Below are positions 1-64,000 of a stretch of DNA of 64,000 nucleotides, in pieces (the stretch's first letter is position 1; every line of letters starts with the position of its first letter). The notes below the pieces were generated by a model that did not search any database, had not been told where the DNA came from, and worked only from the letters and a program-made list of their open reading frames with translations. A program made the translations under genes and the position numbers. Origin of the DNA: Planctomycetota bacterium (lineage in GTDB: Bacteria; Planctomycetota; Phycisphaerae; WQYP01); contig JAJZCR010000007.1 in the NCBI GenBank assembly GCA_021851715.1, forward strand, positions 1 through 64,000, written 5' to 3'.

Positions 1-118
1 TGTTAAAGAGTAAATCCACCAGTTCAGTGATGGCGGCTTTTTTGTCGACTGCCACCAGAGGAACCTTTACCAGGTCCAGAGTGAGTATATCCGCAAGTCG
101 CATGGACGCTCCGATCAT
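1..118 (-). CDS. PTS EIIA (type 2/PtsN-like) protein, N-terminal fragment
   Basis: This minus-strand reading frame runs off the left edge of the window. Only about 38 residues are visible. After ATG at 118 (or the in-frame ATG at 103) comes MRLADILTLDLVKVPL and then a helix-like DKKAAITELVDLL. That layout (LADIL, a hydrophobic strand, then DK..A..ELVDLL) resembles the start of PTS EIIA domains of the fructose/nitrogen type. Such domains accept phosphate from HPr on a histidine, which is not visible here. A GGAG-like stretch lies upstream of the first ATG. The family call rests on a short piece and could be wrong. Confidence 0.45.
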   Translation of the reverse strand, partial: MIGASMRLADILTLDLVKVPLVAVDKKAAITELVDLLFN

Positions 119-195
119 TCATAAACATCCGCTCTCCATAGGGTACGGGATTAATGTACGGCCATTTTGCTAAGGATTCAAGCCTGCGGCAACTT

Positions 196-362
196 AGGGG
201 TTGTCAGGAAATAAGCTGTACCATACTGGCTGGTCCTTTGGCGGCGGGGCATCGCTTGTCGCTCCTTACAGACCCATTGCCAAGGTATGCGCGTCGCTCG
301 CGCCTCGCCAGCCGCCAAAATGCCTGCGCCGTATTAATACACTTTAGTTCCTGACGGCCCCT
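196..362. repeat. MITE-like long imperfect palindrome
   Basis: The outer arms 196-214 and 344-362 are inverted copies (AGGGGnnGTCAGGAAnTAA, 3 mismatches in 19). The inner arms TTTGGCGGC (237-245) and GCCGCCAAA (311-319) are perfect inverted copies. The sequence between outer and inner arms is also partly complementary (shared TGTA and ATAC blocks). The arms are nearly evenly spaced (22 and 24 bases), so the whole 167 bases could fold as one long hairpin. It has no coding capacity of its own. The right arm overlaps the last nine codons of the GNAT gene at 334-906. A 19-base relative of the left end lies at 12433-12451. This suggests a small non-autonomous element, but no target-site duplication was identified. 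Confidence 0.55.
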
Positions 363-906
363 TCAGTTTTACCAGCGGAGTGGGTACGTCGTAACGCAGG
401 TCCGCCAGCGTGTCGGGGTTGATCTCCTGGACAGTGGGTGCCGGAAACAAGGTTTTGACCACGGCAATTTCATCGCATTGGTCGCGTTTGGGGCATTTGA
501 GGCAGTCGCTCCAGACTTTCAGGGGCAGGGCGTTTTTTTCGACCACGGAAAAACCGAGCTTTTCAAAAAAGATACGCTCATAAGTGAGTGCAAAGAGACG
601 CTGAATTTTTAATTCAATGGCTTCGGCGATAACGGCATTGACCAGGTTTCGGCCAATGCCGCGACCTTGGACGGTGCTATCCACGGCCAGACTTTTAACC
701 TCGGCCAGATCCGCCCAGACAATTTCCAGGGCGCATACGCCAAGGATCCGGGGCGAAGCGGGCGAGTCCTGTTCGTAGATGAAAAAATCCCGCAAGGTTT
801 CATAAAGCTCGGCGTGGGAACGAAAGAGCATCTTGCCGGCGCGGGCGTATTGGCTGATGAGGTCGGCGATGGCGGGAACATCGGTAATGCGGGCTTTGCG
901 AATCAT
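334..906 (-). CDS. GNAT N-acetyltransferase, ArgA-like (probable N-acetylglutamate synthase)
   Basis: A 190-residue GNAT-fold protein. It begins MIRKARITDVPAIADLI, followed by the acetyl-CoA loop VQGRGIGRNLV and a late strand FFEKLGFSVVEK. The segment KCPKRDQCDE is typical of stand-alone GNAT-type N-acetylglutamate synthases, which start arginine synthesis by acetylating glutamate. The start at 906 is preferred over an upstream ATG at 978 because AGGAAA lies just before it and the family begins there. The last residues (about KGPSGTKVY) are encoded within the inverted-repeat element at 196-362, so the C-terminus may have been replaced by element sequence. It is divergent from hisF with a 77-base gap. 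The substrate is inferred from the family. Confidence 0.75.
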   Translation of the reverse strand: MIRKARITDVPAIADLISQYARAGKMLFRSHAELYETLRDFFIYEQDSPASPRILGVCALEIVWADLAEVKSLAVDSTVQGRGIGRNLVNAVIAEAIELKIQRLFALTYERIFFEKLGFSVVEKNALPLKVWSDCLKCPKRDQCDEIAVVKTLFPAPTVQEINPDTLADLRYDVPTPLVKLKGPSGTKVY

Positions 907-983
907 GGCGGTTTCCTTGCAATAAAACCTATGGACCGTTGCCACGCTGGCCATTATCGCGGCGGGCCATATAATCACGGCCT

Positions 984-1811
984 ATGTTAGCCAAACGTAT
1001 CATACCCTGTTTAGATGTCGATCGTGGCCGCGTGGTCAAAGGGGTGAAGTTTTTTGATCATGTGGATGCCGGCGATCCGGTGGAGCAGGCCCTGTTTTAT
1101 GATGCCGGCGGCGCTGATGAACTGGTATTTTATGACATTACCGCCAGCCACGAGGGCCGCGGCATTATGGCGGAAGTGGTGCGCCGAGTTGCGGACAGCG
1201 TGTTTATGCCGATCACGGTGGGGGGTGGTATTGGCAGTGTGGACGATGCGGCGAAGCTGATTCAGGCGGGGGCGGAAAAGGTAAGCATCAATTCGTCGGC
1301 GGTGCGTGATCCGGAATTGCTTTCACAAATTGCCCGCCGGTTCGGGCGATGTGCCACTGTGCTGGGGCTGGATGCCAATCGAGTGAAGCGTGCCGATGGC
1401 AGCGAGTTTTGGGAAGTGTTTATCAATGGCGGACGCGTGGGCACAGGGCGAGAGGTGCTGGCCTGGGCGAAAGAGGCTGAAGATCGCGGGGCCGGAGAGG
1501 TGGTTTTGAATGTGATGAACAGCGACGGCACGCTGGAAGGTTACGATCTGGAAATGACGCGGGCGGTAAGTGCAGCGGTACGCATTCCGGTGGTGGCCAG
1601 CGGTGGCGCGGGCCAGCCAGAGGATTTGCTCAAGGTGCTTACGGATGGCGGGGCGGATGCGGCACTGGCGGCATCCATCTTTCATTTTCGGCAATGGTCG
1701 ATCGGGCAGGTGAAGCAATACCTGGCGGATCACGGCGTGTGTGTGCGGCCTGTGCCGGAGGGGACGGCCATTTTTCCGGCCAGCGGTCGAGATCCGTCAA
1801 TCTGGGCATAA
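984..1811 (+). CDS. hisF: Imidazole glycerol phosphate synthase cyclase subunit HisF
   Basis: HisF joins PRFAR and ammonia (from HisH) to make imidazole glycerol phosphate and AICAR in histidine synthesis. The 275-residue protein shows the half-barrel repeats: [17 protein letters not shown] at the N-terminus (catalytic Asp in CLDVD), VGGGI, the second catalytic Asp in LGLDAN, and [16 protein letters not shown], then VVASGGAG. The LNxMNxDG form is that of the E. coli-type enzyme rather than the SxDRDG type. It is about 20 residues longer than usual, with the extra length at the C-terminus. No hisH or other his gene is adjacent, so it appears to stand alone here. The Shine-Dalgarno sequence is weak. 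Confidence 0.95.
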
Positions 1812-1996
1812 ATTCAGCGCCGGAGCGTGGTCGCCAAGACGAGAAACGGCCTGGAGACAGCCGCGATTCCAGGGCCGCACGGAAAAATTGCCACGCCCGT
1901 CGGCACGCGGGTGTCGCGCGGCGGTGGAGATAAGCCGTCAAGCTGCTATACTCGTATGATTGAGTGAATAATAGGGTTCCAAGCAGGACCGGAATC

Positions 1997-2935
1997 ATGG
2001 ACGATCTAGACGAGACACAACTGGTCGATGCCAGGAATGGTTTTGGTCCGAAACGGGTGGTGCCTCCGCCAATCAGCCAGCTTGAAGGGAAGCGAAAGCT
2101 CATCGCTTTCGGGTGGTACGGCGGCAAGTTCTCGCACCTCGATTGGCTCCTTCCGCTCCTGCCAAAGTGCCATCACTACTGCGAGCCATTCGCGGGTTCT
2201 GGGGCCGTGCTCATCAACCGGAATCCATCGCCAATCGAAACCTACAACGATCTGGACGGTGAAGTCTGCAATTTCTTCCGCGTTCTACGGGATCAAAAAG
2301 ATAAACTTGTTGAGGCGATTGGCCTCACACCGTTCTCGCGCGAGGAATTCTCCATCGCGTGCGAGCTCGACGTTGCGCAACCACCACTGGAGCGGGCTCG
2401 CCGATTTTACGTGCGTGCGCGGCAGGTTCGCACGGGCCTGGCGCAGACGGCCAGTGTCGGGCGCTGGGCGAACTGCAAAGATACAAGCCGCGCCGGCATG
2501 AGCGGTGTGGTGAGCAGGTGGCTGGGTGCGGTCGACGCCCTGCCGCGGATAGGGGAACGGCTTATCCGCGTACAGATCGAAAACCGCCCTGCCATAGACG
2601 TCGTGGAGTTGTACGATTCTAAACAAACGCTGTTCTATTGCGATCCACCGTACGTGCATGACACCCGGGGAGATTCCAAGGCCTATGGCCATGAAATGAC
2701 CGACGAACACCATCGTGCATTGGCCGACGCCCTGAACCGAGCCAAAGGCATGGTCGCATTTTCCAACTATGACTGCGACCTGATCAACACTCTCTATCCA
2801 TCCAGGCGTTGGCGCAAGATCGTCGGGCCTGAAAGGACGATCCATTCCACCAAAGACACCCGGAGGGAAGTGCTGTGGGTCAACTATGGCCCGGACAAAA
2901 AGCACGCCAGTGAGATGCTCTGGAGAGGGGACTGA
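1997..2935 (+). CDS. D12-class DNA adenine methyltransferase (Dam-like)
   Basis: A 312-residue adenine-N6 methyltransferase that uses S-adenosylmethionine. The family motifs are in order: FGWYGGKFSHLDWLLPLLP (motif X), YCEPFAGSGAVLINR (motif I, SAM binding), and the catalytic DPPY in FYCDPPYVHDTRGD, followed by EHHRALADAL. The ATG at 1997 is chosen because AGGA lies eight bases upstream; a GTG at 1964 would add 11 residues. The stop overlaps the start of the next gene (TGATG), so the two are probably translated together. No restriction endonuclease is seen nearby. It could be an orphan regulatory or phage-derived methylase. Target sequence unknown. Confidence 0.88.
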   Translation: MDDLDETQLVDARNGFGPKRVVPPPISQLEGKRKLIAFGWYGGKFSHLDWLLPLLPKCHHYCEPFAGSGAVLINRNPSPIETYNDLDGEVCNFFRVLRDQKDKLVEAIGLTPFSREEFSIACELDVAQPPLERARRFYVRARQVRTGLAQTASVGRWANCKDTSRAGMSGVVSRWLGAVDALPRIGERLIRVQIENRPAIDVVELYDSKQTLFYCDPPYVHDTRGDSKAYGHEMTDEHHRALADALNRAKGMVAFSNYDCDLINTLYPSRRWRKIVGPERTIHSTKDTRREVLWVNYGPDKKHASEMLWRGD

Positions 2936-3222
2936 TGCCAACGCCGCGCGATATTCTCGACGCTTTCATCACGACCGATGGAATAGATGACCAGGTACGC
3001 GAGCATGCGGCCGGAATGTACGATCAGGCCAATGGCACGGAAATCGCCATTCTCGATTGTATTGGCTTTGTCCGACACTTCCTCCATCTCTTCCACCGGC
3101 ATCGCACCAAATTTCTTGTCGCGTACCAAGCGCTGGTGTTGGCCGAGCCGGATAGCGCCGTCAACCAACTCCTCAAGGAAGCATTTTTGACCCTTCGGCA
3201 AGCTGCCGAATCGGATGAATAG
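2935..3222 (+). CDS. Small hypothetical protein coupled to the DNA methylase
   Basis: A 95-residue protein whose ATG overlaps the stop of the methylase gene (TGATG), which implies translational coupling. The sequence looks like a soluble helical protein (ILDCIGFVRHFLHLFHRHR, then LVAYQALVLAEPDSAVNQLL) with no signal peptide or membrane segment and no cysteine pair. I do not recognise the family. Its position suggests a role linked to the methylase, perhaps as a regulator, accessory subunit or immunity-type partner, but nothing in the sequence shows which. It is too small to be a typical restriction enzyme. Confidence 0.6.
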   Translation: MPTPRDILDAFITTDGIDDQVREHAAGMYDQANGTEIAILDCIGFVRHFLHLFHRHRTKFLVAYQALVLAEPDSAVNQLLKEAFLTLRQAAESDE

Positions 3223-3490
3223 TTGGTGTCTGGGAAGCGAGGGGCGTCAGGTCGGAGATGGTGTCGTCCATGATTTGACTCGCGGCGATGAGGTTATTAT
3301 GATGCCCAAACTTCGTGCAAAGTTTCACAACCTCGGTGTGAGGTCTGGAATTTGCATGTGGTCAACAGTGACCGAGGGAACGGGGAGGGCACGCTGCGGC
3401 AGCGGCGTCTTGGAAAGAGGGCAACTGAAGACTAGGGCGGTGGGCACGCTACGAGAAAGTGGCTATGCTTTTGGAGATGCGGCTTAAATT
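3223..3490 (+). other. Intergenic stretch before the respiratory cluster
   Basis: About 268 bases between the methylase cassette and actA. An open frame at 3215-3487 is present, but its composition (Gly/Arg-rich, no recognisable pattern) is unconvincing. The promoter of the long respiratory cluster should lie here. TATGCT near 3464-3469 is a possible -10 element but has no good -35 at the right distance. GGAG lies near 3473, rather far from the actA ATG at 3491. Confidence 0.35.
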
Positions 3491-4207
3491 ATGAGTGACA
3501 GCGAAAAGCCTTACTTTCACTTCCCCAAATGGTCCAACAAGGTTCCGATGATTGTTGCTGCCGTTGGCGGATTGTTGACGGTGTACGTAATTGTTTTGCT
3601 TGGTTATGGGGCCAATGCCCGTACTCTCAATGTGGGTTATGCACCGGTGCAGCCTGTGCCATTCAGCCATGAGTTGCACGCGGGTTTGTTAGGTATTAAT
3701 TGCGAGTATTGTCATACGGATGTGAAGCGGGCGGCGTATGCCGCGCTGCCACCCACCCAGACCTGCATGAATTGCCATGCGGAAATCGCCCCCAAAAGTA
3801 AAAAGTTGGCGTGGATTCACAAAAGTTATGCCACGGGTCTGCCGGTGCCGTGGATCAAAGTGAATGATGAACCGGATTACGTGTATTTCAACCATGCGGC
3901 GCACGTGAATGCGGGCATAAGTTGCCTTACCTGCCATGGGCACATCAACGAAATGACGCGGGTGTATCAGGCGAAGCCCATGAATATGGCGTGGTGTCTG
4001 GCGTGCCATCGTGATCCGGCACCACATTTGCGGCCCCGCAATGAAGTGACCAATTTGCAGTGGACGCCAAACAATAAGGCGCAACTGGCCCATGATCTGA
4101 ATTTGACGGTAGCAACACTGCCCAAGAACCTGGGCAAGTACTTGATGAAACGCTACAAGATTCCCTCGACGAAGCTTTTGACGGATTGTGAAACATGTCA
4201 CAGATAG
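3491..4207 (+). CDS. actA: Alternative complex III subunit ActA, pentaheme cytochrome c
   Basis: A 238-residue membrane-anchored multiheme cytochrome. One transmembrane segment (about residues 17-40, VPMIVAAVGGLLTVYVIVLL) is followed by a periplasmic part with five CxxCH heme sites: CEYCH, CMNCH, CLTCH, CLACH and CETCH, the last at the very C-terminus. ActA carries electrons from the quinol-oxidising complex towards cytochrome c or the oxidase. It is the first gene of the act cluster, and its last four codons overlap the start of actB. The five-heme count and gene order match known alternative complex III operons. Distal His ligands were not assigned. Confidence 0.93.
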   Translation: MSDSEKPYFHFPKWSNKVPMIVAAVGGLLTVYVIVLLGYGANARTLNVGYAPVQPVPFSHELHAGLLGINCEYCHTDVKRAAYAALPPTQTCMNCHAEIAPKSKKLAWIHKSYATGLPVPWIKVNDEPDYVYFNHAAHVNAGISCLTCHGHINEMTRVYQAKPMNMAWCLACHRDPAPHLRPRNEVTNLQWTPNNKAQLAHDLNLTVATLPKNLGKYLMKRYKIPSTKLLTDCETCHR

Positions 4208-7200
4208 AAAAGAACGTGAAATTAGATGGCAAAAGCTACTGGCGCAGCCTGGATGATCTGGCCGATACGCCGGAATTTCGGCAAATGCTGCATCGGGAAT
4301 TTCCATCGATGGCGGGGGAATGGCTGGATGGCTCGCGCCGGACTTTTCTCAAAATTATGGGGGCGTCGCTGGCGCTGGCCGGCTTGGGCGGTTGCAAAAG
4401 TTGGCCGCGGATGCCCAAAGACACGCTGGCGCCTTATGCCCACCGACCGGCTAATCGCGATCCCGGCGTGCCGGTATATTACACCAGCGGCATGGATTTC
4501 GGCGGTATCGGGCAGGGGATGCTTGTTACCAGCATGGATGGTCGGCCCATTGAGGTGAACGGCAACCCCGGCCATCCGCTCAACCGCGGTTCCACCGATT
4601 TTATTGGGCAGGCCAGCGTGCTTAACGTGTACGATCCGGACCGGAGCCGCAGCGTGCTGATGCGCAGCGGCGGTGCGGATGGCGCACTGGCCGATTCCAG
4701 TTGGGAGGCGTTTGATGCCTTCTGGAAAAAACATGCTGGTTATCTGCACGCCACCAAAGGGCGGCATTTTGCGGTGCTGGCCGGCGAAAATTCTTCCCCC
4801 AGTGTTCATGACATGCGCGAGCGGCTGCTCAAGATGTATCCGGAAGCGTCCTGGTATGAATGGGAACCGATTTCCCGTGACAACGTGCGGCTGGGCACGG
4901 CCATGGCATTTGGCCAGCCGTACCGCGTGGTGCCGAACCTGCAAAATGCCGACGTGGTGCTTTCGCTGGATATGGATTTGTTTGTGGGAGATCCGCTTTC
5001 GATCAAGCTGGCACGCGATTTTGTATCGCGGCGACGCCTGACCGATCCGGAAACCGGCGCAATGGCCAAGTCGATGAACCGGTTGTATGTGGTGGAGTCG
5101 CAGTTCACCAAAACCGGGGCACAGGCTGAAAATGTGCGTCATCGGATACCGGTGGCGGCTCGGGATGTAGCAGCGGTGGCGTGCGCAGTGGCTGCGGAAC
5201 TGGTGCGACAGGGGTTGTCGCTCCCGGCGGCGATTCCGGCAGTGCCAACCGGCATCGCCAAGGCGGATACGGAAGTGATTCGCGCTATTGCCGCCGATCT
5301 GCTTGGGAATAGGGGACGATCCGTGATTGTGGTTGGCAGTCAGCAGCCGCCCGCTGTGCATGCTTTAGCAGCAGCTCTCAATGACGCATTGGGCAATCAC
5401 GGCCGTACCGTGACCTACTATGATGAGCCGATTCCGGAACGCCCGACGCATCTTGCAGATATCCAGGCCTTGGCCGCGGCCATCCGCAAGAAGGAAGTTT
5501 CCACGCTGCTGATTTTAGACGGTAATCCGGCGTACGATGCCCCGGTGGATCTGGACTTTGCCGCATTGCTGAAGACCGTTCCGTTAAGCGTACGGCTGGG
5601 CAATTACGTGGATGAAACCTCGCAACTTTGTACGTGGCATCTGCCCGAGGCGCACTACCTGGAAAACTGGGGCGATGTGCGCACGTTTGACGGCACCGTG
5701 AGCCTGGTGCAGCCGATGATAGCCCCGATTTTTGGGGGTAAGAGCATCATTGAGGTTTTGGCCATTGTGATGCAGGATTCCACCCGCGGCGGTTATGAGA
5801 TTGTGCAAAGGGCCCTGGGCATAAAGTCCAGTGAATGGCGGTGGAAAAAGGCGCTTTTTGACGGCTATGTGGAAAAAACGGCATGGTCGCCGGCCACACC
5901 ATCGCTGACGGTGGGGGGGCTCCATGGCGGTCTAAACAAGTTACTCGCGGTGGCAAGTACGCCGCTTAGCCCGGATAATCTGGAACTCGTTTATATTGCC
6001 GACACCAAGGTTTATGACGGTCGATTTGCCAACAACGGCTGGCTGCAGGAATTGCCCGGCCCGATGACCCGCTTGACCTGGGACAACGTAGCGATGGTGA
6101 ATCCGGTAACGGCGGAAAAGCTGGGTATTAACCCGCACAAAACCAAGATGCTTAAAGTGAGCGTCGGCGGCCGAACGTTGAAGATTCCGGCGTATATCAT
6201 GCCGGGGCAGCCGGAAAATTCCATTGCGATGGCCCTGGGCTATGGCCGCACCAAAGCCGGCAATGTGGGCGATGGGGTGGGATTTGATGTGTACAAAATG
6301 CGCACTGCTGCGGCCTTGAATTTTGAATCCAGTGCCAAAGTGGAAGTGCTGGATGAAGATTATACGCTGGCCACAACGCAGGATCATTTTGTAATGTCCG
6401 TGGTCGGCCAGGAAGCGATTGGTACCCGTGCGCCGGAATTGATCCGGGAAGCCACGTTTGACCAGTGGCAGAAAGATCCGTCCCTGGGCCATAAGAAAAA
6501 GACGGTGGTGCCGTTGTGGGAAGCTCATCGCTTTGACACGGGGTACCAGTGGGGCATGGCGGTGGATTTAACCGCATGCACAGGCTGTTCGGCGTGTGTG
6601 ATTGCCTGCCAGGCGGAAAACAATATTCCGGTGGTGGGTAAGCATCAGGTTTTCATGGGCCGGGAAATGCAGTGGATTCGCATTGACCGGTATTTCCGCG
6701 GCACCGATAGCGGGCAGCCGGCATCCGTGAATCAACCGGTGATGTGCATGCAGTGCGAGAATGCTCCATGTGAAGCAGTATGCCCGGTGGGTGCCACTTC
6801 CACCGCTCCTGACGGACTCAATACCATGACCTACAACCGGTGCATCGGTACCCGTTATTGCATGAACAACTGCCCGTACAAAGTGCGGCGGTTTAACTAC
6901 TTTGACTACAATGCCGGCACTCTGAAAAATCAGTATGAGCCGAATCTGTTACGCGCCCCCATGAACGATTTGGAGGCTTTGCAGAAAAATCCGCAGGTTT
7001 CCATCCGCATGCGCGGCGTGATGGAAAAATGCACGTATTGCGTGCAGCGAATCGAAATTGGCCGCGTCACGGCGGAACGGGATGGCAACCGGCGGATTCG
7101 CGATGGAGAAATAACCCCGGCATGTGCCCAGGCGTGTCCGACGCAGGCGCTGGTATTTGGAAATATCCGGGACCCCAGGAGTAGGGTGTCAATTTTATAT

Positions 7201-7332
7201 GGTCAGCGGCGCTGCTATGGCCTTCTGGATGAAGAACTTGGAACCCTGCCGCGGACGCGATATCTGCCGAAGATATCCAATCCCAATCCGGCCCTGGCGG
7301 AAGTGACTTATACGTCCCTGGGATCGGAGTAA
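4195..7332 (+). CDS. actB: Alternative complex III subunit ActB, molybdopterin-like/iron-sulfur fusion
   Basis: A 1045-residue protein of the complex iron-sulfur molybdoenzyme superfamily. Near the N-terminus it has a Tat signal, SRRTFLKIMGASLALAGLGGC, whose cysteine could also be lipidated. The large middle part is the molybdopterin-oxidoreductase-like domain, which in ActB proteins binds no cofactor. The C-terminal part is a four-cluster ferredoxin domain: CTGCSACVIAC (from residue 795), CMQCENAPCEAVCP, CIGTRYCMNNCP, CTYCVQR and CAQACP. It passes electrons from quinol oxidation towards ActA and ActE. The start overlaps the end of actA by 13 bases. It is close to the usual family length, with no break. 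Confidence 0.95.
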   Translation: MSQIEKNVKLDGKSYWRSLDDLADTPEFRQMLHREFPSMAGEWLDGSRRTFLKIMGASLALAGLGGCKSWPRMPKDTLAPYAHRPANRDPGVPVYYTSGMDFGGIGQGMLVTSMDGRPIEVNGNPGHPLNRGSTDFIGQASVLNVYDPDRSRSVLMRSGGADGALADSSWEAFDAFWKKHAGYLHATKGRHFAVLAGENSSPSVHDMRERLLKMYPEASWYEWEPISRDNVRLGTAMAFGQPYRVVPNLQNADVVLSLDMDLFVGDPLSIKLARDFVSRRRLTDPETGAMAKSMNRLYVVESQFTKTGAQAENVRHRIPVAARDVAAVACAVAAELVRQGLSLPAAIPAVPTGIAKADTEVIRAIAADLLGNRGRSVIVVGSQQPPAVHALAAALNDALGNHGRTVTYYDEPIPERPTHLADIQALAAAIRKKEVSTLLILDGNPAYDAPVDLDFAALLKTVPLSVRLGNYVDETSQLCTWHLPEAHYLENWGDVRTFDGTVSLVQPMIAPIFGGKSIIEVLAIVMQDSTRGGYEIVQRALGIKSSEWRWKKALFDGYVEKTAWSPATPSLTVGGLHGGLNKLLAVASTPLSPDNLELVYIADTKVYDGRFANNGWLQELPGPMTRLTWDNVAMVNPVTAEKLGINPHKTKMLKVSVGGRTLKIPAYIMPGQPENSIAMALGYGRTKAGNVGDGVGFDVYKMRTAAALNFESSAKVEVLDEDYTLATTQDHFVMSVVGQEAIGTRAPELIREATFDQWQKDPSLGHKKKTVVPLWEAHRFDTGYQWGMAVDLTACTGCSACVIACQAENNIPVVGKHQVFMGREMQWIRIDRYFRGTDSGQPASVNQPVMCMQCENAPCEAVCPVGATSTAPDGLNTMTYNRCIGTRYCMNNCPYKVRRFNYFDYNAGTLKNQYEPNLLRAPMNDLEALQKNPQVSIRMRGVMEKCTYCVQRIEIGRVTAERDGNRRIRDGEITPACAQACPTQALVFGNIRDPRSRVSILYGQRRCYGLLDEELGTLPRTRYLPKISNPNPALAEVTYTSLGSE

Positions 7333-7397
7333 AGCAAAGGGCGAGGGTCGGTTGTTTGAGGTGCCGTGTGGCCGGGCGAAATTGTGGAATGTGAATT

Positions 7398-8840
7398 ATG
7401 ACCAGTATACCGGTAGATCAGGATATCAGTCGCGAGTTCGATAATTCGTTCGACCGCATTGAGGGAGAAACGCCGCTGGTGGGTGGCGATTCGAGTTTTC
7501 ACCGCATTACGGAAACCATTTGCGGTGTGGCCGAGGCCCGGCGTGCGCCCAAGACGTGGTACGTGGCACTGGCGATATCGCTGTCGCTGGTGGGGCTGCT
7601 GGGCGTCATGGTTCTTTATGAGCTGTTTACGGGCGTCGGCTTGTGGGGCAATAACAACACGGTGGGGTGGGGCTTCCCGATCATCAACTTTGTGTTCTGG
7701 GTGGGTATCGCGCACGCGGGAACCATGATTTCCGCCATTTTGCTGGTGTTCCGGCAGAAGTGGCGCACGGGTATCAATCGTTTTGCCGAGGCCACAACGG
7801 TTTTTGCCGTGGCCTGTGCGGGTTTGTTCCCGGCGATTCACGTGGGGCGGCCCTGGCTGGCCTACTGGTTGATACCGTATCCCAATGTCATGGGTGATTG
7901 GCCTAATTTTTTCAGTCCGCTGCTGTGGGATGCCTGTGCAGTCGGTACGTACGCGACGGTATCAGGCCTGTTTTGGCATACCGGCATGATTCCGGACCTG
8001 GCGGCGTTTCGTGATCGGTCCACTTCGCGCATCCGCCATACTATTTACGGAATTTTGTCTCTGGGTTGGCGTGGTTCCGCCCGCCATTGGCATATTTATG
8101 AGCGGGCGAACATGTTGCTCGCGGTTTTGTGTACGGGGCTGGTGCTGGGTGTAAGCTCCACGGTGAGCACGGATTTTGCGGTGGGGCAGATACCCGGCTG
8201 GCACGAGGCGATTTTTCCGCCTTACTTTACCGCCGGAGCCTTATTCAGCGGGTTTTGTACCGTGCTGGGCCTGGCGATTCCGGCGCGCTATCTCTTTGGC
8301 CTGAAAGATTTCATCACCAATCGACATATTGATAACCTGGCGAAAATTGCATTGTTGTTCAGTTCGATCATGCTGTACATTTATGTGATCGAATTTTTCA
8401 TCGCCTATTACAGCGGCAGCGGGTACGAGCAATTGCCCTATTTAAACCGGCTGTTCGGCCCGTATTGGTGGCTGGGCTGGGGCATCCTGTTTTTTAACGG
8501 GGTATTTCCCCAAGTGTTCTGGTTCCAATGGGCCAGAACCAATCCGTGGATTTGCGTAGCGATCGGCATCTTCTGCAATCTGGGGATGTGGATGGAGCGC
8601 TTTGTCATCATCATCATATCGCTGCAGCGAGATTTTTTACCGTCATCGTGGCACATGTTCTTCCCAACCTGGGTGGATTTTTGTACGCTGGCGGGTAGTT
8701 TCGGCCTGTTTTTCACGCTGTTCCTGCTGTTTTGCCGGTTCTTGCCCATGGTGGCCATGTCCGAAGTAAAGGCGGTCGTGCCCCAAGGCATACCGAAACA
8801 TGATGTTGATGGCACAAGGCCGCAGATGGAGGGCCATTGA
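7398..8840 (+). CDS. actC: Alternative complex III subunit ActC, NrfD-like membrane protein
   Basis: A 480-residue polytopic protein of the NrfD/PsrC family with about ten membrane segments. Examples are WYVALAISLSLVGLLGVMVLYELF, then FWVGIAHAGTMISAILLVFRQ, and late helices around FFIAYYSGSGYEQ and WMERFVIIIISL. ActC and ActF form the integral core of alternative complex III. ActC is thought to carry the quinol-binding site and, with charged residues in its helices, a possible proton path. It lies 65 bases after actB in the same direction. The short N-terminal cytoplasmic part (ISREFDNSFDRIEGETPLV) is usual for the family. Confidence 0.93.
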   Translation: MTSIPVDQDISREFDNSFDRIEGETPLVGGDSSFHRITETICGVAEARRAPKTWYVALAISLSLVGLLGVMVLYELFTGVGLWGNNNTVGWGFPIINFVFWVGIAHAGTMISAILLVFRQKWRTGINRFAEATTVFAVACAGLFPAIHVGRPWLAYWLIPYPNVMGDWPNFFSPLLWDACAVGTYATVSGLFWHTGMIPDLAAFRDRSTSRIRHTIYGILSLGWRGSARHWHIYERANMLLAVLCTGLVLGVSSTVSTDFAVGQIPGWHEAIFPPYFTAGALFSGFCTVLGLAIPARYLFGLKDFITNRHIDNLAKIALLFSSIMLYIYVIEFFIAYYSGSGYEQLPYLNRLFGPYWWLGWGILFFNGVFPQVFWFQWARTNPWICVAIGIFCNLGMWMERFVIIIISLQRDFLPSSWHMFFPTWVDFCTLAGSFGLFFTLFLLFCRFLPMVAMSEVKAVVPQGIPKHDVDGTRPQMEGH

Positions 8841-8867
8841 TCCGCGGTTGCGGACGGGTGAACATAT

Positions 8868-9434
8868 ATGAGTGACGACGTGATGATGGTAAGCAACACA
8901 ACTGGCCCCGAACTTTTCGGTTTAATGGCCGAATACCCGAATGTGGATTCGCTGCTGGCGGCGGCCAAGAGGGTGCAGGCGGAAGGTTATACGTGCTGGG
9001 ATTGCCATACGCCGTTTCCCGTGCATGGCCTGGATAAGGTGATGAAGATCAAGCCCACCATTCTGCCCTGGCTCTCGCTGGGCGGGGCCTTGATCGGTGT
9101 TTTCATTGGCCTGGTGTTACCGCTGCTGATCAACGGGATTGCCTACCCGTTGAATTTCTCGGGTAAGCCATATTGGGGTTTGCCCGCCAATGTGCCGGTG
9201 GCGTTTCCGCTGTTTATTCTGCTGGGGGTGCTTTCCACGGTGGTCGGCTTTTCCCTGCTCTGCGGACTGCCTAAATTCTATCATCCGCTTTTTACCGTCA
9301 AGCGATTCAAGCGGGCCACCGATGACGGATTGTTTTTAGTCATTGAGGCGGCGGATCCGCGTTTTGATGTCATTCGCACGCGGCAACTTTTGGAAAGCCT
9401 TGGTGCGGTCGCGTTGGACGAGGTTAAGGACTGA
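8868..9434 (+). CDS. actD: Alternative complex III subunit ActD (DUF3341)
   Basis: A 188-residue subunit with a soluble N-terminal part, two membrane helices (about residues 65-85 and 105-130), and a soluble tail. The hallmark is DCHTPFPVHGLDK followed by the first helix (LPWLSLGGALIGVFIG), as in DUF3341 proteins. ActD is a structural membrane subunit without known cofactors. Oddly, residues 43-47 read CWDCH, a formal heme c motif. The position is conserved in the family as WD..TPFPVHG and is expected to face the cytoplasm, so heme attachment is unlikely. It lies between actC and actE with short gaps. Confidence 0.92.
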   Translation: MSDDVMMVSNTTGPELFGLMAEYPNVDSLLAAAKRVQAEGYTCWDCHTPFPVHGLDKVMKIKPTILPWLSLGGALIGVFIGLVLPLLINGIAYPLNFSGKPYWGLPANVPVAFPLFILLGVLSTVVGFSLLCGLPKFYHPLFTVKRFKRATDDGLFLVIEAADPRFDVIRTRQLLESLGAVALDEVKD

Positions 9435-9437
9435 ACC

Positions 9438-10199
9438 ATGGTGAACCGGGTTTTAATTATTGGAAGCCTGATACTGGCCGCGCTGATTCCGCTGGCGGTC
9501 ATTGCACTGCGGCGCAACGAGCATTCCCCCACTCCGCGGTTTCATATCATGCTGGGGATGGACAAAATGGCCTATCGCAAACCGCAGCGTCCGAGCAAAT
9601 TTTTTGCGGATGGCCGGGCCATGCGTCCGCATATTCCCGGCACCCTGGCCCGGCAGGATTTTATCTACAACAATGAAGCCCAGATGCGAGTTACGCCGAA
9701 CAACTGGAAACTTGATCATGAGGTGTTAAACACGCAAGCCCGGTATGAACGCGTATTGCTTGGCCAGGTGCTTAGCGGAGGGCAGGGCCGGTTTATCAAC
9801 CACATTCCGATTCCTGTTACCAGGGCTTTGCTCCATCGCGGGCGGCAGCAGTTTGATATTTTTTGCATGCCGTGTCATGGGGCCAACGGTCGCGGTAATG
9901 GGCTGGTCAATCAATGGGTGCACAAGTTGCGACAGGCAGGCTCTCCGGATGCAGGTACGTGGGTCCGGCCGACCGACTTGACCAGTCCGGCTGTAACCTT
10001 TCTTCCGGATGGCGGAATTTACAGCATTATCGTCAACGGTGTCGCCGGGATGCCGGCCTATAAGGACCAGATCCCTGTTGTGGATCGCTGGGCGATTGTG
10101 GCTTATGTGCGGGCGCTGGGCCTTGGCAGCAAAGCGATAGCGGCAGCCCGGCTGCCGGTGCAGGTGCGGGCATCCCTGGCCGCCGGTAAAAAGCATTAA
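9438..10199 (+). CDS. actE: Alternative complex III subunit ActE, monoheme cytochrome c
   Basis: A 253-residue cytochrome c. An N-terminal anchor or signal (VLIIGSLILAALIPLAVIAL) is followed by a stretch typical of ActE (RPHIPGTLARQDFIYNNEA) and one heme site, CMPCHGANGRGNG. A later methionine in GVAGMPAYKDQIPVVDRWA is the likely axial ligand. ActE hands electrons from the complex to the oxidase or a mobile carrier. The gene starts four bases after actD, and its stop overlaps the actF start (TAATG), so translation is coupled. Confidence 0.92.
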   Translation: MVNRVLIIGSLILAALIPLAVIALRRNEHSPTPRFHIMLGMDKMAYRKPQRPSKFFADGRAMRPHIPGTLARQDFIYNNEAQMRVTPNNWKLDHEVLNTQARYERVLLGQVLSGGQGRFINHIPIPVTRALLHRGRQQFDIFCMPCHGANGRGNGLVNQWVHKLRQAGSPDAGTWVRPTDLTSPAVTFLPDGGIYSIIVNGVAGMPAYKDQIPVVDRWAIVAYVRALGLGSKAIAAARLPVQVRASLAAGKKH

Positions 10200-11509
10200 T
10201 GGAGAAGAACGTGTCGCAGGAATCCAGCAGTTTTTCGGATCGGCAGGTACACCTGGAACAGTTTGGTTCGCGGGCGTTTTCCGTGTCGCTGATCGTGGGA
10301 TTGGCGGCGCTGGCGGTGGCGGTGTTTCTGGGCGTGTCCGTGCATGACAACATGCAGACCTTTTTAATTGGTTATCTGATTGCCTGGTGCTGTCTTTTCA
10401 GTGTGGCCGCGGGCAGCCTGTATTTTCTGATGATTCACCATGCGTTCAGGGTTTATTGGAGTGTGGTGATCCGCAAACTGGTGGAAGCGCTGGCGTGTAA
10501 CATGGTGACTGTGGCCCTGTTATCCGTGCCGATTCTGCTTGGATTGCACGAGCTTTATGTCTGGAGCCACTCGGCTTATATGCATTCCGATCCGCTGCTG
10601 ACCCGGAAGCTATCCTTCCTCAACGAGCCGTTTTTTCTGGTGCGGGTGTTCATTTACTTTGTGGCGCTGGCGGGAATGGCTTTTTATCTGCGCAGCAAAA
10701 GCATTGAACAGGATCAGACCGGTTCCATCCAGCCCCTGCAGGCGATGTATAAAAACAGCCGCTGGGGCATGGTGATGATGTTCTGGATCATCAACTTTGT
10801 CGGGATTGACTTTATCATGTCGCTGGATCCTAAGTGGTACAGCTACTTGGCGGGCGGGTACTTTTTCGCGGCGGTGATGGTGATGGCCATGGCGGCCATC
10901 CCACTTTTTGCGATCTGGCTGCAGGATAACGGCCGTTTGGAACAGGCCATCACCGTGGAACATTATCACGATATGGGTAAGTGGGTTTATGCCTGGAATC
11001 TTATCTGGGCGTATCTGGCTTTTTGCCAATATCTGCTTACCTGGTACGGCAATATTCCGTGGGAAACGTCATTTTATGTGGCCCGAATGCTGGGTCCGTG
11101 GTGGATTATCACGCTGGTTTTGCTTTTTGTGCATCTGATTATCCCGGGTTTTGCCATGATGTCCCGGCGGGTGAAGCGGAACCGGTCGTTGCTGGCCTTC
11201 TGGTGCGTGTGGCTGCTGGCTGCCGAGTGGCTGGATTTTTACTGGCTGATTGCCCCGACGCTGTGGATTAACAATCGCGAGGCGAAAACCGGATACATCA
11301 GCCCGCACGATCCGTATAAACTCATGGGGCCGGCGCATAGCATTGTGTGGCTGCCATTGCGGGCCACAGCCATTGAAATTGATGTTTTATGCGTGGTGGG
11401 CCTAGGCGGAATTTTTGTGGCTTCCGCGCTATACTTCCTGCGTGACAGGGCTCTGATGCCGATGAAAGATCCAAAACTGGCGGCATCGCTGGCGTTTGAA
11501 AATTATTGA
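10199..11509 (+). CDS. actF: Alternative complex III subunit ActF, NrfD-like membrane protein
   Basis: A 436-residue integral membrane protein related to ActC, with about ten hydrophobic helices. These include VSLIVGLAALAVAVFLGVSV near the start and a central block around WGMVMMFWIINFVGIDFIM. ActF pairs with ActC in the membrane core of alternative complex III and is thought to contribute to proton movement. The start codon ATG at 10199 overlaps the actE stop. The segment YHDMGKWVYAWNLIWAYLAF is typical of ActF proteins. It completes the canonical A-F order. Confidence 0.93.
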   Translation: MEKNVSQESSSFSDRQVHLEQFGSRAFSVSLIVGLAALAVAVFLGVSVHDNMQTFLIGYLIAWCCLFSVAAGSLYFLMIHHAFRVYWSVVIRKLVEALACNMVTVALLSVPILLGLHELYVWSHSAYMHSDPLLTRKLSFLNEPFFLVRVFIYFVALAGMAFYLRSKSIEQDQTGSIQPLQAMYKNSRWGMVMMFWIINFVGIDFIMSLDPKWYSYLAGGYFFAAVMVMAMAAIPLFAIWLQDNGRLEQAITVEHYHDMGKWVYAWNLIWAYLAFCQYLLTWYGNIPWETSFYVARMLGPWWIITLVLLFVHLIIPGFAMMSRRVKRNRSLLAFWCVWLLAAEWLDFYWLIAPTLWINNREAKTGYISPHDPYKLMGPAHSIVWLPLRATAIEIDVLCVVGLGGIFVASALYFLRDRALMPMKDPKLAASLAFENY

Positions 11510-11534
11510 TCGTTAGAATAAGGGGTTCCGAAAA

Positions 11535-12296
11535 ATGTCTGATGAAGCAAAAAAATATGCCGGATCCGATCATCCGCTGCCGGAAGGCGTTCGGGATGAT
11601 ACCAACATCGCCACCATTCTTCTGACCATGCTGTTTTCGTCTTTGCTGGTGGTTGTGTTTGTCATCGGCGTGATGGCCTACTTTCATCGTGAAAAAAATG
11701 CGCTGACTCTGAAAAAGGCCGCATTGGCCGTCAACCAGAGCCAGGCGATTATTCAACGTCAGACGGCGGACCTTGCTCCCCACTGGGTGAACCAGAAGCG
11801 GGGCACGGCCACCATGGGCATAGAGCTGGCGATGGATGAAGTGGTGCATCAGGCGAATCCGGGCAGTCCGTCGCCGCTGTTGGTGGTGAAGCACAAGGCC
11901 ACCAAGGTGGCAACCGCTCCCGGCAAGGCCAAAGCGGAACCGCTGAGTGTCATGGGCAAGAAGCTGTACGCCACTTTGGGCTGCATCGGATGCCATACCG
12001 TGGATGGCAAGCCGGGTGTCGGTCCGACCTGGAAAAATCTGGCCGGCTATCCGGAGCATTTAACCAACGGCAAAACAGTGATCGTGGATTATAAGTTTCT
12101 CCGGACCATGATCTTGCATCCTGGAAAATTTTTGGTGAAAGGGGCTCCCGCAGGCGTGATGCCCGACGTTTACTATGCCCAACTGGCCGGAAAAAAACAT
12201 CCACATGAGACGAAGCTTAACGCCTTGATTTGGTACATCAACACGCTAAGCAACAAGAGTTCCAAGGCCACGCAGCCGCCAGTTCCCAATAAATAG
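11535..12296 (+). CDS. Membrane-anchored monoheme cytochrome c
   Basis: A 253-residue protein with one N-terminal transmembrane helix (about residues 22-46, NIATILLTMLFSSLLVVVFVIG), a linker of about 90 residues, and a C-terminal cytochrome c domain with CIGCH and PGVGPTWKNLAG. GVMPDVYY supplies the probable methionine ligand. The module closely resembles the two cytochrome c domains at the end of coxB, especially the last one (shared MILHPGK, LVKG, AGVMP, LIWY). It lies 25 bases after actF and before the SCO gene, so it may bridge the act complex and the caa3 oxidase. That bridging role is inferred. Confidence 0.85.
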   Translation: MSDEAKKYAGSDHPLPEGVRDDTNIATILLTMLFSSLLVVVFVIGVMAYFHREKNALTLKKAALAVNQSQAIIQRQTADLAPHWVNQKRGTATMGIELAMDEVVHQANPGSPSPLLVVKHKATKVATAPGKAKAEPLSVMGKKLYATLGCIGCHTVDGKPGVGPTWKNLAGYPEHLTNGKTVIVDYKFLRTMILHPGKFLVKGAPAGVMPDVYYAQLAGKKHPHETKLNALIWYINTLSNKSSKATQPPVPNK

Positions 12297-12452
12297 GCTG
12301 GGTAAGCGGTGATCAACCGGCCGGGGTAAGGGCCAGGATTGGTTTGGGTTTGTTGGGTAATTTTAGTAGAGTACAGGGCGTAGCGGTGTGGTTTGCCGCA
12401 CATGGCGGGGCAACGGTGGGAGGTTACGATGAGGGTTGTTAGGAAATAAGCC
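12297..12452. other. Intergenic gap with a solo element-end-like sequence
   Basis: A 156-base gap, the largest inside the respiratory cluster. Bases 12433-12451 (GGGTTGTTAGGAAATAAGC) match 198-216 of the palindromic element with one mismatch. The AGGA of this repeat also serves as the Shine-Dalgarno for the SCO gene at 12453. No partner inverted copy was found in the gap. It may be a remnant of an element or a chance match. A secondary promoter for the oxidase genes could lie here, but none was clear. Confidence 0.35.
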
Positions 12453-13367
12453 ATGGGTAGCAGGCATCATTCAATAGCCCGGCTGAATCGGGGTCCGATG
12501 GGGCAAATTCCCTATCGCCGGGTTCTGCTGCTTATGCTTGTGATCGGCTTATTTGGCGGAGTGCCGGTGTATGCCCAGAATTACCTCGGCGGCTTTCAAA
12601 GGGCGGCGCATGACCAGCATGAGGCCCAGGTGGCGGGCATTACCCAGCACATTGGGGCGAAAGTGCCGTTAAACCTGGCCTTTCGCAACTCCCGCGGAAA
12701 ACTGGTGACATTGCAGCGCTATTTCAAGCCTGGCCGCCCCGTCATCCTGAATTTCATCTATTTTGGATGTCCGGGGGTATGCCCGTTTGTCATGGATGGC
12801 CTCGCAAAAGCCGTGAACAAAATGCCGCTGGTGGCAGGGTCTGATTATGATGTGGTCACGATCAGCTTCAATCCTCATGATACCCCTAAGGTGGCCGCGG
12901 AGAAAAAAATTGAGTATGGCAGCATGTTGCACAGTGCTGCGGCGATTAAGCATTGGCATTTTCTCACCGGTCAGGAGCCGGCCATCAAGGCCATTACCGC
13001 GGCCGTGGGTTTTCACTATGTGTGGCTCAAGCAGTTGCAGCGCTATGACCATCCGGCCGCCATATTTGTGCTCACGCCGGGTGGCCGGGTTTCTCAGTAT
13101 TTGTATGGCGTCCTCTATCATCCCACGACGCTGAAATTAAGCCTGGTGCAGGCCGGAGATCACACGCTTGGCACGGCTTTTGATCAGGTCTTGCTGTTGT
13201 GCTGCTCGTTTAATCCTGCGACCGGGCGCTATTCGGCGATTGCGGTGCGGGTGATGACGCTGTCCGGCGTACTGGTGGTGGTGGCGCTGGGAGCGATGTT
13301 TGGCTCTTTGTATTATTGGGAACGCAAACACCGCCGAAAGAATAGTTCACCGGGAGCTTCCACTTGA
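12453..13367 (+). CDS. SCO1/SenC family copper chaperone
   Basis: A 304-residue thioredoxin-fold protein that delivers copper to the CuA site of cytochrome oxidase. A signal or anchor (VLLLMLVIGLFGGVPVYA) is followed by the SCO core: FIYFGCPGVCP with the CxxxC copper ligands (C106, C110), and the third ligand His near residue 200 in YDHPAAIFVLTP. A second hydrophobic helix near the C-terminus (VLVVVALGAMFGSLYYW) would make it two-pass anchored. AGGA nine bases before ATG 12453 supports the start. Its last codon and stop overlap the TTG start of coxB. The position fits assembly of the neighbouring caa3 oxidase. Confidence 0.9.
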   Translation: MGSRHHSIARLNRGPMGQIPYRRVLLLMLVIGLFGGVPVYAQNYLGGFQRAAHDQHEAQVAGITQHIGAKVPLNLAFRNSRGKLVTLQRYFKPGRPVILNFIYFGCPGVCPFVMDGLAKAVNKMPLVAGSDYDVVTISFNPHDTPKVAAEKKIEYGSMLHSAAAIKHWHFLTGQEPAIKAITAAVGFHYVWLKQLQRYDHPAAIFVLTPGGRVSQYLYGVLYHPTTLKLSLVQAGDHTLGTAFDQVLLLCCSFNPATGRYSAIAVRVMTLSGVLVVVALGAMFGSLYYWERKHRRKNSSPGAST

Positions 13368-14878
13368 GTTTCAATCTTTTGCATGGCGCACCAAACCTGA
13401 TTCAGATGATGTCCCTGAAGTTGCCGGGAGTGCTGGCCGCATGGGGTTTGCCGCATTCCGATGCGGTCACCGGGTTGGACGTACAGTTTTTGTGGGATTT
13501 CATTTTGGGAGTGGCGGTGTTTTTCACCGTGCTGATTGTGGTGCTGATGGTCTATTTCAGTATTCGCTATCATGCCAAAACCAAAAATCAGGTGGGCGAT
13601 CATGGTCACACCCACAATACTCCACTGGAACTTACATGGTCGATTATTCCCTTGATTTTGCTGATGATCATGTTTGTACTGGGGTTCAAATACTATCTGA
13701 ATATGGATACGGTTCCGTCCGGCGCGTATAAAATTGACGTGCAGGCGAAGCAATGGAGCTGGACGTTCGTCTATCCCAATGGCGGCATCAGCGACAAATT
13801 ATATTTGCCCGCCGGACGGCCCGTGCGATTGGATATGACTTCTTCGGATGTTCTCCATGGATTCTGGATACCGCGGCTCAGCATTCAAAAAGATGTGGTG
13901 CCGGGGCGGGTGATGAGCGTGTGGATTGAGGCAAAAAAGCCTGCACGAATGTGGCTGCAATGTGCAGAGTATTGCGGCTCCGGCCATTCCGAGATGCGTG
14001 CGCCGGTGATTGTGGAACCCTACGCGCAATTTCGTAAGAGCGTTCATACCATTGCGGATATATGGGAACAAAATAGCAAGCCCCTGTCCTTGACGGAGGT
14101 GGGGCGAAAGCTGCATGTGACGCTGGGGTGCGTCGCCTGTCACAACATGACGGGTGCTCCCGGCGGCGTCGGGCCGACCTGGAAAAATCTGGCTGGTTCC
14201 AAGGTGCATGACACCAACGGTCAAGTTGTGGTGGCGGACTATGCATACCTGAAAAACGCAATTATCCATCCTGGTCATTTGAAAGTGAAGGGTTATCCCC
14301 GTGGCATTATGCCCAATACCTTTGCTGCCCAGCTTCAGAAAATATCACCCAACGGCAGAGCATTGGACGCGTTGATTGCCTATATCAACTCCAAGAGCAA
14401 ATATGCGAATCAGCAGTCCCTGCCTCCGGAATTGAGAAAATCATCCACCCCGGTTCCAAAGCCGGTGAAGGTGAAATCCGCACCGGCCAAGCCCCCTGGT
14501 CTGCCGGCGGCGGCGCTGCCACTGGCGGCCAAAGGCAAGGTGCTGGTGCAGACCTTCGGTTGCACTGGCTGCCATTCCACCACCGGAGCCCTGGGGGTTG
14601 GACCGACTTGGAAAGATCTGGCCGGGTCGCCGGTCACGCTGACCAGCGGCAAGGTGGTGACGGCTGATTACAGCTACCTGCGGGACATGATTCTGCACCC
14701 CGGTAAACTGTTGGTAAAGGGGGCCACCGCCGGTGTGATGCCGGGAACCTACGAGGCCATGCTTTCCGGCCCGAAGCATCCAGCCGAGAAAAAACTGCAG
14801 GCTATAATATGGTACCTGAATTCGCTAAGTGACCATGCGAATAAAGCGAGTTGGCCGCCGGGCGGCGGGGGGAATTAA
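13364..14878 (+). CDS. coxB: Cytochrome c oxidase subunit II fused to two cytochrome c domains (caa3-type)
   Basis: A 504-residue subunit II. Two transmembrane helices (about residues 40-65 and 85-108) precede the cupredoxin domain with a complete CuA set: H165, then CAEYCGSGHSEM with C200, E202, C204, H208 and M211. It then continues with two cytochrome c modules whose heme sites are CVACH (from C256) and CTGCH (from C400), each with GVGPTWK.LAG and a late GIMP or GVMP methionine. Ordinary caa3 subunit II has one heme domain. The TTG start at 13364 is preceded by GGGAG and overlaps the SCO stop; ATG at 13406 is an alternative. It accepts electrons for the oxidase. Confidence 0.93.
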   Translation: MSFNLLHGAPNLIQMMSLKLPGVLAAWGLPHSDAVTGLDVQFLWDFILGVAVFFTVLIVVLMVYFSIRYHAKTKNQVGDHGHTHNTPLELTWSIIPLILLMIMFVLGFKYYLNMDTVPSGAYKIDVQAKQWSWTFVYPNGGISDKLYLPAGRPVRLDMTSSDVLHGFWIPRLSIQKDVVPGRVMSVWIEAKKPARMWLQCAEYCGSGHSEMRAPVIVEPYAQFRKSVHTIADIWEQNSKPLSLTEVGRKLHVTLGCVACHNMTGAPGGVGPTWKNLAGSKVHDTNGQVVVADYAYLKNAIIHPGHLKVKGYPRGIMPNTFAAQLQKISPNGRALDALIAYINSKSKYANQQSLPPELRKSSTPVPKPVKVKSAPAKPPGLPAAALPLAAKGKVLVQTFGCTGCHSTTGALGVGPTWKDLAGSPVTLTSGKVVTADYSYLRDMILHPGKLLVKGATAGVMPGTYEAMLSGPKHPAEKKLQAIIWYLNSLSDHANKASWPPGGGGN

Positions 14879-14933
14879 AAAGTAGCGGGTGTGTTTCAAT
14901 GGATGGGACGGCTTGTATGATGAGGACCGTGAT

Positions 14934-16652
14934 ATGACAACAACCACAGCGGAAATCGGCGAACACGCTCGGGAAGAAATTCCGGTTGGTGGCAATTATC
15001 TCAATCAAGGCAAGGGCATTAAGTCCTGGCTCTTTACACTGGACCATAAGCGCATCGGCTTGATGTATTTGATTTCCGGTCTGACGATGTTTTTCATCGG
15101 CGGAATGCTGGCCATAGTCATCCGTACCCAACTGCTGGTGCCCAACGGGTTGATTTTTCATGGTAGTTATGAGGCGTATAAACACTACAACCAGGTATTT
15201 ACCCTGCATGGCATCATCATGGTATTTATGGTCCTGGTTCCCATTCCGCCGGGGGCGCTGGGAAATTTTGTTCTGCCTCTGATGATCGGGGCTAAGGATG
15301 TAGCCTTCCCGCGCCTGAATCTCTTGAGTTATTACTTGTATGTAACCGGCGCGATTATGGCGGTGGTTTCCACCCTGCTGGGCGCGGTGGATACTGGCTG
15401 GACTTTTTATACTCCTTTCAGCATTCAGACTGAAACGTATGTGGTATGGATGCTGCTGGGGATTTTTCTGCTGGGCTTCAGTTCCATTCTCACGGGGCTT
15501 AACTTCATCGTGACCATCCACAAACTGCGGGCTCCCGGAATGAAGTGGTTTCGGATGCCGGTTTTCGTTTGGGCCTCGTATGCCACATCCATTATCCAGG
15601 TGGCGGCCACGCCGGTGCTGGGCGTTACCCTGCTGCTGCTGGTTGCGGAACGGGTCATGGGAGTGGGAATTTTTAATTCGGCACTGGGTGGAGATCCGGT
15701 GCTGTTTCAGGACTTTTTCTGGTTTTATTCACATCCGGCCGTGTACATTATGATTTTGCCGGCGATGGGTATCGTCGGGGAAATTATCACGGTCTTCAGC
15801 CGCAAACCCATCTTCGGCTATAAATTTATTGTCATGAGTTCACTGGCCATTGCCCTGATTGGTTTTGTGGTATGGGGCCACCATCTGTTTGTCAATGGAC
15901 AATCGGCGGAATGGGATGCCATTTTCAGCTTTATGACCTTTTTTGTGGCAGTGCCTTCGGCCGTAAAGGTGTTCAATTGGCTGGCAACCATGTACAAGGG
16001 TGCGATTTCGCTTTCCACCCCGATGCTCTACGCCCTGTCCTTTATTGTGTTGTTCACCATCGGCGGGTTTACCGGCGTTATTCTGGGAGCTTTGGCCACC
16101 AACGTGGTGCTCCATGATACCTACTTTGTGGTGGCCCACTTTCATTATGTGATGATGGGTGGAACGATCATTGCATTCATCGGCGGGCTGCATTACTGGT
16201 GGCCTAAAATTTTTGGGAAGATGTATAACGAAACCCTGGGCAGAATCACATGCGTGATGTTGTTTATCGGCATCAATCTGACGTTTTTCCCCCAGTTTAT
16301 TGTGGGTGCCGAAGGGATGCCGCGGCGCTATGCCACGTATTTGCCCCAGTACCAGCCGTACATGATCGCCTCCACTGTTGGCGCTTACATTCAACTGGCG
16401 GCATTTTTGCTGATGGCGGGCTATTTGGTTCATTCGCTGGTTCGAGGTAAAAAAGCCCCGGCTAATCCATGGGGTGCTTCCACGTTGGATTGGTCGATGG
16501 CCTCGCCGCCAACCACCGGCAATTTTGACGAAATGCCCGTGGTGACCAGGGGGCCATACCATTATGATGACATGGAATACGATGGCCGGTTGGGTGGATT
16601 TGTCCATGTCGAGCCGGTGCCGGCGCTGGCTGGTGCGGGTGTTGGGCATTGA
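14934..16652 (+). CDS. coxA: Cytochrome c oxidase subunit I (A2-type)
   Basis: A 572-residue heme-copper oxidase catalytic subunit with about 12 helices. Heme ligands are seen in LHGIIMVFM and HFHYVMMGG, and the CuB/cross-linked Tyr region in [16 protein letters not shown] and [10 protein letters not shown]. Helix VI reads YSHPAVY instead of the GHPEV form, so the D-channel glutamate is absent and the Tyr-Ser pair marks the A2 subfamily, common for caa3 oxidases. The start at 14934 has GAGG eight bases upstream; an upstream ATG at 14889 would add 15 residues unlike the family. It follows coxB directly and reduces oxygen while pumping protons. Confidence 0.95.
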
Positions 16653-16754
16653 TCGGGCAGAGTAGTTGGAAAATGGGTTTGGGGTTAACTTAAGCAGTCT
16701 TTTGATGCTGTCAAAACGACCCGTGGTGAAGATCAGACAGATAAGTGAGAAAAG

Positions 16755-17633
16755 ATGAGTGAAAACGCCGGCGCGACCTTGACTCTTTCCAGCCCGGAAG
16801 AAATGGCAGGCCGACATTTGGCCCATCATTTTGACACGCCGCAGCAGCAATTTGACTCCGGCAAACTCGGGATGTGGCTGTTTTTGGGGACGGAATTTCT
16901 TCTTTTCAGCGGCTTGTTCTGCGCCTACGCAGTTTACCGCATGCTGCATCCGGAAATATTTCTTTATGCCTCTCGCTACCTGGATCCGGTTTCGGGTGCT
17001 CTTTGCACCCTGGTGCTGGTAACCAGCGGTTTTACCATGGCTTGGGCTATTCGCTGTGCCCAATTGGGCAAGCGGACTGGTTTGATTATTGCGTTGCTTT
17101 TAACCATTGCCGGCGGTTTCGGATTTTTGGCTATTCACGGCTATGAATATTTTGAAGAATATCAGCAGCACCTGATGTGGGGCACCAATTATCACCCGGC
17201 TGTGACCGCTCCTCAACAACAGGTGGTGGTGGCAAAAGCCATGGCGACTGCCGGCAACTGGCATCAGCTTGATCAACTGGGCAAGCAGGGGTACCTCGTA
17301 GCTCATTCTAATATTGCCCCGGCGGCGATCGGTCCGGCCGGTCCGGCGTTGGTGCAGCGGCCGGCCGCGTCTGTCACGGCAGCGCCCGTCGCAGCGGTGG
17401 CCGATCAGCCCCACAATGTACAGATATTTTTTGGCATCTATTTTTTAATGACCGGGCTGCACAGCATTCACGTGATTGTCGGCATAATCCTGCTGACCTA
17501 CTTGTTGGTGCGGGCCATTCGCAAGGATTTTGGCCCCGGCTATTACGCTCCGGTCGATTTCATCGGGTTGTATTGGGGGGTGGTGGATATGATTTGGATG
17601 TTTTTGTTCCCCTTGCTGTATTTGATACGCTAA
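16755..17633 (+). CDS. coxC: Cytochrome c oxidase subunit III
   Basis: A 292-residue membrane subunit with LGMWLFLGTEFLLFSGLFCAY near the N-terminus. Family signatures later on are GLHSIHVIVGIILL and DFIGLYWGVVDMIWMFLFPLLY. It binds lipid and stabilises proton uptake by subunit I. Between helices (about residues 150-220) there is an extra Ala/Pro-rich loop (IAPAAIGPAGPALVQRP) not usual in subunit III. It lies about 100 bases after coxA, in a gap without other genes. Confidence 0.93.
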   Translation: MSENAGATLTLSSPEEMAGRHLAHHFDTPQQQFDSGKLGMWLFLGTEFLLFSGLFCAYAVYRMLHPEIFLYASRYLDPVSGALCTLVLVTSGFTMAWAIRCAQLGKRTGLIIALLLTIAGGFGFLAIHGYEYFEEYQQHLMWGTNYHPAVTAPQQQVVVAKAMATAGNWHQLDQLGKQGYLVAHSNIAPAAIGPAGPALVQRPAASVTAAPVAAVADQPHNVQIFFGIYFLMTGLHSIHVIVGIILLTYLLVRAIRKDFGPGYYAPVDFIGLYWGVVDMIWMFLFPLLYLIR

Positions 17634-17670
17634 GCGGGCCGTACGGTTGGAACGACAAGGAGAATTGATT

Positions 17671-18078
17671 TTGTCAGATCACGCAGAACATGCTCATGGC
17701 CCCGTGGCCCCGTCCCACGCGAAAATTGTACCAATACGGAATTTGGTGGCGGTGTGGGTTGCCCTGTGCGCCCTGACGGTGCTGAATTTGCTGTTGGACA
17801 AGGTGCATCTGCACGGATTCAGTGTGGTCGTATCTTTGGCCATCGCGTCGGTCATGGCTATTATTGCCGCGATGTATTTCATGCATCTGCGCTATGACCA
17901 CCCTTTTTACCTTTCATCGCTGATTCTGGTGGTTATTTTCATCACGATTTTCATCGTCTTTTCCGCCCATGATACCCTCCAATATAAATCGCAACTCATA
18001 AAAGGGCAGGCCCCGGCAATGGTTCAGGCCGCACAGGGGCAGGCTAAAACCGCGGCGTTGCCCGCGACCACGCCGTAA
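17671..18078 (+). CDS. coxD: Cytochrome c oxidase subunit IV-like membrane protein
   Basis: A 135-residue protein with a His-rich N-terminus (SDHAEHAHGPVAPSHAK) and three hydrophobic helices (NLVAVWVALCALTVLNLLL, VVSLAIASVMAIIAAMYFMHL, LSSLILVVIFITIFIVF). It ends in an Ala/Gln tail. Size, helix count and AMYFMHLRYD agree with prokaryotic cytochrome oxidase subunit IV. TTG at 17671 is chosen as start because AAGGAG lies eight bases upstream; a TTG at 17647 would put this site inside the gene. It follows coxC closely. Confidence 0.85.
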   Translation: MSDHAEHAHGPVAPSHAKIVPIRNLVAVWVALCALTVLNLLLDKVHLHGFSVVVSLAIASVMAIIAAMYFMHLRYDHPFYLSSLILVVIFITIFIVFSAHDTLQYKSQLIKGQAPAMVQAAQGQAKTAALPATTP

Positions 18079-18161
18079 TTGGCCCTGTCCTGCTCCACCA
18101 TGCCTGCATTGGGGAGGGAGCGGGCCACTGTTGTCGGATCCATTGGTTGTCGGAGCACAAC

Positions 18162-18845
18162 ATGACAGACGACATCGACTCGCCGCTACGTGCTTTCAAC
18201 GCTGCAACCGGGCCTGTGCGCCAGCCGATGTTATTTGTGCCGGGAGCCGGAGCGATGGGGGTGGGTCTGCTGGTCTTTTCACTCTCGGTTCTTTTTGCCT
18301 CCAGCTTAATAGGTTATTTGTATATTCGCGCCCAGGCACCCATGGTTGCGCACCTGCGTCTTCCCAAACTGCTCTGGGTAAGCACGGCCGTTTTGTTGCT
18401 GAGTTCCATCACTATCCACGCGGGGATGCGGGCGATACAACGGGGGCGGGAATCGCAATTGTCGCGGAATCTCGCAGTCACGTTTGGACTTGGGCTGCTT
18501 TTTTTAATTTTACAGGCCATCAGCGCAGTGGACATCTTCCACGCCTTGCAACTTTCCGACATGGCCATGGCGCGGGTGGGCATACGCAACACCGGTGGAC
18601 TGGCCCGCAGCCTGACCCCGGTGGTTCAGGCCCATGTGTTAATTGCGGTTTTTTACGTATTTACCGCCTTGCATGCGCTGCACGTCATCGGTGGCCTGAT
18701 TCCGCTGGGTGTGGTGCTGCGGCGGGCGATCAAGGGTGGTTATTCGCGCAATTATTATCCCGGTGTAAGATATTGCAGCATTTACTGGCATTTTTTGGAT
18801 GCTGTCTGGCTGGTGATTTTTGTGGTCCTGTTGGCCACGTTTTAG
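18162..18845 (+). CDS. Second cytochrome c oxidase subunit III-like protein
   Basis: A 227-residue polytopic protein of the CoxC/CyoC type with five or more helices. GLLVFSLSVLFASSLIGYLYIRAQ at the start and ALHALHVIGGLIPLGVVLRRAI plus SIYWHFLDAVWLVIFVVLL at the end match subunit III signatures. ATG 18162 has GGAG six bases upstream, so it is preferred over a TTG at 18147. Together with coxC at 16755 the cluster holds two subunit III-type genes. The role of the extra copy is unknown. It may replace or supplement coxC, or serve in assembly. It is the last plus-strand gene before the minus-strand ABC importer. Confidence 0.82.
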   Translation: MTDDIDSPLRAFNAATGPVRQPMLFVPGAGAMGVGLLVFSLSVLFASSLIGYLYIRAQAPMVAHLRLPKLLWVSTAVLLLSSITIHAGMRAIQRGRESQLSRNLAVTFGLGLLFLILQAISAVDIFHALQLSDMAMARVGIRNTGGLARSLTPVVQAHVLIAVFYVFTALHALHVIGGLIPLGVVLRRAIKGGYSRNYYPGVRYCSIYWHFLDAVWLVIFVVLLATF

Positions 18846-18912
18846 AATACAACCATGACCGCAGCCATGACGTTGAATCCACAGCAGCGGCTTTTCGTGC
18901 CGGTCCGGCGGC

Positions 18913-19779
18913 TCAGGCTTCATCAGGCTGCGCGGCCGGAATTAGCTTCATAGGCCGTCTTCCCGTTGCCGCAGGCCAGCGTGTGGAAAACCAGCGGTGG
19001 CGGATATATCGAAACATTCTGGCGCTGGTGAATAACACTGCGCCCAGGGAGCCGACAAAAAATCCAATCGGCCAGTTGCTCCAGAACGACAAGGCAATGG
19101 CAAGCCATATCATGCCCACGGAAAATATCACCGCCAGCAGCAGGGCCTGTAACGGACGGGCCGAGAGGCTCTGCGCCGCCGCGGCCGGCGCGATGAGCAA
19201 ACTGAACACCAGCAGAGCACCCACCACCGGCATGGCCATGGCCGTAACCAGCCCCAGCAAACCCAGAAAAAGAATATCAATAACTTCCGCGCTGATGCCA
19301 CGCGATATGGCCAGTTCCGGGAATGCCGATTGCAGCAGCAAGGGACGGTACAGACACAGCGCCCCAACCAGCACCAATGAGGCAATGGTGGCCACCGGCC
19401 ATAAATCCGCCGCGGAAACGCCCAGCACCTGCCCGAACAGCAGGGAAAACACCGCCGGTGCGTAGCTGTTGGTCATGCTTAACAGCAGCGATCCCACCGC
19501 CAGGAGCGTAACCAGCACCAACCCGGCCGCCACATCCTTCCGCCCCAGTTTCTGGAGCTGGTGCAGCAGCGCCACGGCGATGGCGACGAAGCCCAGCAGT
19601 CCCCACAACGCCTTAATTCCCAGAAGCTGCGCCGCTGCCGCGCCCGGAAAAGTTGCCAGTGGCAAGGCATGAGCCGCAAAGGCCGATCGCCGCAACACCA
19701 CGAAAAATCCCAGGATGCCCGCCGTCACCGCGATGATGGTGGAGGCGATCCAGGTATGAATCATAAAGGCTTCGAACAT
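18913..19779 (-). CDS. Zn/Mn-type ABC transporter permease (second)
   Basis: A 288-residue membrane permease of the ABC-3 (ZnuB/MntB) family with about eight helices. Patterns include RRSAFAAHALPLATFPGAAAAQLLG (the coupling region near the N-terminus) and VVGALLVFSLLIAPAAAAQSL. ATG 19779 is taken because GGAGGT lies ten bases upstream. The gene follows the sister permease at 19787-20692, which ends within its leader. Two different permease genes suggest a heterodimeric channel. C-terminal residues past about 265 are basic and variable. Confidence 0.88.
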   Translation of the reverse strand: MFEAFMIHTWIASTIIAVTAGILGFFVVLRRSAFAAHALPLATFPGAAAAQLLGIKALWGLLGFVAIAVALLHQLQKLGRKDVAAGLVLVTLLAVGSLLLSMTNSYAPAVFSLLFGQVLGVSAADLWPVATIASLVLVGALCLYRPLLLQSAFPELAISRGISAEVIDILFLGLLGLVTAMAMPVVGALLVFSLLIAPAAAAQSLSARPLQALLLAVIFSVGMIWLAIALSFWSNWPIGFFVGSLGAVLFTSARMFRYIRHRWFSTRWPAATGRRPMKLIPAAQPDEA

Positions 19780-19786
19780 ATTTGTT

Positions 19787-20692
19787 TTAACCTCCGGCAT
19801 GGGCCGCCATCTGGCTGGGCTTGGCGGCGCGCCGACCGAGCACGTACTGCAAGGGAACGCTGGTCAGGTAGCTTAAAAAGATAATCGTTACCACAAAAAA
19901 ACTGACGGGCCATGCGTGCCCGGCAAACCAGTAATAGCTTTCATACGCCATCCAGATGCCGCCCCATACCGCCGCAAGTCCCAGAAGGATCGCCAAAAAG
20001 ATAGCCACGCCTGGCCGCCGACTGATACGCACAACTGCGCCAGCCGGCCCGATGACCAGCGCCGAGGCCAGTACCGCACCTACCGAAAGGGCGGCCAAAG
20101 CTACTGCCGCAGATAGCGTCAGCAGATGCAGCAAGCCCACCCACCTGGTGGAAATGCCCCGTGTGGTGGCCAGTTCCGGATCTACCATGCACAGCAGGAG
20201 CGGCCTGTACAGGATGGCCATCATGGCCAGAGCCGCGGCGGCCACCATGATGGCCGGCCATCGCAGACTGGCGGGGAAGGTAAACATGGATCCAAACATT
20301 ACCATGACCGCCGCTCCTGTGGTGCTGGTGGTGGTCATATCCAGATACAGAAAAAGTGCCGAAAGCCCGATGCCGGCTCCCAGTACAATGCCGGTTGCCA
20401 CGTCCTGCTCGCGTGCCCGGCGCACCCCCAGAAATTCCAGGCTCACCGCCGCAATCCCGGCAATTCCAAGAAACCCCACCAGCGGGCTGATGCCCAGAAA
20501 AAATGAGGCCGAACCACCGGCGCTGCTGACATCTCCCAATGCGTGACCGGCAAAGGCGTAGCCACGCAAAATGGTGAACACGCCGATCACGGCACATACC
20601 ACCGCAGCACTGCTGCCCACCAGCAAGGCTGTCTGCACGGAACCGCTGCGGAGAAAACTCCAGTGTAAAATGTGGGCCAGCCAGGTCAACAT
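19787..20692 (-). CDS. Zn/Mn-type ABC transporter permease (first)
   Basis: A 301-residue permease of the same family as its downstream neighbour. It has GYAFAGHALGDVSSAGGSASF near the N-terminus and SVGAVLASALVIGPAGAVVRIS, typical of metal-ion ABC-3 permeases, and about eight or nine hydrophobic helices. It begins immediately after the stop of the ATPase gene (20693) and belongs to the operon SBP - ATPase - permease - permease read leftwards from 22611. It would form the membrane channel for a divalent metal, probably zinc or manganese. Confidence 0.88.
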   Translation of the reverse strand: MLTWLAHILHWSFLRSGSVQTALLVGSSAAVVCAVIGVFTILRGYAFAGHALGDVSSAGGSASFFLGISPLVGFLGIAGIAAVSLEFLGVRRAREQDVATGIVLGAGIGLSALFLYLDMTTTSTTGAAVMVMFGSMFTFPASLRWPAIMVAAAALAMMAILYRPLLLCMVDPELATTRGISTRWVGLLHLLTLSAAVALAALSVGAVLASALVIGPAGAVVRISRRPGVAIFLAILLGLAAVWGGIWMAYESYYWFAGHAWPVSFFVVTIIFLSYLTSVPLQYVLGRRAAKPSQMAAHAGG

Positions 20693-21583
20693 CTACGCCT
20701 GACCCCCGCTGGTGGAGCCGCCGGGCATCAGATAGCAGCCGTCTTCTCCTACTTGCGCATTGGCGTGCGGCAGCACCAGCACACGTCCGCCATGCTCGAT
20801 AACTGCGACGGGATAACCATAAAGTTTGCTCAATGTTACCGATTGCACGACCTCGCGCACACTGCCGCTGGCCGCCCGGCCCTTGGCCAGGTAAACAATA
20901 TGATCCATCACCGGCAGCAGTGGGTTCATATCATGGGCGGTAACCAGGACCGCAATGCCATGCACCCGGGTTACATGGCCCAGCAATCCCGCCAGTTCAT
21001 TGGCGGAACGAAAGTCGAGATTGGCCAGAGGTTCATCCAGCAAAAGTAAGCGCGGCCGCCGGGCCAGGGCGTGGGCAATGACCGCCCGTTGCTGCTGTCC
21101 GCCGGAAAGTTCGCCGATACGCTGGTATGCAAACTCCCCGGCTCCCACCGCGTCCAGTGCGGCCTGAACCTGCTGGTGAAGCCGGCGGGAGAACCACCGT
21201 GGCCCGAGCCGATGACCATCACAGCCCAATTGGACCAGGTCATACACGCGCAAGGGCAGGTCCGGGGCAAAATGGATCTTCTGCGGCACATAGCCTACCA
21301 AATCTCGGGATTTCCGCGGCGAAAGACCGCTGATACTTACCTGGCCGTGCGGCGACGGTTGAACTCCAATCAGGCTGCGCAGCAGGGTGGTTTTTCCCGC
21401 ACCGTTTTCGCCGATCAGGCCGCAGAGTTGCCCGGGTTGCAGAGCAAATGTAACCCCCTGCAGCAGCATCCGGCCGCCGATGCTTACCGTCAGATCCTCC
21501 ACGGAGAGCACTGACGCACAACTCGGATCAGCATGATTGCCTGGCGTGGTGACTGGAGCCGTCGGAGTGTTGTTTTCGTGCAT
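20693..21583 (-). CDS. Zn/Mn-type ABC transporter ATP-binding protein
   Basis: A 296-residue ATPase. Walker A GENGAGKTT, the Q-loop, the signature LSGGQQQRA, Walker B LLLLDEP and the switch VTAHD are all present, so it looks active. The length exceeds the usual 250 because of a short N-terminal extension and a C-terminal tail (about 60 residues after the switch). ATG 21583 is preferred because GGAG lies 11 bases upstream. It powers metal uptake with the two permeases downstream. Confidence 0.9.
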   Translation of the reverse strand: MHENNTPTAPVTTPGNHADPSCASVLSVEDLTVSIGGRMLLQGVTFALQPGQLCGLIGENGAGKTTLLRSLIGVQPSPHGQVSISGLSPRKSRDLVGYVPQKIHFAPDLPLRVYDLVQLGCDGHRLGPRWFSRRLHQQVQAALDAVGAGEFAYQRIGELSGGQQQRAVIAHALARRPRLLLLDEPLANLDFRSANELAGLLGHVTRVHGIAVLVTAHDMNPLLPVMDHIVYLAKGRAASGSVREVVQSVTLSKLYGYPVAVIEHGGRVLVLPHANAQVGEDGCYLMPGGSTSGGQA

Positions 21584-21669
21584 GGTTATCATTGCTCCGT
21601 ACGTTTGGGCCAATCGTCAACGCTCCGCATCTTTACGATCGGGATGGTTCACGGGATCGACCGCGGCCA

Positions 21670-22611
21670 TTATTTCAGGACGGTGGTGGAAATTCCATGG
21701 GCTACAGCCAGTTGCAGAGCCTTTACTTCCGCCATCATCCAGTGCTGGTAACTGTAACCGGTGGGCAGGATTTCGTACACACCGACCACCGGAATATGCG
21801 ATTTTTCCGCCAGGTGCAGAAATGAGGCGGTAAGAGGGCTTGTCACCTGTTGATTATAGATAAACACCTTGACCAGGTGCCGCCGCAAAAGCCGCTTTTG
21901 AATGCTGACATCCTGCGGAGCTGCGTCGGTACCATTCATGATGGCCGCTTGAAGCGTCCAGGGGGTTTTGATTTGGCAACCCGCCGCCTGGAGCATGTAA
22001 TTGCCCACCGGCTCGGAGACGGCCACAGGCGTGCCACCGCAATTTTTTTTGAAGCCGGCAATTGCCGTGTACCATGGTTTGAGCGAGGCGTCAAACGCTT
22101 TGACATTGGAGTCGAAATATCGTGCATGAGCGGGGTCCAGCCTGCCCAGCGCCGCGGCAATGGCCACCGCCACTTTCGGCATCGTCGCAGGCTTGTACCA
22201 CAGGTGCGGGTTGGGTGTATTTTCCGGCAATCTCAACAGCCGTTGCACCACAATCACCTGGCGCCGGGCTTTGGAACCCGCCGCCAGAATTTTTTTTACC
22301 CAGGTGTCATAGCCGAGTCCATTGCGCACGATGAGCTGCGCCCTGGCTACTTCAATGGCCACGGCGGGACTGGCTTCAAATACGTGGGGATCGGTATTGG
22401 GGTTGCTGACAATGGCGCTGACGTTTACATATTTTCCGCCGATTTGTTCAATGACATTGGCATACTGATTTTCCACGCCCACCGCACGAACTGCGGCCTG
22501 TGTGGCCTGAACCATGCCGAAACCCGCAATCGCCGCGGCAATCGCGGTTAACCGTACCGTGGTCCGCAAAAGAAAACGGGCTGAGCCGATACGATAAATG
22601 GATTCACCCAT
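21670..22611 (-). CDS. Metal-binding periplasmic protein of a Zn/Mn ABC importer (ZnuA/MntA-like)
   Basis: A 313-residue cluster A-I solute-binding protein. A signal peptide (about residues 14-40, VRLTAIAAAIAGFG up to ATQA) is followed by NPNTDPHVFEASPAVAIEVA, where the His is a metal ligand. The second His lies in PNPHLWYKPATMPKVA, and GVYEILPTGYSYQHWM is near the end. There is no His/Asp-rich loop after the first ligand, which is typical of high-affinity zinc proteins, so manganese or another metal is possible. It is the first gene of the operon, with a promoter and operator at 22716-22744. Confidence 0.88.
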   Translation of the reverse strand: MGESIYRIGSARFLLRTTVRLTAIAAAIAGFGMVQATQAAVRAVGVENQYANVIEQIGGKYVNVSAIVSNPNTDPHVFEASPAVAIEVARAQLIVRNGLGYDTWVKKILAAGSKARRQVIVVQRLLRLPENTPNPHLWYKPATMPKVAVAIAAALGRLDPAHARYFDSNVKAFDASLKPWYTAIAGFKKNCGGTPVAVSEPVGNYMLQAAGCQIKTPWTLQAAIMNGTDAAPQDVSIQKRLLRRHLVKVFIYNQQVTSPLTASFLHLAEKSHIPVVGVYEILPTGYSYQHWMMAEVKALQLAVAHGISTTVLK

Positions 22612-22715
22612 GGTGTATTCTCCTTTTATTATTGGATCGCAGGGCGGATTCGCAGTACCGGCGTGTTCGCGGGCATGCTTACCAGGTCGGCCGCCCGCGG
22701 ACCAAACGGATATTA

Positions 22716-22744
22716 TTTATACAAGGTATAACATTTTCCGTCAA
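22716..22744 (-). promoter_or_regulatory. Promoter of the metal ABC importer operon
   Basis: On the minus strand, -35 TTGACG (22744-22739) and -10 TATAAA (22721-22716) are separated by 17 bases, close to the sigma-70 consensus. Transcription would begin near 22709 and give a leader of about 100 bases before ATG 22611. The palindromic box 22717-22731 covers the -10 and part of the spacer, so a bound repressor would block it. Confidence 0.65.
22717..22731. promoter_or_regulatory. Palindromic operator box 1
   Basis: TTATACAAGGTATAA is a perfect 6-3-6 inverted repeat overlapping the -10 element of the metal importer promoter. The flanking GTATAACATTTT resembles one half of the enterobacterial Zur site. 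A metal-sensing Fur- or DtxR-family repressor is the natural candidate, but no such gene lies in the window. Confidence 0.6.
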
Positions 22745-22768
22745 GCCAGCGCCATACAATATCAAACG

Positions 22769-22783
22769 TTATACGGCGTATAG
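22769..22783. promoter_or_regulatory. Palindromic operator box 2
   Basis: TTATACGGCGTATAG shares both arms and the 3-base spacer with box 1 (one mismatch, at the last base). It begins 52 bases from the start of box 1, about five helical turns, so two repressor dimers could bind on the same face of the DNA. It lies upstream of the -35 element. Confidence 0.55.
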
Positions 22784-23173
22784 TTCCTTCGGTTCGATAT
22801 GCGGATGCTGCAACCAAATTGTAATTCCTTACTGCAATCTCGCTGGTTTTCAGCGATGGGGCTGCGCTTTGGTCAAAATAATGCCGATCCGAAGGCACCT
22901 TCTGGCCCTGACGGAGGGACAAACTGCGCCGGCGACGATTGAGAGCTGAATCATGTGATGCATGAACTACTCTTCCGGCACCTGGAAATATCCTCGTTTC
23001 GGTCATACTGCTGCCCATGGCAGTGTAATATAGTTCCTTTTGTTGCAAGGAAATTTCACGCCCTTTCACCAGGCTTAGCTTTCGGATAGGCTTAGCGGCG
23101 TGTGGCGGACGTGGCACCAAACACATCGGTCTGCACATCCAGGCTGCGGCCACAGGAGACAGGCGAGACGATC

Positions 23174-23572
23174 ATGGGGCTATGGACAAGATTATTTTCT
23201 CGCCGGGGAACCAGGTCATCCCGGCTCGGCATCCGCGGGGAATCGCGGGTGGTGGCGTATGTGAAGCGGGAGCTTAAAATGAAGATTCTGGCCCGCAATG
23301 TCCGGTGCCCGGGCGGGGAAATTGATATTGTAGGCCTGCATGACGGGGATTTGGTTTTTGTGGAAGTGCGCACCCGCAGCAGTGATCATAACGGGCCGCC
23401 GGAAAAAACAGTGGATCATCAAAAACAAAGATTTCTGCTGCGATCCGCGCGCTGGTATATGGCCCGCCGACGGCTCATGCATTTCAATCCGCGCTTTGAT
23501 ATGGCGGCGGTGATCTGGCCGGCTGGAGCCAGGCCCGTGGTGCGCTACCACCGGAATTATTTTTCCGGCTGA
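23174..23572 (+). CDS. YraN/UPF0102 family protein
   Basis: A 132-residue protein with the UPF0102 pattern: LGIRGESRVVAYVKRE, then ILARNVRCPGGEIDIVGLHDGDLVFVEVRTR. The acidic residues GE, EID and VEVRTR form a restriction-endonuclease-like active site (an E, D, ExR arrangement). The biological role of the family is not settled; a link to DNA repair or uptake is suspected because of the fold. ATG 23174 is preferred because the family starts near this point; a frame upstream to 23102 has no family character. In many bacteria it sits near rnhB and rpsP, but not here. Confidence 0.85.
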   Translation: MGLWTRLFSRRGTRSSRLGIRGESRVVAYVKRELKMKILARNVRCPGGEIDIVGLHDGDLVFVEVRTRSSDHNGPPEKTVDHQKQRFLLRSARWYMARRRLMHFNPRFDMAAVIWPAGARPVVRYHRNYFSG

Positions 23573-23715
23573 CGGAAGATATCCGCGGACGCTGCCTGGA
23601 GGCATAGTGATGACGGGATAGAAGGATTTGACGCAATGTTCGGATCGGATAAGCGTTAAGATTTAAGCCGACCTTTGCTCGCATGTAGAAGGCCGCCATC
23701 TCCATGAGGTTTGTT

Positions 23716-23736
23716 GCTCCTGGTGATGCCAGGAGC
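23716..23736. promoter_or_regulatory. Perfect hairpin in the leader of the GT-C gene
   Basis: GCTCCTGG-TGATG-CCAGGAGC is an 8-base-pair stem with a 5-base loop, ending 23 bases before the TTG start at 23760. There is no T-run after it, so it is unlikely to be an intrinsic terminator. It may affect translation or RNA stability. Confidence 0.45.
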
Positions 23737-23759
23737 GCCCCCGTCGCCGAGGTAAGTTT

Positions 23760-25700
23760 TTGACCAGGAATTTGCTGTCATTGTCAGACGCGCCAACGCC
23801 CGGTTCAACTGCCGCCGCTGGTCCAGGCATTCCCAGGCCGAAATCAGACCGGTTGCGTGGCGCGATTCTGCTCGTTTTAGCTATCGTCTTTATCGGTGGG
23901 GGGGTATGGTCCGGCCTGAAGATTCGATCATGGACGTGGAACTTTTCGGTGCAACAGCGGTTGTATTTCTGGCCCGATGTGCTCAATGCATGGTATTGGG
24001 GATCCTATACGGTCAATGGTGCGCGTGACCGTTGGGGAGCGGCTATACGGGAGCGCGGCGCGCCGGGCGTCAACTGGCCGACTTTTTGGCGGCGCTTGAG
24101 ATCCGTCTACTGGCGAGCCGAAATGGACGCAGGTTTCCGCCATCGTTACGTGCTGGATTATGTGCCTGGAAAAATGACCATTGTTGCTTTGTGGAACTGG
24201 CATGAGCGAGCGATGAATCCGACCGTCCGGCACTGGCGGCCTAGGCTGATGCAGCCGATGTTATGGGTGAATACGATCATCGAACTGTTCGGCTGCGTGG
24301 CGATATTCCTGCTGGTGCGACATTGGATTAACCGACGCCGCGAACCTCCCCTGACCGGGCGCTCCTGGACCAAGGTGTTTTTGCCGTGGCGAGGTAAGAG
24401 GGGGGGATTGGCTCCCCAGGCTGCGGATGCCGGGCCACCAGCGAAGTACCAGCCGCTGACGCGGGCGTGGATCCTGGGCTTAATTGCCGCGGCTATTTTC
24501 TGGTTTAATCCGGCGGCCATCCAATCCGCCCATAATTGGGTTCAGTATGATATCTGGATCGTGCCGTTTTACATCATGGCGGTTTACCTGGCCTCACGCG
24601 ATTGGCTGTTTGTCGCCGGGGTGGTCATTGGTGTGGGGGGATGGCTCAAGGGGCAGCAGTTTTTTGTGGCGGCCATTTTTGTATTCTGGCCGCTGTTTGA
24701 ATTGCGTTGGCGCAAAGCGATTGAATTTTTATCCGGTCTTACCTTGACCTTTGGTCTGCTGGTTTCGCCGTGGATGCTGCAAAGCCGGATTGACTGGATA
24801 TTTTTGGGCGGCGTCCTGGCGGCAACGATTCTGGCGGGAGCTTGGATTTTCTATAAAGCCAGGCTCCCTTCGTTTTATGGCGTGCTGTTCATGGCACCGG
24901 CACTGGTATTGGCGTTGTGGCCGTGGATAAGCGGCCGCATGACCGCATACTGGTGGGCAGGCGTCATTCTGGCAGTCTGGCTATGTACGGGACCGTGGAT
25001 TATGGCACGCCGGCGGGCCTGGTTTTACGTGGCGGTGTCGCTGGCGGCTGGTTTGGCGGTTACCGCATTGGCTTTACCGGCTGAATTTGGCTGCCTGCGG
25101 GTCAGCTACGACTACGGTACACACCATTACCTGATTCTTTCATTTCCTGATACGTGCGGTTTGGCCAATATCCTGGAACGCAGTTTTGGCTGGCGGCTTC
25201 TCGATCCGGTGTTTACGTTGCATGTGCCCTGGACCGCCTGGCACTGGACGGTGAACATGCGATACTTTTTATTCGGATTATACGTGATAACGCTGGTCAT
25301 GGCGGCCCTGGGTGCCGCAATTCAACGCCGGCGCAACGATCCGCGGTTTGTTATCGCAATGATCACGCCCTGGCTTACCTTTTTTGCATTAGGGCCGCAG
25401 ATGCACGAACGTTATTTGCTGTGGGGTGCCACCATGCTGGCGTCTGTGGGAATGGTGGTGGATGTGGGCGGCTTTGGCTTGACGCTGCTGGGGCTATTGT
25501 TGTCTTTGATTACGGTGATGATGGTGCTGGCAGTGGAGCTGACCACCAATCACAGGTATATGTATTGGTTTTGGCGCATTCGACATCTTGAACCGGGGCC
25601 GGCGTACGCTGTGCTATTGGCGTGTGCGATTTGTATGTATCTAAGTTTGGCTCCGCGAAAGAGACCTCCGATATTGATAGCCGAGCGTAGGGACGCATAA
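23760..25700 (+). CDS. GT-C-type integral membrane glycosyltransferase
   Basis: A 646-residue protein with about 11-13 hydrophobic segments. Early: ILLVLAIVFIGGGVW, followed by a long soluble loop (about residues 60-140) with WPDVLNAWYWGS. Late: FALGPQMHERYLLWG, which resembles the HE-containing motif of ALG6/ALG8-like and related lipid-linked sugar transferases. The donor would be a polyprenyl-phosphate sugar and the site the outer face of the inner membrane. TTG 23760 has GAGG seven bases upstream. A Gly/Pro-rich linker lies around residue 215. The family call is by overall layout; the acceptor is unknown. Confidence 0.6.
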   Translation: MTRNLLSLSDAPTPGSTAAAGPGIPRPKSDRLRGAILLVLAIVFIGGGVWSGLKIRSWTWNFSVQQRLYFWPDVLNAWYWGSYTVNGARDRWGAAIRERGAPGVNWPTFWRRLRSVYWRAEMDAGFRHRYVLDYVPGKMTIVALWNWHERAMNPTVRHWRPRLMQPMLWVNTIIELFGCVAIFLLVRHWINRRREPPLTGRSWTKVFLPWRGKRGGLAPQAADAGPPAKYQPLTRAWILGLIAAAIFWFNPAAIQSAHNWVQYDIWIVPFYIMAVYLASRDWLFVAGVVIGVGGWLKGQQFFVAAIFVFWPLFELRWRKAIEFLSGLTLTFGLLVSPWMLQSRIDWIFLGGVLAATILAGAWIFYKARLPSFYGVLFMAPALVLALWPWISGRMTAYWWAGVILAVWLCTGPWIMARRRAWFYVAVSLAAGLAVTALALPAEFGCLRVSYDYGTHHYLILSFPDTCGLANILERSFGWRLLDPVFTLHVPWTAWHWTVNMRYFLFGLYVITLVMAALGAAIQRRRNDPRFVIAMITPWLTFFALGPQMHERYLLWGATMLASVGMVVDVGGFGLTLLGLLLSLITVMMVLAVELTTNHRYMYWFWRIRHLEPGPAYAVLLACAICMYLSLAPRKRPPILIAERRDA

Positions 25701-26017
25701 GCCTCCCTGGTCGGTACTCTTAGGAACAACCGTCATCGACCGGAACAACTCTGGTGCTTTTGACTGCCGCAAGCATGTCTGCAAGATGTCTGCGGGGATA
25801 TCCAAGCGCCGCCTTGCAAGAGATTGCGTTGTCGATTTGCTTTGCACAGGTTCTCTCTGTGAGCATGTCGATCCGGTGATGATCCAGCTTTATTCTCGGT
25901 TTTCTGCGGACATTTGGACGGCCTCCAGAGGTAAATTGACGCAGCCATAAAATTAACCGGATCCCTGCGGCGGACAATGAAGGCTGGTATAATCTTCATG
26001 GTGAATTGGAGTTGTGA
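25701..26017. other. Intergenic region before the ygfZ-like gene
   Basis: A 317-base gap. It contains an extended -10 promoter at 25985-25993 and no convincing gene. A minus-strand frame of 85 codons at 25720-25977 has no recognisable features. Confidence 0.4.
25985..25993 (+). promoter_or_regulatory. Extended -10 promoter upstream of the ygfZ-like gene
   Basis: TGGTATAAT is a consensus -10 (25988-25993) with the TGn extension, about 25 bases before ATG 26018. The -35 position is weak (CTGCGG). GGAG at 26008-26011 serves as ribosome site. It may drive the whole set from the ygfZ-like gene to the adenylating enzyme. Confidence 0.55.
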
Positions 26018-27178
26018 ATGCTCGAAAATCCTCTGTTGCCGTGGCATGAGCAGGCTGCAGCTCTGTTGCTGCCCTTCGGACCGGATATACAAATTGTGGA
26101 GAGCTATGGTCCAACGGAACTGGAATACGCCGCCATTCGTAAATCCGCCGCCCTGATGGATTGTCCCCATCGGGCCGTGGTGGAATTGATGGGCCAGGAC
26201 CGTCTGGCGTTTCTCAACAATCTTGTGACCAATGAGATCAAGGCCTTGGAGCCTGGCCGGGGGTGTTATGCGTACTTGCTTAATACCAAAGGTCGCATTG
26301 TTCAAGATATGTATGTTTTGAATCTGGCGGACCGCACACTGCTGGATGTGGATGCCCGCCTGGCGGCAGATCTTTGTCGCACACTGGAAAATTACATCTT
26401 CAGCGAAGATGTCAAGGTCATCAACTGCGGAGAGAGCTATGGTCGACTAAGCCTGATAGGCCCGACGGCCACGGCGGTGCTGGAGCGGCTTGGCTCGCGG
26501 GACATCGCTGCACTGGCGAACCTGGCGATTGGGCCGGTTCGGATTGCGGGTGTCGAGGCTTTTATTTTCCGCAATGATCTTTGCGGTGCAAGGCAATATG
26601 AAATTGTTGCACCGCGGGCCGATCTGGAATCGCTGTGGAGGGCTTTGCAAAATGGCGATGGCCCGGGATCACCAGATCCGGGCAAACCGCGCCAGGTTCG
26701 CGCTGTCGGCTGGTCCGCTTTTAACATAGCTCGCATCGAATCTGGTTCGCTGATTTTCGGGATAGACATTACCGAACAAAATTTGCCCATGGAAACAGGC
26801 CCCTGGTACTTGCGGGCGGTAAGCCTGAAAAAGGGGTGTTACCTGGGGCAGGAGGTGGTAGCCCGCATGCATGCGCACAACAGTGTGGCTCGGGTGTTCA
26901 CGGGCATGACCGTAAAAGGCCAGCTACCGCCGGTGGCTGGCGAAGAGCTGCGGGATGAGGCGACCGTTGTCGGCATGGTCACCAGCAGTTGCATTTCGCC
27001 AATGCTTGGTCAGGCGGCCATTGCGATGGGTTATGTCAAACGCGGTGTGGCCCAGGATGGCCGGCAATTGAATGCCTATTGCGCTGCGGGGCCAACCACA
27101 CTGACGCTGCGGCCACTGCCATTTTGGGTTCCACCGGCCTCGCCGGAGCCGTCGCCAATCGTCATGTCATCACAGTAA
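26018..27178 (+). CDS. YgfZ/GcvT-like folate-binding protein
   Basis: A 386-residue protein of the YgfZ family, which uses folate and helps assemble or repair iron-sulfur enzymes. Key pattern: KKGCYLGQEVVARMHA, matching KGCYxGQE with its reactive cysteine. Upstream are FLNNLVTNEIKAL and GCYAYLLNTKGRIVQDMYV, which match the folate-binding barrel. The start has GGAG seven bases upstream and an extended -10 promoter. It is not preceded by gcvH or gcvP, which argues against glycine cleavage T protein. Length is a little over the E. coli protein (326). Confidence 0.85.
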   Translation: MLENPLLPWHEQAAALLLPFGPDIQIVESYGPTELEYAAIRKSAALMDCPHRAVVELMGQDRLAFLNNLVTNEIKALEPGRGCYAYLLNTKGRIVQDMYVLNLADRTLLDVDARLAADLCRTLENYIFSEDVKVINCGESYGRLSLIGPTATAVLERLGSRDIAALANLAIGPVRIAGVEAFIFRNDLCGARQYEIVAPRADLESLWRALQNGDGPGSPDPGKPRQVRAVGWSAFNIARIESGSLIFGIDITEQNLPMETGPWYLRAVSLKKGCYLGQEVVARMHAHNSVARVFTGMTVKGQLPPVAGEELRDEATVVGMVTSSCISPMLGQAAIAMGYVKRGVAQDGRQLNAYCAAGPTTLTLRPLPFWVPPASPEPSPIVMSSQ

Positions 27179-27205
27179 GTGCTAAGTGCGCGGAGCTAAC
27201 GTTTC

Positions 27206-27604
27206 ATGTCGATTAACGTTTTAAGTATCGGTCAGTGCGGGTTTGATCATGCGGCCATCGCCCGTTTACTTTCCCGAACGCTGCAGGCCCATACCGATGC
27301 CGCCGCCACCGCCGCAGAAGGTCTGGAAAAACTGGCCGCGCATTCATACCATCTCGTGCTGGTGAATCGCATTATTGATGGAGACGCTTCTTCCGGTATT
27401 GATTTAATCACTAAGCTATGCGCGCAGCGGGGATGTCCCCCCGTCATGCTGGTGAGTAATTTACCTGAGGCCCAGGCTGCGGCTGTGGCAGTTGGTGCGT
27501 TGGTCGGTTTCGGTAAATCTGCCATGGGCGATCCGGATGTTGCCCGGCGGTTAAAGGCCCTGTTAATACCGGAGCAGGAATTGCCGACCAGGAGCCGCCC
27601 GTGA
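27206..27604 (+). CDS. Degenerate receiver-domain protein
   Basis: A 132-residue CheY-like fold: MSINVLSIGQCGFDHAAIARLLS, YHLVLVNRIIDGD, PPVMLVSNLPEAQAAAVAVGALVGFGKSAM. The phosphoacceptor Asp in the third strand is replaced by Asn (N54), and the N-terminal acidic pair is missing. The conserved Lys (FGKS) and the Thr/Ser strand (MLVSN) remain. It therefore probably does not take up phosphate in the usual way and may act as a pseudo-receiver. The last codons overlap the GTG start of the LolA-like gene, so it belongs to the export operon. No kinase is nearby. Confidence 0.7.
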   Translation: MSINVLSIGQCGFDHAAIARLLSRTLQAHTDAAATAAEGLEKLAAHSYHLVLVNRIIDGDASSGIDLITKLCAQRGCPPVMLVSNLPEAQAAAVAVGALVGFGKSAMGDPDVARRLKALLIPEQELPTRSRP

Positions 27605-28323
27605 CCAGACGACAAATTGTTTGGACGGCGGGGCTGCTTTTCGCATTGCTGGCCATGTCACGGCCGCCGGCGACCGCTCGTGATCCGGCAGTCGTAGATC
27701 TCAAGCACATCCTGGCCGACTTTCGCGGCGTACACGGTCTTTCCATGCAATTTATTTGTGAAAAAAAACTTGCCGTTTTAAAACAGCCGTTTGTCAGCGG
27801 CGGAACTATTGCCATGATGCAGCCTGACCGGGTGCGTTTTACTACCAACTGGCCTTACCGCAGTTGTTTTATCCTGCGCGGTGACCGGGTGTACATGCGT
27901 ACGGAAAATAATCGTCGCTGGCATGCCGGCAAAGCCTCCAGCCAACAGGTGGTGCGGCGGGTCATGCGACAATTTGCCGGTTGGTCACTGGGTCACGCAG
28001 GAGATATTTCCAGGGCGTATGATGTCCTGGAAAGCAACGGGCCCGTGGCCGTTGCGCCGCCGCCCAATAAGCCACGCGCCCGGTCTGCGGCCCTGTGGAA
28101 AGAGTTTCCAAAACAACTGCGCCTGTTTACCCTCATCCCCAAAAGCCGGACCGTGCACCAGGCCCTTGGCTCGATTCGTCTGGGTTTTTTGCCCGGCAGG
28201 CATCAACTGCGTTTGATTATCATGCATTTTGGCCACGGCAATGAAAGCTCCTATTGGATGGGCCGCATTCGGGTCAATCCACAGTTTTCCAGTGATAAAT
28301 TCAGCCCGAAGGGGCGGCCATGA
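27601..28323 (+). CDS. LolA-like outer-membrane lipoprotein carrier
   Basis: A 240-residue periplasmic protein with an N-terminal signal (IVWTAGLLFALLAMSRPPATA). It then shows the beta-rich LolA pattern: FRGVHGLSMQFICEKKLAVLKQPFVSGGTIAMMQPDRVRF, GDRVYMRTENN and a late block LRLFTLIPKS. LolA-like proteins in aryl-polyene and related clusters work with an MMPL exporter to move lipids or glycolipids across the periplasm. The GTG start at 27601 overlaps the previous stop (GTGA), and its end overlaps the start of the MMPL gene. The cargo is unknown. Confidence 0.78.
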   Translation: MTRRQIVWTAGLLFALLAMSRPPATARDPAVVDLKHILADFRGVHGLSMQFICEKKLAVLKQPFVSGGTIAMMQPDRVRFTTNWPYRSCFILRGDRVYMRTENNRRWHAGKASSQQVVRRVMRQFAGWSLGHAGDISRAYDVLESNGPVAVAPPPNKPRARSAALWKEFPKQLRLFTLIPKSRTVHQALGSIRLGFLPGRHQLRLIIMHFGHGNESSYWMGRIRVNPQFSSDKFSPKGRP

Positions 28324-30845
28324 GACCAGATGGGCGGTGCTTCGAACAGCTTGAACGGCAGATGAATCAGTGGTACGGCTTTCTGGCTCGCCACCGCCTG
28401 CTGTTGACGGTGGTATTACTGCTGATGGCGGGTTTGTTTTCCCTCTTTTCCATCCGCATTGACTGGCAGGCAAGCATCCTGCGTTTTTTTTCCACCGATA
28501 GTTCCGCCGTCCGCAATGTGGCCGCAACACTCCATGGGACAGAACTGGTCAATCGTATCCGGCTGGATGTACACCTGGCTGGCACGGCGAACACTGCCCG
28601 GCTGGCCGAGGCAGTCAACGCACTTTCAGACCGGTTACGTAAGACGGGTGATTTTCGCCGGGTCTGGGCAGGGGTCAGTTCCAGACAGCTCATTGCGGCG
28701 CAAAAACATCTGCTGCAACTGGGCCCGGCACTGCTGACCCGCCGAGAGTTGCGCACCGTGGAACAACGCGCCAATGCGACGTTTATCCAGACCCGCTTCG
28801 CTACTGTCGCCCGCCGCCTGGCCCAGCCGGATGGTGAACTGCTTTTGGCGCAACTCGTTGATGATCCGCTGGATATGGAAAACCTGTTGCGCCGGCAACT
28901 GCGCACGGTAAATCCTGTCAAGGGGGCACACTTTTCCCACGGGTTGTTGCTCTCCGGCAATCATGCCCACGCCATGATGGTGCTGACTCCCAATTTTCCG
29001 CCGGCCAACACGCCGGCCTCCATCCGGATGCTCGGCCAATTGCGCAAGGCCATAGCCACGGTGCGGCACCAATTTCCCGGCCTGCGGGTGTGGACGGTTG
29101 GTTCTTATCTGCACTATGCCGAAAATGCCCAATCCATTCGCCGTCAGGTTACCTGGATTTCCCTGCTGGGCACGCTGCTGGTAGGGGGAGCTATCCTGCT
29201 ATTTTTTCGGCGCTGGAGCACACTTCTCATCTGCATGTTGCCACCGATGGTGGGGCTGGGCACGGCTTTGGGTTTGGCGGGTATATTCCGCGCACAACTG
29301 CCGCTGCTGGTGCTGGGGTTTGCCGGGTTGCTTTGCGGGTCCACGACCGACTACGGCATTCAACTGCTGGCGGCCCTGAATCGCCGCGCCACAGAAGCGG
29401 GCGGGTGGCATTCCCAGTTGGCCGGTCAAGCCACGCGCGATCTGTTCGGCGCAATTTCCATGAGTGTTTGCACCAGTGTTACCGGCTATGCGGCGCTTTC
29501 CATCAGTTCTGCTCCGGGCCTGCGCGAGCTGGGCTTATTTGTTGCCGGAGCTACTGTGTGCATCTGGCTGGTCACATTTTTAGTGCTGCCTGGTTATTTC
29601 GGCCCGTGGTTGATTCGCCCCGGCAGGAAAAGCTATTTGACGGCCACAATTGTTGGTTCAATCAGTCGTGGGTCGCGCTGGCTATTTTATCTTGGTTCGG
29701 TGGGCTTTCTGGCGGTCTGCCTGTGGATGGGCACCGGCGCGGCAATGGTTACGTACAATCATCAACCCCGGGGGCTTGATGATATCACCCCGCAAACGCG
29801 GGCGGCTGAAGCGCACTTTGCCACGGTCTGGGGTGCCGCCAATGCGCAGGGGGTGCTGTTAATTCAGGAAAAATCTGCGGCCCAGGCTTTGCTACGCCTG
29901 CGGGATGTCACGCACATGCTGATGAATTTCCAGCGCCAAGGCCTGATGGATCGCTGCTACAGCCCGCTAAGCCTGTTGCCGGATTCCGCCACCATACACC
30001 GGCGTCTTGCCGCGTGGCAGGCGTTCTGGACGCCGGCCCGCCAGGAGCAAATTCACCGCGCCATTGCTTACTCCGCTGCCGCCGTCGGCATGCACGCTTT
30101 TGCCTGGAATAAATGGCTTACCTCGCTGGCCCGGCCGCCGCACGTGCCGCCGTCGGCGGTGCGAATTGCACAGTCTCCGGTAACTTTGCTGCCCGGGCTG
30201 ATTCAAGAGCGTCCGAATCGTACCACGATTGGTATTGCGGTTGTGCAAAATATGCAATTGCCGCAGCGACGGCGCGGTCACTGGGTAAGTCTCCTGCGCC
30301 GACAATTCAAGCACCTTTCCATCATCGACGGCGAGGTGCTTTTGTTTCGTGCCACCGACCTGGCCGAATCTCAAACTCGACGGCTGTTTCCGTGCGTATT
30401 GCTGCTTATTTTTGTGCCACTGTGGATTTACTTTCGCAGGCTTGATTTGGCGGCTCTGGCCTGCCTCTCCATGATTGTCGGTTTTGTATGGCTTTTGGGG
30501 GCGGCGGATAAATTCTGCGGCGGATTGAACCTGATGAGCATGGTGCCGATGCTGTTTACCATGGGGGTGGCAGTGGATTATGGTATTTACGCGGCCGGCG
30601 ATCCTCGGCAGCAGCACCCCGACGGTCGGCCTGATCGCCGCCTGGCAACGATGCTTTGTGCTTTAACTACCATTCTTGGGACCGGTGTGCTGGCTATTTC
30701 CAGTCAACCGGTGCTGCGTTGGATCGGTATAACGCTGGTGTTCGGAATCGCCGGAGGATATTTTACCTCGCTGTTTGTTGTCGGCCCGGTCACCGGGTGG
30801 ATATGTCGCCGGCGATCCGCAACCATCCTCCGGAGAACGCCATAA
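28320..30845 (+). CDS. MMPL-family RND exporter
   Basis: An 841-residue exporter with two sets of about six helices and two large periplasmic loops. Helix 1 (LLLTVVLLLMAGLFSLFSI) is followed by a loop with TDSSAVRNVAATLHG. The first helix block includes LPPMVGLGTALGLAGIF and GFAGLLCGSTTDYGIQLL. The second includes LNLMSMVPMLFTMGVAVDYGIYAAGD. The TDYG and VDYG pairs carry proton-relay Asp-Tyr residues of MMPL proteins. The ATG overlaps the lolA-like stop, and its stop overlaps the lipoprotein start. It probably exports a lipid-like product with the LolA-like carrier. Confidence 0.88.
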   Translation: MRPDGRCFEQLERQMNQWYGFLARHRLLLTVVLLLMAGLFSLFSIRIDWQASILRFFSTDSSAVRNVAATLHGTELVNRIRLDVHLAGTANTARLAEAVNALSDRLRKTGDFRRVWAGVSSRQLIAAQKHLLQLGPALLTRRELRTVEQRANATFIQTRFATVARRLAQPDGELLLAQLVDDPLDMENLLRRQLRTVNPVKGAHFSHGLLLSGNHAHAMMVLTPNFPPANTPASIRMLGQLRKAIATVRHQFPGLRVWTVGSYLHYAENAQSIRRQVTWISLLGTLLVGGAILLFFRRWSTLLICMLPPMVGLGTALGLAGIFRAQLPLLVLGFAGLLCGSTTDYGIQLLAALNRRATEAGGWHSQLAGQATRDLFGAISMSVCTSVTGYAALSISSAPGLRELGLFVAGATVCIWLVTFLVLPGYFGPWLIRPGRKSYLTATIVGSISRGSRWLFYLGSVGFLAVCLWMGTGAAMVTYNHQPRGLDDITPQTRAAEAHFATVWGAANAQGVLLIQEKSAAQALLRLRDVTHMLMNFQRQGLMDRCYSPLSLLPDSATIHRRLAAWQAFWTPARQEQIHRAIAYSAAAVGMHAFAWNKWLTSLARPPHVPPSAVRIAQSPVTLLPGLIQERPNRTTIGIAVVQNMQLPQRRRGHWVSLLRRQFKHLSIIDGEVLLFRATDLAESQTRRLFPCVLLLIFVPLWIYFRRLDLAALACLSMIVGFVWLLGAADKFCGGLNLMSMVPMLFTMGVAVDYGIYAAGDPRQQHPDGRPDRRLATMLCALTTILGTGVLAISSQPVLRWIGITLVFGIAGGYFTSLFVVGPVTGWICRRRSATILRRTP

Positions 30846-31567
30846 TGTTGCAGCAATGGCTTAAAATGGTGCGCCACAGGAGGTTCGCCGGATTCTTTTG
30901 CCCAGCGCTGATCAGCAGTGCTGCAGTGGGGGTGGCGATGCTGGTCGGCTGTACGTCCAGGATGACACCCGCTCTGCCGGCACTGTCAGCCGCTCATCGC
31001 CACACGCCTACTTTTGCGGCTGTGGCCCGCACCCTTTCTCATTTCCCTATCCGATGCCGACACACCCTGTTTGCGACGCTTAAATTACATCATCGGCAAA
31101 TATCCATGATCGGGCGGTTAGATATTATTTCCGCCACTGATTTTAAACTGACTGCGGCGGATGAATTCGGCCGGCTGCTTTTTCTGGTTCGCCGCCGGTC
31201 TGCGCATGCAACTAAGGTACAGGCCGGCACCGGCGTGCCAGACCAGCTTGCTGCTGACATTGCGCAGGATGTCGTCATCGCCTTGCTGCCGCCCAGGCAT
31301 TTATCGCCGCGCTCCGTATGGCGGGTGCTTCCGCATTTTCACGCGGTGCGGCTATCCTACACCGATGAATTGAAAAATATTCACCACGACCTGTTTACCG
31401 GCAGGCAAGGTTATTTACGCTACGCCGATATCACGTTGACGAACCATCAGCATCTGCAGGTGCGTTACACCCGTTATAATGCCGCTGGCTGCCCCCGCAC
31501 GCTGTGGATCCGCCAGCGTCATGAGGAATGGCTACTGATCTTGGATTTCACCGGGAGTCATGGATGA
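30845..31567 (+). CDS. Lipoprotein of the MMPL cluster (DUF3261-like)
   Basis: A 240-residue predicted lipoprotein. The signal ends in the lipobox MLVGC with Cys 36. The mature part has a beta-rich pattern, ISMIGRLDIISATDFKLTAADEFGRLLFLVRR, and a later block, GYLRYADITLTNHQHLQVRYTRYN. Length, lipobox and position between an MMPL exporter and an activating enzyme resemble DUF3261 proteins of aryl-polyene clusters, where they are thought to act in cargo export. The ATG at 30845 overlaps the MMPL stop (TAATG). The family match is by pattern and context, not a search. Confidence 0.55.
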   Translation: MLQQWLKMVRHRRFAGFFCPALISSAAVGVAMLVGCTSRMTPALPALSAAHRHTPTFAAVARTLSHFPIRCRHTLFATLKLHHRQISMIGRLDIISATDFKLTAADEFGRLLFLVRRRSAHATKVQAGTGVPDQLAADIAQDVVIALLPPRHLSPRSVWRVLPHFHAVRLSYTDELKNIHHDLFTGRQGYLRYADITLTNHQHLQVRYTRYNAAGCPRTLWIRQRHEEWLLILDFTGSHG

Positions 31568-32895
31568 TCCGCAAACTTTTCCGCCGAAAACCCCGCCGCT
31601 CCACCGTTGTGCCGGGATGTCCTGACGGCGCTTGTCTTTTCTGGCCACCATCGCGCTGGCAGGCCTTGCAGCAGCGTTTGCTGGCGCGGCACATCGCCCA
31701 TGCCCGTCGCAGCCCGCTTTATGCCGGTCGCATTCATCGGGATGGAAACGGCGGATTAACAAGCTTGGCGGCCCTGCCCACCACCAGCAGGGAGGAATTA
31801 ATGCAGGCCGGGCAACGCGCGTATGCGTGCAAACACGAAGACGTGCGCGAGTGGGTAACAACTTCCGGCACCACGGGTAAACCGCTGCGTGTGCCGTTGA
31901 CCGCGGCTGATCTGAAGCGGCTGGCCATCAATGAAGCCGTCGCCTTAAACATTGCCGGTATCAATGCCGGCGACACACTGCTGATAGCAGTGGCCTTTGA
32001 CCGGATGTTTGTCGCGGGACTTGCCTATTGGCTGGGTGCGCAGCGACTGGGAGCCGGTTGCGTGCGGGCCGGGCCGTTTTACGCTACCGATGCTTCCGCC
32101 CTGGCGGCGCTTGCCGCAGACTATCGCCGCCCCTTTCTTCTGACGGTGCCATCGCTTCTGGCCGCTTCACTTGCCGCATCCGCGACGCAGACGCCGGCGC
32201 TCGCAGCCATCATCAGCATTGCCGAGCCGGTGCGGCGTGCTGATCTTTCGCCCAATGCCCTGGCTACCCGGCTGGGTGAGCACTTTCATGCGCCTGTTTT
32301 GAGCACCTGCGCCGGTACTGAAACCTGCACCACTTTTGCCGAAGGGCCGCACTGCCGGGGAGGGCACTTGAATCCACGGTTGGCGGTGGTGGAAATTCTT
32401 GATGAAACTGGGCGGCCGGTGCCCGATGGGGGGACCGGCGAAGTGGTGGTAACGCCATTGGGCGTGGAGGGAATGCCGCTGTTGCGTTTTCATACCGGGG
32501 ACTTGGCGGCATTGAACACAGAGCCTTGTCCCTGCGGGCGCACCACACCCCGCCTGGGGCCTGTGGTCGGGCGGATGCAGCAGCGGCTGAAAGTTCGAGG
32601 CGTAAGCCTGTTCCCCGGTACCATCTCCGAATGGCTGCAAGGTGTGGCCGCCGTCGCCGAGTTTCTTATTGTCGCCGAACAGGATTTTGACTTAAGCGAC
32701 CGTATCACGCTGCACGTGGCTCTTCATCGCAGCGCGGAAAACATTAGGCATCGCATCCGGCAACAGGCCCGAACCATTCTGCGATCTCCCGTTCACATCG
32801 TCTTTACTTCTCCGCAGGCGGTCCGGGATCTCCAACGGCAAGCCAATCCGCGCAAACCCTCGCGTTTTCTGGATTTGCGCCCGCCTCGGGCTTAA
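31564..32895 (+). CDS. PaaK-like adenylate-forming enzyme
   Basis: A 443-residue enzyme of the phenylacetate-CoA ligase/F390 synthetase family. It has the nucleotide loop TTSGTTGKPLRVPL, then STCAGTETCTTFAEGPHC, the mid-core LLRFHTGDLAALN, a zinc-like CPCGRTTPRLGPVVGR and the hinge motif MQQRLKVRGVSLFP. These enzymes activate carboxylic acids as acyl adenylates and then usually form CoA esters. The start overlaps the stop of the lipoprotein gene (ATGA). As the last gene of the lolA/MMPL set it probably activates the exported compound or its precursor. Substrate unknown. Confidence 0.8.
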   Translation: MIRKLFRRKPRRSTVVPGCPDGACLFWPPSRWQALQQRLLARHIAHARRSPLYAGRIHRDGNGGLTSLAALPTTSREELMQAGQRAYACKHEDVREWVTTSGTTGKPLRVPLTAADLKRLAINEAVALNIAGINAGDTLLIAVAFDRMFVAGLAYWLGAQRLGAGCVRAGPFYATDASALAALAADYRRPFLLTVPSLLAASLAASATQTPALAAIISIAEPVRRADLSPNALATRLGEHFHAPVLSTCAGTETCTTFAEGPHCRGGHLNPRLAVVEILDETGRPVPDGGTGEVVVTPLGVEGMPLLRFHTGDLAALNTEPCPCGRTTPRLGPVVGRMQQRLKVRGVSLFPGTISEWLQGVAAVAEFLIVAEQDFDLSDRITLHVALHRSAENIRHRIRQQARTILRSPVHIVFTSPQAVRDLQRQANPRKPSRFLDLRPPRA

Positions 32896-33043
32896 CGCAA
32901 CATCAGATACGTGCGACGGGCGATGAGAAATCAAAATGCTTCAGGGCGGTGAGAACCCGCTGGATTATTCATCCAGAATGGCACGCCGGCGAATAACATG
33001 GTGTCGCAAAACCGCGCATTTCGGATGTCCGAGTCAGTGGACT

Positions 33044-35530
33044 TCAGCGATCCAGAGGTTCGAGGTTCGCCATGGCTGTTACCATCGTTTTGAGTCCACA
33101 GGACTGAAAATTCACGCGTACCCGTTGGTTTGGCCCCGCAGACATAACTTCTTCAATGCGACCCAGTCCGAATTTGGCGTGGCGCACCAGCAAACCCCGC
33201 CGATATCCTGACGCGTGCAGCCTACGCCCGTTGCCCGAAGGCGCTGGCCGTGAGACCGGCGCATTGAAACTTGCGGCGGTGTCGCTGAAACCAGGCGAGC
33301 CCGCCGGGGGAGCATGGAAAGTAAGGTCGCGTGTTTCCAGACATTCCGGCGGCAGTTCGCCCAGAAACAGCGATGGCTTCTGCCGCTCTATTTGTCCGCG
33401 TACCATGCGTGATTCCACGCAGGTTAAAATTAATTTTCGCATGGCCCGGGTGATGCCTACAAAAGCCAGGCGTCGCTCCTCTTCCATGTCGCGCCGGCTA
33501 TCGGGGCCGCTGAATGCCCGTTGGTGCGGCAGTAACCCGTCTTCCAGGCCGACCATGACCACCATGGGAAATTCCAGGCCCTTGGCGGCGTGCAGCGTCA
33601 TCAAGGTGACAGCCCCGGACCCTTCCTTGAGCCGGTCCACATCGGAAACCAGCGCCACCTGTTCCAGATATTCCTGCAGCGAGCCCCCCGTATTGCGGAG
33701 ATCAAATTCCGCCGCCACGTTGATTAATTCGTCCACGTTGGCGGTAATTTCTTCATCGTCGGAATTGTTCTTGCGTTTCTGGCGAAAGCCGGCCTCATTG
33801 ACCACTTTTTCCATCAGATCACGGATTTTCATCGATGGTACCAGGACGTTGGTGCCATCGGCTGCGGATGCTTGCTGAGCCACTCCGTCATCAGAATTTT
33901 CCTGGGTGGAAGCGCGAACTGACCCCGGCTCACTGGCCTTGAAATCATCCGTTTCTGAATCGTCATCGACAAGCTGATCTTGGGCGAATTGGGCTAACGC
34001 CGGATCAAAAAGAGGGTCTGCGGCCTGCCGGGAATCAATTCCTGCATCATCGAATTCCTGGCCGGCAACTGTGCCAGGAGTCTCTGTGCCCAAAGTATCT
34101 TTGCGCCAGGAATCAAACAGCCATGCCAATTTGCGACAGGTGTCCGCCACCTTCACGGATATGTCCGGAACTTCCCTGGCCCTGGTGCAGGCTTCCAGCC
34201 AGGTCAGTCCGTGGTCGGAGGCAAAAGCGGAAAGCTTCGTTATCGTGCTTTCCCCAATTCCGCGAGGTGGCACATTGATGATGCGTTCAAAGCTTACCGC
34301 GTCGCGCGGATTGGCAATGACCTTTAAGTATGCCAGCACATCTTTGACTTCCTTGCGCCCGTAGAACTCTGTGCCGCGGACAATCTGGTAGGGCACGCCC
34401 GCCCTCATCAGCGCATCCTCCACCACCCGGGAAAGGGCATTGGTGCGGTAGAAAACTGCCATTTTGTCCCACGTCAGGCCGGTTTCCCGCTGGGCTGCCT
34501 GCAACATTTGCACCACTTCCTGAGCTTCATGATGCTGATCGCGGGCGTGAACCACCGTTATTTTTTCGCCCGATTCATTTTCAGTCCAGAGATCCTTCTT
34601 TTTACGACCCCGATTGTTTTCTATCAGGGCGGAGGCGGCTTTGAGTATCACCTTTGTACTGCGATAGTTTTGCTCCAGCCGCACCACCTTGGCACCGGGG
34701 AAAAACTCTTCAAATTCCAGAATATTTTGAATGTCCGCTCCGCGCCAGCCATAAATGGATTGATCCGGATCTCCGGTCGCACAGATATTTTTATGGTTCA
34801 TCGCCAGCATGTGCGCAATGACAAACTGCGCCTTGTTGGTGTCCTGGTATTCGTCAATCAGGATGTACCCGTATTTTTCCTGCAATTGACCGCGGGCCTC
34901 GGCGTTGTCGCGCAACAGGACCGCCGTCTTCACCAGCAGGTCATCAAAATCCACCATGCTGGCGGCTTTGAGCATTTCTTCGTAGCAAACGTACGCCCGG
35001 GCGATGCCCTTGTCGAAAAAACTCACCGCTTTGGCCGTGACCTGGGCCGGATCTTGCAGGTTATTTTTTGCCCGGCTTATCTGCCCCTGTACGGCGTTGG
35101 GATTGAAATTTTCCACAGACAATCCGACTTTGGCCAGAACCTGTTTGAACAGTTTCGTCTGATCAGCAGAATCCAATATGCCAAAACCGGGGGGCAAGCC
35201 AGCAGCCTCTCCATATTGGCGCAGAATTCTCACACAAAGGCTGTGAAAAGTGCTTACCATCACCCTTGCCCCCGGCCGGCCGGGCATATCCGCCAGTAAC
35301 GCCATGGTGCGGGTTTTCATTTCTCCCGCGGCCTTGTTGGTGAAGGTAACAGCGACGATGTTCCATGGCGGAAGTCCCTGGGCCACCATGTACGCGATAC
35401 GCCGTGTAATAACCCGGGTTTTGCCGGAACCGGCACCCGCCAGCACCAGCAAAGGTCCATCAATATGGGTGACCGCCTCAAGCTGGGGTTCTGTGAGGCC
35501 CTCAAGTATCTGTTCAAATTTCGCCACCAT
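33044..35530 (-). CDS. pcrA: ATP-dependent DNA helicase PcrA/UvrD
   Basis: An 828-residue superfamily 1A helicase. Motif I AGAGSGKTR, motif II DEYQDTN, motif III CATGDPDQSIYGWRGAD, motif IV LEQNYRST and motif VI AFVGITRAMR are intact. The C-terminus (HAKFGLGRIEEVM and a FQSCGLKTMVTAMANL end) is the PcrA-type tail that contacts RNA polymerase or repair partners. Between the 2B region and its return (about residues 478-558) there is an acidic, Gln/Ser-rich insertion not in ordinary PcrA. ATG 35530 has AGGAG five to six bases upstream; a longer frame to 35611 is not family-like. It unwinds DNA in repair and replication-conflict clearing. Confidence 0.93.
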   Translation of the reverse strand: MVAKFEQILEGLTEPQLEAVTHIDGPLLVLAGAGSGKTRVITRRIAYMVAQGLPPWNIVAVTFTNKAAGEMKTRTMALLADMPGRPGARVMVSTFHSLCVRILRQYGEAAGLPPGFGILDSADQTKLFKQVLAKVGLSVENFNPNAVQGQISRAKNNLQDPAQVTAKAVSFFDKGIARAYVCYEEMLKAASMVDFDDLLVKTAVLLRDNAEARGQLQEKYGYILIDEYQDTNKAQFVIAHMLAMNHKNICATGDPDQSIYGWRGADIQNILEFEEFFPGAKVVRLEQNYRSTKVILKAASALIENNRGRKKKDLWTENESGEKITVVHARDQHHEAQEVVQMLQAAQRETGLTWDKMAVFYRTNALSRVVEDALMRAGVPYQIVRGTEFYGRKEVKDVLAYLKVIANPRDAVSFERIINVPPRGIGESTITKLSAFASDHGLTWLEACTRAREVPDISVKVADTCRKLAWLFDSWRKDTLGTETPGTVAGQEFDDAGIDSRQAADPLFDPALAQFAQDQLVDDDSETDDFKASEPGSVRASTQENSDDGVAQQASAADGTNVLVPSMKIRDLMEKVVNEAGFRQKRKNNSDDEEITANVDELINVAAEFDLRNTGGSLQEYLEQVALVSDVDRLKEGSGAVTLMTLHAAKGLEFPMVVMVGLEDGLLPHQRAFSGPDSRRDMEEERRLAFVGITRAMRKLILTCVESRMVRGQIERQKPSLFLGELPPECLETRDLTFHAPPAGSPGFSDTAASFNAPVSRPAPSGNGRRLHASGYRRGLLVRHAKFGLGRIEEVMSAGPNQRVRVNFQSCGLKTMVTAMANLEPLDR

Positions 35531-35599
35531 GCCGCTCCTGCATTGCCCACCTGTGGGCAACTCATTTCCCCGGTCGCACCGCGCCGGGCCAAACCTGCA

Positions 35600-35608
35600 A
35601 TTATAACA
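35600..35608 (-). promoter_or_regulatory. Extended -10 promoter of pcrA
   Basis: On the minus strand, TGTTATAAT (35608-35600) is a consensus -10 with TGn extension, about 70 bases before the pcrA ATG at 35530. The -35 region (around 35628-35623) is weak, as expected for an extended -10 type. Confidence 0.5.
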
Positions 35609-35710
35609 CATTCATCCAAGTTGCTCGCTTGGCGGCACGCAAAGACCAGCGCAGCCAGATAAGTTGTGATGTTTTTTTAAGTTGGGCGCGGTGATCGGTG
35701 GGAGATACGG

Positions 35711-36589
35711 TTAAACCAGCGGCCGACCTGCCAATCCTTCCAGCACGCGCAGCGGGGACTGCTGCGGCCGGGCCATCGCCTCCACCGGCAGAAGATAAGT
35801 TTGCTCCAGCAGATATTGGCCGGCATCCACCGCATGCAGAACTTCATCCGTAAAGCAGATCCACGTACTATGTGAGGGGAAACTAAAGCTGTATTGGGTG
35901 GCGTGCTTTTGATATTCATCGTCCAGCTTGCCGGCATCATGAAGGGCGAGCATGTAATGGTCGTAATCGGTTCGCCAGGATTTGGTGACGCGCAACAAAT
36001 ACATCAGCTCGCGGCTGCCCACTGCGGGCCGCTTGAGCCGCGGCAGGAATTTAGCCGCGAAGCTGGGAAATGGCTCGCCCATACGCCAATCCCTCCCTTT
36101 ACCTTCAGGATTGACGTTGCAAAATACACGGATGATGCGTTTGCCGCCCGATGGCCGGGAAGGGAAGGAATCCGGATGCAGCCGGGTATCATCCTTGGTG
36201 ATCCTGGCTGGCCGTCCCTTAATTTCGACCGGGCGAAAACTGGTGCGGCCACGGATCAGCCCCAGGGCGTAGGTGGGCAGCAAGTTGTGCAAAAGGCTGC
36301 GGGTGGCATCGGCATAGCGCTGCAGCAGCGCCGCCAACTCATCACGGAGGACCGAATTGCCCTTCATGCCGCGGATACTCTTGTTGGAAGCGTCGTAACT
36401 GATGTTTTTAGCGCTGTCATTACTCCAAACGGGGGTGAGAAATTTTTTCTCCGCTTCACGAAACGTAAAATCAAGCTGCGGTAAAAAGACCACTTTGCCG
36501 CTCTCCATCGCGGCCAATGCCGCAGTGCGATCTTCTGGGCCGAGTTCGGCAGTCCAGCTCCGGGTATTGATAGTGACCAGACAATCCAT
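35711..36589 (-). CDS. Kdo hydroxylase-like iron/2-oxoglutarate oxygenase (KdoO)
   Basis: A 292-residue protein resembling the Kdo 3-hydroxylases that convert Kdo of lipopolysaccharide to Ko after its transfer to lipid A. Seen: YALGLIRGRTSFRPVEIKGR, then TRLHPDSFPSRPSGGKR (an HxD pair fitting iron ligands) and IIRVFCNVNPEGKGR. Later DYDHYMLALHDAGKLDDEYQ and SFPSHSTWICFTDEV probably supply the second His. Length and order match that family. ATG 36589 has GGAG seven bases upstream and a clear promoter. The gene is not next to other lipopolysaccharide genes. The activity is inferred. Confidence 0.75.
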   Translation of the reverse strand: MDCLVTINTRSWTAELGPEDRTAALAAMESGKVVFLPQLDFTFREAEKKFLTPVWSNDSAKNISYDASNKSIRGMKGNSVLRDELAALLQRYADATRSLLHNLLPTYALGLIRGRTSFRPVEIKGRPARITKDDTRLHPDSFPSRPSGGKRIIRVFCNVNPEGKGRDWRMGEPFPSFAAKFLPRLKRPAVGSRELMYLLRVTKSWRTDYDHYMLALHDAGKLDDEYQKHATQYSFSFPSHSTWICFTDEVLHAVDAGQYLLEQTYLLPVEAMARPQQSPLRVLEGLAGRPLV

Positions 36590-36619
36590 GGTGCAACTCC
36601 AATCCAAATCGACGCGTAC

Positions 36620-36648
36620 AGTGTAGCATCGGTTGGCCATGGCTCCAA
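36620..36648 (-). promoter_or_regulatory. Promoter of the kdoO-like gene
   Basis: On the minus strand, -35 TTGGAG (36648-36643) and -10 TACACT (36625-36620) have 17 bases between them, and TGC precedes the -10. Transcription would start near 36613, about 25 bases before ATG 36589. Confidence 0.5.
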
Positions 36649-36804
36649 CTGGTCTCAATCCGGCGACGCCGGCGTTGTAACATTGCCATTTGCACCCGAA
36701 AGCGGATAGAGTAGTGCATAGGAATGCGGGCGGCCGGAGAATCCGGGCAGGTGCTGCGACGGTTGTGGTGCCGAACTTCCGCGAACCCATTACAGGAGCG
36801 AACC

Positions 36805-37572
36805 ATGAAACTCTCAAAAAAAGTTGCGATTATTACCGGCGCTGCCACCGGCATCGGTCAGGCCATGGCGGTGCGTTTTGCGCAGGAAGGCGCGGCGGTG
36901 GTCATTGATTATGTCGGTAAGCCGGGAACCGCGGATGAGTCGCTGGCAAAAATCAAGGCCGTGGGCGGCAAGGCCATCGCGGTGAATGCGGACGTTTCCA
37001 ACCCGGATCAGGCGGCCAACATGATCATGGAAGCGGTCAAGACCTTCGGCGGCCTGGATATTCTGGTGAATAACGCGGGCATTGAATATAAGCATCCATT
37101 TCTGGAATTTCCCATTGACCAGGTGCAGAAAATATTTGCCGTGAATTTATTGGGTCCGCTGGTGTGCGCGCAGGCGGCCGCCCGGCAGATGGTAAAGCAG
37201 GGGCGTGGTGGGCGCATCATCAACATTTCTTCCATTCACGAAGACCTGCCCATGCAGACCAACGCCCCATATTGCGCCACCAAGGGCGGCATACGTATGT
37301 TGATGCGGACCATCGCCGTGGAACTGGCCCCGTATAAAATTACGGTCAACAATATCGGGCCGGGCGCTATTTTCACCCCGATTGATAAGGATGTGGAATC
37401 CAATCCGGAGATGGAAAAGGCCTTGATGGCGGAAATTCCATTGGCCCGCTGGGGTAAGCCGGAAGAGGTTGCGGGTCTGGCGACCTATCTGGCTTCCGAC
37501 GAAGCGGGGTATGTGACTGGATCGACCTATTTTATTGACGGCGGCATGTTGCGTCAGGCGGGCGCTTTGTAA
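36805..37572 (+). CDS. Short-chain dehydrogenase/reductase (glucose 1-dehydrogenase-like)
   Basis: A 255-residue SDR. It has the NAD(P) loop TGAATGIGQAMA, NNAGIEYKHPF, the catalytic Ser in INISSIHE, and YCATKGG with the catalytic Tyr and Lys. The tail DEAGYVTGSTYFIDGGMLRQ is that of the glucose 1-dehydrogenase-like group. It oxidises or reduces a sugar or polyol; substrate unknown. ATG 36805 has AGGAG six bases upstream. The next gene (37613) follows after 40 bases and may be co-transcribed. Confidence 0.88.
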   Translation: MKLSKKVAIITGAATGIGQAMAVRFAQEGAAVVIDYVGKPGTADESLAKIKAVGGKAIAVNADVSNPDQAANMIMEAVKTFGGLDILVNNAGIEYKHPFLEFPIDQVQKIFAVNLLGPLVCAQAAARQMVKQGRGGRIINISSIHEDLPMQTNAPYCATKGGIRMLMRTIAVELAPYKITVNNIGPGAIFTPIDKDVESNPEMEKALMAEIPLARWGKPEEVAGLATYLASDEAGYVTGSTYFIDGGMLRQAGAL

Positions 37573-37612
37573 GCTCGCCGGACTGGAAACTTTTCTGACC
37601 GGGAGAATGTTT

Positions 37613-37882
37613 ATGCACCGCATTACACTGATGGTTTTACCCAACCACGCTGCTTGCGAGGCTACTTGGAAAATGCTCAGCCTCGTGCTTTCGCCGCGGA
37701 TTGTATCGGTGATTGAAGAAATTGACATCACCACCGATCCGGAACTGCTGGAAAAGTATCGCGATGCGGTGCCGGTACTGCTGGTGGATGGCAAGGAGCG
37801 GTTCCGCAACCCCATTGATCCGGATGCCCTGGCCCGGTCGTTCAACAATGAGTTTGGCGAGAGATTCATCGGATTTACGTGA
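37613..37882 (+). CDS. Glutaredoxin-like DUF836 family protein
   Basis: An 89-residue protein with a thioredoxin-like pattern: ITLMVLPNHAACEATWKML, SVIEEIDITTDPELLEKYRDAVPVLLVDGKERFRNPIDPDAL. The cis-proline strand (VPVLLVDGK) matches DUF836 glutaredoxin-like proteins. Only one cysteine sits at the active position (AAC), so it cannot form the usual CxxC disulfide. ATG 37613 is chosen because GGGAG is seven bases upstream. It follows the SDR gene. Function not known. Confidence 0.72.
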   Translation: MHRITLMVLPNHAACEATWKMLSLVLSPRIVSVIEEIDITTDPELLEKYRDAVPVLLVDGKERFRNPIDPDALARSFNNEFGERFIGFT

Positions 37883-37953
37883 GGCCGCTGCGGTGGCGTC
37901 ACGGGGCTGGAGCATGAGGCCACCGCAGTGAAAATGGAAACCAAAACGCCGGT

Positions 37954-38373
37954 ATGATCACCCAGTGTGCCATTTCCATTCGTGTTCGCTACGTGGAATG
38001 TGATTCCATGGGCTATCTGCATCATTCCAATTTTCTGCCCTATTTTGAGATGGGACGGACGGAATTGCTGCGGTTGTGCGGCATGCGGTACCGTGATCTG
38101 GAGGATCAGGGAATTGCCTTTGTGGTGACCAAGATCGCAGTTTCCTTCAAGCGCCCGGCCCGCTATGACGAGGAACTGGAATTAATCACCCGGATAGTCC
38201 GGCAGACACATGTACGTATTGATCATACGTATGAATTATACCACCAGGAGTCACGCGGGCTCCTGTGTACCGCGGATTCCACCATTGCCTGTGTGAACCA
38301 TCAGGGACAGGTCATCGCCATACCGGAAAATCTGGCGGTGATGCGTGTATCTCTGAAAGAAAAACAGACCTGA
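37954..38373 (+). CDS. Acyl-CoA thioesterase, YbgC/4HBT family
   Basis: A 139-residue hot-dog-fold thioesterase. The N-terminal YVECDSMGYLHHSNFLPYFEMGR is the YbgC/4-hydroxybenzoyl-CoA thioesterase signature, with the catalytic Asp in ECDSMG. The following ARYDEELELITRI fits the same fold. It hydrolyses short or aromatic acyl-CoA esters; the natural substrate is unknown. The ATG follows closely after the previous gene (72 bases), and the next gene starts 20 bases after its stop, so these small genes may be one unit. Confidence 0.85.
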   Translation: MITQCAISIRVRYVECDSMGYLHHSNFLPYFEMGRTELLRLCGMRYRDLEDQGIAFVVTKIAVSFKRPARYDEELELITRIVRQTHVRIDHTYELYHQESRGLLCTADSTIACVNHQGQVIAIPENLAVMRVSLKEKQT

Positions 38374-38393
38374 CCGTGCGGATAGGAGCACTC

Positions 38394-39785
38394 ATGGCTG
38401 GATGGGATACAAGTCGTGTCCTGGTGCAGGAAGAATTTGCAGAGTCGAAACAGGAAGGGAGGCCGGCCAAACTGCTGGACGCCCTGCGGCCGGCTTTTGA
38501 ACAGGCCGGGGATGACGCGGAAAAGCTTGATGCGATTTATTCCGCGTTGACCAGGATATCCATACCGGATTCTTTTCCTTTCAAGGAACCTTCCGATCTG
38601 AAGGGTATCCAGGCGCTGCGGCCGCCAAACCGGCCGCAAGTGCGTATCAACCTGGATGAAAAGCAGCTTTTTGACCGCATGTACGGGGCGTGGCTGGGCC
38701 GATGCGTTGGATGCGCCCTGGGCAAACCGGTGGAATGTTTTATGGGGCCGCACGCGGGGATGTCATCCAAGGATCGAATTAAAACTTATCTTGCGGCTGT
38801 GGGTACCGGAGAATATCCTCTCAAGGACTATTTTCCTGAACATTCTCCGGCCGAAGATCGCACCGGGCGGGTTGGGTGCAAGGCTTCGACCCGGGAACAT
38901 ATTGCCTTTATGGAATCGGACGATGACATCCGCTATACCGTGATCGGGCAGATTATCTTGCGCGAAAAATCCGCTGATTTTACATCGTGGGATGTGGCCT
39001 TTGCCTGGATGCAGTATCTTCCCTATCGAGCGGTTTGTACCGCGGAAACACAAGCCTATCGGAATCTGGTGAATCGCTATGATTTTCATGGCGGTATTTC
39101 CGCTGCGGAGCCGGATTGGCAGTGGGTCAGCACCCATTACAATCCTTATCGCGAATGGATTGGGGCCCAGATCCGGGCGGATTCCTGGGGTTATGCCGCA
39201 CCGGGCAACCCACAACTGGCGGCGGAATTTGCCTGGCGCGATGCGCGCATATCGCACGTTAAAAACGGCATTTACGGGGAAATGTTTGTCGCCGCCATGA
39301 TTGCCGCCGCTTTCACCTGCGATGACGTTCGCGAGATTATCACCGCCGGTTTGGCCCAAATACCGTCAACTTCACGGTTGTTTAAGGCCGTGCAGGAGGT
39401 GGTGGAAATTTGCGAAAAATATCGTCTTGATCCAGAACAATTCGAGGCGGTCTTTGACGAAATCTACGCCCTGCTGGGGCACTATCACCCCGTGCACACT
39501 ATCAACAATGTGGCATTGGTGGTCGCCGGCTTGCTGCTGGGCGGGCGGAATTTTGGCCGCGCCATAACCATTGCGGTGATGGGTGGATGGGATGCCGACT
39601 GCAATGGTGCCACGGTTGGGTCCATCATGGGAGCGATGCTTGGGGCAACGCTGCTGCCGGCCCACTGGACTGCACGTCTGCATGACCGGCTGCATAGCGG
39701 TATTCTGGATTATCACCCGATTGCCATTTCCGAGTGTGCGAAACGAAGCGTCGCCATGGCCTCGAAAATTGGCCTGCTGTCCTGA
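38394..39785 (+). CDS. ADP-ribosylglycohydrolase family protein
   Basis: A 463-residue DraG-type protein. It contains RMYGAWLGRCVGCALGKPVE (the family start), a central block, and the metal-binding GGWDADCNGATVGSIMGAMLG. These enzymes use two Mg or Mn ions to remove ADP-ribose from proteins or to split related bonds; some members act on other glycosides. The first 80 residues (ESKQEGRPAKLLDALRPAF) are an extension not part of the core domain. ATG 38394 has AGGAG five bases upstream. No partner ADP-ribosyltransferase is seen. Confidence 0.85.
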   Translation: MAGWDTSRVLVQEEFAESKQEGRPAKLLDALRPAFEQAGDDAEKLDAIYSALTRISIPDSFPFKEPSDLKGIQALRPPNRPQVRINLDEKQLFDRMYGAWLGRCVGCALGKPVECFMGPHAGMSSKDRIKTYLAAVGTGEYPLKDYFPEHSPAEDRTGRVGCKASTREHIAFMESDDDIRYTVIGQIILREKSADFTSWDVAFAWMQYLPYRAVCTAETQAYRNLVNRYDFHGGISAAEPDWQWVSTHYNPYREWIGAQIRADSWGYAAPGNPQLAAEFAWRDARISHVKNGIYGEMFVAAMIAAAFTCDDVREIITAGLAQIPSTSRLFKAVQEVVEICEKYRLDPEQFEAVFDEIYALLGHYHPVHTINNVALVVAGLLLGGRNFGRAITIAVMGGWDADCNGATVGSIMGAMLGATLLPAHWTARLHDRLHSGILDYHPIAISECAKRSVAMASKIGLLS

Positions 39786-40046
39786 AAAAATACCTGTTTC
39801 CGCACCGGACCGTGATCCGATCGCTTTAAGCTTGTGGTTTCTCGGCAGCGGATGATACGTGTGTTCTTGATCCAGCCCCGTGGAGATTACTCTCGTGGAA
39901 CTGATAACGCAGCCGCTTGGCTTGCCATTTGAGCGAAGTATGACGGACCGCTATTGTCAACAGGATTCACCGCCGGTAGGATTTGTGACGGAGGTTCTTG
40001 ATGGCAAGCGGTGAACGGTCCGGCATTTTGACGATGGAGATTTTCT
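39786..40046. other. Intergenic gap
   Basis: About 260 bases without a recognisable gene or clear terminator between the ADP-ribosylglycohydrolase gene and the sugar isomerase gene. GGAG just upstream of 40047 serves the next gene. Confidence 0.3.
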
Positions 40047-40880
40047 ATGGAGTATGTGTGTCTGAATCGGGGAACGACCGGGGGCAATTTATCGCAGGAA
40101 GATTTTGTGAAAGTTGCGGCCGGGGCGGGCTTTGCCGGCGCGGATGTGGATATTAATTACGGTGTGCAGCATGGAACTGCCAAACTTGCGGATCTCTACG
40201 CGACGCATCATCTGCGTTTTGGCGGGTGGGGTGCTCCGGATTTCCGGGCGGAAAGTGCCAAATTGCCTGAGGGCCTGGCGCAATTAAAAAAAATGGCCCC
40301 GGTGGCGGCCCAACTGAAGGCCGATTCCTGCGCCACCTGGATCATGCCTTCTTCCGACATGCCTTTTCTGGAAAACTGGAACTTTCATGTGTCCCGAATC
40401 AAGCCTATTGCCGATATTTTGCGCGATCACGGCCTTCGCTTCGGACTGGAATTTGTGGCTCCGTATCATCTGCGGCGCAAGTTCAAACATGAATTCATTT
40501 TTACTCCCGGCCTGATGCTGGAGTTGGCCGATGCCATTGGCTCTAATGTGGGCCTGCTCGTGGACAGTTTTCATTGCCACACCGCGGGTACCACCTGGCG
40601 GCATCTGGCGGAAATTCCGGCGGAAAAAATTGTGCTGGCGCACCTCAATGACGCCCCCCGGGTGCCGGTAGGCGAAGTGCTGGACGGCGAGCGAGTATTG
40701 CCCGGTGAAGGCGGCATTGACCTGGCGGGATTTTTGAAGGCGATCCGGAGTACCGGCTACAACGGCCCCATGTCGCTGGAAGTATTTAATAAACAGCTTG
40801 GTGCAATGCCCGCCCCGCAGGCGGCTGCTCTGGCGTGGCAAGCCACCAACCGTGTTCTGCAAGGGGCCGCCGCGCAGTGA
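40047..40880 (+). CDS. Sugar phosphate isomerase/epimerase (xylose isomerase-like TIM barrel)
   Basis: A 277-residue TIM-barrel protein of the AP-endonuclease 2 family. Metal and substrate residues sit in typical strands: GLEFVAPYHLRRK, VGLLVDSFHCHTAGT, KIVLAHLNDAPRVPVGE, RVLPGEGGIDLAGFLKAI and GPMSLEVFNK. It probably isomerises or epimerises a sugar or cyclitol (such as an inositol-type substrate). GGAG just upstream of ATG 40047 supports the start. The exact substrate is not clear. Confidence 0.82.
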   Translation: MEYVCLNRGTTGGNLSQEDFVKVAAGAGFAGADVDINYGVQHGTAKLADLYATHHLRFGGWGAPDFRAESAKLPEGLAQLKKMAPVAAQLKADSCATWIMPSSDMPFLENWNFHVSRIKPIADILRDHGLRFGLEFVAPYHLRRKFKHEFIFTPGLMLELADAIGSNVGLLVDSFHCHTAGTTWRHLAEIPAEKIVLAHLNDAPRVPVGEVLDGERVLPGEGGIDLAGFLKAIRSTGYNGPMSLEVFNKQLGAMPAPQAAALAWQATNRVLQGAAAQ

Positions 40881-40964
40881 GGGCTTCCCGCCCCGGCTCC
40901 TGTGTGCGTGGCTTAATACGTGGCGGCAGGATTTAGCTGCAAATTGCCCCGGCCATGGATTAAA

Positions 40965-40995
40965 GGCGCGGGCCGGGTGTTTCGCCGGCCACGCC
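40965..40995 (+). terminator. GC-rich hairpin after the isomerase gene
   Basis: GGCGCGGGCCGG (40965-40976) pairs with CCGGCCACGCC (40985-40995) around an 8-base loop, with small imperfections. A short TTTT lies seven bases after the stem. It is 84 bases after the isomerase stop and before the tRNA promoter. It could stop transcription, but the T-run is short. Confidence 0.4.
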
Positions 40996-41042
40996 AGACC
41001 ATTTTCATGCTGTGGTATTCCGGTATCCGCAGGCGTTCTCGT

Positions 41043-41071
41043 TTGACCTGGCTGGAAGCTTACGCTACCGT
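41043..41071 (+). promoter_or_regulatory. Candidate promoter of the tRNA-Ser gene
   Basis: TTGACC (41043-41048) and TACCGT (41066-41071) are separated by 17 bases, 79 bases upstream of the tRNA. The -35 is good, the -10 moderate. Confidence 0.4.
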
Positions 41072-41149
41072 AAAAAGGGGGAGCGTCACGGCCCTTGGGC
41101 ATGCGGATATGCCCCAGATCGTGGCGGACCTGGCATGGGCTATCCAACC

Positions 41150-41236
41150 GGAGGCGTGGCAGAGCGGTTGATTGCGCCGGTCTTGAAAACCGGTGACGGG
41201 GCAACTCGTCCGGGGGTTCGAATCCCTCCGCCTCCG
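41150..41236 (+). tRNA. tRNA-Ser(UGA)
   Basis: An 87-base tRNA with a long variable arm. The acceptor 5' arm GGAGGCG pairs with CGCCTCC, then the discriminator G (41236). The anticodon stem CCGGT/ACCGG encloses loop CTTGAAA with anticodon TGA (UGA). The T-arm loop is TTCGAAT with stem GGGGG/CCCTC. The long variable arm (GACGGGGCAACTCGTC region) fits serine. No CCA is encoded. A 7-base-pair hairpin (41236-41254) directly follows and might aid 3' processing. Confidence 0.95.
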
Positions 41237-41423
41237 TTGGTCTACGAGGCCAACAATGTGGGACTGAGCCATGACAGGGAGTGAGTCAACAGCCAGGCTC
41301 AGGCCGCGGTTGTACGGGCGGCTGGCGTTTACGCCGGCCATTGTTCATTTTCTCCTGTCTATTTTGCGGCCCGCAGGGCCAATGGCATGGGAGTAATCAG
41401 AACCCGGAAAGTAGAGATTCAGC

Positions 41424-41960
41424 TTGGTTGAACTGCCTTATAGAATTGCCGTGCTGGTGTATTTGTTTAATTCCCGCGGACAGATGTTGCTGTTGAAACG
41501 GTGCCGCAGTCCCAACTTGAATCTTTATTCGCCGGTTGGCGGCAAGCTTGAACAATCCAGCGGCGAGTCACCTTTCGCCTGTGCACTAAGAGAAATTGCC
41601 GAAGAAACAGGCCAGCGCCTGACCCTGGCGGATATCCGGTTGATGGGAATTGTTTCAGAAAAGGCCTTCGAAGGCCGCGGCCATTGGCTGATGTTTTGTT
41701 TTGAATCGTTGACTGCGGTTGATTTTTCCGCCCACGAGATCCCGGAAGGAAAACTGGAATGGGTGGACCCCGCAGCGGTGAGCGAGCTTGAGATTCCGCA
41801 AACCGACCGCCAAATCATATGGCCCCTGGTGCGGCAACACAGCCTGAACCTCAACCGCGACAGCCTGGGCTCGCGTGCGGAAATTTTCAGCGTGCATATC
41901 GACTGTTCGGACGGCCACCAGGGAGTTCAACCTACGCTGGAGCAATCCCGCCGGATTTAA
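41424..41960 (+). CDS. Nudix hydrolase
   Basis: A 178-residue Nudix protein. The box reads GGKLEQSSGESPFACALREI followed by AEETG, matching GX5EX7REUXEEXGU, so it hydrolyses a nucleoside diphosphate linked to another group. The N-terminus MVELPYRIAVLVYLFNSRGQ is the usual first strand, with LLLKRCRSPNLNLYSPVGG. The start is TTG 41424 without a strong ribosome site. Residues past about 130 have no known pattern. It is close to an 8-oxo-dGTPase-like subgroup, but the substrate is not clear. Confidence 0.85.
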   Translation: MVELPYRIAVLVYLFNSRGQMLLLKRCRSPNLNLYSPVGGKLEQSSGESPFACALREIAEETGQRLTLADIRLMGIVSEKAFEGRGHWLMFCFESLTAVDFSAHEIPEGKLEWVDPAAVSELEIPQTDRQIIWPLVRQHSLNLNRDSLGSRAEIFSVHIDCSDGHQGVQPTLEQSRRI

Positions 41961-41984
41961 TCGTTTGGCGGCAAGGCGACCGGG

Positions 41985-42374
41985 TTACTCTTCCTCATCT
42001 TCATCGTAAAAAATTTCGTCGTCGTCGTCGAGGTCCTCATCATCGAATCCCTCTTCCACGTCATCTTCATCGTCTGCGAAGTCGTCATCATCGTCGTCGT
42101 CGACTTCATCATCCTCATCTTCCAGCTCGTCATCCTCATCGCCGACATCTTCATCATCCGCCCGCTTGCGCTTGGCCAGGCCCACCGGCTGTATTTCGCC
42201 AAGGCCGGACAGATCCGCGACGATGCTGCCGGACCACACGCCGAACAAGCCTGCAGAGTCTGCCGGCAGCAGGTCCGTGCCGATTGATTCCCGGAGCGAG
42301 GCGAGAATCAGAGGTGACACCGGGAAGTAAGGATGATCATGGGCAGGCAATGGAGACAACACAGATACGTTCAT
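41985..42374 (-). CDS. Highly acidic small protein
   Basis: A 129-residue protein. The first half (MNVSVLSPLPAHDHPYFP, SLRESIGTDLLPADSAGLFGVW) is ordinary and ends in a short basic stretch (LAKRKR). The second half is almost only Asp and Glu, with repeats such as DEDDEL, EVDDDDDDD and YDEDEEE. ATG 42374 has GGAG nine bases upstream, and a promoter (42660-42687) lies further up. Acidic tails of this type occur in DNA- or RNA-mimic or chaperone-like proteins, but function cannot be told. It is convergent with the Nudix gene (24-base gap). Confidence 0.65.
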   Translation of the reverse strand: MNVSVLSPLPAHDHPYFPVSPLILASLRESIGTDLLPADSAGLFGVWSGSIVADLSGLGEIQPVGLAKRKRADDEDVGDEDDELEDEDDEVDDDDDDDFADDEDDVEEGFDDEDLDDDDEIFYDEDEEE

Positions 42375-42659
42375 GGAACTCTTCTCCAAATGAGAACAGT
42401 GACAAACACAACTTTTGGAAACTGCCGTCGGAAACAATCCGCACAGTCCGTTTGTTTTATTTTACCTCTCGCGGCATATCTCTTGGCAAATGCACCACGT
42501 TATCTTCCGTCAAACCGTCCGGGTTTTCAACCGGCCGCAAAGCCCGATAGCCGGGAAATTGGTGCAATTTATAAACCTTCGCAAACAATTGTTCAACCCC
42601 CCGCGGGGATCGTCCACCGTCTGGATCAATCGGGTTGATCCCGTGGAATTCTCTGGCGT

Positions 42660-42687
42660 AAATTACCCGCATTTTCCAAACTGTCAA
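42660..42687 (-). promoter_or_regulatory. Promoter towards the acidic protein gene
   Basis: On the minus strand, a perfect -35 TTGACA (42687-42682), a 16-base spacer and -10 TAATTT (42665-42660). The acidic gene starts at 42374, so the leader would be near 280 bases, enough for a small gene or control RNA. Confidence 0.45.
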
Positions 42688-42745
42688 TCTACTTCGGCAC
42701 AATTTCACCATGGGCTGCAGTAAAGGCGTCAAGCAGCCTGTCTGA

Positions 42746-42754
42746 TGTTATGAT
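42746..42754 (+). promoter_or_regulatory. Extended -10 promoter of coaD
   Basis: TGTTATGAT has the TGn extension and a near-consensus -10 (42749-42754), 28 bases before the GTG start at 42783. The -35 position (GCGTCA) is weak. Confidence 0.4.
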
Positions 42755-42782
42755 GGGGGCGTTGTTATGAAAGGGACAAACC

Positions 42783-43322
42783 GTGGCTAAAGCCAAGAGA
42801 ATCGCCATTTTCCCCGGGACCTTTGATCCAATCACCCGGGGGCATCTGGATGTTATTCAACGCGGATGCCGACTTTTCGACCAGGTCATTGTTGCCATCG
42901 GTAAGAATCCGGACAAGACGCAACTGTTTCCAGTCGAAGAGCGAATAGAAATGATTGGCGGCCTGCTGGCCAAAATTCCCAATACCACGGTGGAAGCCTA
43001 TAGCGGCCTTACCGTTGAACTGGTGCGCCGCCGGCGGGCCGTGGCCATTCTCCGCGGACTGCGCAACATGACGGACTTGGAATACGAATTCCAACTGGCG
43101 CTGACCAACCGGGCCGTCGCCGATGTGGACACGGTTTTTATTATGACCAACGAGCGGTTTGGTTTTACCTCCAGCAGTTTAATCCGGCAGATTGCGGCCT
43201 TCGGCGGCGACCTGGAAAGTCTTTCCGGCCTGTTGCCGCACGTGGTGATTAAAAAACTGCGGGTCTACCGGGATTGCAAACTCGGGCCGTTTGCCCAGGC
43301 CCCGGTGGAGCCGCTGCGCTAA
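42783..43322 (+). CDS. coaD: Phosphopantetheine adenylyltransferase
   Basis: A 179-residue enzyme that joins ATP and 4'-phosphopantetheine to dephospho-CoA, the fourth step of CoA synthesis. It has the nucleotidyltransferase signature [12 protein letters not shown] at the N-terminus, then [14 protein letters not shown] and [19 protein letters not shown]. The usual length is 160-170, so a tail of about 12 residues is extra. The start is GTG 42783 with AAGGGA upstream. It overlaps the end of gnd on the opposite strand by four bases. Confidence 0.95.
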
Positions 43323-44839
43323 GCGCCCGATACCTGGTGCTGCGGGCGCTGCGGATGCGGCCAGTCGAGGTGGAAAAACAGGCCGCGCGGGGCGTCGAGG
43401 CGCTCGTACGTATGGGCACCGAAATAGTCGCGCTGGGCTTGAATTAGATTGGCCGGTGAAACGGCGGACCGATAACCATCGTAATAGGCCAGGGCGGATA
43501 AAAACGCCGGAGCGGCAATGCCCTGCTGTATGGCCAGTGACGCAACTTGACGCCACTGTCGCTGCCCGCTGGTCAGGGCTTTTTTAAAGTACGGATCCAG
43601 CATCAGGTTGGTCAGCGCCGGATTGCGGCTATATGCCTGCGTGATTTTTTGCAGGAACCGGGCGCGAATAATGCAGCCGCCGCGCCAGATGCTGGCAATG
43701 GTGCCAAAATCAAATGTCCAGTGGTATTCCTCCTGGGCCTGCCGCATCAATTGAAAGCCCTGGGCATAGGCGCAGATTTTGGAACAGTAGAGAGCCTGCC
43801 GTACCGCTTCGATGATGGATGTTTTGCCGCTGACACGGGCGGGCTTGCTGCCTTTAAGCTGCCGGGCTGCGGCCACGCGCTCTTCCTTCAGGGCGCTCAT
43901 GCAGCGGGCAAAGACCGCTTCCGCGATGGAATTAGCAGGCACGCCCATGTCCAGGGCACTGCCCGCAGTCCATTTTCCGGTCCCTTTCTGACCGGCGGCA
44001 TCAAGCACCATATCCACGAGAAATTTCCGCGGCTTCACCGGGTCGCGCTGCCGCAGGATATCGGCGGTTATTTCAATCAGGTACGAATCCAAATCGCCTT
44101 GATTCCACTGGACAAAAATGTCGCCCAGTTCAGTGGGATTAAGTTTCAACAAATGTTTGAGCAGGTAATATGCTTCGCTGATCAGTTGCATATCCACATA
44201 CTCAATGCCGTTGTGTACCATTTTGACGTAATGGCCCGCACCATTCGGCCCCAGGTACGCTGTGCATGGTACGCCACCGGTGACGGGCTTGCCCGGAGCC
44301 GCACCAGGAATTGGTTGGCCAGTTTTCGGATCCACCTTGGCGGCAATGGCCCGCCAAATCGGTTCCAGATGCTTCCAGGCTGCCGGATCGCCGCCAGGCA
44401 TCAGCGACGGCCCAAAACGCGCACCGAGTTCTCCGCCGGAAACGCCCGATCCAAAAAAATTAAGCTGCGAGGAATATTGCTTCTCCCGTCGGATGGTATC
44501 GGTCCAGAGGCTGTTACCGGCATCAATGACCAGGTCATCTTTGTCCAAGCCGGCAGCCAGCAGTTGGCTGACCACGGTATCAATGGCCGGTCCCGCTTTC
44601 ACCAGAATAATGATCACCCGTGGTTTTTTCAGGGCGGCGAGGAATTGGGGCAAGCTCTCGCAACCGGTGAGTTGGCCCGGAGTGGATGGGTTTTCACGAA
44701 TAAATTCCTGCATGACCGCGGTGGTACGGTTAAAGACGGCGATATTAAAACCATGATCGGCGATGTTCAGTGCCAGGTTTTTGCCCATGACGGCCAGGCC
44801 GATTAAACCGACATCCGCAGGTTTGACGGTGTCATTCAT
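43319..44839 (-). CDS. gnd: 6-phosphogluconate dehydrogenase, decarboxylating
   Basis: A 506-residue enzyme of the oxidative pentose phosphate pathway that turns 6-phosphogluconate into ribulose 5-phosphate with NADP. The N-terminal Rossmann motif [14 protein letters not shown] is followed by the catalytic block [15 protein letters not shown], then [11 protein letters not shown] and [20 protein letters not shown], all typical. The full-length form (470-510) is present. It ends convergent with coaD, overlapping by four bases. No zwf or pgl is adjacent. Confidence 0.95.
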
Positions 44840-45141
44840 AATGTGCGCTCCAGAAAAAAGAGATTCGCTTATTCATGGCGGATATGCTACTGCGGATGAA
44901 GTCGGTCGGCCAGCATGGCAGCTCAACGCGGTGGATCGCTCGGGATTCCTTCAGACCATGCTGGACGGCGCAGCGCTTAGCGGTTAAATATATTCTGCTG
45001 CAATCGAGACACCGGCTTGATTGGGTGGGGGTGGTCGGCCCCATGGGTCCAGCCAAGAACTCAAGTGTGCGGTGGTACGTAATAACATAACCGGATGGAA
45101 GACCCAGATTGGCCCGGCTTGAACCTATGGAGTTATGTGTT
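44840..45141. other. Intergenic region between gnd and the lipoprotein gene
   Basis: About 300 bases separating divergent genes. No recognisable gene is present. An AT-rich stretch near 44985-44995 (TTAAATATATTC) could be part of a promoter but lacks a clear partner. Confidence 0.3.
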
Positions 45142-45993
45142 GTGACGCAATTTTTCCGCATGCATCGTGGTATTCGTGGCACGGTGCTGCTTGGCGTGAC
45201 TGTCTTCATCCTGACTTGCAGCGGCTGCGTTGACCTGACGGGTCTGCCCAACGACCCTGTAGCCCAGACGGTAAAGTCCGGCAATGCACGCCTGTACAAG
45301 TATCCCGGTCACCTGTATGCGATGCGCGGATTTTTGGGCATCTTTTCCACGGGAATGGACCTTTTAGTTCACAAGCTTAACAGCCGGCATATTGTGGCCT
45401 CTGCGGCGGTCGCGGATGAGGCACGCTATGCGGTGCGAAAATTTTTGATGCGCGAAGCCATCGCGGGCCGCCTTACCGGACCGTTGATCCTGGTGGGGCA
45501 CTCGTGGGGAGCGGATGACCAGGTTCGCATTGCCCGGGCATTGGGGCGGGCCGGCATTAAAGTGAACCTGCTGCTGCTGATTGACCCGGTAACGCCGCCG
45601 CCCGTACCAGCCAATGTCATCCGGTGCGTGGATATTTATAAGAGCCATCCGCTGACGGACTGGCTGCCGGTGTGGCGCGGCATTGCCGATGATGCGCGCA
45701 ATCCGGTGGCGACGGACTTAACGGTGATCAATTTACGGACCGCCAAGGTTGGCTTTGACACTTCCGTAGTGAATCACGTCAATATCAGCGCGGTGCCGGG
45801 TGTGCAAAAAATGATGATGCATTATATTTTGGATACTCTGCAACGCGCAGCGGTCCGCCACGGCGGCACTGCTGCTACCGCATTGCCGGGCTCCATGCAT
45901 CCGCCGGCCACGCAACCATCGACCGGTGCGGCTGGGGGAGCCAGCCGTGAGCTTATGACCAAATCCGCTTCTGGTGTTACAATCAAGCAGTAA
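45142..45993 (+). CDS. Lipoprotein with alpha/beta-hydrolase fold
   Basis: A 283-residue secreted lipoprotein. The signal GIRGTVLLGVTVFILTCSGC ends in a lipobox (CSGC). The mature part has a nucleophile elbow LVGHSWGAD, an Asp strand LLLIDPVTPPP and a late His in VNHVNISAVPG, which fit the Ser-Asp-His triad. It probably hydrolyses a lipid or ester at the inner face of the outer membrane or in the periplasm. GTG 45142 has GGAG nine bases upstream and gives a good signal; ATG 45127 is an alternative. The C-terminal 40 residues are Ala/Pro/Thr-rich. It is the first gene of a series reaching 51570. Confidence 0.7.
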   Translation: MTQFFRMHRGIRGTVLLGVTVFILTCSGCVDLTGLPNDPVAQTVKSGNARLYKYPGHLYAMRGFLGIFSTGMDLLVHKLNSRHIVASAAVADEARYAVRKFLMREAIAGRLTGPLILVGHSWGADDQVRIARALGRAGIKVNLLLLIDPVTPPPVPANVIRCVDIYKSHPLTDWLPVWRGIADDARNPVATDLTVINLRTAKVGFDTSVVNHVNISAVPGVQKMMMHYILDTLQRAAVRHGGTAATALPGSMHPPATQPSTGAAGGASRELMTKSASGVTIKQ

Positions 45994-46026
45994 AAGTGGG
46001 TCTGTCGGCGTCGATAGAACCGCCTT

Positions 46027-46692
46027 TTGCGGCTTCTGGTTGAAACGAGATCTCTGTTGCGACTGATTGTGACCATAACCGCTTTCGTGTGTGCCTGCGT
46101 ACTGGCTGTTTATTGGGGCACCGTGGCGGTAAAAGCCCGGCGGTTGGCCCGTAAAATAGGGAAAGATCCCAATGTAATTCCCCGCGAAACGGTCGGCCGC
46201 TGGATGCGGATCCTCTGGGCTCCTACCGTAGTGGCGTGGTGTGTGCAGCCGTGGCTGGCGGGTTTCGGCCTGGGCCGGGAAAATTTTTGGTTGCGCAGGC
46301 TGTTAAATCCAACTCAGCCGTCATCGGTGTCGGGCGCGATCATTGGCAGCCTGTTGGCTGTTGTGGCTTTAATTTTAACCATGATCTGCTGGCGGCGCAT
46401 GGGACTATCCTGGCGTATCGGGATCGATCCCGGCGAACGCACCGAATTGGTTGTCCGGGGGCCCTATCGCCTAGTCCGGCATCCCATTTATGCGCTGTCC
46501 ATTTTACTGATGCTGGGTGTGGTGCTCGCCATTCCCACGCCTCTGATGCTGGTAACCGCCGGTATTCATATTACTATGCTGCAGATTGAGGCCCGCCGCG
46601 AGGAAGCTTACCTGCTGAAAATTCATGGGACGCAGTATAGCCGCTATCGGGATACGGTAGGACGGTTTATCCCCCGATTTCGGGTACAGTAG
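46027..46692 (+). CDS. Isoprenylcysteine methyltransferase-like membrane protein (ICMT/PEMT family)
   Basis: A 221-residue protein with four or five hydrophobic helices (LRLIVTITAFVCACVLAVYWG, SGAIIGSLLAVVALILTM). The C-terminal catalytic pattern is VVRGPYRLVRHPIYALSILLMLG, later EEAYLLKIHGTQYSRYRDTV with GRFIPR. In ICMT and phospholipid methyltransferases these segments bind SAM and the lipid. The substrate here may be a lipid or isoprenoid carboxyl, hydroxyl or amine. The start is TTG 46027 or 46057. It lies between a lipoprotein hydrolase and an acyltransferase-like gene. Confidence 0.8.
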   Translation: MRLLVETRSLLRLIVTITAFVCACVLAVYWGTVAVKARRLARKIGKDPNVIPRETVGRWMRILWAPTVVAWCVQPWLAGFGLGRENFWLRRLLNPTQPSSVSGAIIGSLLAVVALILTMICWRRMGLSWRIGIDPGERTELVVRGPYRLVRHPIYALSILLMLGVVLAIPTPLMLVTAGIHITMLQIEARREEAYLLKIHGTQYSRYRDTVGRFIPRFRVQ

Positions 46693-46763
46693 TGATTGTG
46701 ATACCGGCCGGCGTCGGGGTGGGGTGCCCCTGGACCTGTTGGTGTGGCAGATGATGGGACAGC

Positions 46764-48119
46764 GTGTCTGTAAAAAATACAATTGAACCACGGCTTGAAC
46801 CCGCCGGATTGCTGCCGTTGGCAGGGCCGATTGAGCTTAACGCGTTTCAACTTTTAATGCGCGACTGGACGCGGTTGGGGCCTTACAATGCCGGTCAGGC
46901 CCTGTGCGTCGCAGGCTTACCGGATCCGTCGCGCTGGCAGACCGCCGTTCAGGATGTGATGTCGGCCCTGCGGCTGGGGAGGCCGCAGGTTGAAGGCTTG
47001 CGGGCTTTTTTCTATCCGGTGGAGGCCATCCACGTTCCGGTCGTCACCGATGCTACGCTTGAATCGCTGGTTGGCCAGCAGATGAACCTGCCGTTTGCGG
47101 AAGATGATTTCCCGATTCGTTTTTTTATAGTCACCGCGCCGGACCGCCATTGGTTGCTGGCGGTGTATAATCACTGGATCGCGGACAGTTTCGCGATGCG
47201 CTCCGTCATACGTAATATTTTTCACCGGTATTGTGATTCCTATGCGCGCCTGGCCCCACTTACGCTGGTGGCACCCAGTTTTCGCAGTCTGTTTGGGCTC
47301 TACCTGGGACGATTTCCGCTGCTTACCAGAATACGTATGAGTTCCGCGAATTCTCTGCGGCACCTGCAGGCGTATCGACTTAATATTGCAGACCCGCTGG
47401 ATTTCCATTCCGTGGTGTCTCTGCATCAATTGCCCGACGGCCTGGTGGATAATTTGCGGTGTCAGGCCCGGATCCTGCACTGCACGGTGCATGATTTATT
47501 TCTTGCGGCGCTGGCCTGGGCCTGCGGCCGGCTGACCGTTGCCGATCGCTATCGCTCACGGCGGCGCCACAGCCGTAAGAAAATCGCCCTGGGAACCATT
47601 GTGGATATTCGACATAATGCCAGCCGCCCTTTGACTGACGTTTTCGGCCTGTATCTGAGTTGCTGCACGATGCTGGTGGCCAGGCCGGAAACACGCCAGC
47701 TCCGGGAACTGGCGCGATCCATCGGCAGCCATTCGCGCTGGATTAAACAGTCCGACCAGGCCGTACGCCGCTTTGGCACGCTTAAAACCGCCCACATCTG
47801 GTATCATTTGCTGGGTGATCCTCTGCACCAGGCGGGCTTTTTCCAGAAGGCCAGTCCCACTATCGCCGGCATTTCCAACGTCAACCTGACTGGAGATTGG
47901 ATGGACCAGAACCAGGCTGACGCGGCCCACGGTCCCCAGGTGCTGGACTATATTCGCATTTCTCCAACCGGACCGCTGTTGCCGATGGTCTTCACTCTCA
48001 CCACGATTCGCCAGCGGTTGTCATTAAGCGTGACGTATCGGACTACGGCGCTAAAACAGGAGGGGGTGGACACCGTGATTGCCGATTTTCGCGCGGCCCT
48101 GGCGGAGTTGGCACAATGA
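46764..48119 (+). CDS. Condensation/acyltransferase-fold protein
   Basis: A 451-residue protein of the condensation-domain/WS-DGAT/alcohol acyltransferase superfamily. The motif HHxxxDG appears as YNHWIADSFAMR, with the second His and the Asp present but Asn in place of the first His and Ser in place of Gly. Length and the N-terminal half with FFYPVEAIHVPVV fit one complete fold. It probably joins an acyl group to an amine or alcohol, with the donor unknown. The gene starts with GTG 46764 (GGGA upstream), and its stop overlaps the comF-like start (ATGA). It may act with the ICMT-like and hydrolase genes just upstream. Confidence 0.7.
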   Translation: MSVKNTIEPRLEPAGLLPLAGPIELNAFQLLMRDWTRLGPYNAGQALCVAGLPDPSRWQTAVQDVMSALRLGRPQVEGLRAFFYPVEAIHVPVVTDATLESLVGQQMNLPFAEDDFPIRFFIVTAPDRHWLLAVYNHWIADSFAMRSVIRNIFHRYCDSYARLAPLTLVAPSFRSLFGLYLGRFPLLTRIRMSSANSLRHLQAYRLNIADPLDFHSVVSLHQLPDGLVDNLRCQARILHCTVHDLFLAALAWACGRLTVADRYRSRRRHSRKKIALGTIVDIRHNASRPLTDVFGLYLSCCTMLVARPETRQLRELARSIGSHSRWIKQSDQAVRRFGTLKTAHIWYHLLGDPLHQAGFFQKASPTIAGISNVNLTGDWMDQNQADAAHGPQVLDYIRISPTGPLLPMVFTLTTIRQRLSLSVTYRTTALKQEGVDTVIADFRAALAELAQ

Positions 48120-48925
48120 GCCTGCGTGGATCGTTGACGCACACGGCGCTTCGCCGGGTCCATCGCAATGTGTTGCGGCCTGTTGCCGAAATTCTCTTTC
48201 CACCCAACTGCTGGCTGACCCGCCGGGCGACCAATTGGAATGAAGGTGGTCTGAGCCTTTCCGTGCGCGAGAGTATCGCCGCTGCCATGGCCCGGCCCTA
48301 TTGTGGGCGTTGTGGTGCCTCGCAGGGGCCGTGGTCATTGTCCCATGCTGGTTGCCAGCGCTGTTCCCACCGAAACCTGGGCACCGCCGTGATTGCCCGC
48401 GCCGGCACCTTTGAGCCGCCTTTTTCACCGCTGCTGTATCGGCTTAAATTCGGCCGGCACTGGCAGATTGCGCCGCTGCTGGCGGTGCCGTTATGGCAGG
48501 CAATGCAGCGCCAGGCCGCACAGCGCAACCTGTCGATGGATGCCATTATTCCCATTCCGTTGCACTGGATGCGCAATTTTACACGTGGGTTTAATCAGGC
48601 GGAAGAACTGGGCTGGCACCTGAGCCGGCTTTCTGGTGTGCCCATGCACCGCGCCTTGATGCGAATTCGCCAAACCACGCCGCAGGCAAAAACCAGTTCC
48701 AGGAGTGCACGGCAGGAGAATTTACGGGGGGCCTTTACGGTCCGCCGGGGTTATGGATTTCATGGGGCCACAGTCTGGCTGATCGACGATATATGTACCA
48801 CCGGGGCGACGTTGCATGCCGCAGCCACGGCCTTGTCGCGTTTGCCGAGCCATGAGCGCCCGGCTCACATCTGCGCCGCAGTCGTGGCTGTTACCGACCA
48901 TACGCCGCCGCCGCTGAAACAGTAA
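48116..48925 (+). CDS. ComF family phosphoribosyltransferase-like protein
   Basis: A 269-residue ComFC/GntX-type protein. The N-terminal zinc-binding motif CGRCG... CQRC is followed by PFSPLLYRLKFGRHW. The PRPP-binding loop is in VWLIDDICTTGATLHAA, and IPIPLHWMRNFTRGFNQAEEL matches the family. ComF proteins help natural transformation, but most members have unclear roles. It overlaps the previous gene's stop (ATGA), and HrpB begins nine bases later. Whether this organism takes up DNA is not shown. Confidence 0.85.
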   Translation: MSLRGSLTHTALRRVHRNVLRPVAEILFPPNCWLTRRATNWNEGGLSLSVRESIAAAMARPYCGRCGASQGPWSLSHAGCQRCSHRNLGTAVIARAGTFEPPFSPLLYRLKFGRHWQIAPLLAVPLWQAMQRQAAQRNLSMDAIIPIPLHWMRNFTRGFNQAEELGWHLSRLSGVPMHRALMRIRQTTPQAKTSSRSARQENLRGAFTVRRGYGFHGATVWLIDDICTTGATLHAAATALSRLPSHERPAHICAAVVAVTDHTPPPLKQ

Positions 48926-48933
48926 AGTGTTTT

Positions 48934-51570
48934 ATGCCGTTGAGAATGCAACCGCTGCCGATTGATCCATATCTACCAGAGATTGTGGCAGCACTGCACG
49001 CCTGCGTGTCGCTGGTGCTGGTGGCTGAGCCGGGCGCTGGAAAAACCACCCGTGTGCCGCCAGCCGTTATTCGTTCCGGTTTGCTGCCCGCGGGTTCACC
49101 CAGGTTGGTGCTGCTTCAGCCGCGGCGGGTGGCCGCGCGGGCGATTGCGGGTCGGGTGGCACAGGAGAATCAGTGGCAGGTGGGAGAGCAGGTGGGGTAC
49201 CAGATGCGGCTGGAAAGCAATATCCGTCCACATACGCCTCTACGTGTATTGACCGAAGGAGTGTTGACAAGGCAACTGCTGGAAAATCCCTTTCTGGATG
49301 GTATCGGCATGGTGGTGCTCGATGAATTTCATCAGCGCAGTGTGCATGCGGATATGGCATTGGCGATGTTGCGGCAAATTCAGCGGACGGTGCGGCCGGA
49401 TCTGCGAATTGTGGTGATGTCGGCGACGTTGGCGGCTGAGCCGGTGGCGGCATTTCTGGGAGCCTGCCCCATCATCAATATTCCGGGCCGGACGTTTCCG
49501 GTCCAAATAAGCCATCGGCCGCCCGGCGATGTGCCGCTGGAAACTCACCTGGCCACCGTGATTGAACAAACGCTTGAACGGTGCGTTGCCGGACCGGCGG
49601 CGATTGGCCCGGATGGCGGGGAAGAACCCGGCGATATTCTGGTGTTTTTGCCGGGCGTGGGAGAAATTCAACGCTGTCAAACCGCATTGGCTCCGGTCGC
49701 CAGACGCTGGAACCTGCTGGTGCTGCCGCTGCACGGTTCGATGCCCATGGAAAATCAGATACGTGTACTGGAGCGGGCCGACCGGCGAAAGGTTATTTTG
49801 GCCACCAATATCGCCGAGACTTCCCTGACCATTGATGGTGTGCGAACCGTGATTGATTCCGGGCTGATGCGTCAGGCGGAGTACGATCCGGGCCGGGGTA
49901 TGGACAGGCTGGAAAAAATGCGCATCAGCCGGGCTTCCGCGCAACAGCGGGCCGGCCGGGCCGGTCGCACCGCTGCCGGAACTTGCGTGCGTTTGTGGTC
50001 GCTGCAGGAAGACCGCAGCCTGGTGGAGTTTGATGTGCCGGAAATAAAGCGCATCGATTTAAGTTCGACGATGCTGTCCTTGTACGTGTGGGATTCGTCC
50101 GATCCGGATAAGTTTGAATGGTTTGAGAGGCCTTCGGAACCGGCGCTGGCCGGGGCGCAGCGGCATCTGGCGATGCTGGGAGCGCTGGCTACCGCACCGG
50201 AGCGGGGACTTTCATCTTTGGGCCGCACGCTAGCGCAATTGCCGGTGCATCCGCGGTTGGGCAGGATGCTGGTAGCGGCTGGACCGCCGGGTCTATGGGA
50301 CGAGGCAAGTCTGCTGGCTGCCCTGATTGCGGAAAAGGATATTCTGATGTGGCAGCGTGGCGGGGCAGTGGCGAAGATCTCTGCGGAATCTGATGTGCTG
50401 CACCGCATGGAGATTTTTGAGAAAATCCGGGCTGCTGGATTTGCCGGCGGTGGGCTATCGGCCAGGGTGGATATGGCCGCGGTGGTGCATGTGAACCGGG
50501 TGCGTGAAGATATTTTTCGAATCGGACGGGAGGTTGTCTGGAAGGATTTCCCTGCCGGGCGAAAGCCGGCTCTGGCCGGGGCGGATCGTGAGCAGTCGCT
50601 GCTGAAATTATTGCTGGCGGCGTATCCGGATCGCGTGTGTCGCAGACGCGGCGATGATCATCAGCGGGCGCTGATGGTGGGTGGCAAAGGCGTGCGGCTG
50701 GCGGCGGGCAGCGCAGTGCAGCATCCGGAATTTTTCCTGGCCATTGACATTCAGAATGATTCTCGAAGTTCCCGCGGCGAAGCGGTGGTAGTATGGGCCA
50801 GCGGCATTGAATCGGTGTGGCTCATGGAAATGTTTCCACAGGCCGTGGTGCAGAGTCAGACGGTGGAGTGGGATTCCACGGAGCAGCGAGTGGTGGCATT
50901 GCGGCGTTGGGCTTATCACGATTTGATCTTGAGGGAGAGTCGGACCGGCTCACCCGATCCAGTGGTCGCCGCGAGCATGCTGGCGGAAAAGGCACTGCCG
51001 GAGCTGCCAGAAATTGTGGCTGCCGATGCGGGAGCATGGCAGGTTCTGGCACGCATGGCACTTTTGCGCCAGGCCATGCCGGAATTGGAGATTCCGGAGA
51101 TTACACCGGAGGTCTTGGCCGAGCTTCTCATTCAGGTGTGTACAGGAAAGCGCAGTATGGCCGAGTTGCGGCAGGAGCACTGGCGGGAGTGGATATGGAA
51201 TATGCTTGCGTATCCGGTGCGCCGGGCGCTGGATCTTCACGCGCCGCAAACCATCACCTTGCCCAGTGGGCGTCCGGCGACACTGGAGTACTTGGCGGAT
51301 GGCGTGCCTACGTTGGCGGTGCGGGTGCAGGAAATGTTCGGCTGTGCTCAAACGCCGCGAATTGCGGATGGCCGGGTTGCAGTGCAACTGCAGTTGCTGG
51401 GCCCGAATCATCGTCCCGTCCAGATCACCAATGACTTGGCAAGTTTCTGGAAACATGGCTATTTTCTGGTGCGCAAGGACCTTCGTGCCCGCTATCCGAA
51501 GCACGCCTGGCCGGAAGATCCGGCCGCCGCCATGCCACCGATGGCGGGGCGGCATCGTGGACCACGGTGA
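48934..51570 (+). CDS. hrpB: ATP-dependent RNA helicase HrpB
   Basis: An 878-residue DEAH-like helicase. Walker A is AEPGAGKTTRVPPAV, the box reads LDEFH, and MSATL and ATNIAETSLTIDGV follow. RAGRAGRTAAGTCVRLW is motif VI, and the long C-terminal part (about residues 400-860) is typical of HrpB. The sequence agrees with HrpB of Gram-negative bacteria, whose target RNA is unknown. It starts nine bases after the comF-like gene and likely shares a transcript. ATG 48946 is an alternative start. Confidence 0.92.
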   Translation: MPLRMQPLPIDPYLPEIVAALHACVSLVLVAEPGAGKTTRVPPAVIRSGLLPAGSPRLVLLQPRRVAARAIAGRVAQENQWQVGEQVGYQMRLESNIRPHTPLRVLTEGVLTRQLLENPFLDGIGMVVLDEFHQRSVHADMALAMLRQIQRTVRPDLRIVVMSATLAAEPVAAFLGACPIINIPGRTFPVQISHRPPGDVPLETHLATVIEQTLERCVAGPAAIGPDGGEEPGDILVFLPGVGEIQRCQTALAPVARRWNLLVLPLHGSMPMENQIRVLERADRRKVILATNIAETSLTIDGVRTVIDSGLMRQAEYDPGRGMDRLEKMRISRASAQQRAGRAGRTAAGTCVRLWSLQEDRSLVEFDVPEIKRIDLSSTMLSLYVWDSSDPDKFEWFERPSEPALAGAQRHLAMLGALATAPERGLSSLGRTLAQLPVHPRLGRMLVAAGPPGLWDEASLLAALIAEKDILMWQRGGAVAKISAESDVLHRMEIFEKIRAAGFAGGGLSARVDMAAVVHVNRVREDIFRIGREVVWKDFPAGRKPALAGADREQSLLKLLLAAYPDRVCRRRGDDHQRALMVGGKGVRLAAGSAVQHPEFFLAIDIQNDSRSSRGEAVVVWASGIESVWLMEMFPQAVVQSQTVEWDSTEQRVVALRRWAYHDLILRESRTGSPDPVVAASMLAEKALPELPEIVAADAGAWQVLARMALLRQAMPELEIPEITPEVLAELLIQVCTGKRSMAELRQEHWREWIWNMLAYPVRRALDLHAPQTITLPSGRPATLEYLADGVPTLAVRVQEMFGCAQTPRIADGRVAVQLQLLGPNHRPVQITNDLASFWKHGYFLVRKDLRARYPKHAWPEDPAAAMPPMAGRHRGPR

Positions 51571-51650
51571 ATAAATGCCCATGTAGCGATCTGGTGCATA
51601 TCATGATTAGCGGCTGTGATTGGATTGTCCATTAGCAGGAGTAACGGATC

Positions 51651-52640
51651 ATGCAGGCGTGGCTTTTGGGAAAACTTGGATCGCTGGACAACATGCATTT
51701 GGGTGAAGCGGCGGACCCGGTGGCAGGCCGTCACGATGTGGTAATGGAAGTGGCGCTGGCCGCGCTGAACCCTGCTGATCGGTATTTGGCGCAGGGGCAG
51801 TATCCAGCTCGACCGGAGTTGCCGCATATTTTAGGCCGCGACGGTGTGGGGCGCATTGTCAGTGTCGGGGCGGAGGTTAAAACATGGAGGGTGGGTGATC
51901 AGGCGTTGATTTTGCGTGGGCCGGTAGGTGTGGAGCGGGCGGGAACGTTTGCCCGCCTGGTGGCGGTGCCGGCGGATTCGCTGGCGAAAATCCCGCATGA
52001 GTGGTCGCTGGAGCAGGCCGCGGGAGCCAGCCTGGTATATTTGACTGCCTATCAGGCGCTGACTCAATGGAATGATCTTAAGCCCGGACAGGTGCTGATT
52101 ACCGGCGCCTCCGGTGGTGTGGGAGTGGCGGCGGTGCAATTGGCCAAGGCTTTGGGCCACACCGTGGTGGTGCTTTCCCGCAGCGCGGAAAAACAGGATC
52201 AACTTCGCGCCATTGGGGCGGACATAGCTTTAAGTCCGCACGACTCTCAATGGCGCAGGAAACTTTCCGAGGCATTGGGCCAGCGCCGGGTGGATTTGGC
52301 CATCGATAATATCGGCGGTCAGCTTTTTCCGGAGATTATTGATACTCTGGGCATGTTCGGGAGAGTCAGTGTAGTGGGAAGACTGGCCGGGCCGGTACCG
52401 CAATTCAATACCGCAAGCCTGTTTTTCCGGCGAAATAAGATCGGCGGCGTGGCCGTGGCCACCTACAGTGCGGAAGAATCCCGCAGGGTCTGGGCGCATG
52501 TAACGAACTTGCTCAGTGCCAAAAACGCCCGTCCGCTGGTGGACAGCGTACATCCCTTTGAACAACTGCCGGCGGCGTTCGCCCGGCTTGAAGCAGGCCC
52601 TATGGGCAAAGTGTTGCTGCGCGTGGGAGCTGCTTCCTGA
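51651..52640 (+). CDS. Zinc-independent quinone oxidoreductase (MDR family)
   Basis: A 329-residue medium-chain reductase. Coenzyme binding: QVLITGASGGVGVAAVQLAKALGH. Catalytic-domain start: AWLLGKLGSLDNMHLGEAA, ALNPADRYLAQGQYPARPELPHILGRDGVG. There are no cysteine/histidine zinc ligands, as in NADPH:quinone reductases. It probably reduces a quinone or an enone with NADPH. It follows hrpB after 80 bases and is convergent with the glycosyltransferase gene (3-base gap). Confidence 0.88.
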   Translation: MQAWLLGKLGSLDNMHLGEAADPVAGRHDVVMEVALAALNPADRYLAQGQYPARPELPHILGRDGVGRIVSVGAEVKTWRVGDQALILRGPVGVERAGTFARLVAVPADSLAKIPHEWSLEQAAGASLVYLTAYQALTQWNDLKPGQVLITGASGGVGVAAVQLAKALGHTVVVLSRSAEKQDQLRAIGADIALSPHDSQWRRKLSEALGQRRVDLAIDNIGGQLFPEIIDTLGMFGRVSVVGRLAGPVPQFNTASLFFRRNKIGGVAVATYSAEESRRVWAHVTNLLSAKNARPLVDSVHPFEQLPAAFARLEAGPMGKVLLRVGAAS

Positions 52641-52643
52641 CCT

Positions 52644-53882
52644 TCACTGTATGGCCTCATCCGGATGGGCCATGGTTTTGCGGCTGTACGTGCGGCCGGA
52701 CCAGATATTCCCACCCGTGTAGTAGTCCCGCACGGAAGCTCCCAGTATGACCAGGCAAAAAATAACGGCGGGTGCCAGCATGAACTCGGATCCGGGGGTA
52801 CCGTTCAGAAAGCGGCGCACCCGGTGCATGTGCATCACCGCCAGCGCATTGATCACCACCGCCAGCGCCAGGTTGACCCACGCCAGGGTGGCCGGCTTCA
52901 TCAGCACCAGACTGGCTGCGGCCACCGGATAAATCGGCAGCAGGGTGCCCACGAATAAAAATCCCAACGCCAGGGCCATGGCGGAGAGCGGATTGTATTT
53001 CAGCCCGGCATAGACATTTTTCTTGCCTCCGCGGAACGTGTCCGCCAAGCCCTCGTACATGCGGCCAAAGAGCAATTCCCGTGTGAGCACGGTAAAAACG
53101 CGAAATCCCCGGTTTTTAGCCCGGCTACCCAGGGCCAGGTCTTCAATCAATTGCCCTTTGATGGCTTCATGACCGCCGATGGCTTCATAGGCATGACGGC
53201 GAAAAAGCAGGAACGCTCCGGCGGTGAGAATGGCCTTTGATTTGGCATTGTTGCTCCGGTGCGGCGCGGCAAGCGTAAACATGGCGGTCATAGCCACCAT
53301 TAAGAAGCCCTGCTCCATTACGCCGTTGCCCTGTGGCCGCGGCAAAATGCTCAGCAGGTCCAGATGGCGGTGCATGACCAGCCGCATGGCCTGTCGCAGG
53401 CATTGCGGGTGAAAATGCATGTCGGAATCAACAAACAGCAGATATTCCGCATCCGCCCATTCGCGGGCTTGATGGATGGCCCAGTTTTTACCCATCCAGC
53501 CGGGCGGCGGCGGCTCTGTATTGTGGAGAATTTTCAGATGCGGGAATTGGGCTGCAAGTTGCCCAGCGATTTTCGCGGTGCTATCGGTGCTTTGGTCATC
53601 AATAAATATGACACGAAAATTGGGATAGTCCTGCCGGCAAATGGACCCCAGCGTATCCGAGAGTACGTGACCTTCATTGCGGCCCGGAACAATAATAGTG
53701 ACGGCTGGGTGGGTAAGTGGGGAAGCTGCCGGCGGCGTTTGATCTGAATGGCGGTCAAAGGTTTCCGGAGGTGTTTGGCTGTCATACATCAGGCGATGCA
53801 CGCGCCCCAGGCCGCCCAACATGGTGATGGTGATCCAGCACAGGAGCACCACAACCAGAATAATCAACAGGACTATATTCAT
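52644..53882 (-). CDS. Family 2 glycosyltransferase, membrane-anchored (HpnB/CrtQ-like)
   Basis: A 412-residue protein. One N-terminal helix (IVLLIILVVVLLCWITITML) precedes a GT-A domain with VTIIVPGRNEGHVLSDTL, VIFIDDQSTDST, VDSDMHFHP (the DxD motif) and QLIEDLALGSRAKNRGF. Three more helices close the C-terminus. The block PPPPGWMGKNWAIHQA is shared with hopanoid-linked and carotenoid glucosyltransferases, so a lipid acceptor is likely. No squalene/hopene or carotenoid genes lie in the window. The gene is convergent with the quinone reductase gene. Confidence 0.82.
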   Translation of the reverse strand: MNIVLLIILVVVLLCWITITMLGGLGRVHRLMYDSQTPPETFDRHSDQTPPAASPLTHPAVTIIVPGRNEGHVLSDTLGSICRQDYPNFRVIFIDDQSTDSTAKIAGQLAAQFPHLKILHNTEPPPPGWMGKNWAIHQAREWADAEYLLFVDSDMHFHPQCLRQAMRLVMHRHLDLLSILPRPQGNGVMEQGFLMVAMTAMFTLAAPHRSNNAKSKAILTAGAFLLFRRHAYEAIGGHEAIKGQLIEDLALGSRAKNRGFRVFTVLTRELLFGRMYEGLADTFRGGKKNVYAGLKYNPLSAMALALGFLFVGTLLPIYPVAAASLVLMKPATLAWVNLALAVVINALAVMHMHRVRRFLNGTPGSEFMLAPAVIFCLVILGASVRDYYTGGNIWSGRTYSRKTMAHPDEAIQ

Positions 53883-53944
53883 GCGTGCATTACCCGAGTA
53901 TCCCGGAAATCATTGGCGGCCTGGCCCATGATGGGCAAAAAGCC

Positions 53945-54739
53945 TCAGAGGCGGTGAAGCGCTTTCAGGTCTTCGGCATTGGCCCGGCCTTCGATGAAAT
54001 GACGCAAGTCTTCATTCTCCATGGTTTTGATCTGCTCCGGTGTGCCCTGGACGATGATTTTGCCGTTCAGCAGCATCACAATCTGATCCGCCACCTTGAA
54101 AGCGCTGGCCATGTCATGGGTCACCACGATGCCGGTAACCTTGAGCTCTTCCTTGAGTTTTAATATCAATTCATTGATGACATCGGCGCGGATGGGGTCC
54201 AGGCCGGTGGTTGGTTCATCATAAAGCACTACTTCCGGATCCATGGCAATGGCCCGGGCCAGGGCCACACGTTTTTTCTGGCCTCCGGAGAGGTCGCCGG
54301 GCATTTTTTTTTCACTGCCGCTTAACCCGACCACCGCCAGTTTTTCATGGATGACCTGCTGAATATCTTTCTCGGATTTTATGCCCTGGTGCCGCAGTGG
54401 AAAGGCGATGTTTTCACCCACGCTCATGGAATCAAACAGGGCTCCCATTTGAAACAGAAAACCAATGCGTTTACGAATGGGTTCGAGTTGCCGTTCGCTG
54501 AGCTCATTAATACGTTGCTGATGAAAATAGACGTTTCCCCGATCGGGCTGCAGCAAGCCCACAATGTGCTTGAGCAAGACGGATTTTCCTGCGCCCGACG
54601 GGCCGATGATGACCGTGGTGCGGTCCGCGGGAATGTCCAAGCTCATTCCGTCGAGTACCACCAGCGATCCAAAGCGTTTATGGACATCAGCGAACCGGAT
54701 GATGGGTTGATCGGAGGTATCGGTGGTGGGGGGGATCAT
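53945..54739 (-). CDS. MlaF-like ABC transporter ATPase
   Basis: A 264-residue ATPase of the Mla phospholipid-transport type. Walker A GPSGAGKSVLLK, the signature LSGGQKKRVALARA, Walker B VVLYDEPTTGLDPI and HDMASAFK are intact. GALFDSMSVGENIAFPL matches MlaF proteins. It follows the MlaE-like permease with a 34-base gap. ATG 54739 is chosen because the family starts here; an upstream ATG at 54811 would overlap the permease gene. It powers lipid exchange between inner and outer membranes. Confidence 0.88.
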   Translation of the reverse strand: MIPPTTDTSDQPIIRFADVHKRFGSLVVLDGMSLDIPADRTTVIIGPSGAGKSVLLKHIVGLLQPDRGNVYFHQQRINELSERQLEPIRKRIGFLFQMGALFDSMSVGENIAFPLRHQGIKSEKDIQQVIHEKLAVVGLSGSEKKMPGDLSGGQKKRVALARAIAMDPEVVLYDEPTTGLDPIRADVINELILKLKEELKVTGIVVTHDMASAFKVADQIVMLLNGKIIVQGTPEQIKTMENEDLRHFIEGRANAEDLKALHRL

Positions 54740-54773
54740 ATTATTCCGCAGTCTCCTGCTTGAACGTTTGGGG

Positions 54774-55628
54774 CTACAAAATTGGCGCTTGATTGGGCCA
54801 GAACATGACATAGATATTGGTCAGCAGCAATGCCAGCACCAGGTTCAACATCAGAATGACGATAAAACTGGTAACAAACGCCTCGGTGCAGGCCCGGCCT
54901 ACACCCTGAGCCCCGTTGCCGCAGCGAAAACCTTTGTAGCAGGCGATGACGCCGATGGCCAGGCCGAAAAACAGGGCTTTGATCAGGCCCGTGTTGATGG
55001 TATAAATATCCACCCCAACGCGGGCATAGTGCCAGAATTGGTCATTGTTGATGCCCTGCACATGCACCGCAATCAACCAGCCGCCAAAGATTCCCAGGAT
55101 ATCACTGAACACGGTCAGAATCGGAGTCATCACCACGCAGGCCAGCACCCGCGGCACGGCCAGCGTGCGAACGGGGTCCGCGGCCATGGACCGCAGAGCC
55201 TCGATTTGTTCGGTAACGCGCATGGTTCCCAGCTCAGCAGTCATGGCCCCACCGACACGCCCGGCCAGCATGACGCCCGTGAGAACCGGGCCAATTTGTT
55301 TCACCACGCTCAGTACTGTAACACTGCCGAGCCGGCTGGCCAGCCCCAGGGCATGAAATTGGGGATAGGCTTCAATGACCAGCACGGCCCCTATAAAAAA
55401 ACCGGTCAACATGACCACCGGAATGGAAAGCGTGCCCAGGTCAAACATTTGCGAGAACATCTCGCGCAGATCAAAGCGGTCCATGCCACGCAGAGATCCC
55501 GTGAGAATGGTCATGAAGAACCGCACAAAATCGCCCAGTGTCAGCACAAAGGAAACACAGATATTCCCCAGGAACTCCAGGGGCATCAGGATACTGGAAC
55601 GATTAGGGGGTGGTTCTGCGGGTGTCAA
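54774..55628 (-). CDS. MlaE-like ABC transporter permease
   Basis: A 284-residue integral protein. Seen: VMLTGFFIGAVLVIEAYPQF, then EQIEALRSMAADPVRTLAVPRVLACVVMTPILTVFSDI, the classic MlaE coupling region. Five hydrophobic helices are present. With MlaF downstream it forms an ABC core for glycerophospholipid transport. An MlaD (MCE domain) gene would be expected next, but MlaF is followed by a glycosyltransferase gene, so MlaD must lie elsewhere or be absent. Confidence 0.88.
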   Translation of the reverse strand: MTPAEPPPNRSSILMPLEFLGNICVSFVLTLGDFVRFFMTILTGSLRGMDRFDLREMFSQMFDLGTLSIPVVMLTGFFIGAVLVIEAYPQFHALGLASRLGSVTVLSVVKQIGPVLTGVMLAGRVGGAMTAELGTMRVTEQIEALRSMAADPVRTLAVPRVLACVVMTPILTVFSDILGIFGGWLIAVHVQGINNDQFWHYARVGVDIYTINTGLIKALFFGLAIGVIACYKGFRCGNGAQGVGRACTEAFVTSFIVILMLNLVLALLLTNIYVMFWPNQAPIL

Positions 55629-55883
55629 AGCGGCTAGCCCTTATCAAGCACCATTTTCCCAATGCAGTGCACCGCACCGGTTCTGTGTATTGTATACGCA
55701 GATGAAGACCTTGGGGCAAGTGGCTCCGGGCGCGGTTGGAAGCATAGCTGGCCGGTGCGGACCCGGGACCGGAGGAAGAGGGGCAATTGGCGCAATTTCG
55801 CGTATCATAGGTCTTTGAAGTTGGTGCCCCGAGCAACAGGACCGGGGAAAATTCACTATGGATTTCCATTCATGTGCGCTACA

Positions 55884-57236
55884 ATGTCCGTTGCAGAACT
55901 TACTCCCGCGAAAATCGTCGCCGAGCTGGATAAGTACATCATCGGCCAGAAGGCCGCCAAGAGAGCCGTCGCCAATGCCGTGCGCAACCGCTGGCGGCGT
56001 TTGCAATTAAGCCCGGAAATCGCCCGTGATGTGCTGCCGAAAAATATCATGCTGATCGGCCCGACCGGTGTGGGAAAAACAGAAATCGCCCGCCGCCTGG
56101 CTACGCTGGTGGAAGCCCCGTTTATCAAGGTGGAGGCCACCAAGTATACCGAAGTGGGCTATGTCGGCCGCGATGTGGAAAGCATGATCCGTGATTTGTT
56201 GGAGTCGGCCATTCGCATGGTGCGCACGGCCCAGATGCAGGCGGTGGCCATTCCCGCGTCCAAATTGGCCGACGATCGGCTCGTGGAACTGCTGTTGCCG
56301 CTGAGTACCACGGCGGACGACACAGATCCGGCGGTGCAGGATCGCCGCCAGCGCAGCGCCGCCAAGATCAAATCACAACTGGCCGCAGGTGTGTTTGATG
56401 ATCACATGGTGGATGTGCCGGTCACCGAAAAATCTCCCACTCCGCCCATGTTCGGCATGATGGGCATGGATTCGGCGGAATCCATGCCGCCGGGACTCAA
56501 CGACATTTTTGAAAAGCTCGCCTCGAGCCGCAGCACAGTCCACAAGGTAAAAGTAACGGAAGCCCGGAAGATATTGGCGGCGCAGGAAGCCGAAAAGCTC
56601 GTCGATCAACAGGGCGTGGTGGAGCAGGCGATCAGTCTGACGGAACAAAGCGGCATCATTTTTCTGGATGAAATAGACAAGGTGGCCACGGGAAGCGAAG
56701 GCCGCGGCGGTGCGGATGTATCTCGCCAGGGAGTGCAGCGCGATTTATTGCCCATTGTAGAAGGCAGCGCCGTGACCACGCGCCACGGCACAGTCCATAC
56801 GGATCATATTTTGTTTATTGCCGCCGGGGCGTTTCACGCGGCCAAGCCGTCGGATCTCATGCCTGAATTACAGGGGCGTTTTCCCATTCGCGTGGAGCTT
56901 TCCGACCTGGAGCAGGCGGATTACGTACGAATCCTCCGGGAGCCGAAAAACTCGCTGGTTCGCCAGCAAATCGATCTGCTGGCCGTGGAAGGCGTGCGCG
57001 TTTCTTTTACGGATGAGGCCATTCACGCCATGGCCGAGTACGCGTACAACGTCAACCGTAACACCCAGAACATCGGTGCCCGGCGTCTGAACACCATTTT
57101 GGATCGCGTGATGGATGATCTTTCATTTATGGCATCGGAAATCCGTGGCGAAAAACATGTAATTGACGCCGCGATGGTGCGGGAAAAGCTGGCCGATATT
57201 GCCAGCGATGAAGATTTATCGCGTTATGTTCTGTAG
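55884..57236 (+). CDS. hslU: ATP-dependent protease ATPase subunit HslU
   Basis: A 450-residue AAA+ unfoldase that normally feeds the HslV peptidase. Walker A GPTGVGKTEIA and pore region TEVGYVGRDVESMIRDL, then the I-domain with FGMMGMDSAESMPPG and LDEIDKV (Walker B), arginine finger ELQGRFPIRVEL, and the C-terminal EDLSRYVL tail that docks on HslV. All key parts are intact, so it should be active. No hslV lies next to it: upstream is the Mla operon on the other strand. ATG 55884 (or 55872) is preferred over the longer frame from 55662. Confidence 0.92.
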   Translation: MSVAELTPAKIVAELDKYIIGQKAAKRAVANAVRNRWRRLQLSPEIARDVLPKNIMLIGPTGVGKTEIARRLATLVEAPFIKVEATKYTEVGYVGRDVESMIRDLLESAIRMVRTAQMQAVAIPASKLADDRLVELLLPLSTTADDTDPAVQDRRQRSAAKIKSQLAAGVFDDHMVDVPVTEKSPTPPMFGMMGMDSAESMPPGLNDIFEKLASSRSTVHKVKVTEARKILAAQEAEKLVDQQGVVEQAISLTEQSGIIFLDEIDKVATGSEGRGGADVSRQGVQRDLLPIVEGSAVTTRHGTVHTDHILFIAAGAFHAAKPSDLMPELQGRFPIRVELSDLEQADYVRILREPKNSLVRQQIDLLAVEGVRVSFTDEAIHAMAEYAYNVNRNTQNIGARRLNTILDRVMDDLSFMASEIRGEKHVIDAAMVREKLADIASDEDLSRYVL

Positions 57237-57310
57237 CCGGGAAGGCGGAAAACGGATCATGGAGGCCTGGCCTTCTGCCATGGCTGCAATACACATAGGA
57301 TCTAGTGAAT

Positions 57311-58075
57311 ATGCAACAGCAGGCCATTGAACTTTCCATTATTGCCCCGGCATTTAACGAGGTGGATAACGTTCAGCCGTTGGTGGAGCGCATCCGGGAT
57401 GTTTTTGTGCCGCTGAACCTCGCCTTTGAAGCTATTATGGTGGATGATGCCGGCACGGATGGTACACGTGAAAAGTTGCTGGAACTGGCCCGGCAATACC
57501 CGTGGTTGCGGGTGATTTCCCTTGCCAGTAACAGCGGCCAGACCGCCGCCATGGATGCCGGCTTCCGCGCCGCCCGAGGCCGGATATGGGCCACCGTGGA
57601 TGCCGACATGCAAAATGACCCCGGCGAAATTCCCCGCCTCATGGCCATGCTTTCCGCAGAGGTGGATATGGTCAACGGCTGGCGGCAAAAACGCAGCGAC
57701 AACGCTTTGCGCCTTATTCAAACCAAAATAGCCAATGGCATTCGCAACCGGCTTAGCGGGGAAAACATCAAAGATTCCGCCTGTTCGCTGAAAGTCTACA
57801 AACGGCAGTGTTTAGAAGGGCTTACTCTGTACAAGGGCATGCACCGCTTTTTTCCGACCCTGGTAAAAATGCGGGGCTTTAAGGTTATTGAGGTGCCGGT
57901 GAGCCACCATCCGCGGGCGCACGGTGTTACCAAATATAAATTCGGCAGCCGAGTGATTCGGGCTTTTGTGGACCTTTTGGCCGTGCGCTGGATGAAAAAG
58001 CGCCAACTGCATTATCAGGCCCGCGACCTGACCTCGGCGGGAATGGCTGGTGCGGCCATTTCGCGGTCGGATTAG
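57311..58075 (+). CDS. Family 2 glycosyltransferase (dolichol-phosphate mannosyltransferase-like)
   Basis: A 254-residue GT-A enzyme of the DPM1/ArnC type. ELSIIAPAFNEVDNVQPLVE, AIMVDDAGTDGTREKLLE, SNSGQTAAMDAGFRAA and VDADMQNDPGEIP (DxD) are in order, then HRFFPTLVKMRGFKVIEVPVSHHPRAHG. It lacks C-terminal transmembrane helices. It probably moves a sugar from a nucleotide donor to a polyprenyl phosphate, which might serve the GT-C protein at 23760. ATG 57311 has AGGA upstream; GTG 57305 is too close to it. The next gene is lpxA. Confidence 0.87.
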   Translation: MQQQAIELSIIAPAFNEVDNVQPLVERIRDVFVPLNLAFEAIMVDDAGTDGTREKLLELARQYPWLRVISLASNSGQTAAMDAGFRAARGRIWATVDADMQNDPGEIPRLMAMLSAEVDMVNGWRQKRSDNALRLIQTKIANGIRNRLSGENIKDSACSLKVYKRQCLEGLTLYKGMHRFFPTLVKMRGFKVIEVPVSHHPRAHGVTKYKFGSRVIRAFVDLLAVRWMKKRQLHYQARDLTSAGMAGAAISRSD

Positions 58076-58117
58076 CATGGTAGAGAGGAACTGTCTGCTA
58101 CATGGAGGCATAAAAAT

Positions 58118-58945
58118 ATGATTCATCCCACCGCTATTGTTGATCCTCTGGCCCAGGTGGACCGCAGCGCTTCCATTGGTCCGTATGCCATTGTGGAGGG
58201 GGCGGTGCATATTGGTCCGCAGTGCAATATTCAGGCCCATGCCAAGCTGATGGGGCCGCTTACCATGGGGTGCGGCAACATCGTCCATAGCTTCGCCTGC
58301 TTGGGCGATGTCCCGCAGGATTTGAAATTTAAGGGAGAGGACAGTTGCCTGACGATCGGTGATGGAAACATTTTTCGCGAACACGTTACCGTGCATCGCG
58401 GAACGTCCGGCCAGACCTTGCTTGGCTCCAACAACTACCTGATGGTGGCCAGCCATGTCGGTCATAATTGTCGGCTTGGAAACCATATTACGCTGGTCAA
58501 CGGGGCTTTGCTGGGGGGCCATGTGGTGGTGGAAGATCGGGCGATTATCGGTGGCAATTGTGCTATTCATCAATTTTGTCGCGTTGGCCGACTGGCCATG
58601 ATCAGCCTCACGTCGGCTTACAATGTGGATGTCCCGCCGTTTTGCATGGCCGTATCCACCAATCTGATTACCCAGCTCAATTCTGTAGGCTTGCGACGAT
58701 CCGGCATGAGCGTGGCGAGTCAGAACGGGCTTCGTCGTATGTTCCGTTGGATTTATCGTACGCACGCCGACGTGCCGTTGGCCAAATCGCTCGAGCGTCT
58801 ATCGGCTGATTTGCGTGCAGTGCCGGAAATTCAGGAATTCACGGCGTTTGTGCGGGCATCCAAGCGAGGAGTGGCTCGCTTTCGGCATTGGTCCACGCGC
58901 CATGGCCAGACCTCCACCGAGACTGACGATGCTGACAATGTTTAA
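58118..58945 (+). CDS. lpxA: UDP-N-acetylglucosamine acyltransferase LpxA
   Basis: A 275-residue left-handed beta-helix acyltransferase. It carries out the first step of lipid A synthesis, placing a 3-hydroxyacyl chain on UDP-GlcNAc. The catalytic His region reads ASHVGHNCRLG, with GHVVVED and IHQFCRVG further on, as in E. coli LpxA. The hexapeptide repeat pattern is clear in the first two thirds, and the C-terminal helical domain follows. It is not linked to lpxB, lpxD or fabZ. It shows that the organism makes lipid A or a related molecule. Confidence 0.93.
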   Translation: MIHPTAIVDPLAQVDRSASIGPYAIVEGAVHIGPQCNIQAHAKLMGPLTMGCGNIVHSFACLGDVPQDLKFKGEDSCLTIGDGNIFREHVTVHRGTSGQTLLGSNNYLMVASHVGHNCRLGNHITLVNGALLGGHVVVEDRAIIGGNCAIHQFCRVGRLAMISLTSAYNVDVPPFCMAVSTNLITQLNSVGLRRSGMSVASQNGLRRMFRWIYRTHADVPLAKSLERLSADLRAVPEIQEFTAFVRASKRGVARFRHWSTRHGQTSTETDDADNV

Positions 58946-59209
58946 AGGCTTGAACGCCGCGCAATTAAATCCCGTATTTTAGTTTCGGTTCCGATGGGAA
59001 TGGCAACTCAAAAGCTCGCCGCACGGTATTGATTGTGCTTCATGGGCGACGGTCGCGATTTTGCCGCCTTGTTGACTTGCTATTGAGGGCTGTTGAGGCG
59101 ATAAATAATGGTGCCGGTATGGGCCGGCCGGCAGTTCGGAACTGATCAGGATCCGCTCTGAAGATGCTCGTCCCAACTGATGGATATTGAAAACCCAAGG
59201 AGTAACTCC
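58946..59209. other. Intergenic region before xylA
   Basis: About 264 bases between lpxA and xylA. No gene is apparent. AAGGAG just before 59210 is the xylA ribosome site. Confidence 0.3.
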
Positions 59210-60379
59210 ATGGCCAAAACCGTAAAATCAGTGACGAAGGAAAAATTTACATTCGGTCTATGGACCGTAGGCAATATTGGACGTGACCCGTTCGGCGGCC
59301 CCGTGCGTGAGGTGCTTACGCCCATGCAAATAGCCAGATTGCTGGGCGAAGTTGGCGCGTATGGCGTGAACTTTCATGACAACGACCTGGTTCCCATTGA
59401 CGCCACGCCCGCTCAGGAACGGCAAATTAAATCCAGTTTCAAAAAGGCCCTGCGCGATAACGGCCTGGTGGTGCCCATGGCCACCACGAATCTATTTGGC
59501 GATCCGATATTTAAGGATGGCGCTTTCACCAGTGCCGATGCCAGGGTGCGGGCATACGCCCTGCAGAAAACCATGCGCGCCATGGATCTGGGAGCCGAGT
59601 TTGGCGCGCAGACCTTTGTTTTCTGGGGTGGTCGGGAAGGGGCCGAAAGTGATGCCGCCAAAGATCCCACCGAGGGCATCAAGCGTTTTCGCCAGGCCAT
59701 CAATTTCCTCTGCCAGTATTCCATCGAAAATAATTATGGTTACCGATTCGCCCTGGAAGCCAAGCCCAATGAACCGCGTGGACACATTTATTTTGCCACC
59801 ACCGGCAACTACCTGGGATTTATTGAAACCCTCGATTATCCGGAGATGGTGGGCGTCAACCCGGAAGTCGCCCACGAAACCATGGCCGGTCTTAACTTTG
59901 TCCATCACGTGGCCCAGGCACTGGAGGCGGGCAAGCTCTTTCACATTGACCTGAACGACCAGGAACCGGGCCGGTACGACCAGGATTACCGGTTTGGCGC
60001 CGCCAACATCAAACCCGCGTTTTTTCTGGTCAAATTGCTGGTCGATCATGGCTATGATGGCCCCCTGCACTTTGATGCCCATGCCTACCGCACCGAAGAC
60101 TACCAGGGCGTGAAGGATTTTGCCCGCGGCTGCATGAAAACTTACATGTTGTTGAAGCAGAAGGTGGCGAGGTTTAATGCGGACAGGGAAATTCAGGCTT
60201 TGTTGAAGCAGATTCATGTGCGTGATGAAAAGCTCGAAAATTGGAGCGCTACCTATACTGTTGACGCGGTGCGGCAACTCAAGGCGTACAAGTTCAATCG
60301 CACGGGGCTGGGCGCTCGCGGCATACCCTACGAAAAGCTCGACCAGATGACGATGGAAATCATCATGGGTGAGCGGTAA
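59210..60379 (+). CDS. xylA: Xylose isomerase (class I, actinobacterial-like)
   Basis: A 389-residue metal-dependent isomerase that converts D-xylose to D-xylulose. Key patterns: [11 protein letters not shown] with the catalytic His, [28 protein letters not shown] (metal ligand Glu), and [15 protein letters not shown] (metal ligands). Length matches the short class I enzymes (about 390). ATG 59210 has AAGGAG seven bases upstream. No xylB, regulator or transporter is adjacent. Confidence 0.93.
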
Positions 60380-60515
60380 GCAGAGGTTTTGGCTTCCAAC
60401 CAGGCATGTCAGGCGTTCGACCGCGCCGCAAAGGGCGGCTCAACGCCGGGGGCGACGGCTCATGCCGCTGCCGCCACGGATCAGCCTGTTCTCGCGGAAT
60501 TCTCATGGACAGCGG
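60380..60515. other. Convergent intergenic gap
   Basis: About 136 bases between the ends of xylA and ileS. It is GC-rich with small partly complementary stretches, but there is no clear terminator with a T-run. Confidence 0.3.
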
Positions 60516-63422
60516 TCATTTTTCCGCAACCAGATGATGCACCACGGCGGCATCCCGGGCGGAGAGATCCGGGTAGGCCGGGTTTTGTCCTACATCCGGC
60601 CGACGTTTCCAGCAGCGGACGCAACTGGCGTATTGCTCGCGGGTGTCGGTAATGGTAATGGTCCATTGATCACCGGGTTGGATGCGGTGAAAACCCAGTC
60701 CCAGTGCATCTTCAATTTCCGGGCCGTAATCAGTCATAAGCGGGGCCAAAACGTCTGCGGCGGGAAAGACAATCAGGGCTTGGGCGTCCAGGGCATTGCC
60801 CAGGCCAATGGATCGCTTGAGATCATCAAGCTGCTTAAGTCCATCCTGTATCAGCGGCATCAAGGTCTCCCAATGCCGGGCCAATTCCTGGGCCGGCGGC
60901 GGTTGCGGCCTGGAAAAAATGCGCCGATGAATATTGGTGTCGCCCGCAAGCTCTTTCATGCCCGGCAATTGCAGTACGGCCTGCCAGGCTTCATCCGCTG
61001 TGAAAACCAGCACCGGAGCCAACAGCTCCACCAGAGTGATCAGCAGGCGATGGCACATCGTCTGCGAAGCCCGGCGGCGCGCGGCGCCGGGCAGTTCGCA
61101 ATATAGCCGGTCCTTAATGGCTTTGGCATAAATGGATGAAATATCCACATTGCAGAATTCATACAGCAGCTTGAATACGTGATGAAATTCATAGCGTTCA
61201 TAAGCCTGCTGGACCTGGCTTTGCAACTCCGCAAGCTGATGCTGCATCCACGTATCAATGGAATGGGGCTGCGGATCCACCGCGTCGCGCGTGATGTCAA
61301 AGTCAAAAAGGTTGCCCAGCAGGTAGCGAATGGTATTGCGCAGCTTCCGGTAAGCTTCGCCCGTGCGGGCGAAAAGTTCTTTGGAACAGGGCATATCGTG
61401 CTGATAGTCAACGCTGCAAACCCACAGCCGCAGCACGTCTGCGCCGTTTTCTTTCAAGGCATCGACCACTTTAATATCGTTGCCCTGGCTTTTGGACATT
61501 TTGCGACCCTGGGCATCCACAATAAAACCGTGGGTGAGCACCTGCCGGAACGGCGGCTCCTGGCGGTAACCGGCTGCCTCCAGCAACGAGGCCTGAAACC
61601 AGCCGCGATGCTGGTCTGAGCCTTCCAGGTACAGGTTTGCCGGATATCCCAGTTCCGGATGGGTTTCGTTGAGCACCGCGCGATGAGAAGCGCCGGATTC
61701 AAACCATACATCCAGGATGTCCGCCCCCTGGCGCAGCTCCGAGGTCTTAAAGGTGAAATTGCTCACTGCCTGGCCATCCGGGGTGATAGCGGAATCGATC
61801 CACGTATCGCCGCCGAGAATTTGTTGCGGCGAATGCTGGTACCAGCAGTCGGCACCGTGGGTGCCAAAATAATTGGCGATGTGACGCAGTGATTTTTCAG
61901 AAAGCAGAATGTTGCCTCGCGGGTCAAAAAATGCCGGGATTGGCACTCCCCACCAGCGCTGCCGGGAAATGCACCAGTCAGGCCGGCTTTCCAGCATGCC
62001 CACAATTCGATTTTTGCCCCAGGCCGGAATCCAGGTGACCTCTTCCACGAAACGGCGGGCGCTTTGCATCAGCGGACCGGTGCCGCCCGCCCGGACGAAC
62101 CATTGCTCAGTGGCACGGAAAATAGTGGGCTTATGACACCGCCAGCAGTGGGGGTAGCTGTGGTCGATTTCCGCCTGATGGAAGAGCAGATGATGGGCTT
62201 GCAAAAACTCCACCAATATCGCATTGGCCTGCCAGATGCTCTGGCCGCGCAAAAACTCCGGCACGGAATCATCATATTTTCCATTGGCCAGCACCGGACA
62301 ATAAATTTCCAGATTTTCGCGGCGGCCCGTCTGGTAGTCCTCAAGCCCATGGCCGGGTGCTGTATGTACCAGGCCCGTGCCATCTTCCAGGGTGACATAA
62401 TCGGCCAAAACCACAGGCTGGGTCCGCGTGCTCTCCAGGGGGTGGCGATAGGATGGCCGAAGGGCGCACCAGTCTGCCCCGGTTACCGGCGCGGATATTT
62501 GGCAGGCCGTGCGGCCGGCCAACTGAAGTACTGACTCGGCCAGTTTGGCGGCAAGAATCAGCGGCGGTTCTCCGCCATCCGCCTGGCGCACGCATACGTA
62601 TTCATGCCTGGGGCCCGCGGCCACGGCCCGGTTCGCCGGCAGCGTCCATGGAGTTGTGGTCCAGATGAGCAAATTCGCGGCGGCCGGTACGGGCCCCCAG
62701 GCGGCGGGCCAGGTGTCGGCCGTTACGCACAGCGGAAAACGCACATACACGGACGTATCTTTTTTCGGGGCGTATTCCAGTTCCGCCTCGGCCAGTGCGG
62801 TCTGATCCGTTGTACACCAGTGCACCGGCTTGCGCTGCCGATAGACCAGATTATTTTTGACCAGCTCCGCCAATACCTCTACCACGCCTGCTTCATAACG
62901 CGGATCCAAGGTCAAATAGGGATGCTTAAAATCTCCCTGAATGCCCAGCCGCTGAAAGGAAGCGGACTGAATCCGGACAAACTTCATGGCGTAATCGCGG
63001 CAGTGCTGGCGGATCTGCGCCGGAGAAAGCTCCCGCATTTTCGGCCCCAGTTCCTTCTGGACGGCACTTTCAATCGGCAGCCCGTGGCAATCCCAGCCCG
63101 GTACATACGGTGAATCCCAGCCCTGCATGTTGCGAAAGCGCACAATAATATCTTTGAGGACTTTGTTAATCAGGTGGCCGGTGTGAATATCGCCATTGGC
63201 GTATGGCGGGCCGTCATGGAGCACCCATTTTCCCAGGGGATGAGGGCGTTGACGCAGAGATTCATACTCATGGTGGGTTTCCCAGCGGGCCAGGATGGAT
63301 GGTTCGCGCTGGGTCAGGTTCGCCTTCATGTCAAAATTAGTCCGTGGCAGATTCAGGGTGTGCTTGTAGTCCCTGGCGGCCGGCTCGGCCGGGAGGCTGG
63401 GTTTAGTTTCAGGTGTGGTCAT
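60516..63422 (-). CDS. ileS: Isoleucyl-tRNA synthetase
   Basis: A 968-residue class I aminoacyl-tRNA synthetase that charges tRNA-Ile and edits valine. The HIGH motif appears as GDIHTGHLINK, the KMSKS loop as GRKMSKSQGND, and GWDCHGLPIESAVQKELG and the editing domain region are complete. The C-terminus of bacterial type has CVRCWKRRPDVGQ, but the second cysteine pair expected about 20 residues on reads SARD. ATG 63422 is the likely start. It is transcribed away from the ferredoxin-NADP reductase gene. Confidence 0.95.
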   Translation of the reverse strand: MTTPETKPSLPAEPAARDYKHTLNLPRTNFDMKANLTQREPSILARWETHHEYESLRQRPHPLGKWVLHDGPPYANGDIHTGHLINKVLKDIIVRFRNMQGWDSPYVPGWDCHGLPIESAVQKELGPKMRELSPAQIRQHCRDYAMKFVRIQSASFQRLGIQGDFKHPYLTLDPRYEAGVVEVLAELVKNNLVYRQRKPVHWCTTDQTALAEAELEYAPKKDTSVYVRFPLCVTADTWPAAWGPVPAAANLLIWTTTPWTLPANRAVAAGPRHEYVCVRQADGGEPPLILAAKLAESVLQLAGRTACQISAPVTGADWCALRPSYRHPLESTRTQPVVLADYVTLEDGTGLVHTAPGHGLEDYQTGRRENLEIYCPVLANGKYDDSVPEFLRGQSIWQANAILVEFLQAHHLLFHQAEIDHSYPHCWRCHKPTIFRATEQWFVRAGGTGPLMQSARRFVEEVTWIPAWGKNRIVGMLESRPDWCISRQRWWGVPIPAFFDPRGNILLSEKSLRHIANYFGTHGADCWYQHSPQQILGGDTWIDSAITPDGQAVSNFTFKTSELRQGADILDVWFESGASHRAVLNETHPELGYPANLYLEGSDQHRGWFQASLLEAAGYRQEPPFRQVLTHGFIVDAQGRKMSKSQGNDIKVVDALKENGADVLRLWVCSVDYQHDMPCSKELFARTGEAYRKLRNTIRYLLGNLFDFDITRDAVDPQPHSIDTWMQHQLAELQSQVQQAYERYEFHHVFKLLYEFCNVDISSIYAKAIKDRLYCELPGAARRRASQTMCHRLLITLVELLAPVLVFTADEAWQAVLQLPGMKELAGDTNIHRRIFSRPQPPPAQELARHWETLMPLIQDGLKQLDDLKRSIGLGNALDAQALIVFPAADVLAPLMTDYGPEIEDALGLGFHRIQPGDQWTITITDTREQYASCVRCWKRRPDVGQNPAYPDLSARDAAVVHHLVAEK

Positions 63423-64000
<578 letters not shown>

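Follow-up and report, generated by a model that had tools for sequence, protein, structure and literature searches.

How do electrons pass from complex III to the terminal oxidase in an organism whose respiratory operon encodes several cytochrome c domains between the two, and where did these domains come from? The 64,000 nucleotide stretch of Planctomycetota DNA analysed here (the window; positions 1 to 64,000 of contig JAJZCR010000007.1) raises both questions. A preliminary description made from its sequence had noted a stand-alone membrane cytochrome c and two C-terminal heme domains of the oxidase subunit CoxB, lying between an Act complex (alternative complex III, ACIII) and the CuA center, and had proposed that they arose by domain duplication and form a row of hemes.

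The ACIII-oxidase operon

The window contains a complete ACIII-oxidase operon with the gene order actA-F, actG-cyt, SCO, coxB, coxA, coxC, coxD and a second subunit-III-like gene (Table 1). Its actA-F part encodes a pentaheme, QrcA-like ActA, a monoheme ActE and an ActD that matches Pfam PF11821 (E=2e-55). The coxA product (COX1, E=2e-152) is the only one detected genome-wide, and the genome has this one heme-copper oxidase plus a bd oxidase. No bc1 cytochrome b was detected in the genome, which is a draft of 154 contigs and 88% complete, so that absences from it carry little weight. The second subunit-III-like gene, at 18147-18845, ends the oxidase operon and is kept in most relatives. Immediately past it, metal ABC transporter genes (18913-22611) lie on the opposite strand, where two ZnuB-like permeases, an ATPase and a ZnuA-like binding protein were assigned by eye only.

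Table 1. Features of the ACIII-oxidase operon (positions in the window)
Feature	Position	Strand	Remarks
actABCDEF, alternative complex III	3491-11509	+	Open reading frames; synteny kept in relatives
actG-cytochrome c fusion gene	11535-12296	+	253 aa; CIGCH at aa 150
ActG part of fusion	11535-11864	+	N-terminal segment; one transmembrane helix; W(V)N...(I)xxAM-type end; homologous to the heme-less protein of the actF-SCO gap
Heme module F	11943-12254	+	CIGCH 11982-11996; Met ligand 12159-12161; Pfam Cytochrom_C; PDB 1w2l, E=8e-14
SCO1/SenC copper chaperone	12453-13367	+	Pfam PF02630, E=6e-10
coxB, diheme (ccaa3-like) subunit II	13364-14878	+	504 aa; TIGR02866 CoxB above cut-off
CuA domain	13721-14020	+	Pfam PF00116; ligands H165, C200, E202, C204, H208, M211
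Heme module M1	14078-14404	+	CVACH 14129-14143; Met 14309-14311
Flexible M1-M2 linker	14432-14506	+	25 residues; Pro/Lys/Ala-rich
Heme module M2	14510-14833	+	CTGCH 14561-14575; Met 14738-14740
coxA, coxC, coxD and second subunit-III-like gene (remaining oxidase operon)	14934-18845	+	Open reading frames

Three related heme modules

Three homologous modules, here called F, M1 and M2, are found where the preliminary description had placed them (11.94-12.25, 14.08-14.40 and 14.51-14.83 kb); all are class I cytochromes c, and all carry the motif set that it had listed, GVGPTWK(N/D)LAG, DY.(Y/F)L, HPG, G(V/I)MP and I(W/A)Y. No relative departs from the CXXCH or from the methionine of the MP motif. 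Pairwise alignments of the modules score 274-380, whereas shuffled sequences reach at most 58, and a search of the whole genome with M1 finds only F and M2 (E about 1e-28 and 1e-27; the next match has E=0.23), so the three are nearer to one another than to unrelated cytochromes c. The module outside CoxB is, as had been proposed, nearest to the last CoxB module, with 61% identity between F and M2 as against 50% between F and M1; M1 and M2 are 51% identical. ActE aligns with the modules no better than shuffled sequences do, which rules it out as their origin. The nearest solved structure is PDB 1w2l, the heme domain of Rhodothermus marinus caa3 subunit II, and identity to it over the printed fragment is 41% for F, 38% for M1 and 45% for M2.

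The actG-cytochrome c fusion

The cytochrome described as stand-alone is not a plain one, as its first 110 residues are ActG and the CoxB-type heme module follows them. Examined relatives without the fused heme encode, in the gap between actF and SCO, a heme-less, single-helix membrane protein of ~100-195 residues that ends in an IPIDxAM-like motif. This family matches PDB 8k9e_G, "ActG" (E=4e-5), and in a profile comparison by hhalign it pairs with residues 1-110 of the window cytochrome (96.8%, E=2.4e-10). Neither the profile of the cytochrome's anchor (CytF anchor) alone nor a combined ActG and CytF-anchor profile (E=0.13) found ActG in the PDB, so the link from anchor to ActG runs through the heme-less intermediates. 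One of these, the heme-less ActG of genome G006 (lineage g3), is similar to the anchor of the fused form (anchor HMM E=4e-18), and G006 is sister to all fused forms in a tree of ActC-ActF; on this Act backbone tree the fusion is a single change on a fully supported branch (100*). The actG gene of Chloroflexus lies behind the remaining act genes, and its copy in the respiratory cluster stands ahead of SCO and the oxidase genes (PMC3150298); the fusion gene, between actF and the SCO/cox genes, occupies the same position. Together, the gap-protein, tree and gene-order evidence identifies the window protein as an ActG-cytochrome c fusion. The ActG of R. marinus is a cofactor-less single-helix subunit that was detected by mass spectrometry and is absent from the map (PMC5928083); the window protein has a C-terminal CXXCH module with a conserved Met, and it is for this reason named an ActG-cytochrome fusion and not plain ActG. 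Because module F is joined to an ACIII subunit, it would be tethered to complex III. No earlier report of such a fusion was found in the open-licence literature.

The diheme CoxB

The coxB gene starts with a TTG codon that overlaps the SCO stop. The two heme motifs of its product, CVACH at aa 256 and CTGCH at aa 400, both follow the CuA domain, whose ligands are all present and are invariant in 15 sequences. The best fold match of the CoxB model is 2yev_B, the Thermus thermophilus caa3 subunit II, and this match and that to 1w2l indicate a C-terminal cytochrome c domain of the caa3 kind. CoxB also shares with the ccaa3 oxidases the trait of two similar CXXCH domains beyond CuA (51% identity). 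The origin reported for ccaa3, a duplication inside subunit II that is not strictly part of the definition, does not fit the CoxB modules here (see below). The linker that joins M1 and M2 varies in length among relatives, from 25 to 53 residues, with Pro, Ala, Ser and Lys abundant, and in the CoxB model its pLDDT drops under 50 (residues 360-378); the AlphaFold models are single-chain models of modest confidence (pLDDT 64 and 55).

Distribution among relatives

The window organism belongs to a set of uncultured Phycisphaerae, and its close relatives are metagenome-assembled genomes labeled Planctomycetota or Phycisphaerae; judged by record titles only, several of them have names suggestive of acid mine drainage sites and one is labeled as from a sulfur cave. 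Surveys covered 28 genomes of the order, 248 genomes in all at the class level and 392 in all at the phylum level. The operon order actA-F, actG-cyt, SCO, coxB, coxA, coxC, coxD is conserved across the order. Genera g1, g2, g4, g5, g6 and g8 combine the fused cytochrome with a two-heme CoxB, g11 combines it with a one-heme CoxB, and g7, g9 and g10 have neither the fused cytochrome nor the two-heme CoxB. From g3 (G006), with its heme-less ActG, no CoxB was recovered. Sister lineages retain a heme-less ActG and, where CoxB was seen, it has one heme. Beyond the order, the class survey turned up no protein matching the fusion over its full length, and the phylum survey no comparable diheme CoxB; the 20 longest CoxB frames from elsewhere in the phylum have one CXXCH each. 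The fusion evidently arose once, in one order of uncultured Phycisphaerae.

The g11 loci (L051 and L052) combine an ActG-cytochrome with a one-heme CoxB, yet this genus branches from within the two-heme lineages; M2 must have been either lost in g11 or gained more than once elsewhere. The order thereby offers a natural series, from heme-less ActG with one-heme CoxB, through ActG-cytochrome with one-heme CoxB, to ActG-cytochrome with two-heme CoxB, that should be useful for studying a shift in III-IV coupling from a diffusing to a tethered carrier.

The same heme module also occurs elsewhere in these relatives. At L069, L070, L071, L074, L076-L081, L058 and L072 it is fused to a multi-helix membrane protein, encoded downstream of a ba3-like oxidase with a short subunit II of about 180-197 aa; six of these ba3-operon modules were placed in the module tree, where they form one clade beside F and M2. 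In G006 it is fused to a CoxB-like lipoprotein (L083:552-1820) that has apparently lost its CuA ligands, and a nuoH-like gene is adjacent.

History of the modules

The module tree contains 79 modules, in groups named by gene position and not by the tree; it rests on 120 alignment columns and has long branches, so its details are provisional. M1 groups with the single modules of one-heme CoxB proteins (g8 M1 with the single module of its sister genus g11, 99/93) and is, on this evidence, the ancestral caa3 heme domain. M2, F and the ba3-operon modules lie on the other side of a branch from M1 (93/86). Within that part of the tree F and M2 modules group lineage by lineage (g4 F with g4 M2, 99/93; g5 F with g5 M2, 100/97; g8 M2 with g11 F, 99/86), and F-M2 identity is higher than M1-M2 identity in 19 of 19 loci. 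The AU test rejects a single clade of all CoxB modules (p=0.0011). Forcing M2 into one clade is rejected as well (p=0.0005 and 0.00014), and so is the same constraint on F (p=0.002).

The simplest history would be an ordinary in-tandem duplication by which CoxB doubled its own heme domain, the cytochrome outside it being a third, independent copy. Diheme CoxB proteins with two similar domains are already known from Desulfovibrio and Shewanella (PMC3899249), and the M1-M2 identity of 42-60% across loci would agree with such an event, but the rejected CoxB and M2 clades and the greater likeness of M2 to F in every locus make it improbable. Duplication as such, proposed at the outset, stands with the homology of the modules, and the module-level phylogeny that had been suggested as a check allies F with M2; what falls is the simple tandem copying of M1 into M2, and its rejection is the firm part of this sequence-based history. 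That the repeats are instead false modules assembled into a metagenome-derived genome, a draft in 154 contigs, is barely conceivable: the same layout is present in more than a dozen separately assembled genomes of different isolates, which refutes an artefact, and the modules differ mutually at 40-50% of their residues.

With M2 nearer to F in all loci and tandem duplication rejected, M2 was evidently copied from, or converted by, the ActG-cytochrome; provisionally, the module entered CoxB from there in several copying events or in a single one that gene conversion followed. Codon identity at identical residues is 35-61% between F and M2 and 28-55% in cross-genus comparisons; this is about the cross-genus level, with a slight excess only in g4 and g8, which rules out recent gene conversion at the DNA level, and any exchange would therefore be old. 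This history has heme domains transferred from a subunit of one respiratory complex to a subunit of another, and we found no earlier record, in the open-licence literature, of module exchange across the III-IV interface.

A proposed electron path

The expected placement of the modules between ACIII and the oxidase is borne out, with F on ActG and M1 and M2 on CoxB. We consider it likely that the locus encodes an ACIII-caa3 type pair of complexes III and IV in which a single kind of cytochrome c module makes up the path from ActE/ActA to CuA and occurs along it three times, once on ActG, anchored in complex III, and twice on CoxB, anchored in complex IV. Menaquinol would be oxidised by ACIII, and electrons would run through the ActA hemes to ActE, which would pass them to the ActG heme, straight to M2, or both; M2 would swing on its linker to M1, and M1, sitting on CuA in the manner of other caa3 oxidases, would reduce CuA. 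In R. marinus, ActG belongs to ACIII, and ActE hands electrons straight to caa3 (PMC5928083). ActE is dispensable in Flavobacterium johnsoniae (PMC8552683), which leaves the exact donor uncertain. The long, variable linkers and their low pLDDT favor swinging domains over the rigid row of hemes first envisaged; swinging, as proposed for the sixth heme of F. johnsoniae ActA (PMC8552683), fits better than a rigid wire. That F and M2 of one genome recurrently resemble each other suggests a common docking surface. Tethered modules on both complexes would stand in for a diffusing cytochrome c, and with one type of heme domain on both, the two machines probably pass electrons through matching tethered hemes and not through a free carrier. 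A point against the carrier-free reading is that the window's own genome encodes a further small cytochrome c (L153:2824-3309; G000 C138), hydrophobic near its N-terminus, which could be a soluble carrier.

Two rival readings give these hemes other roles. The ActG-cytochrome could act outside ACIII, as a free, membrane-anchored carrier of the cytochrome cy type that diffuses between ACIII and oxidases; its topology of one membrane helix, linker and heme domain is similar, and the presence of the same module on ba3-like oxidase operons of relatives (L069-L081) means that it can serve several partners. We regard this as unlikely, as the anchor is homologous to ActG, which is found with purified ACIII (PMC5928083) and is present in the ACIII entry 8k9e, and the gene retains the actG position. 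Alternatively, the hemes could lie off the main route from ACIII to CuA, as a branch or entry point for other periplasmic donors or as an electron buffer. A branch at a terminal heme has been proposed for cbb3 oxidases and for ActE (PMC8552683), and the titles of the records of relatives, seemingly from acid mine drainage and a sulfur cave, would suit such a function; the modules, however, lie exactly on both partners of the ACIII-oxidase operon, and we give this role about the same small chance as the cytochrome cy-type carrier.

The path with three tethered modules also bears on ActG itself, an ACIII subunit of unknown function that is missing from some Act clusters: a heme carrier placed on it suggests that ActG is near the side where the oxidase docks. 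More tentatively, and with somewhat less than even confidence, we propose that repeated copying or gene conversion from the ActG-cytochrome to CoxB M2 has kept the heme module alike on both sides of the III-IV interface, giving a matched pair of tethered "plugs" that hard-wires the complexes together. If true, this would be a carrier-free III-IV link distinct from the Rhodothermus, Flavobacterium and actinobacterial types.

Comparison with known systems

Diheme CoxB proteins and the coupling of ACIII to caa3 are already known. The R. marinus ACIII-caa3 supercomplex (ActA-G) shares the operon logic of the window, resembles it in the 1w2l-type module and shows direct transfer from ActE to caa3; there, however, ActG is cofactor-less and subunit II has one heme c, whereas here ActG has a heme module and CoxB has two. 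The ActG proteins of PDB entries 8k9e and 8k9f and of Chloroflexus aurantiacus are related to the fusion through N-terminal homology, seen by way of intermediates, and through the gene slot before SCO, and they differ from it in that a C-terminal cytochrome c module is added here. The ccaa3 oxidases of Desulfovibrio vulgaris and Shewanella oneidensis share a CuA subunit II with a C-terminal extension of two similar heme c domains (PMC3899249); these were read as a simple duplication, whereas here M2 is allied with the ActG-cytochrome and the oxidase is encoded beside ACIII. In the F. johnsoniae ACIII-aa3 system a tethered extra heme domain of complex III has likewise been proposed as donor to the oxidase, but it is the mobile sixth heme of ActA and the oxidase is without heme c, whereas here ActG carries the extra heme and CoxB carries two hemes c. 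Finally, in the actinobacterial bcc-aa3 supercomplex with its diheme QcrC, covalently tethered hemes replace free cytochrome c between complexes III and IV (PMC8361435), as proposed here, although that complex III is unrelated and its bridging hemes are all on complex III.
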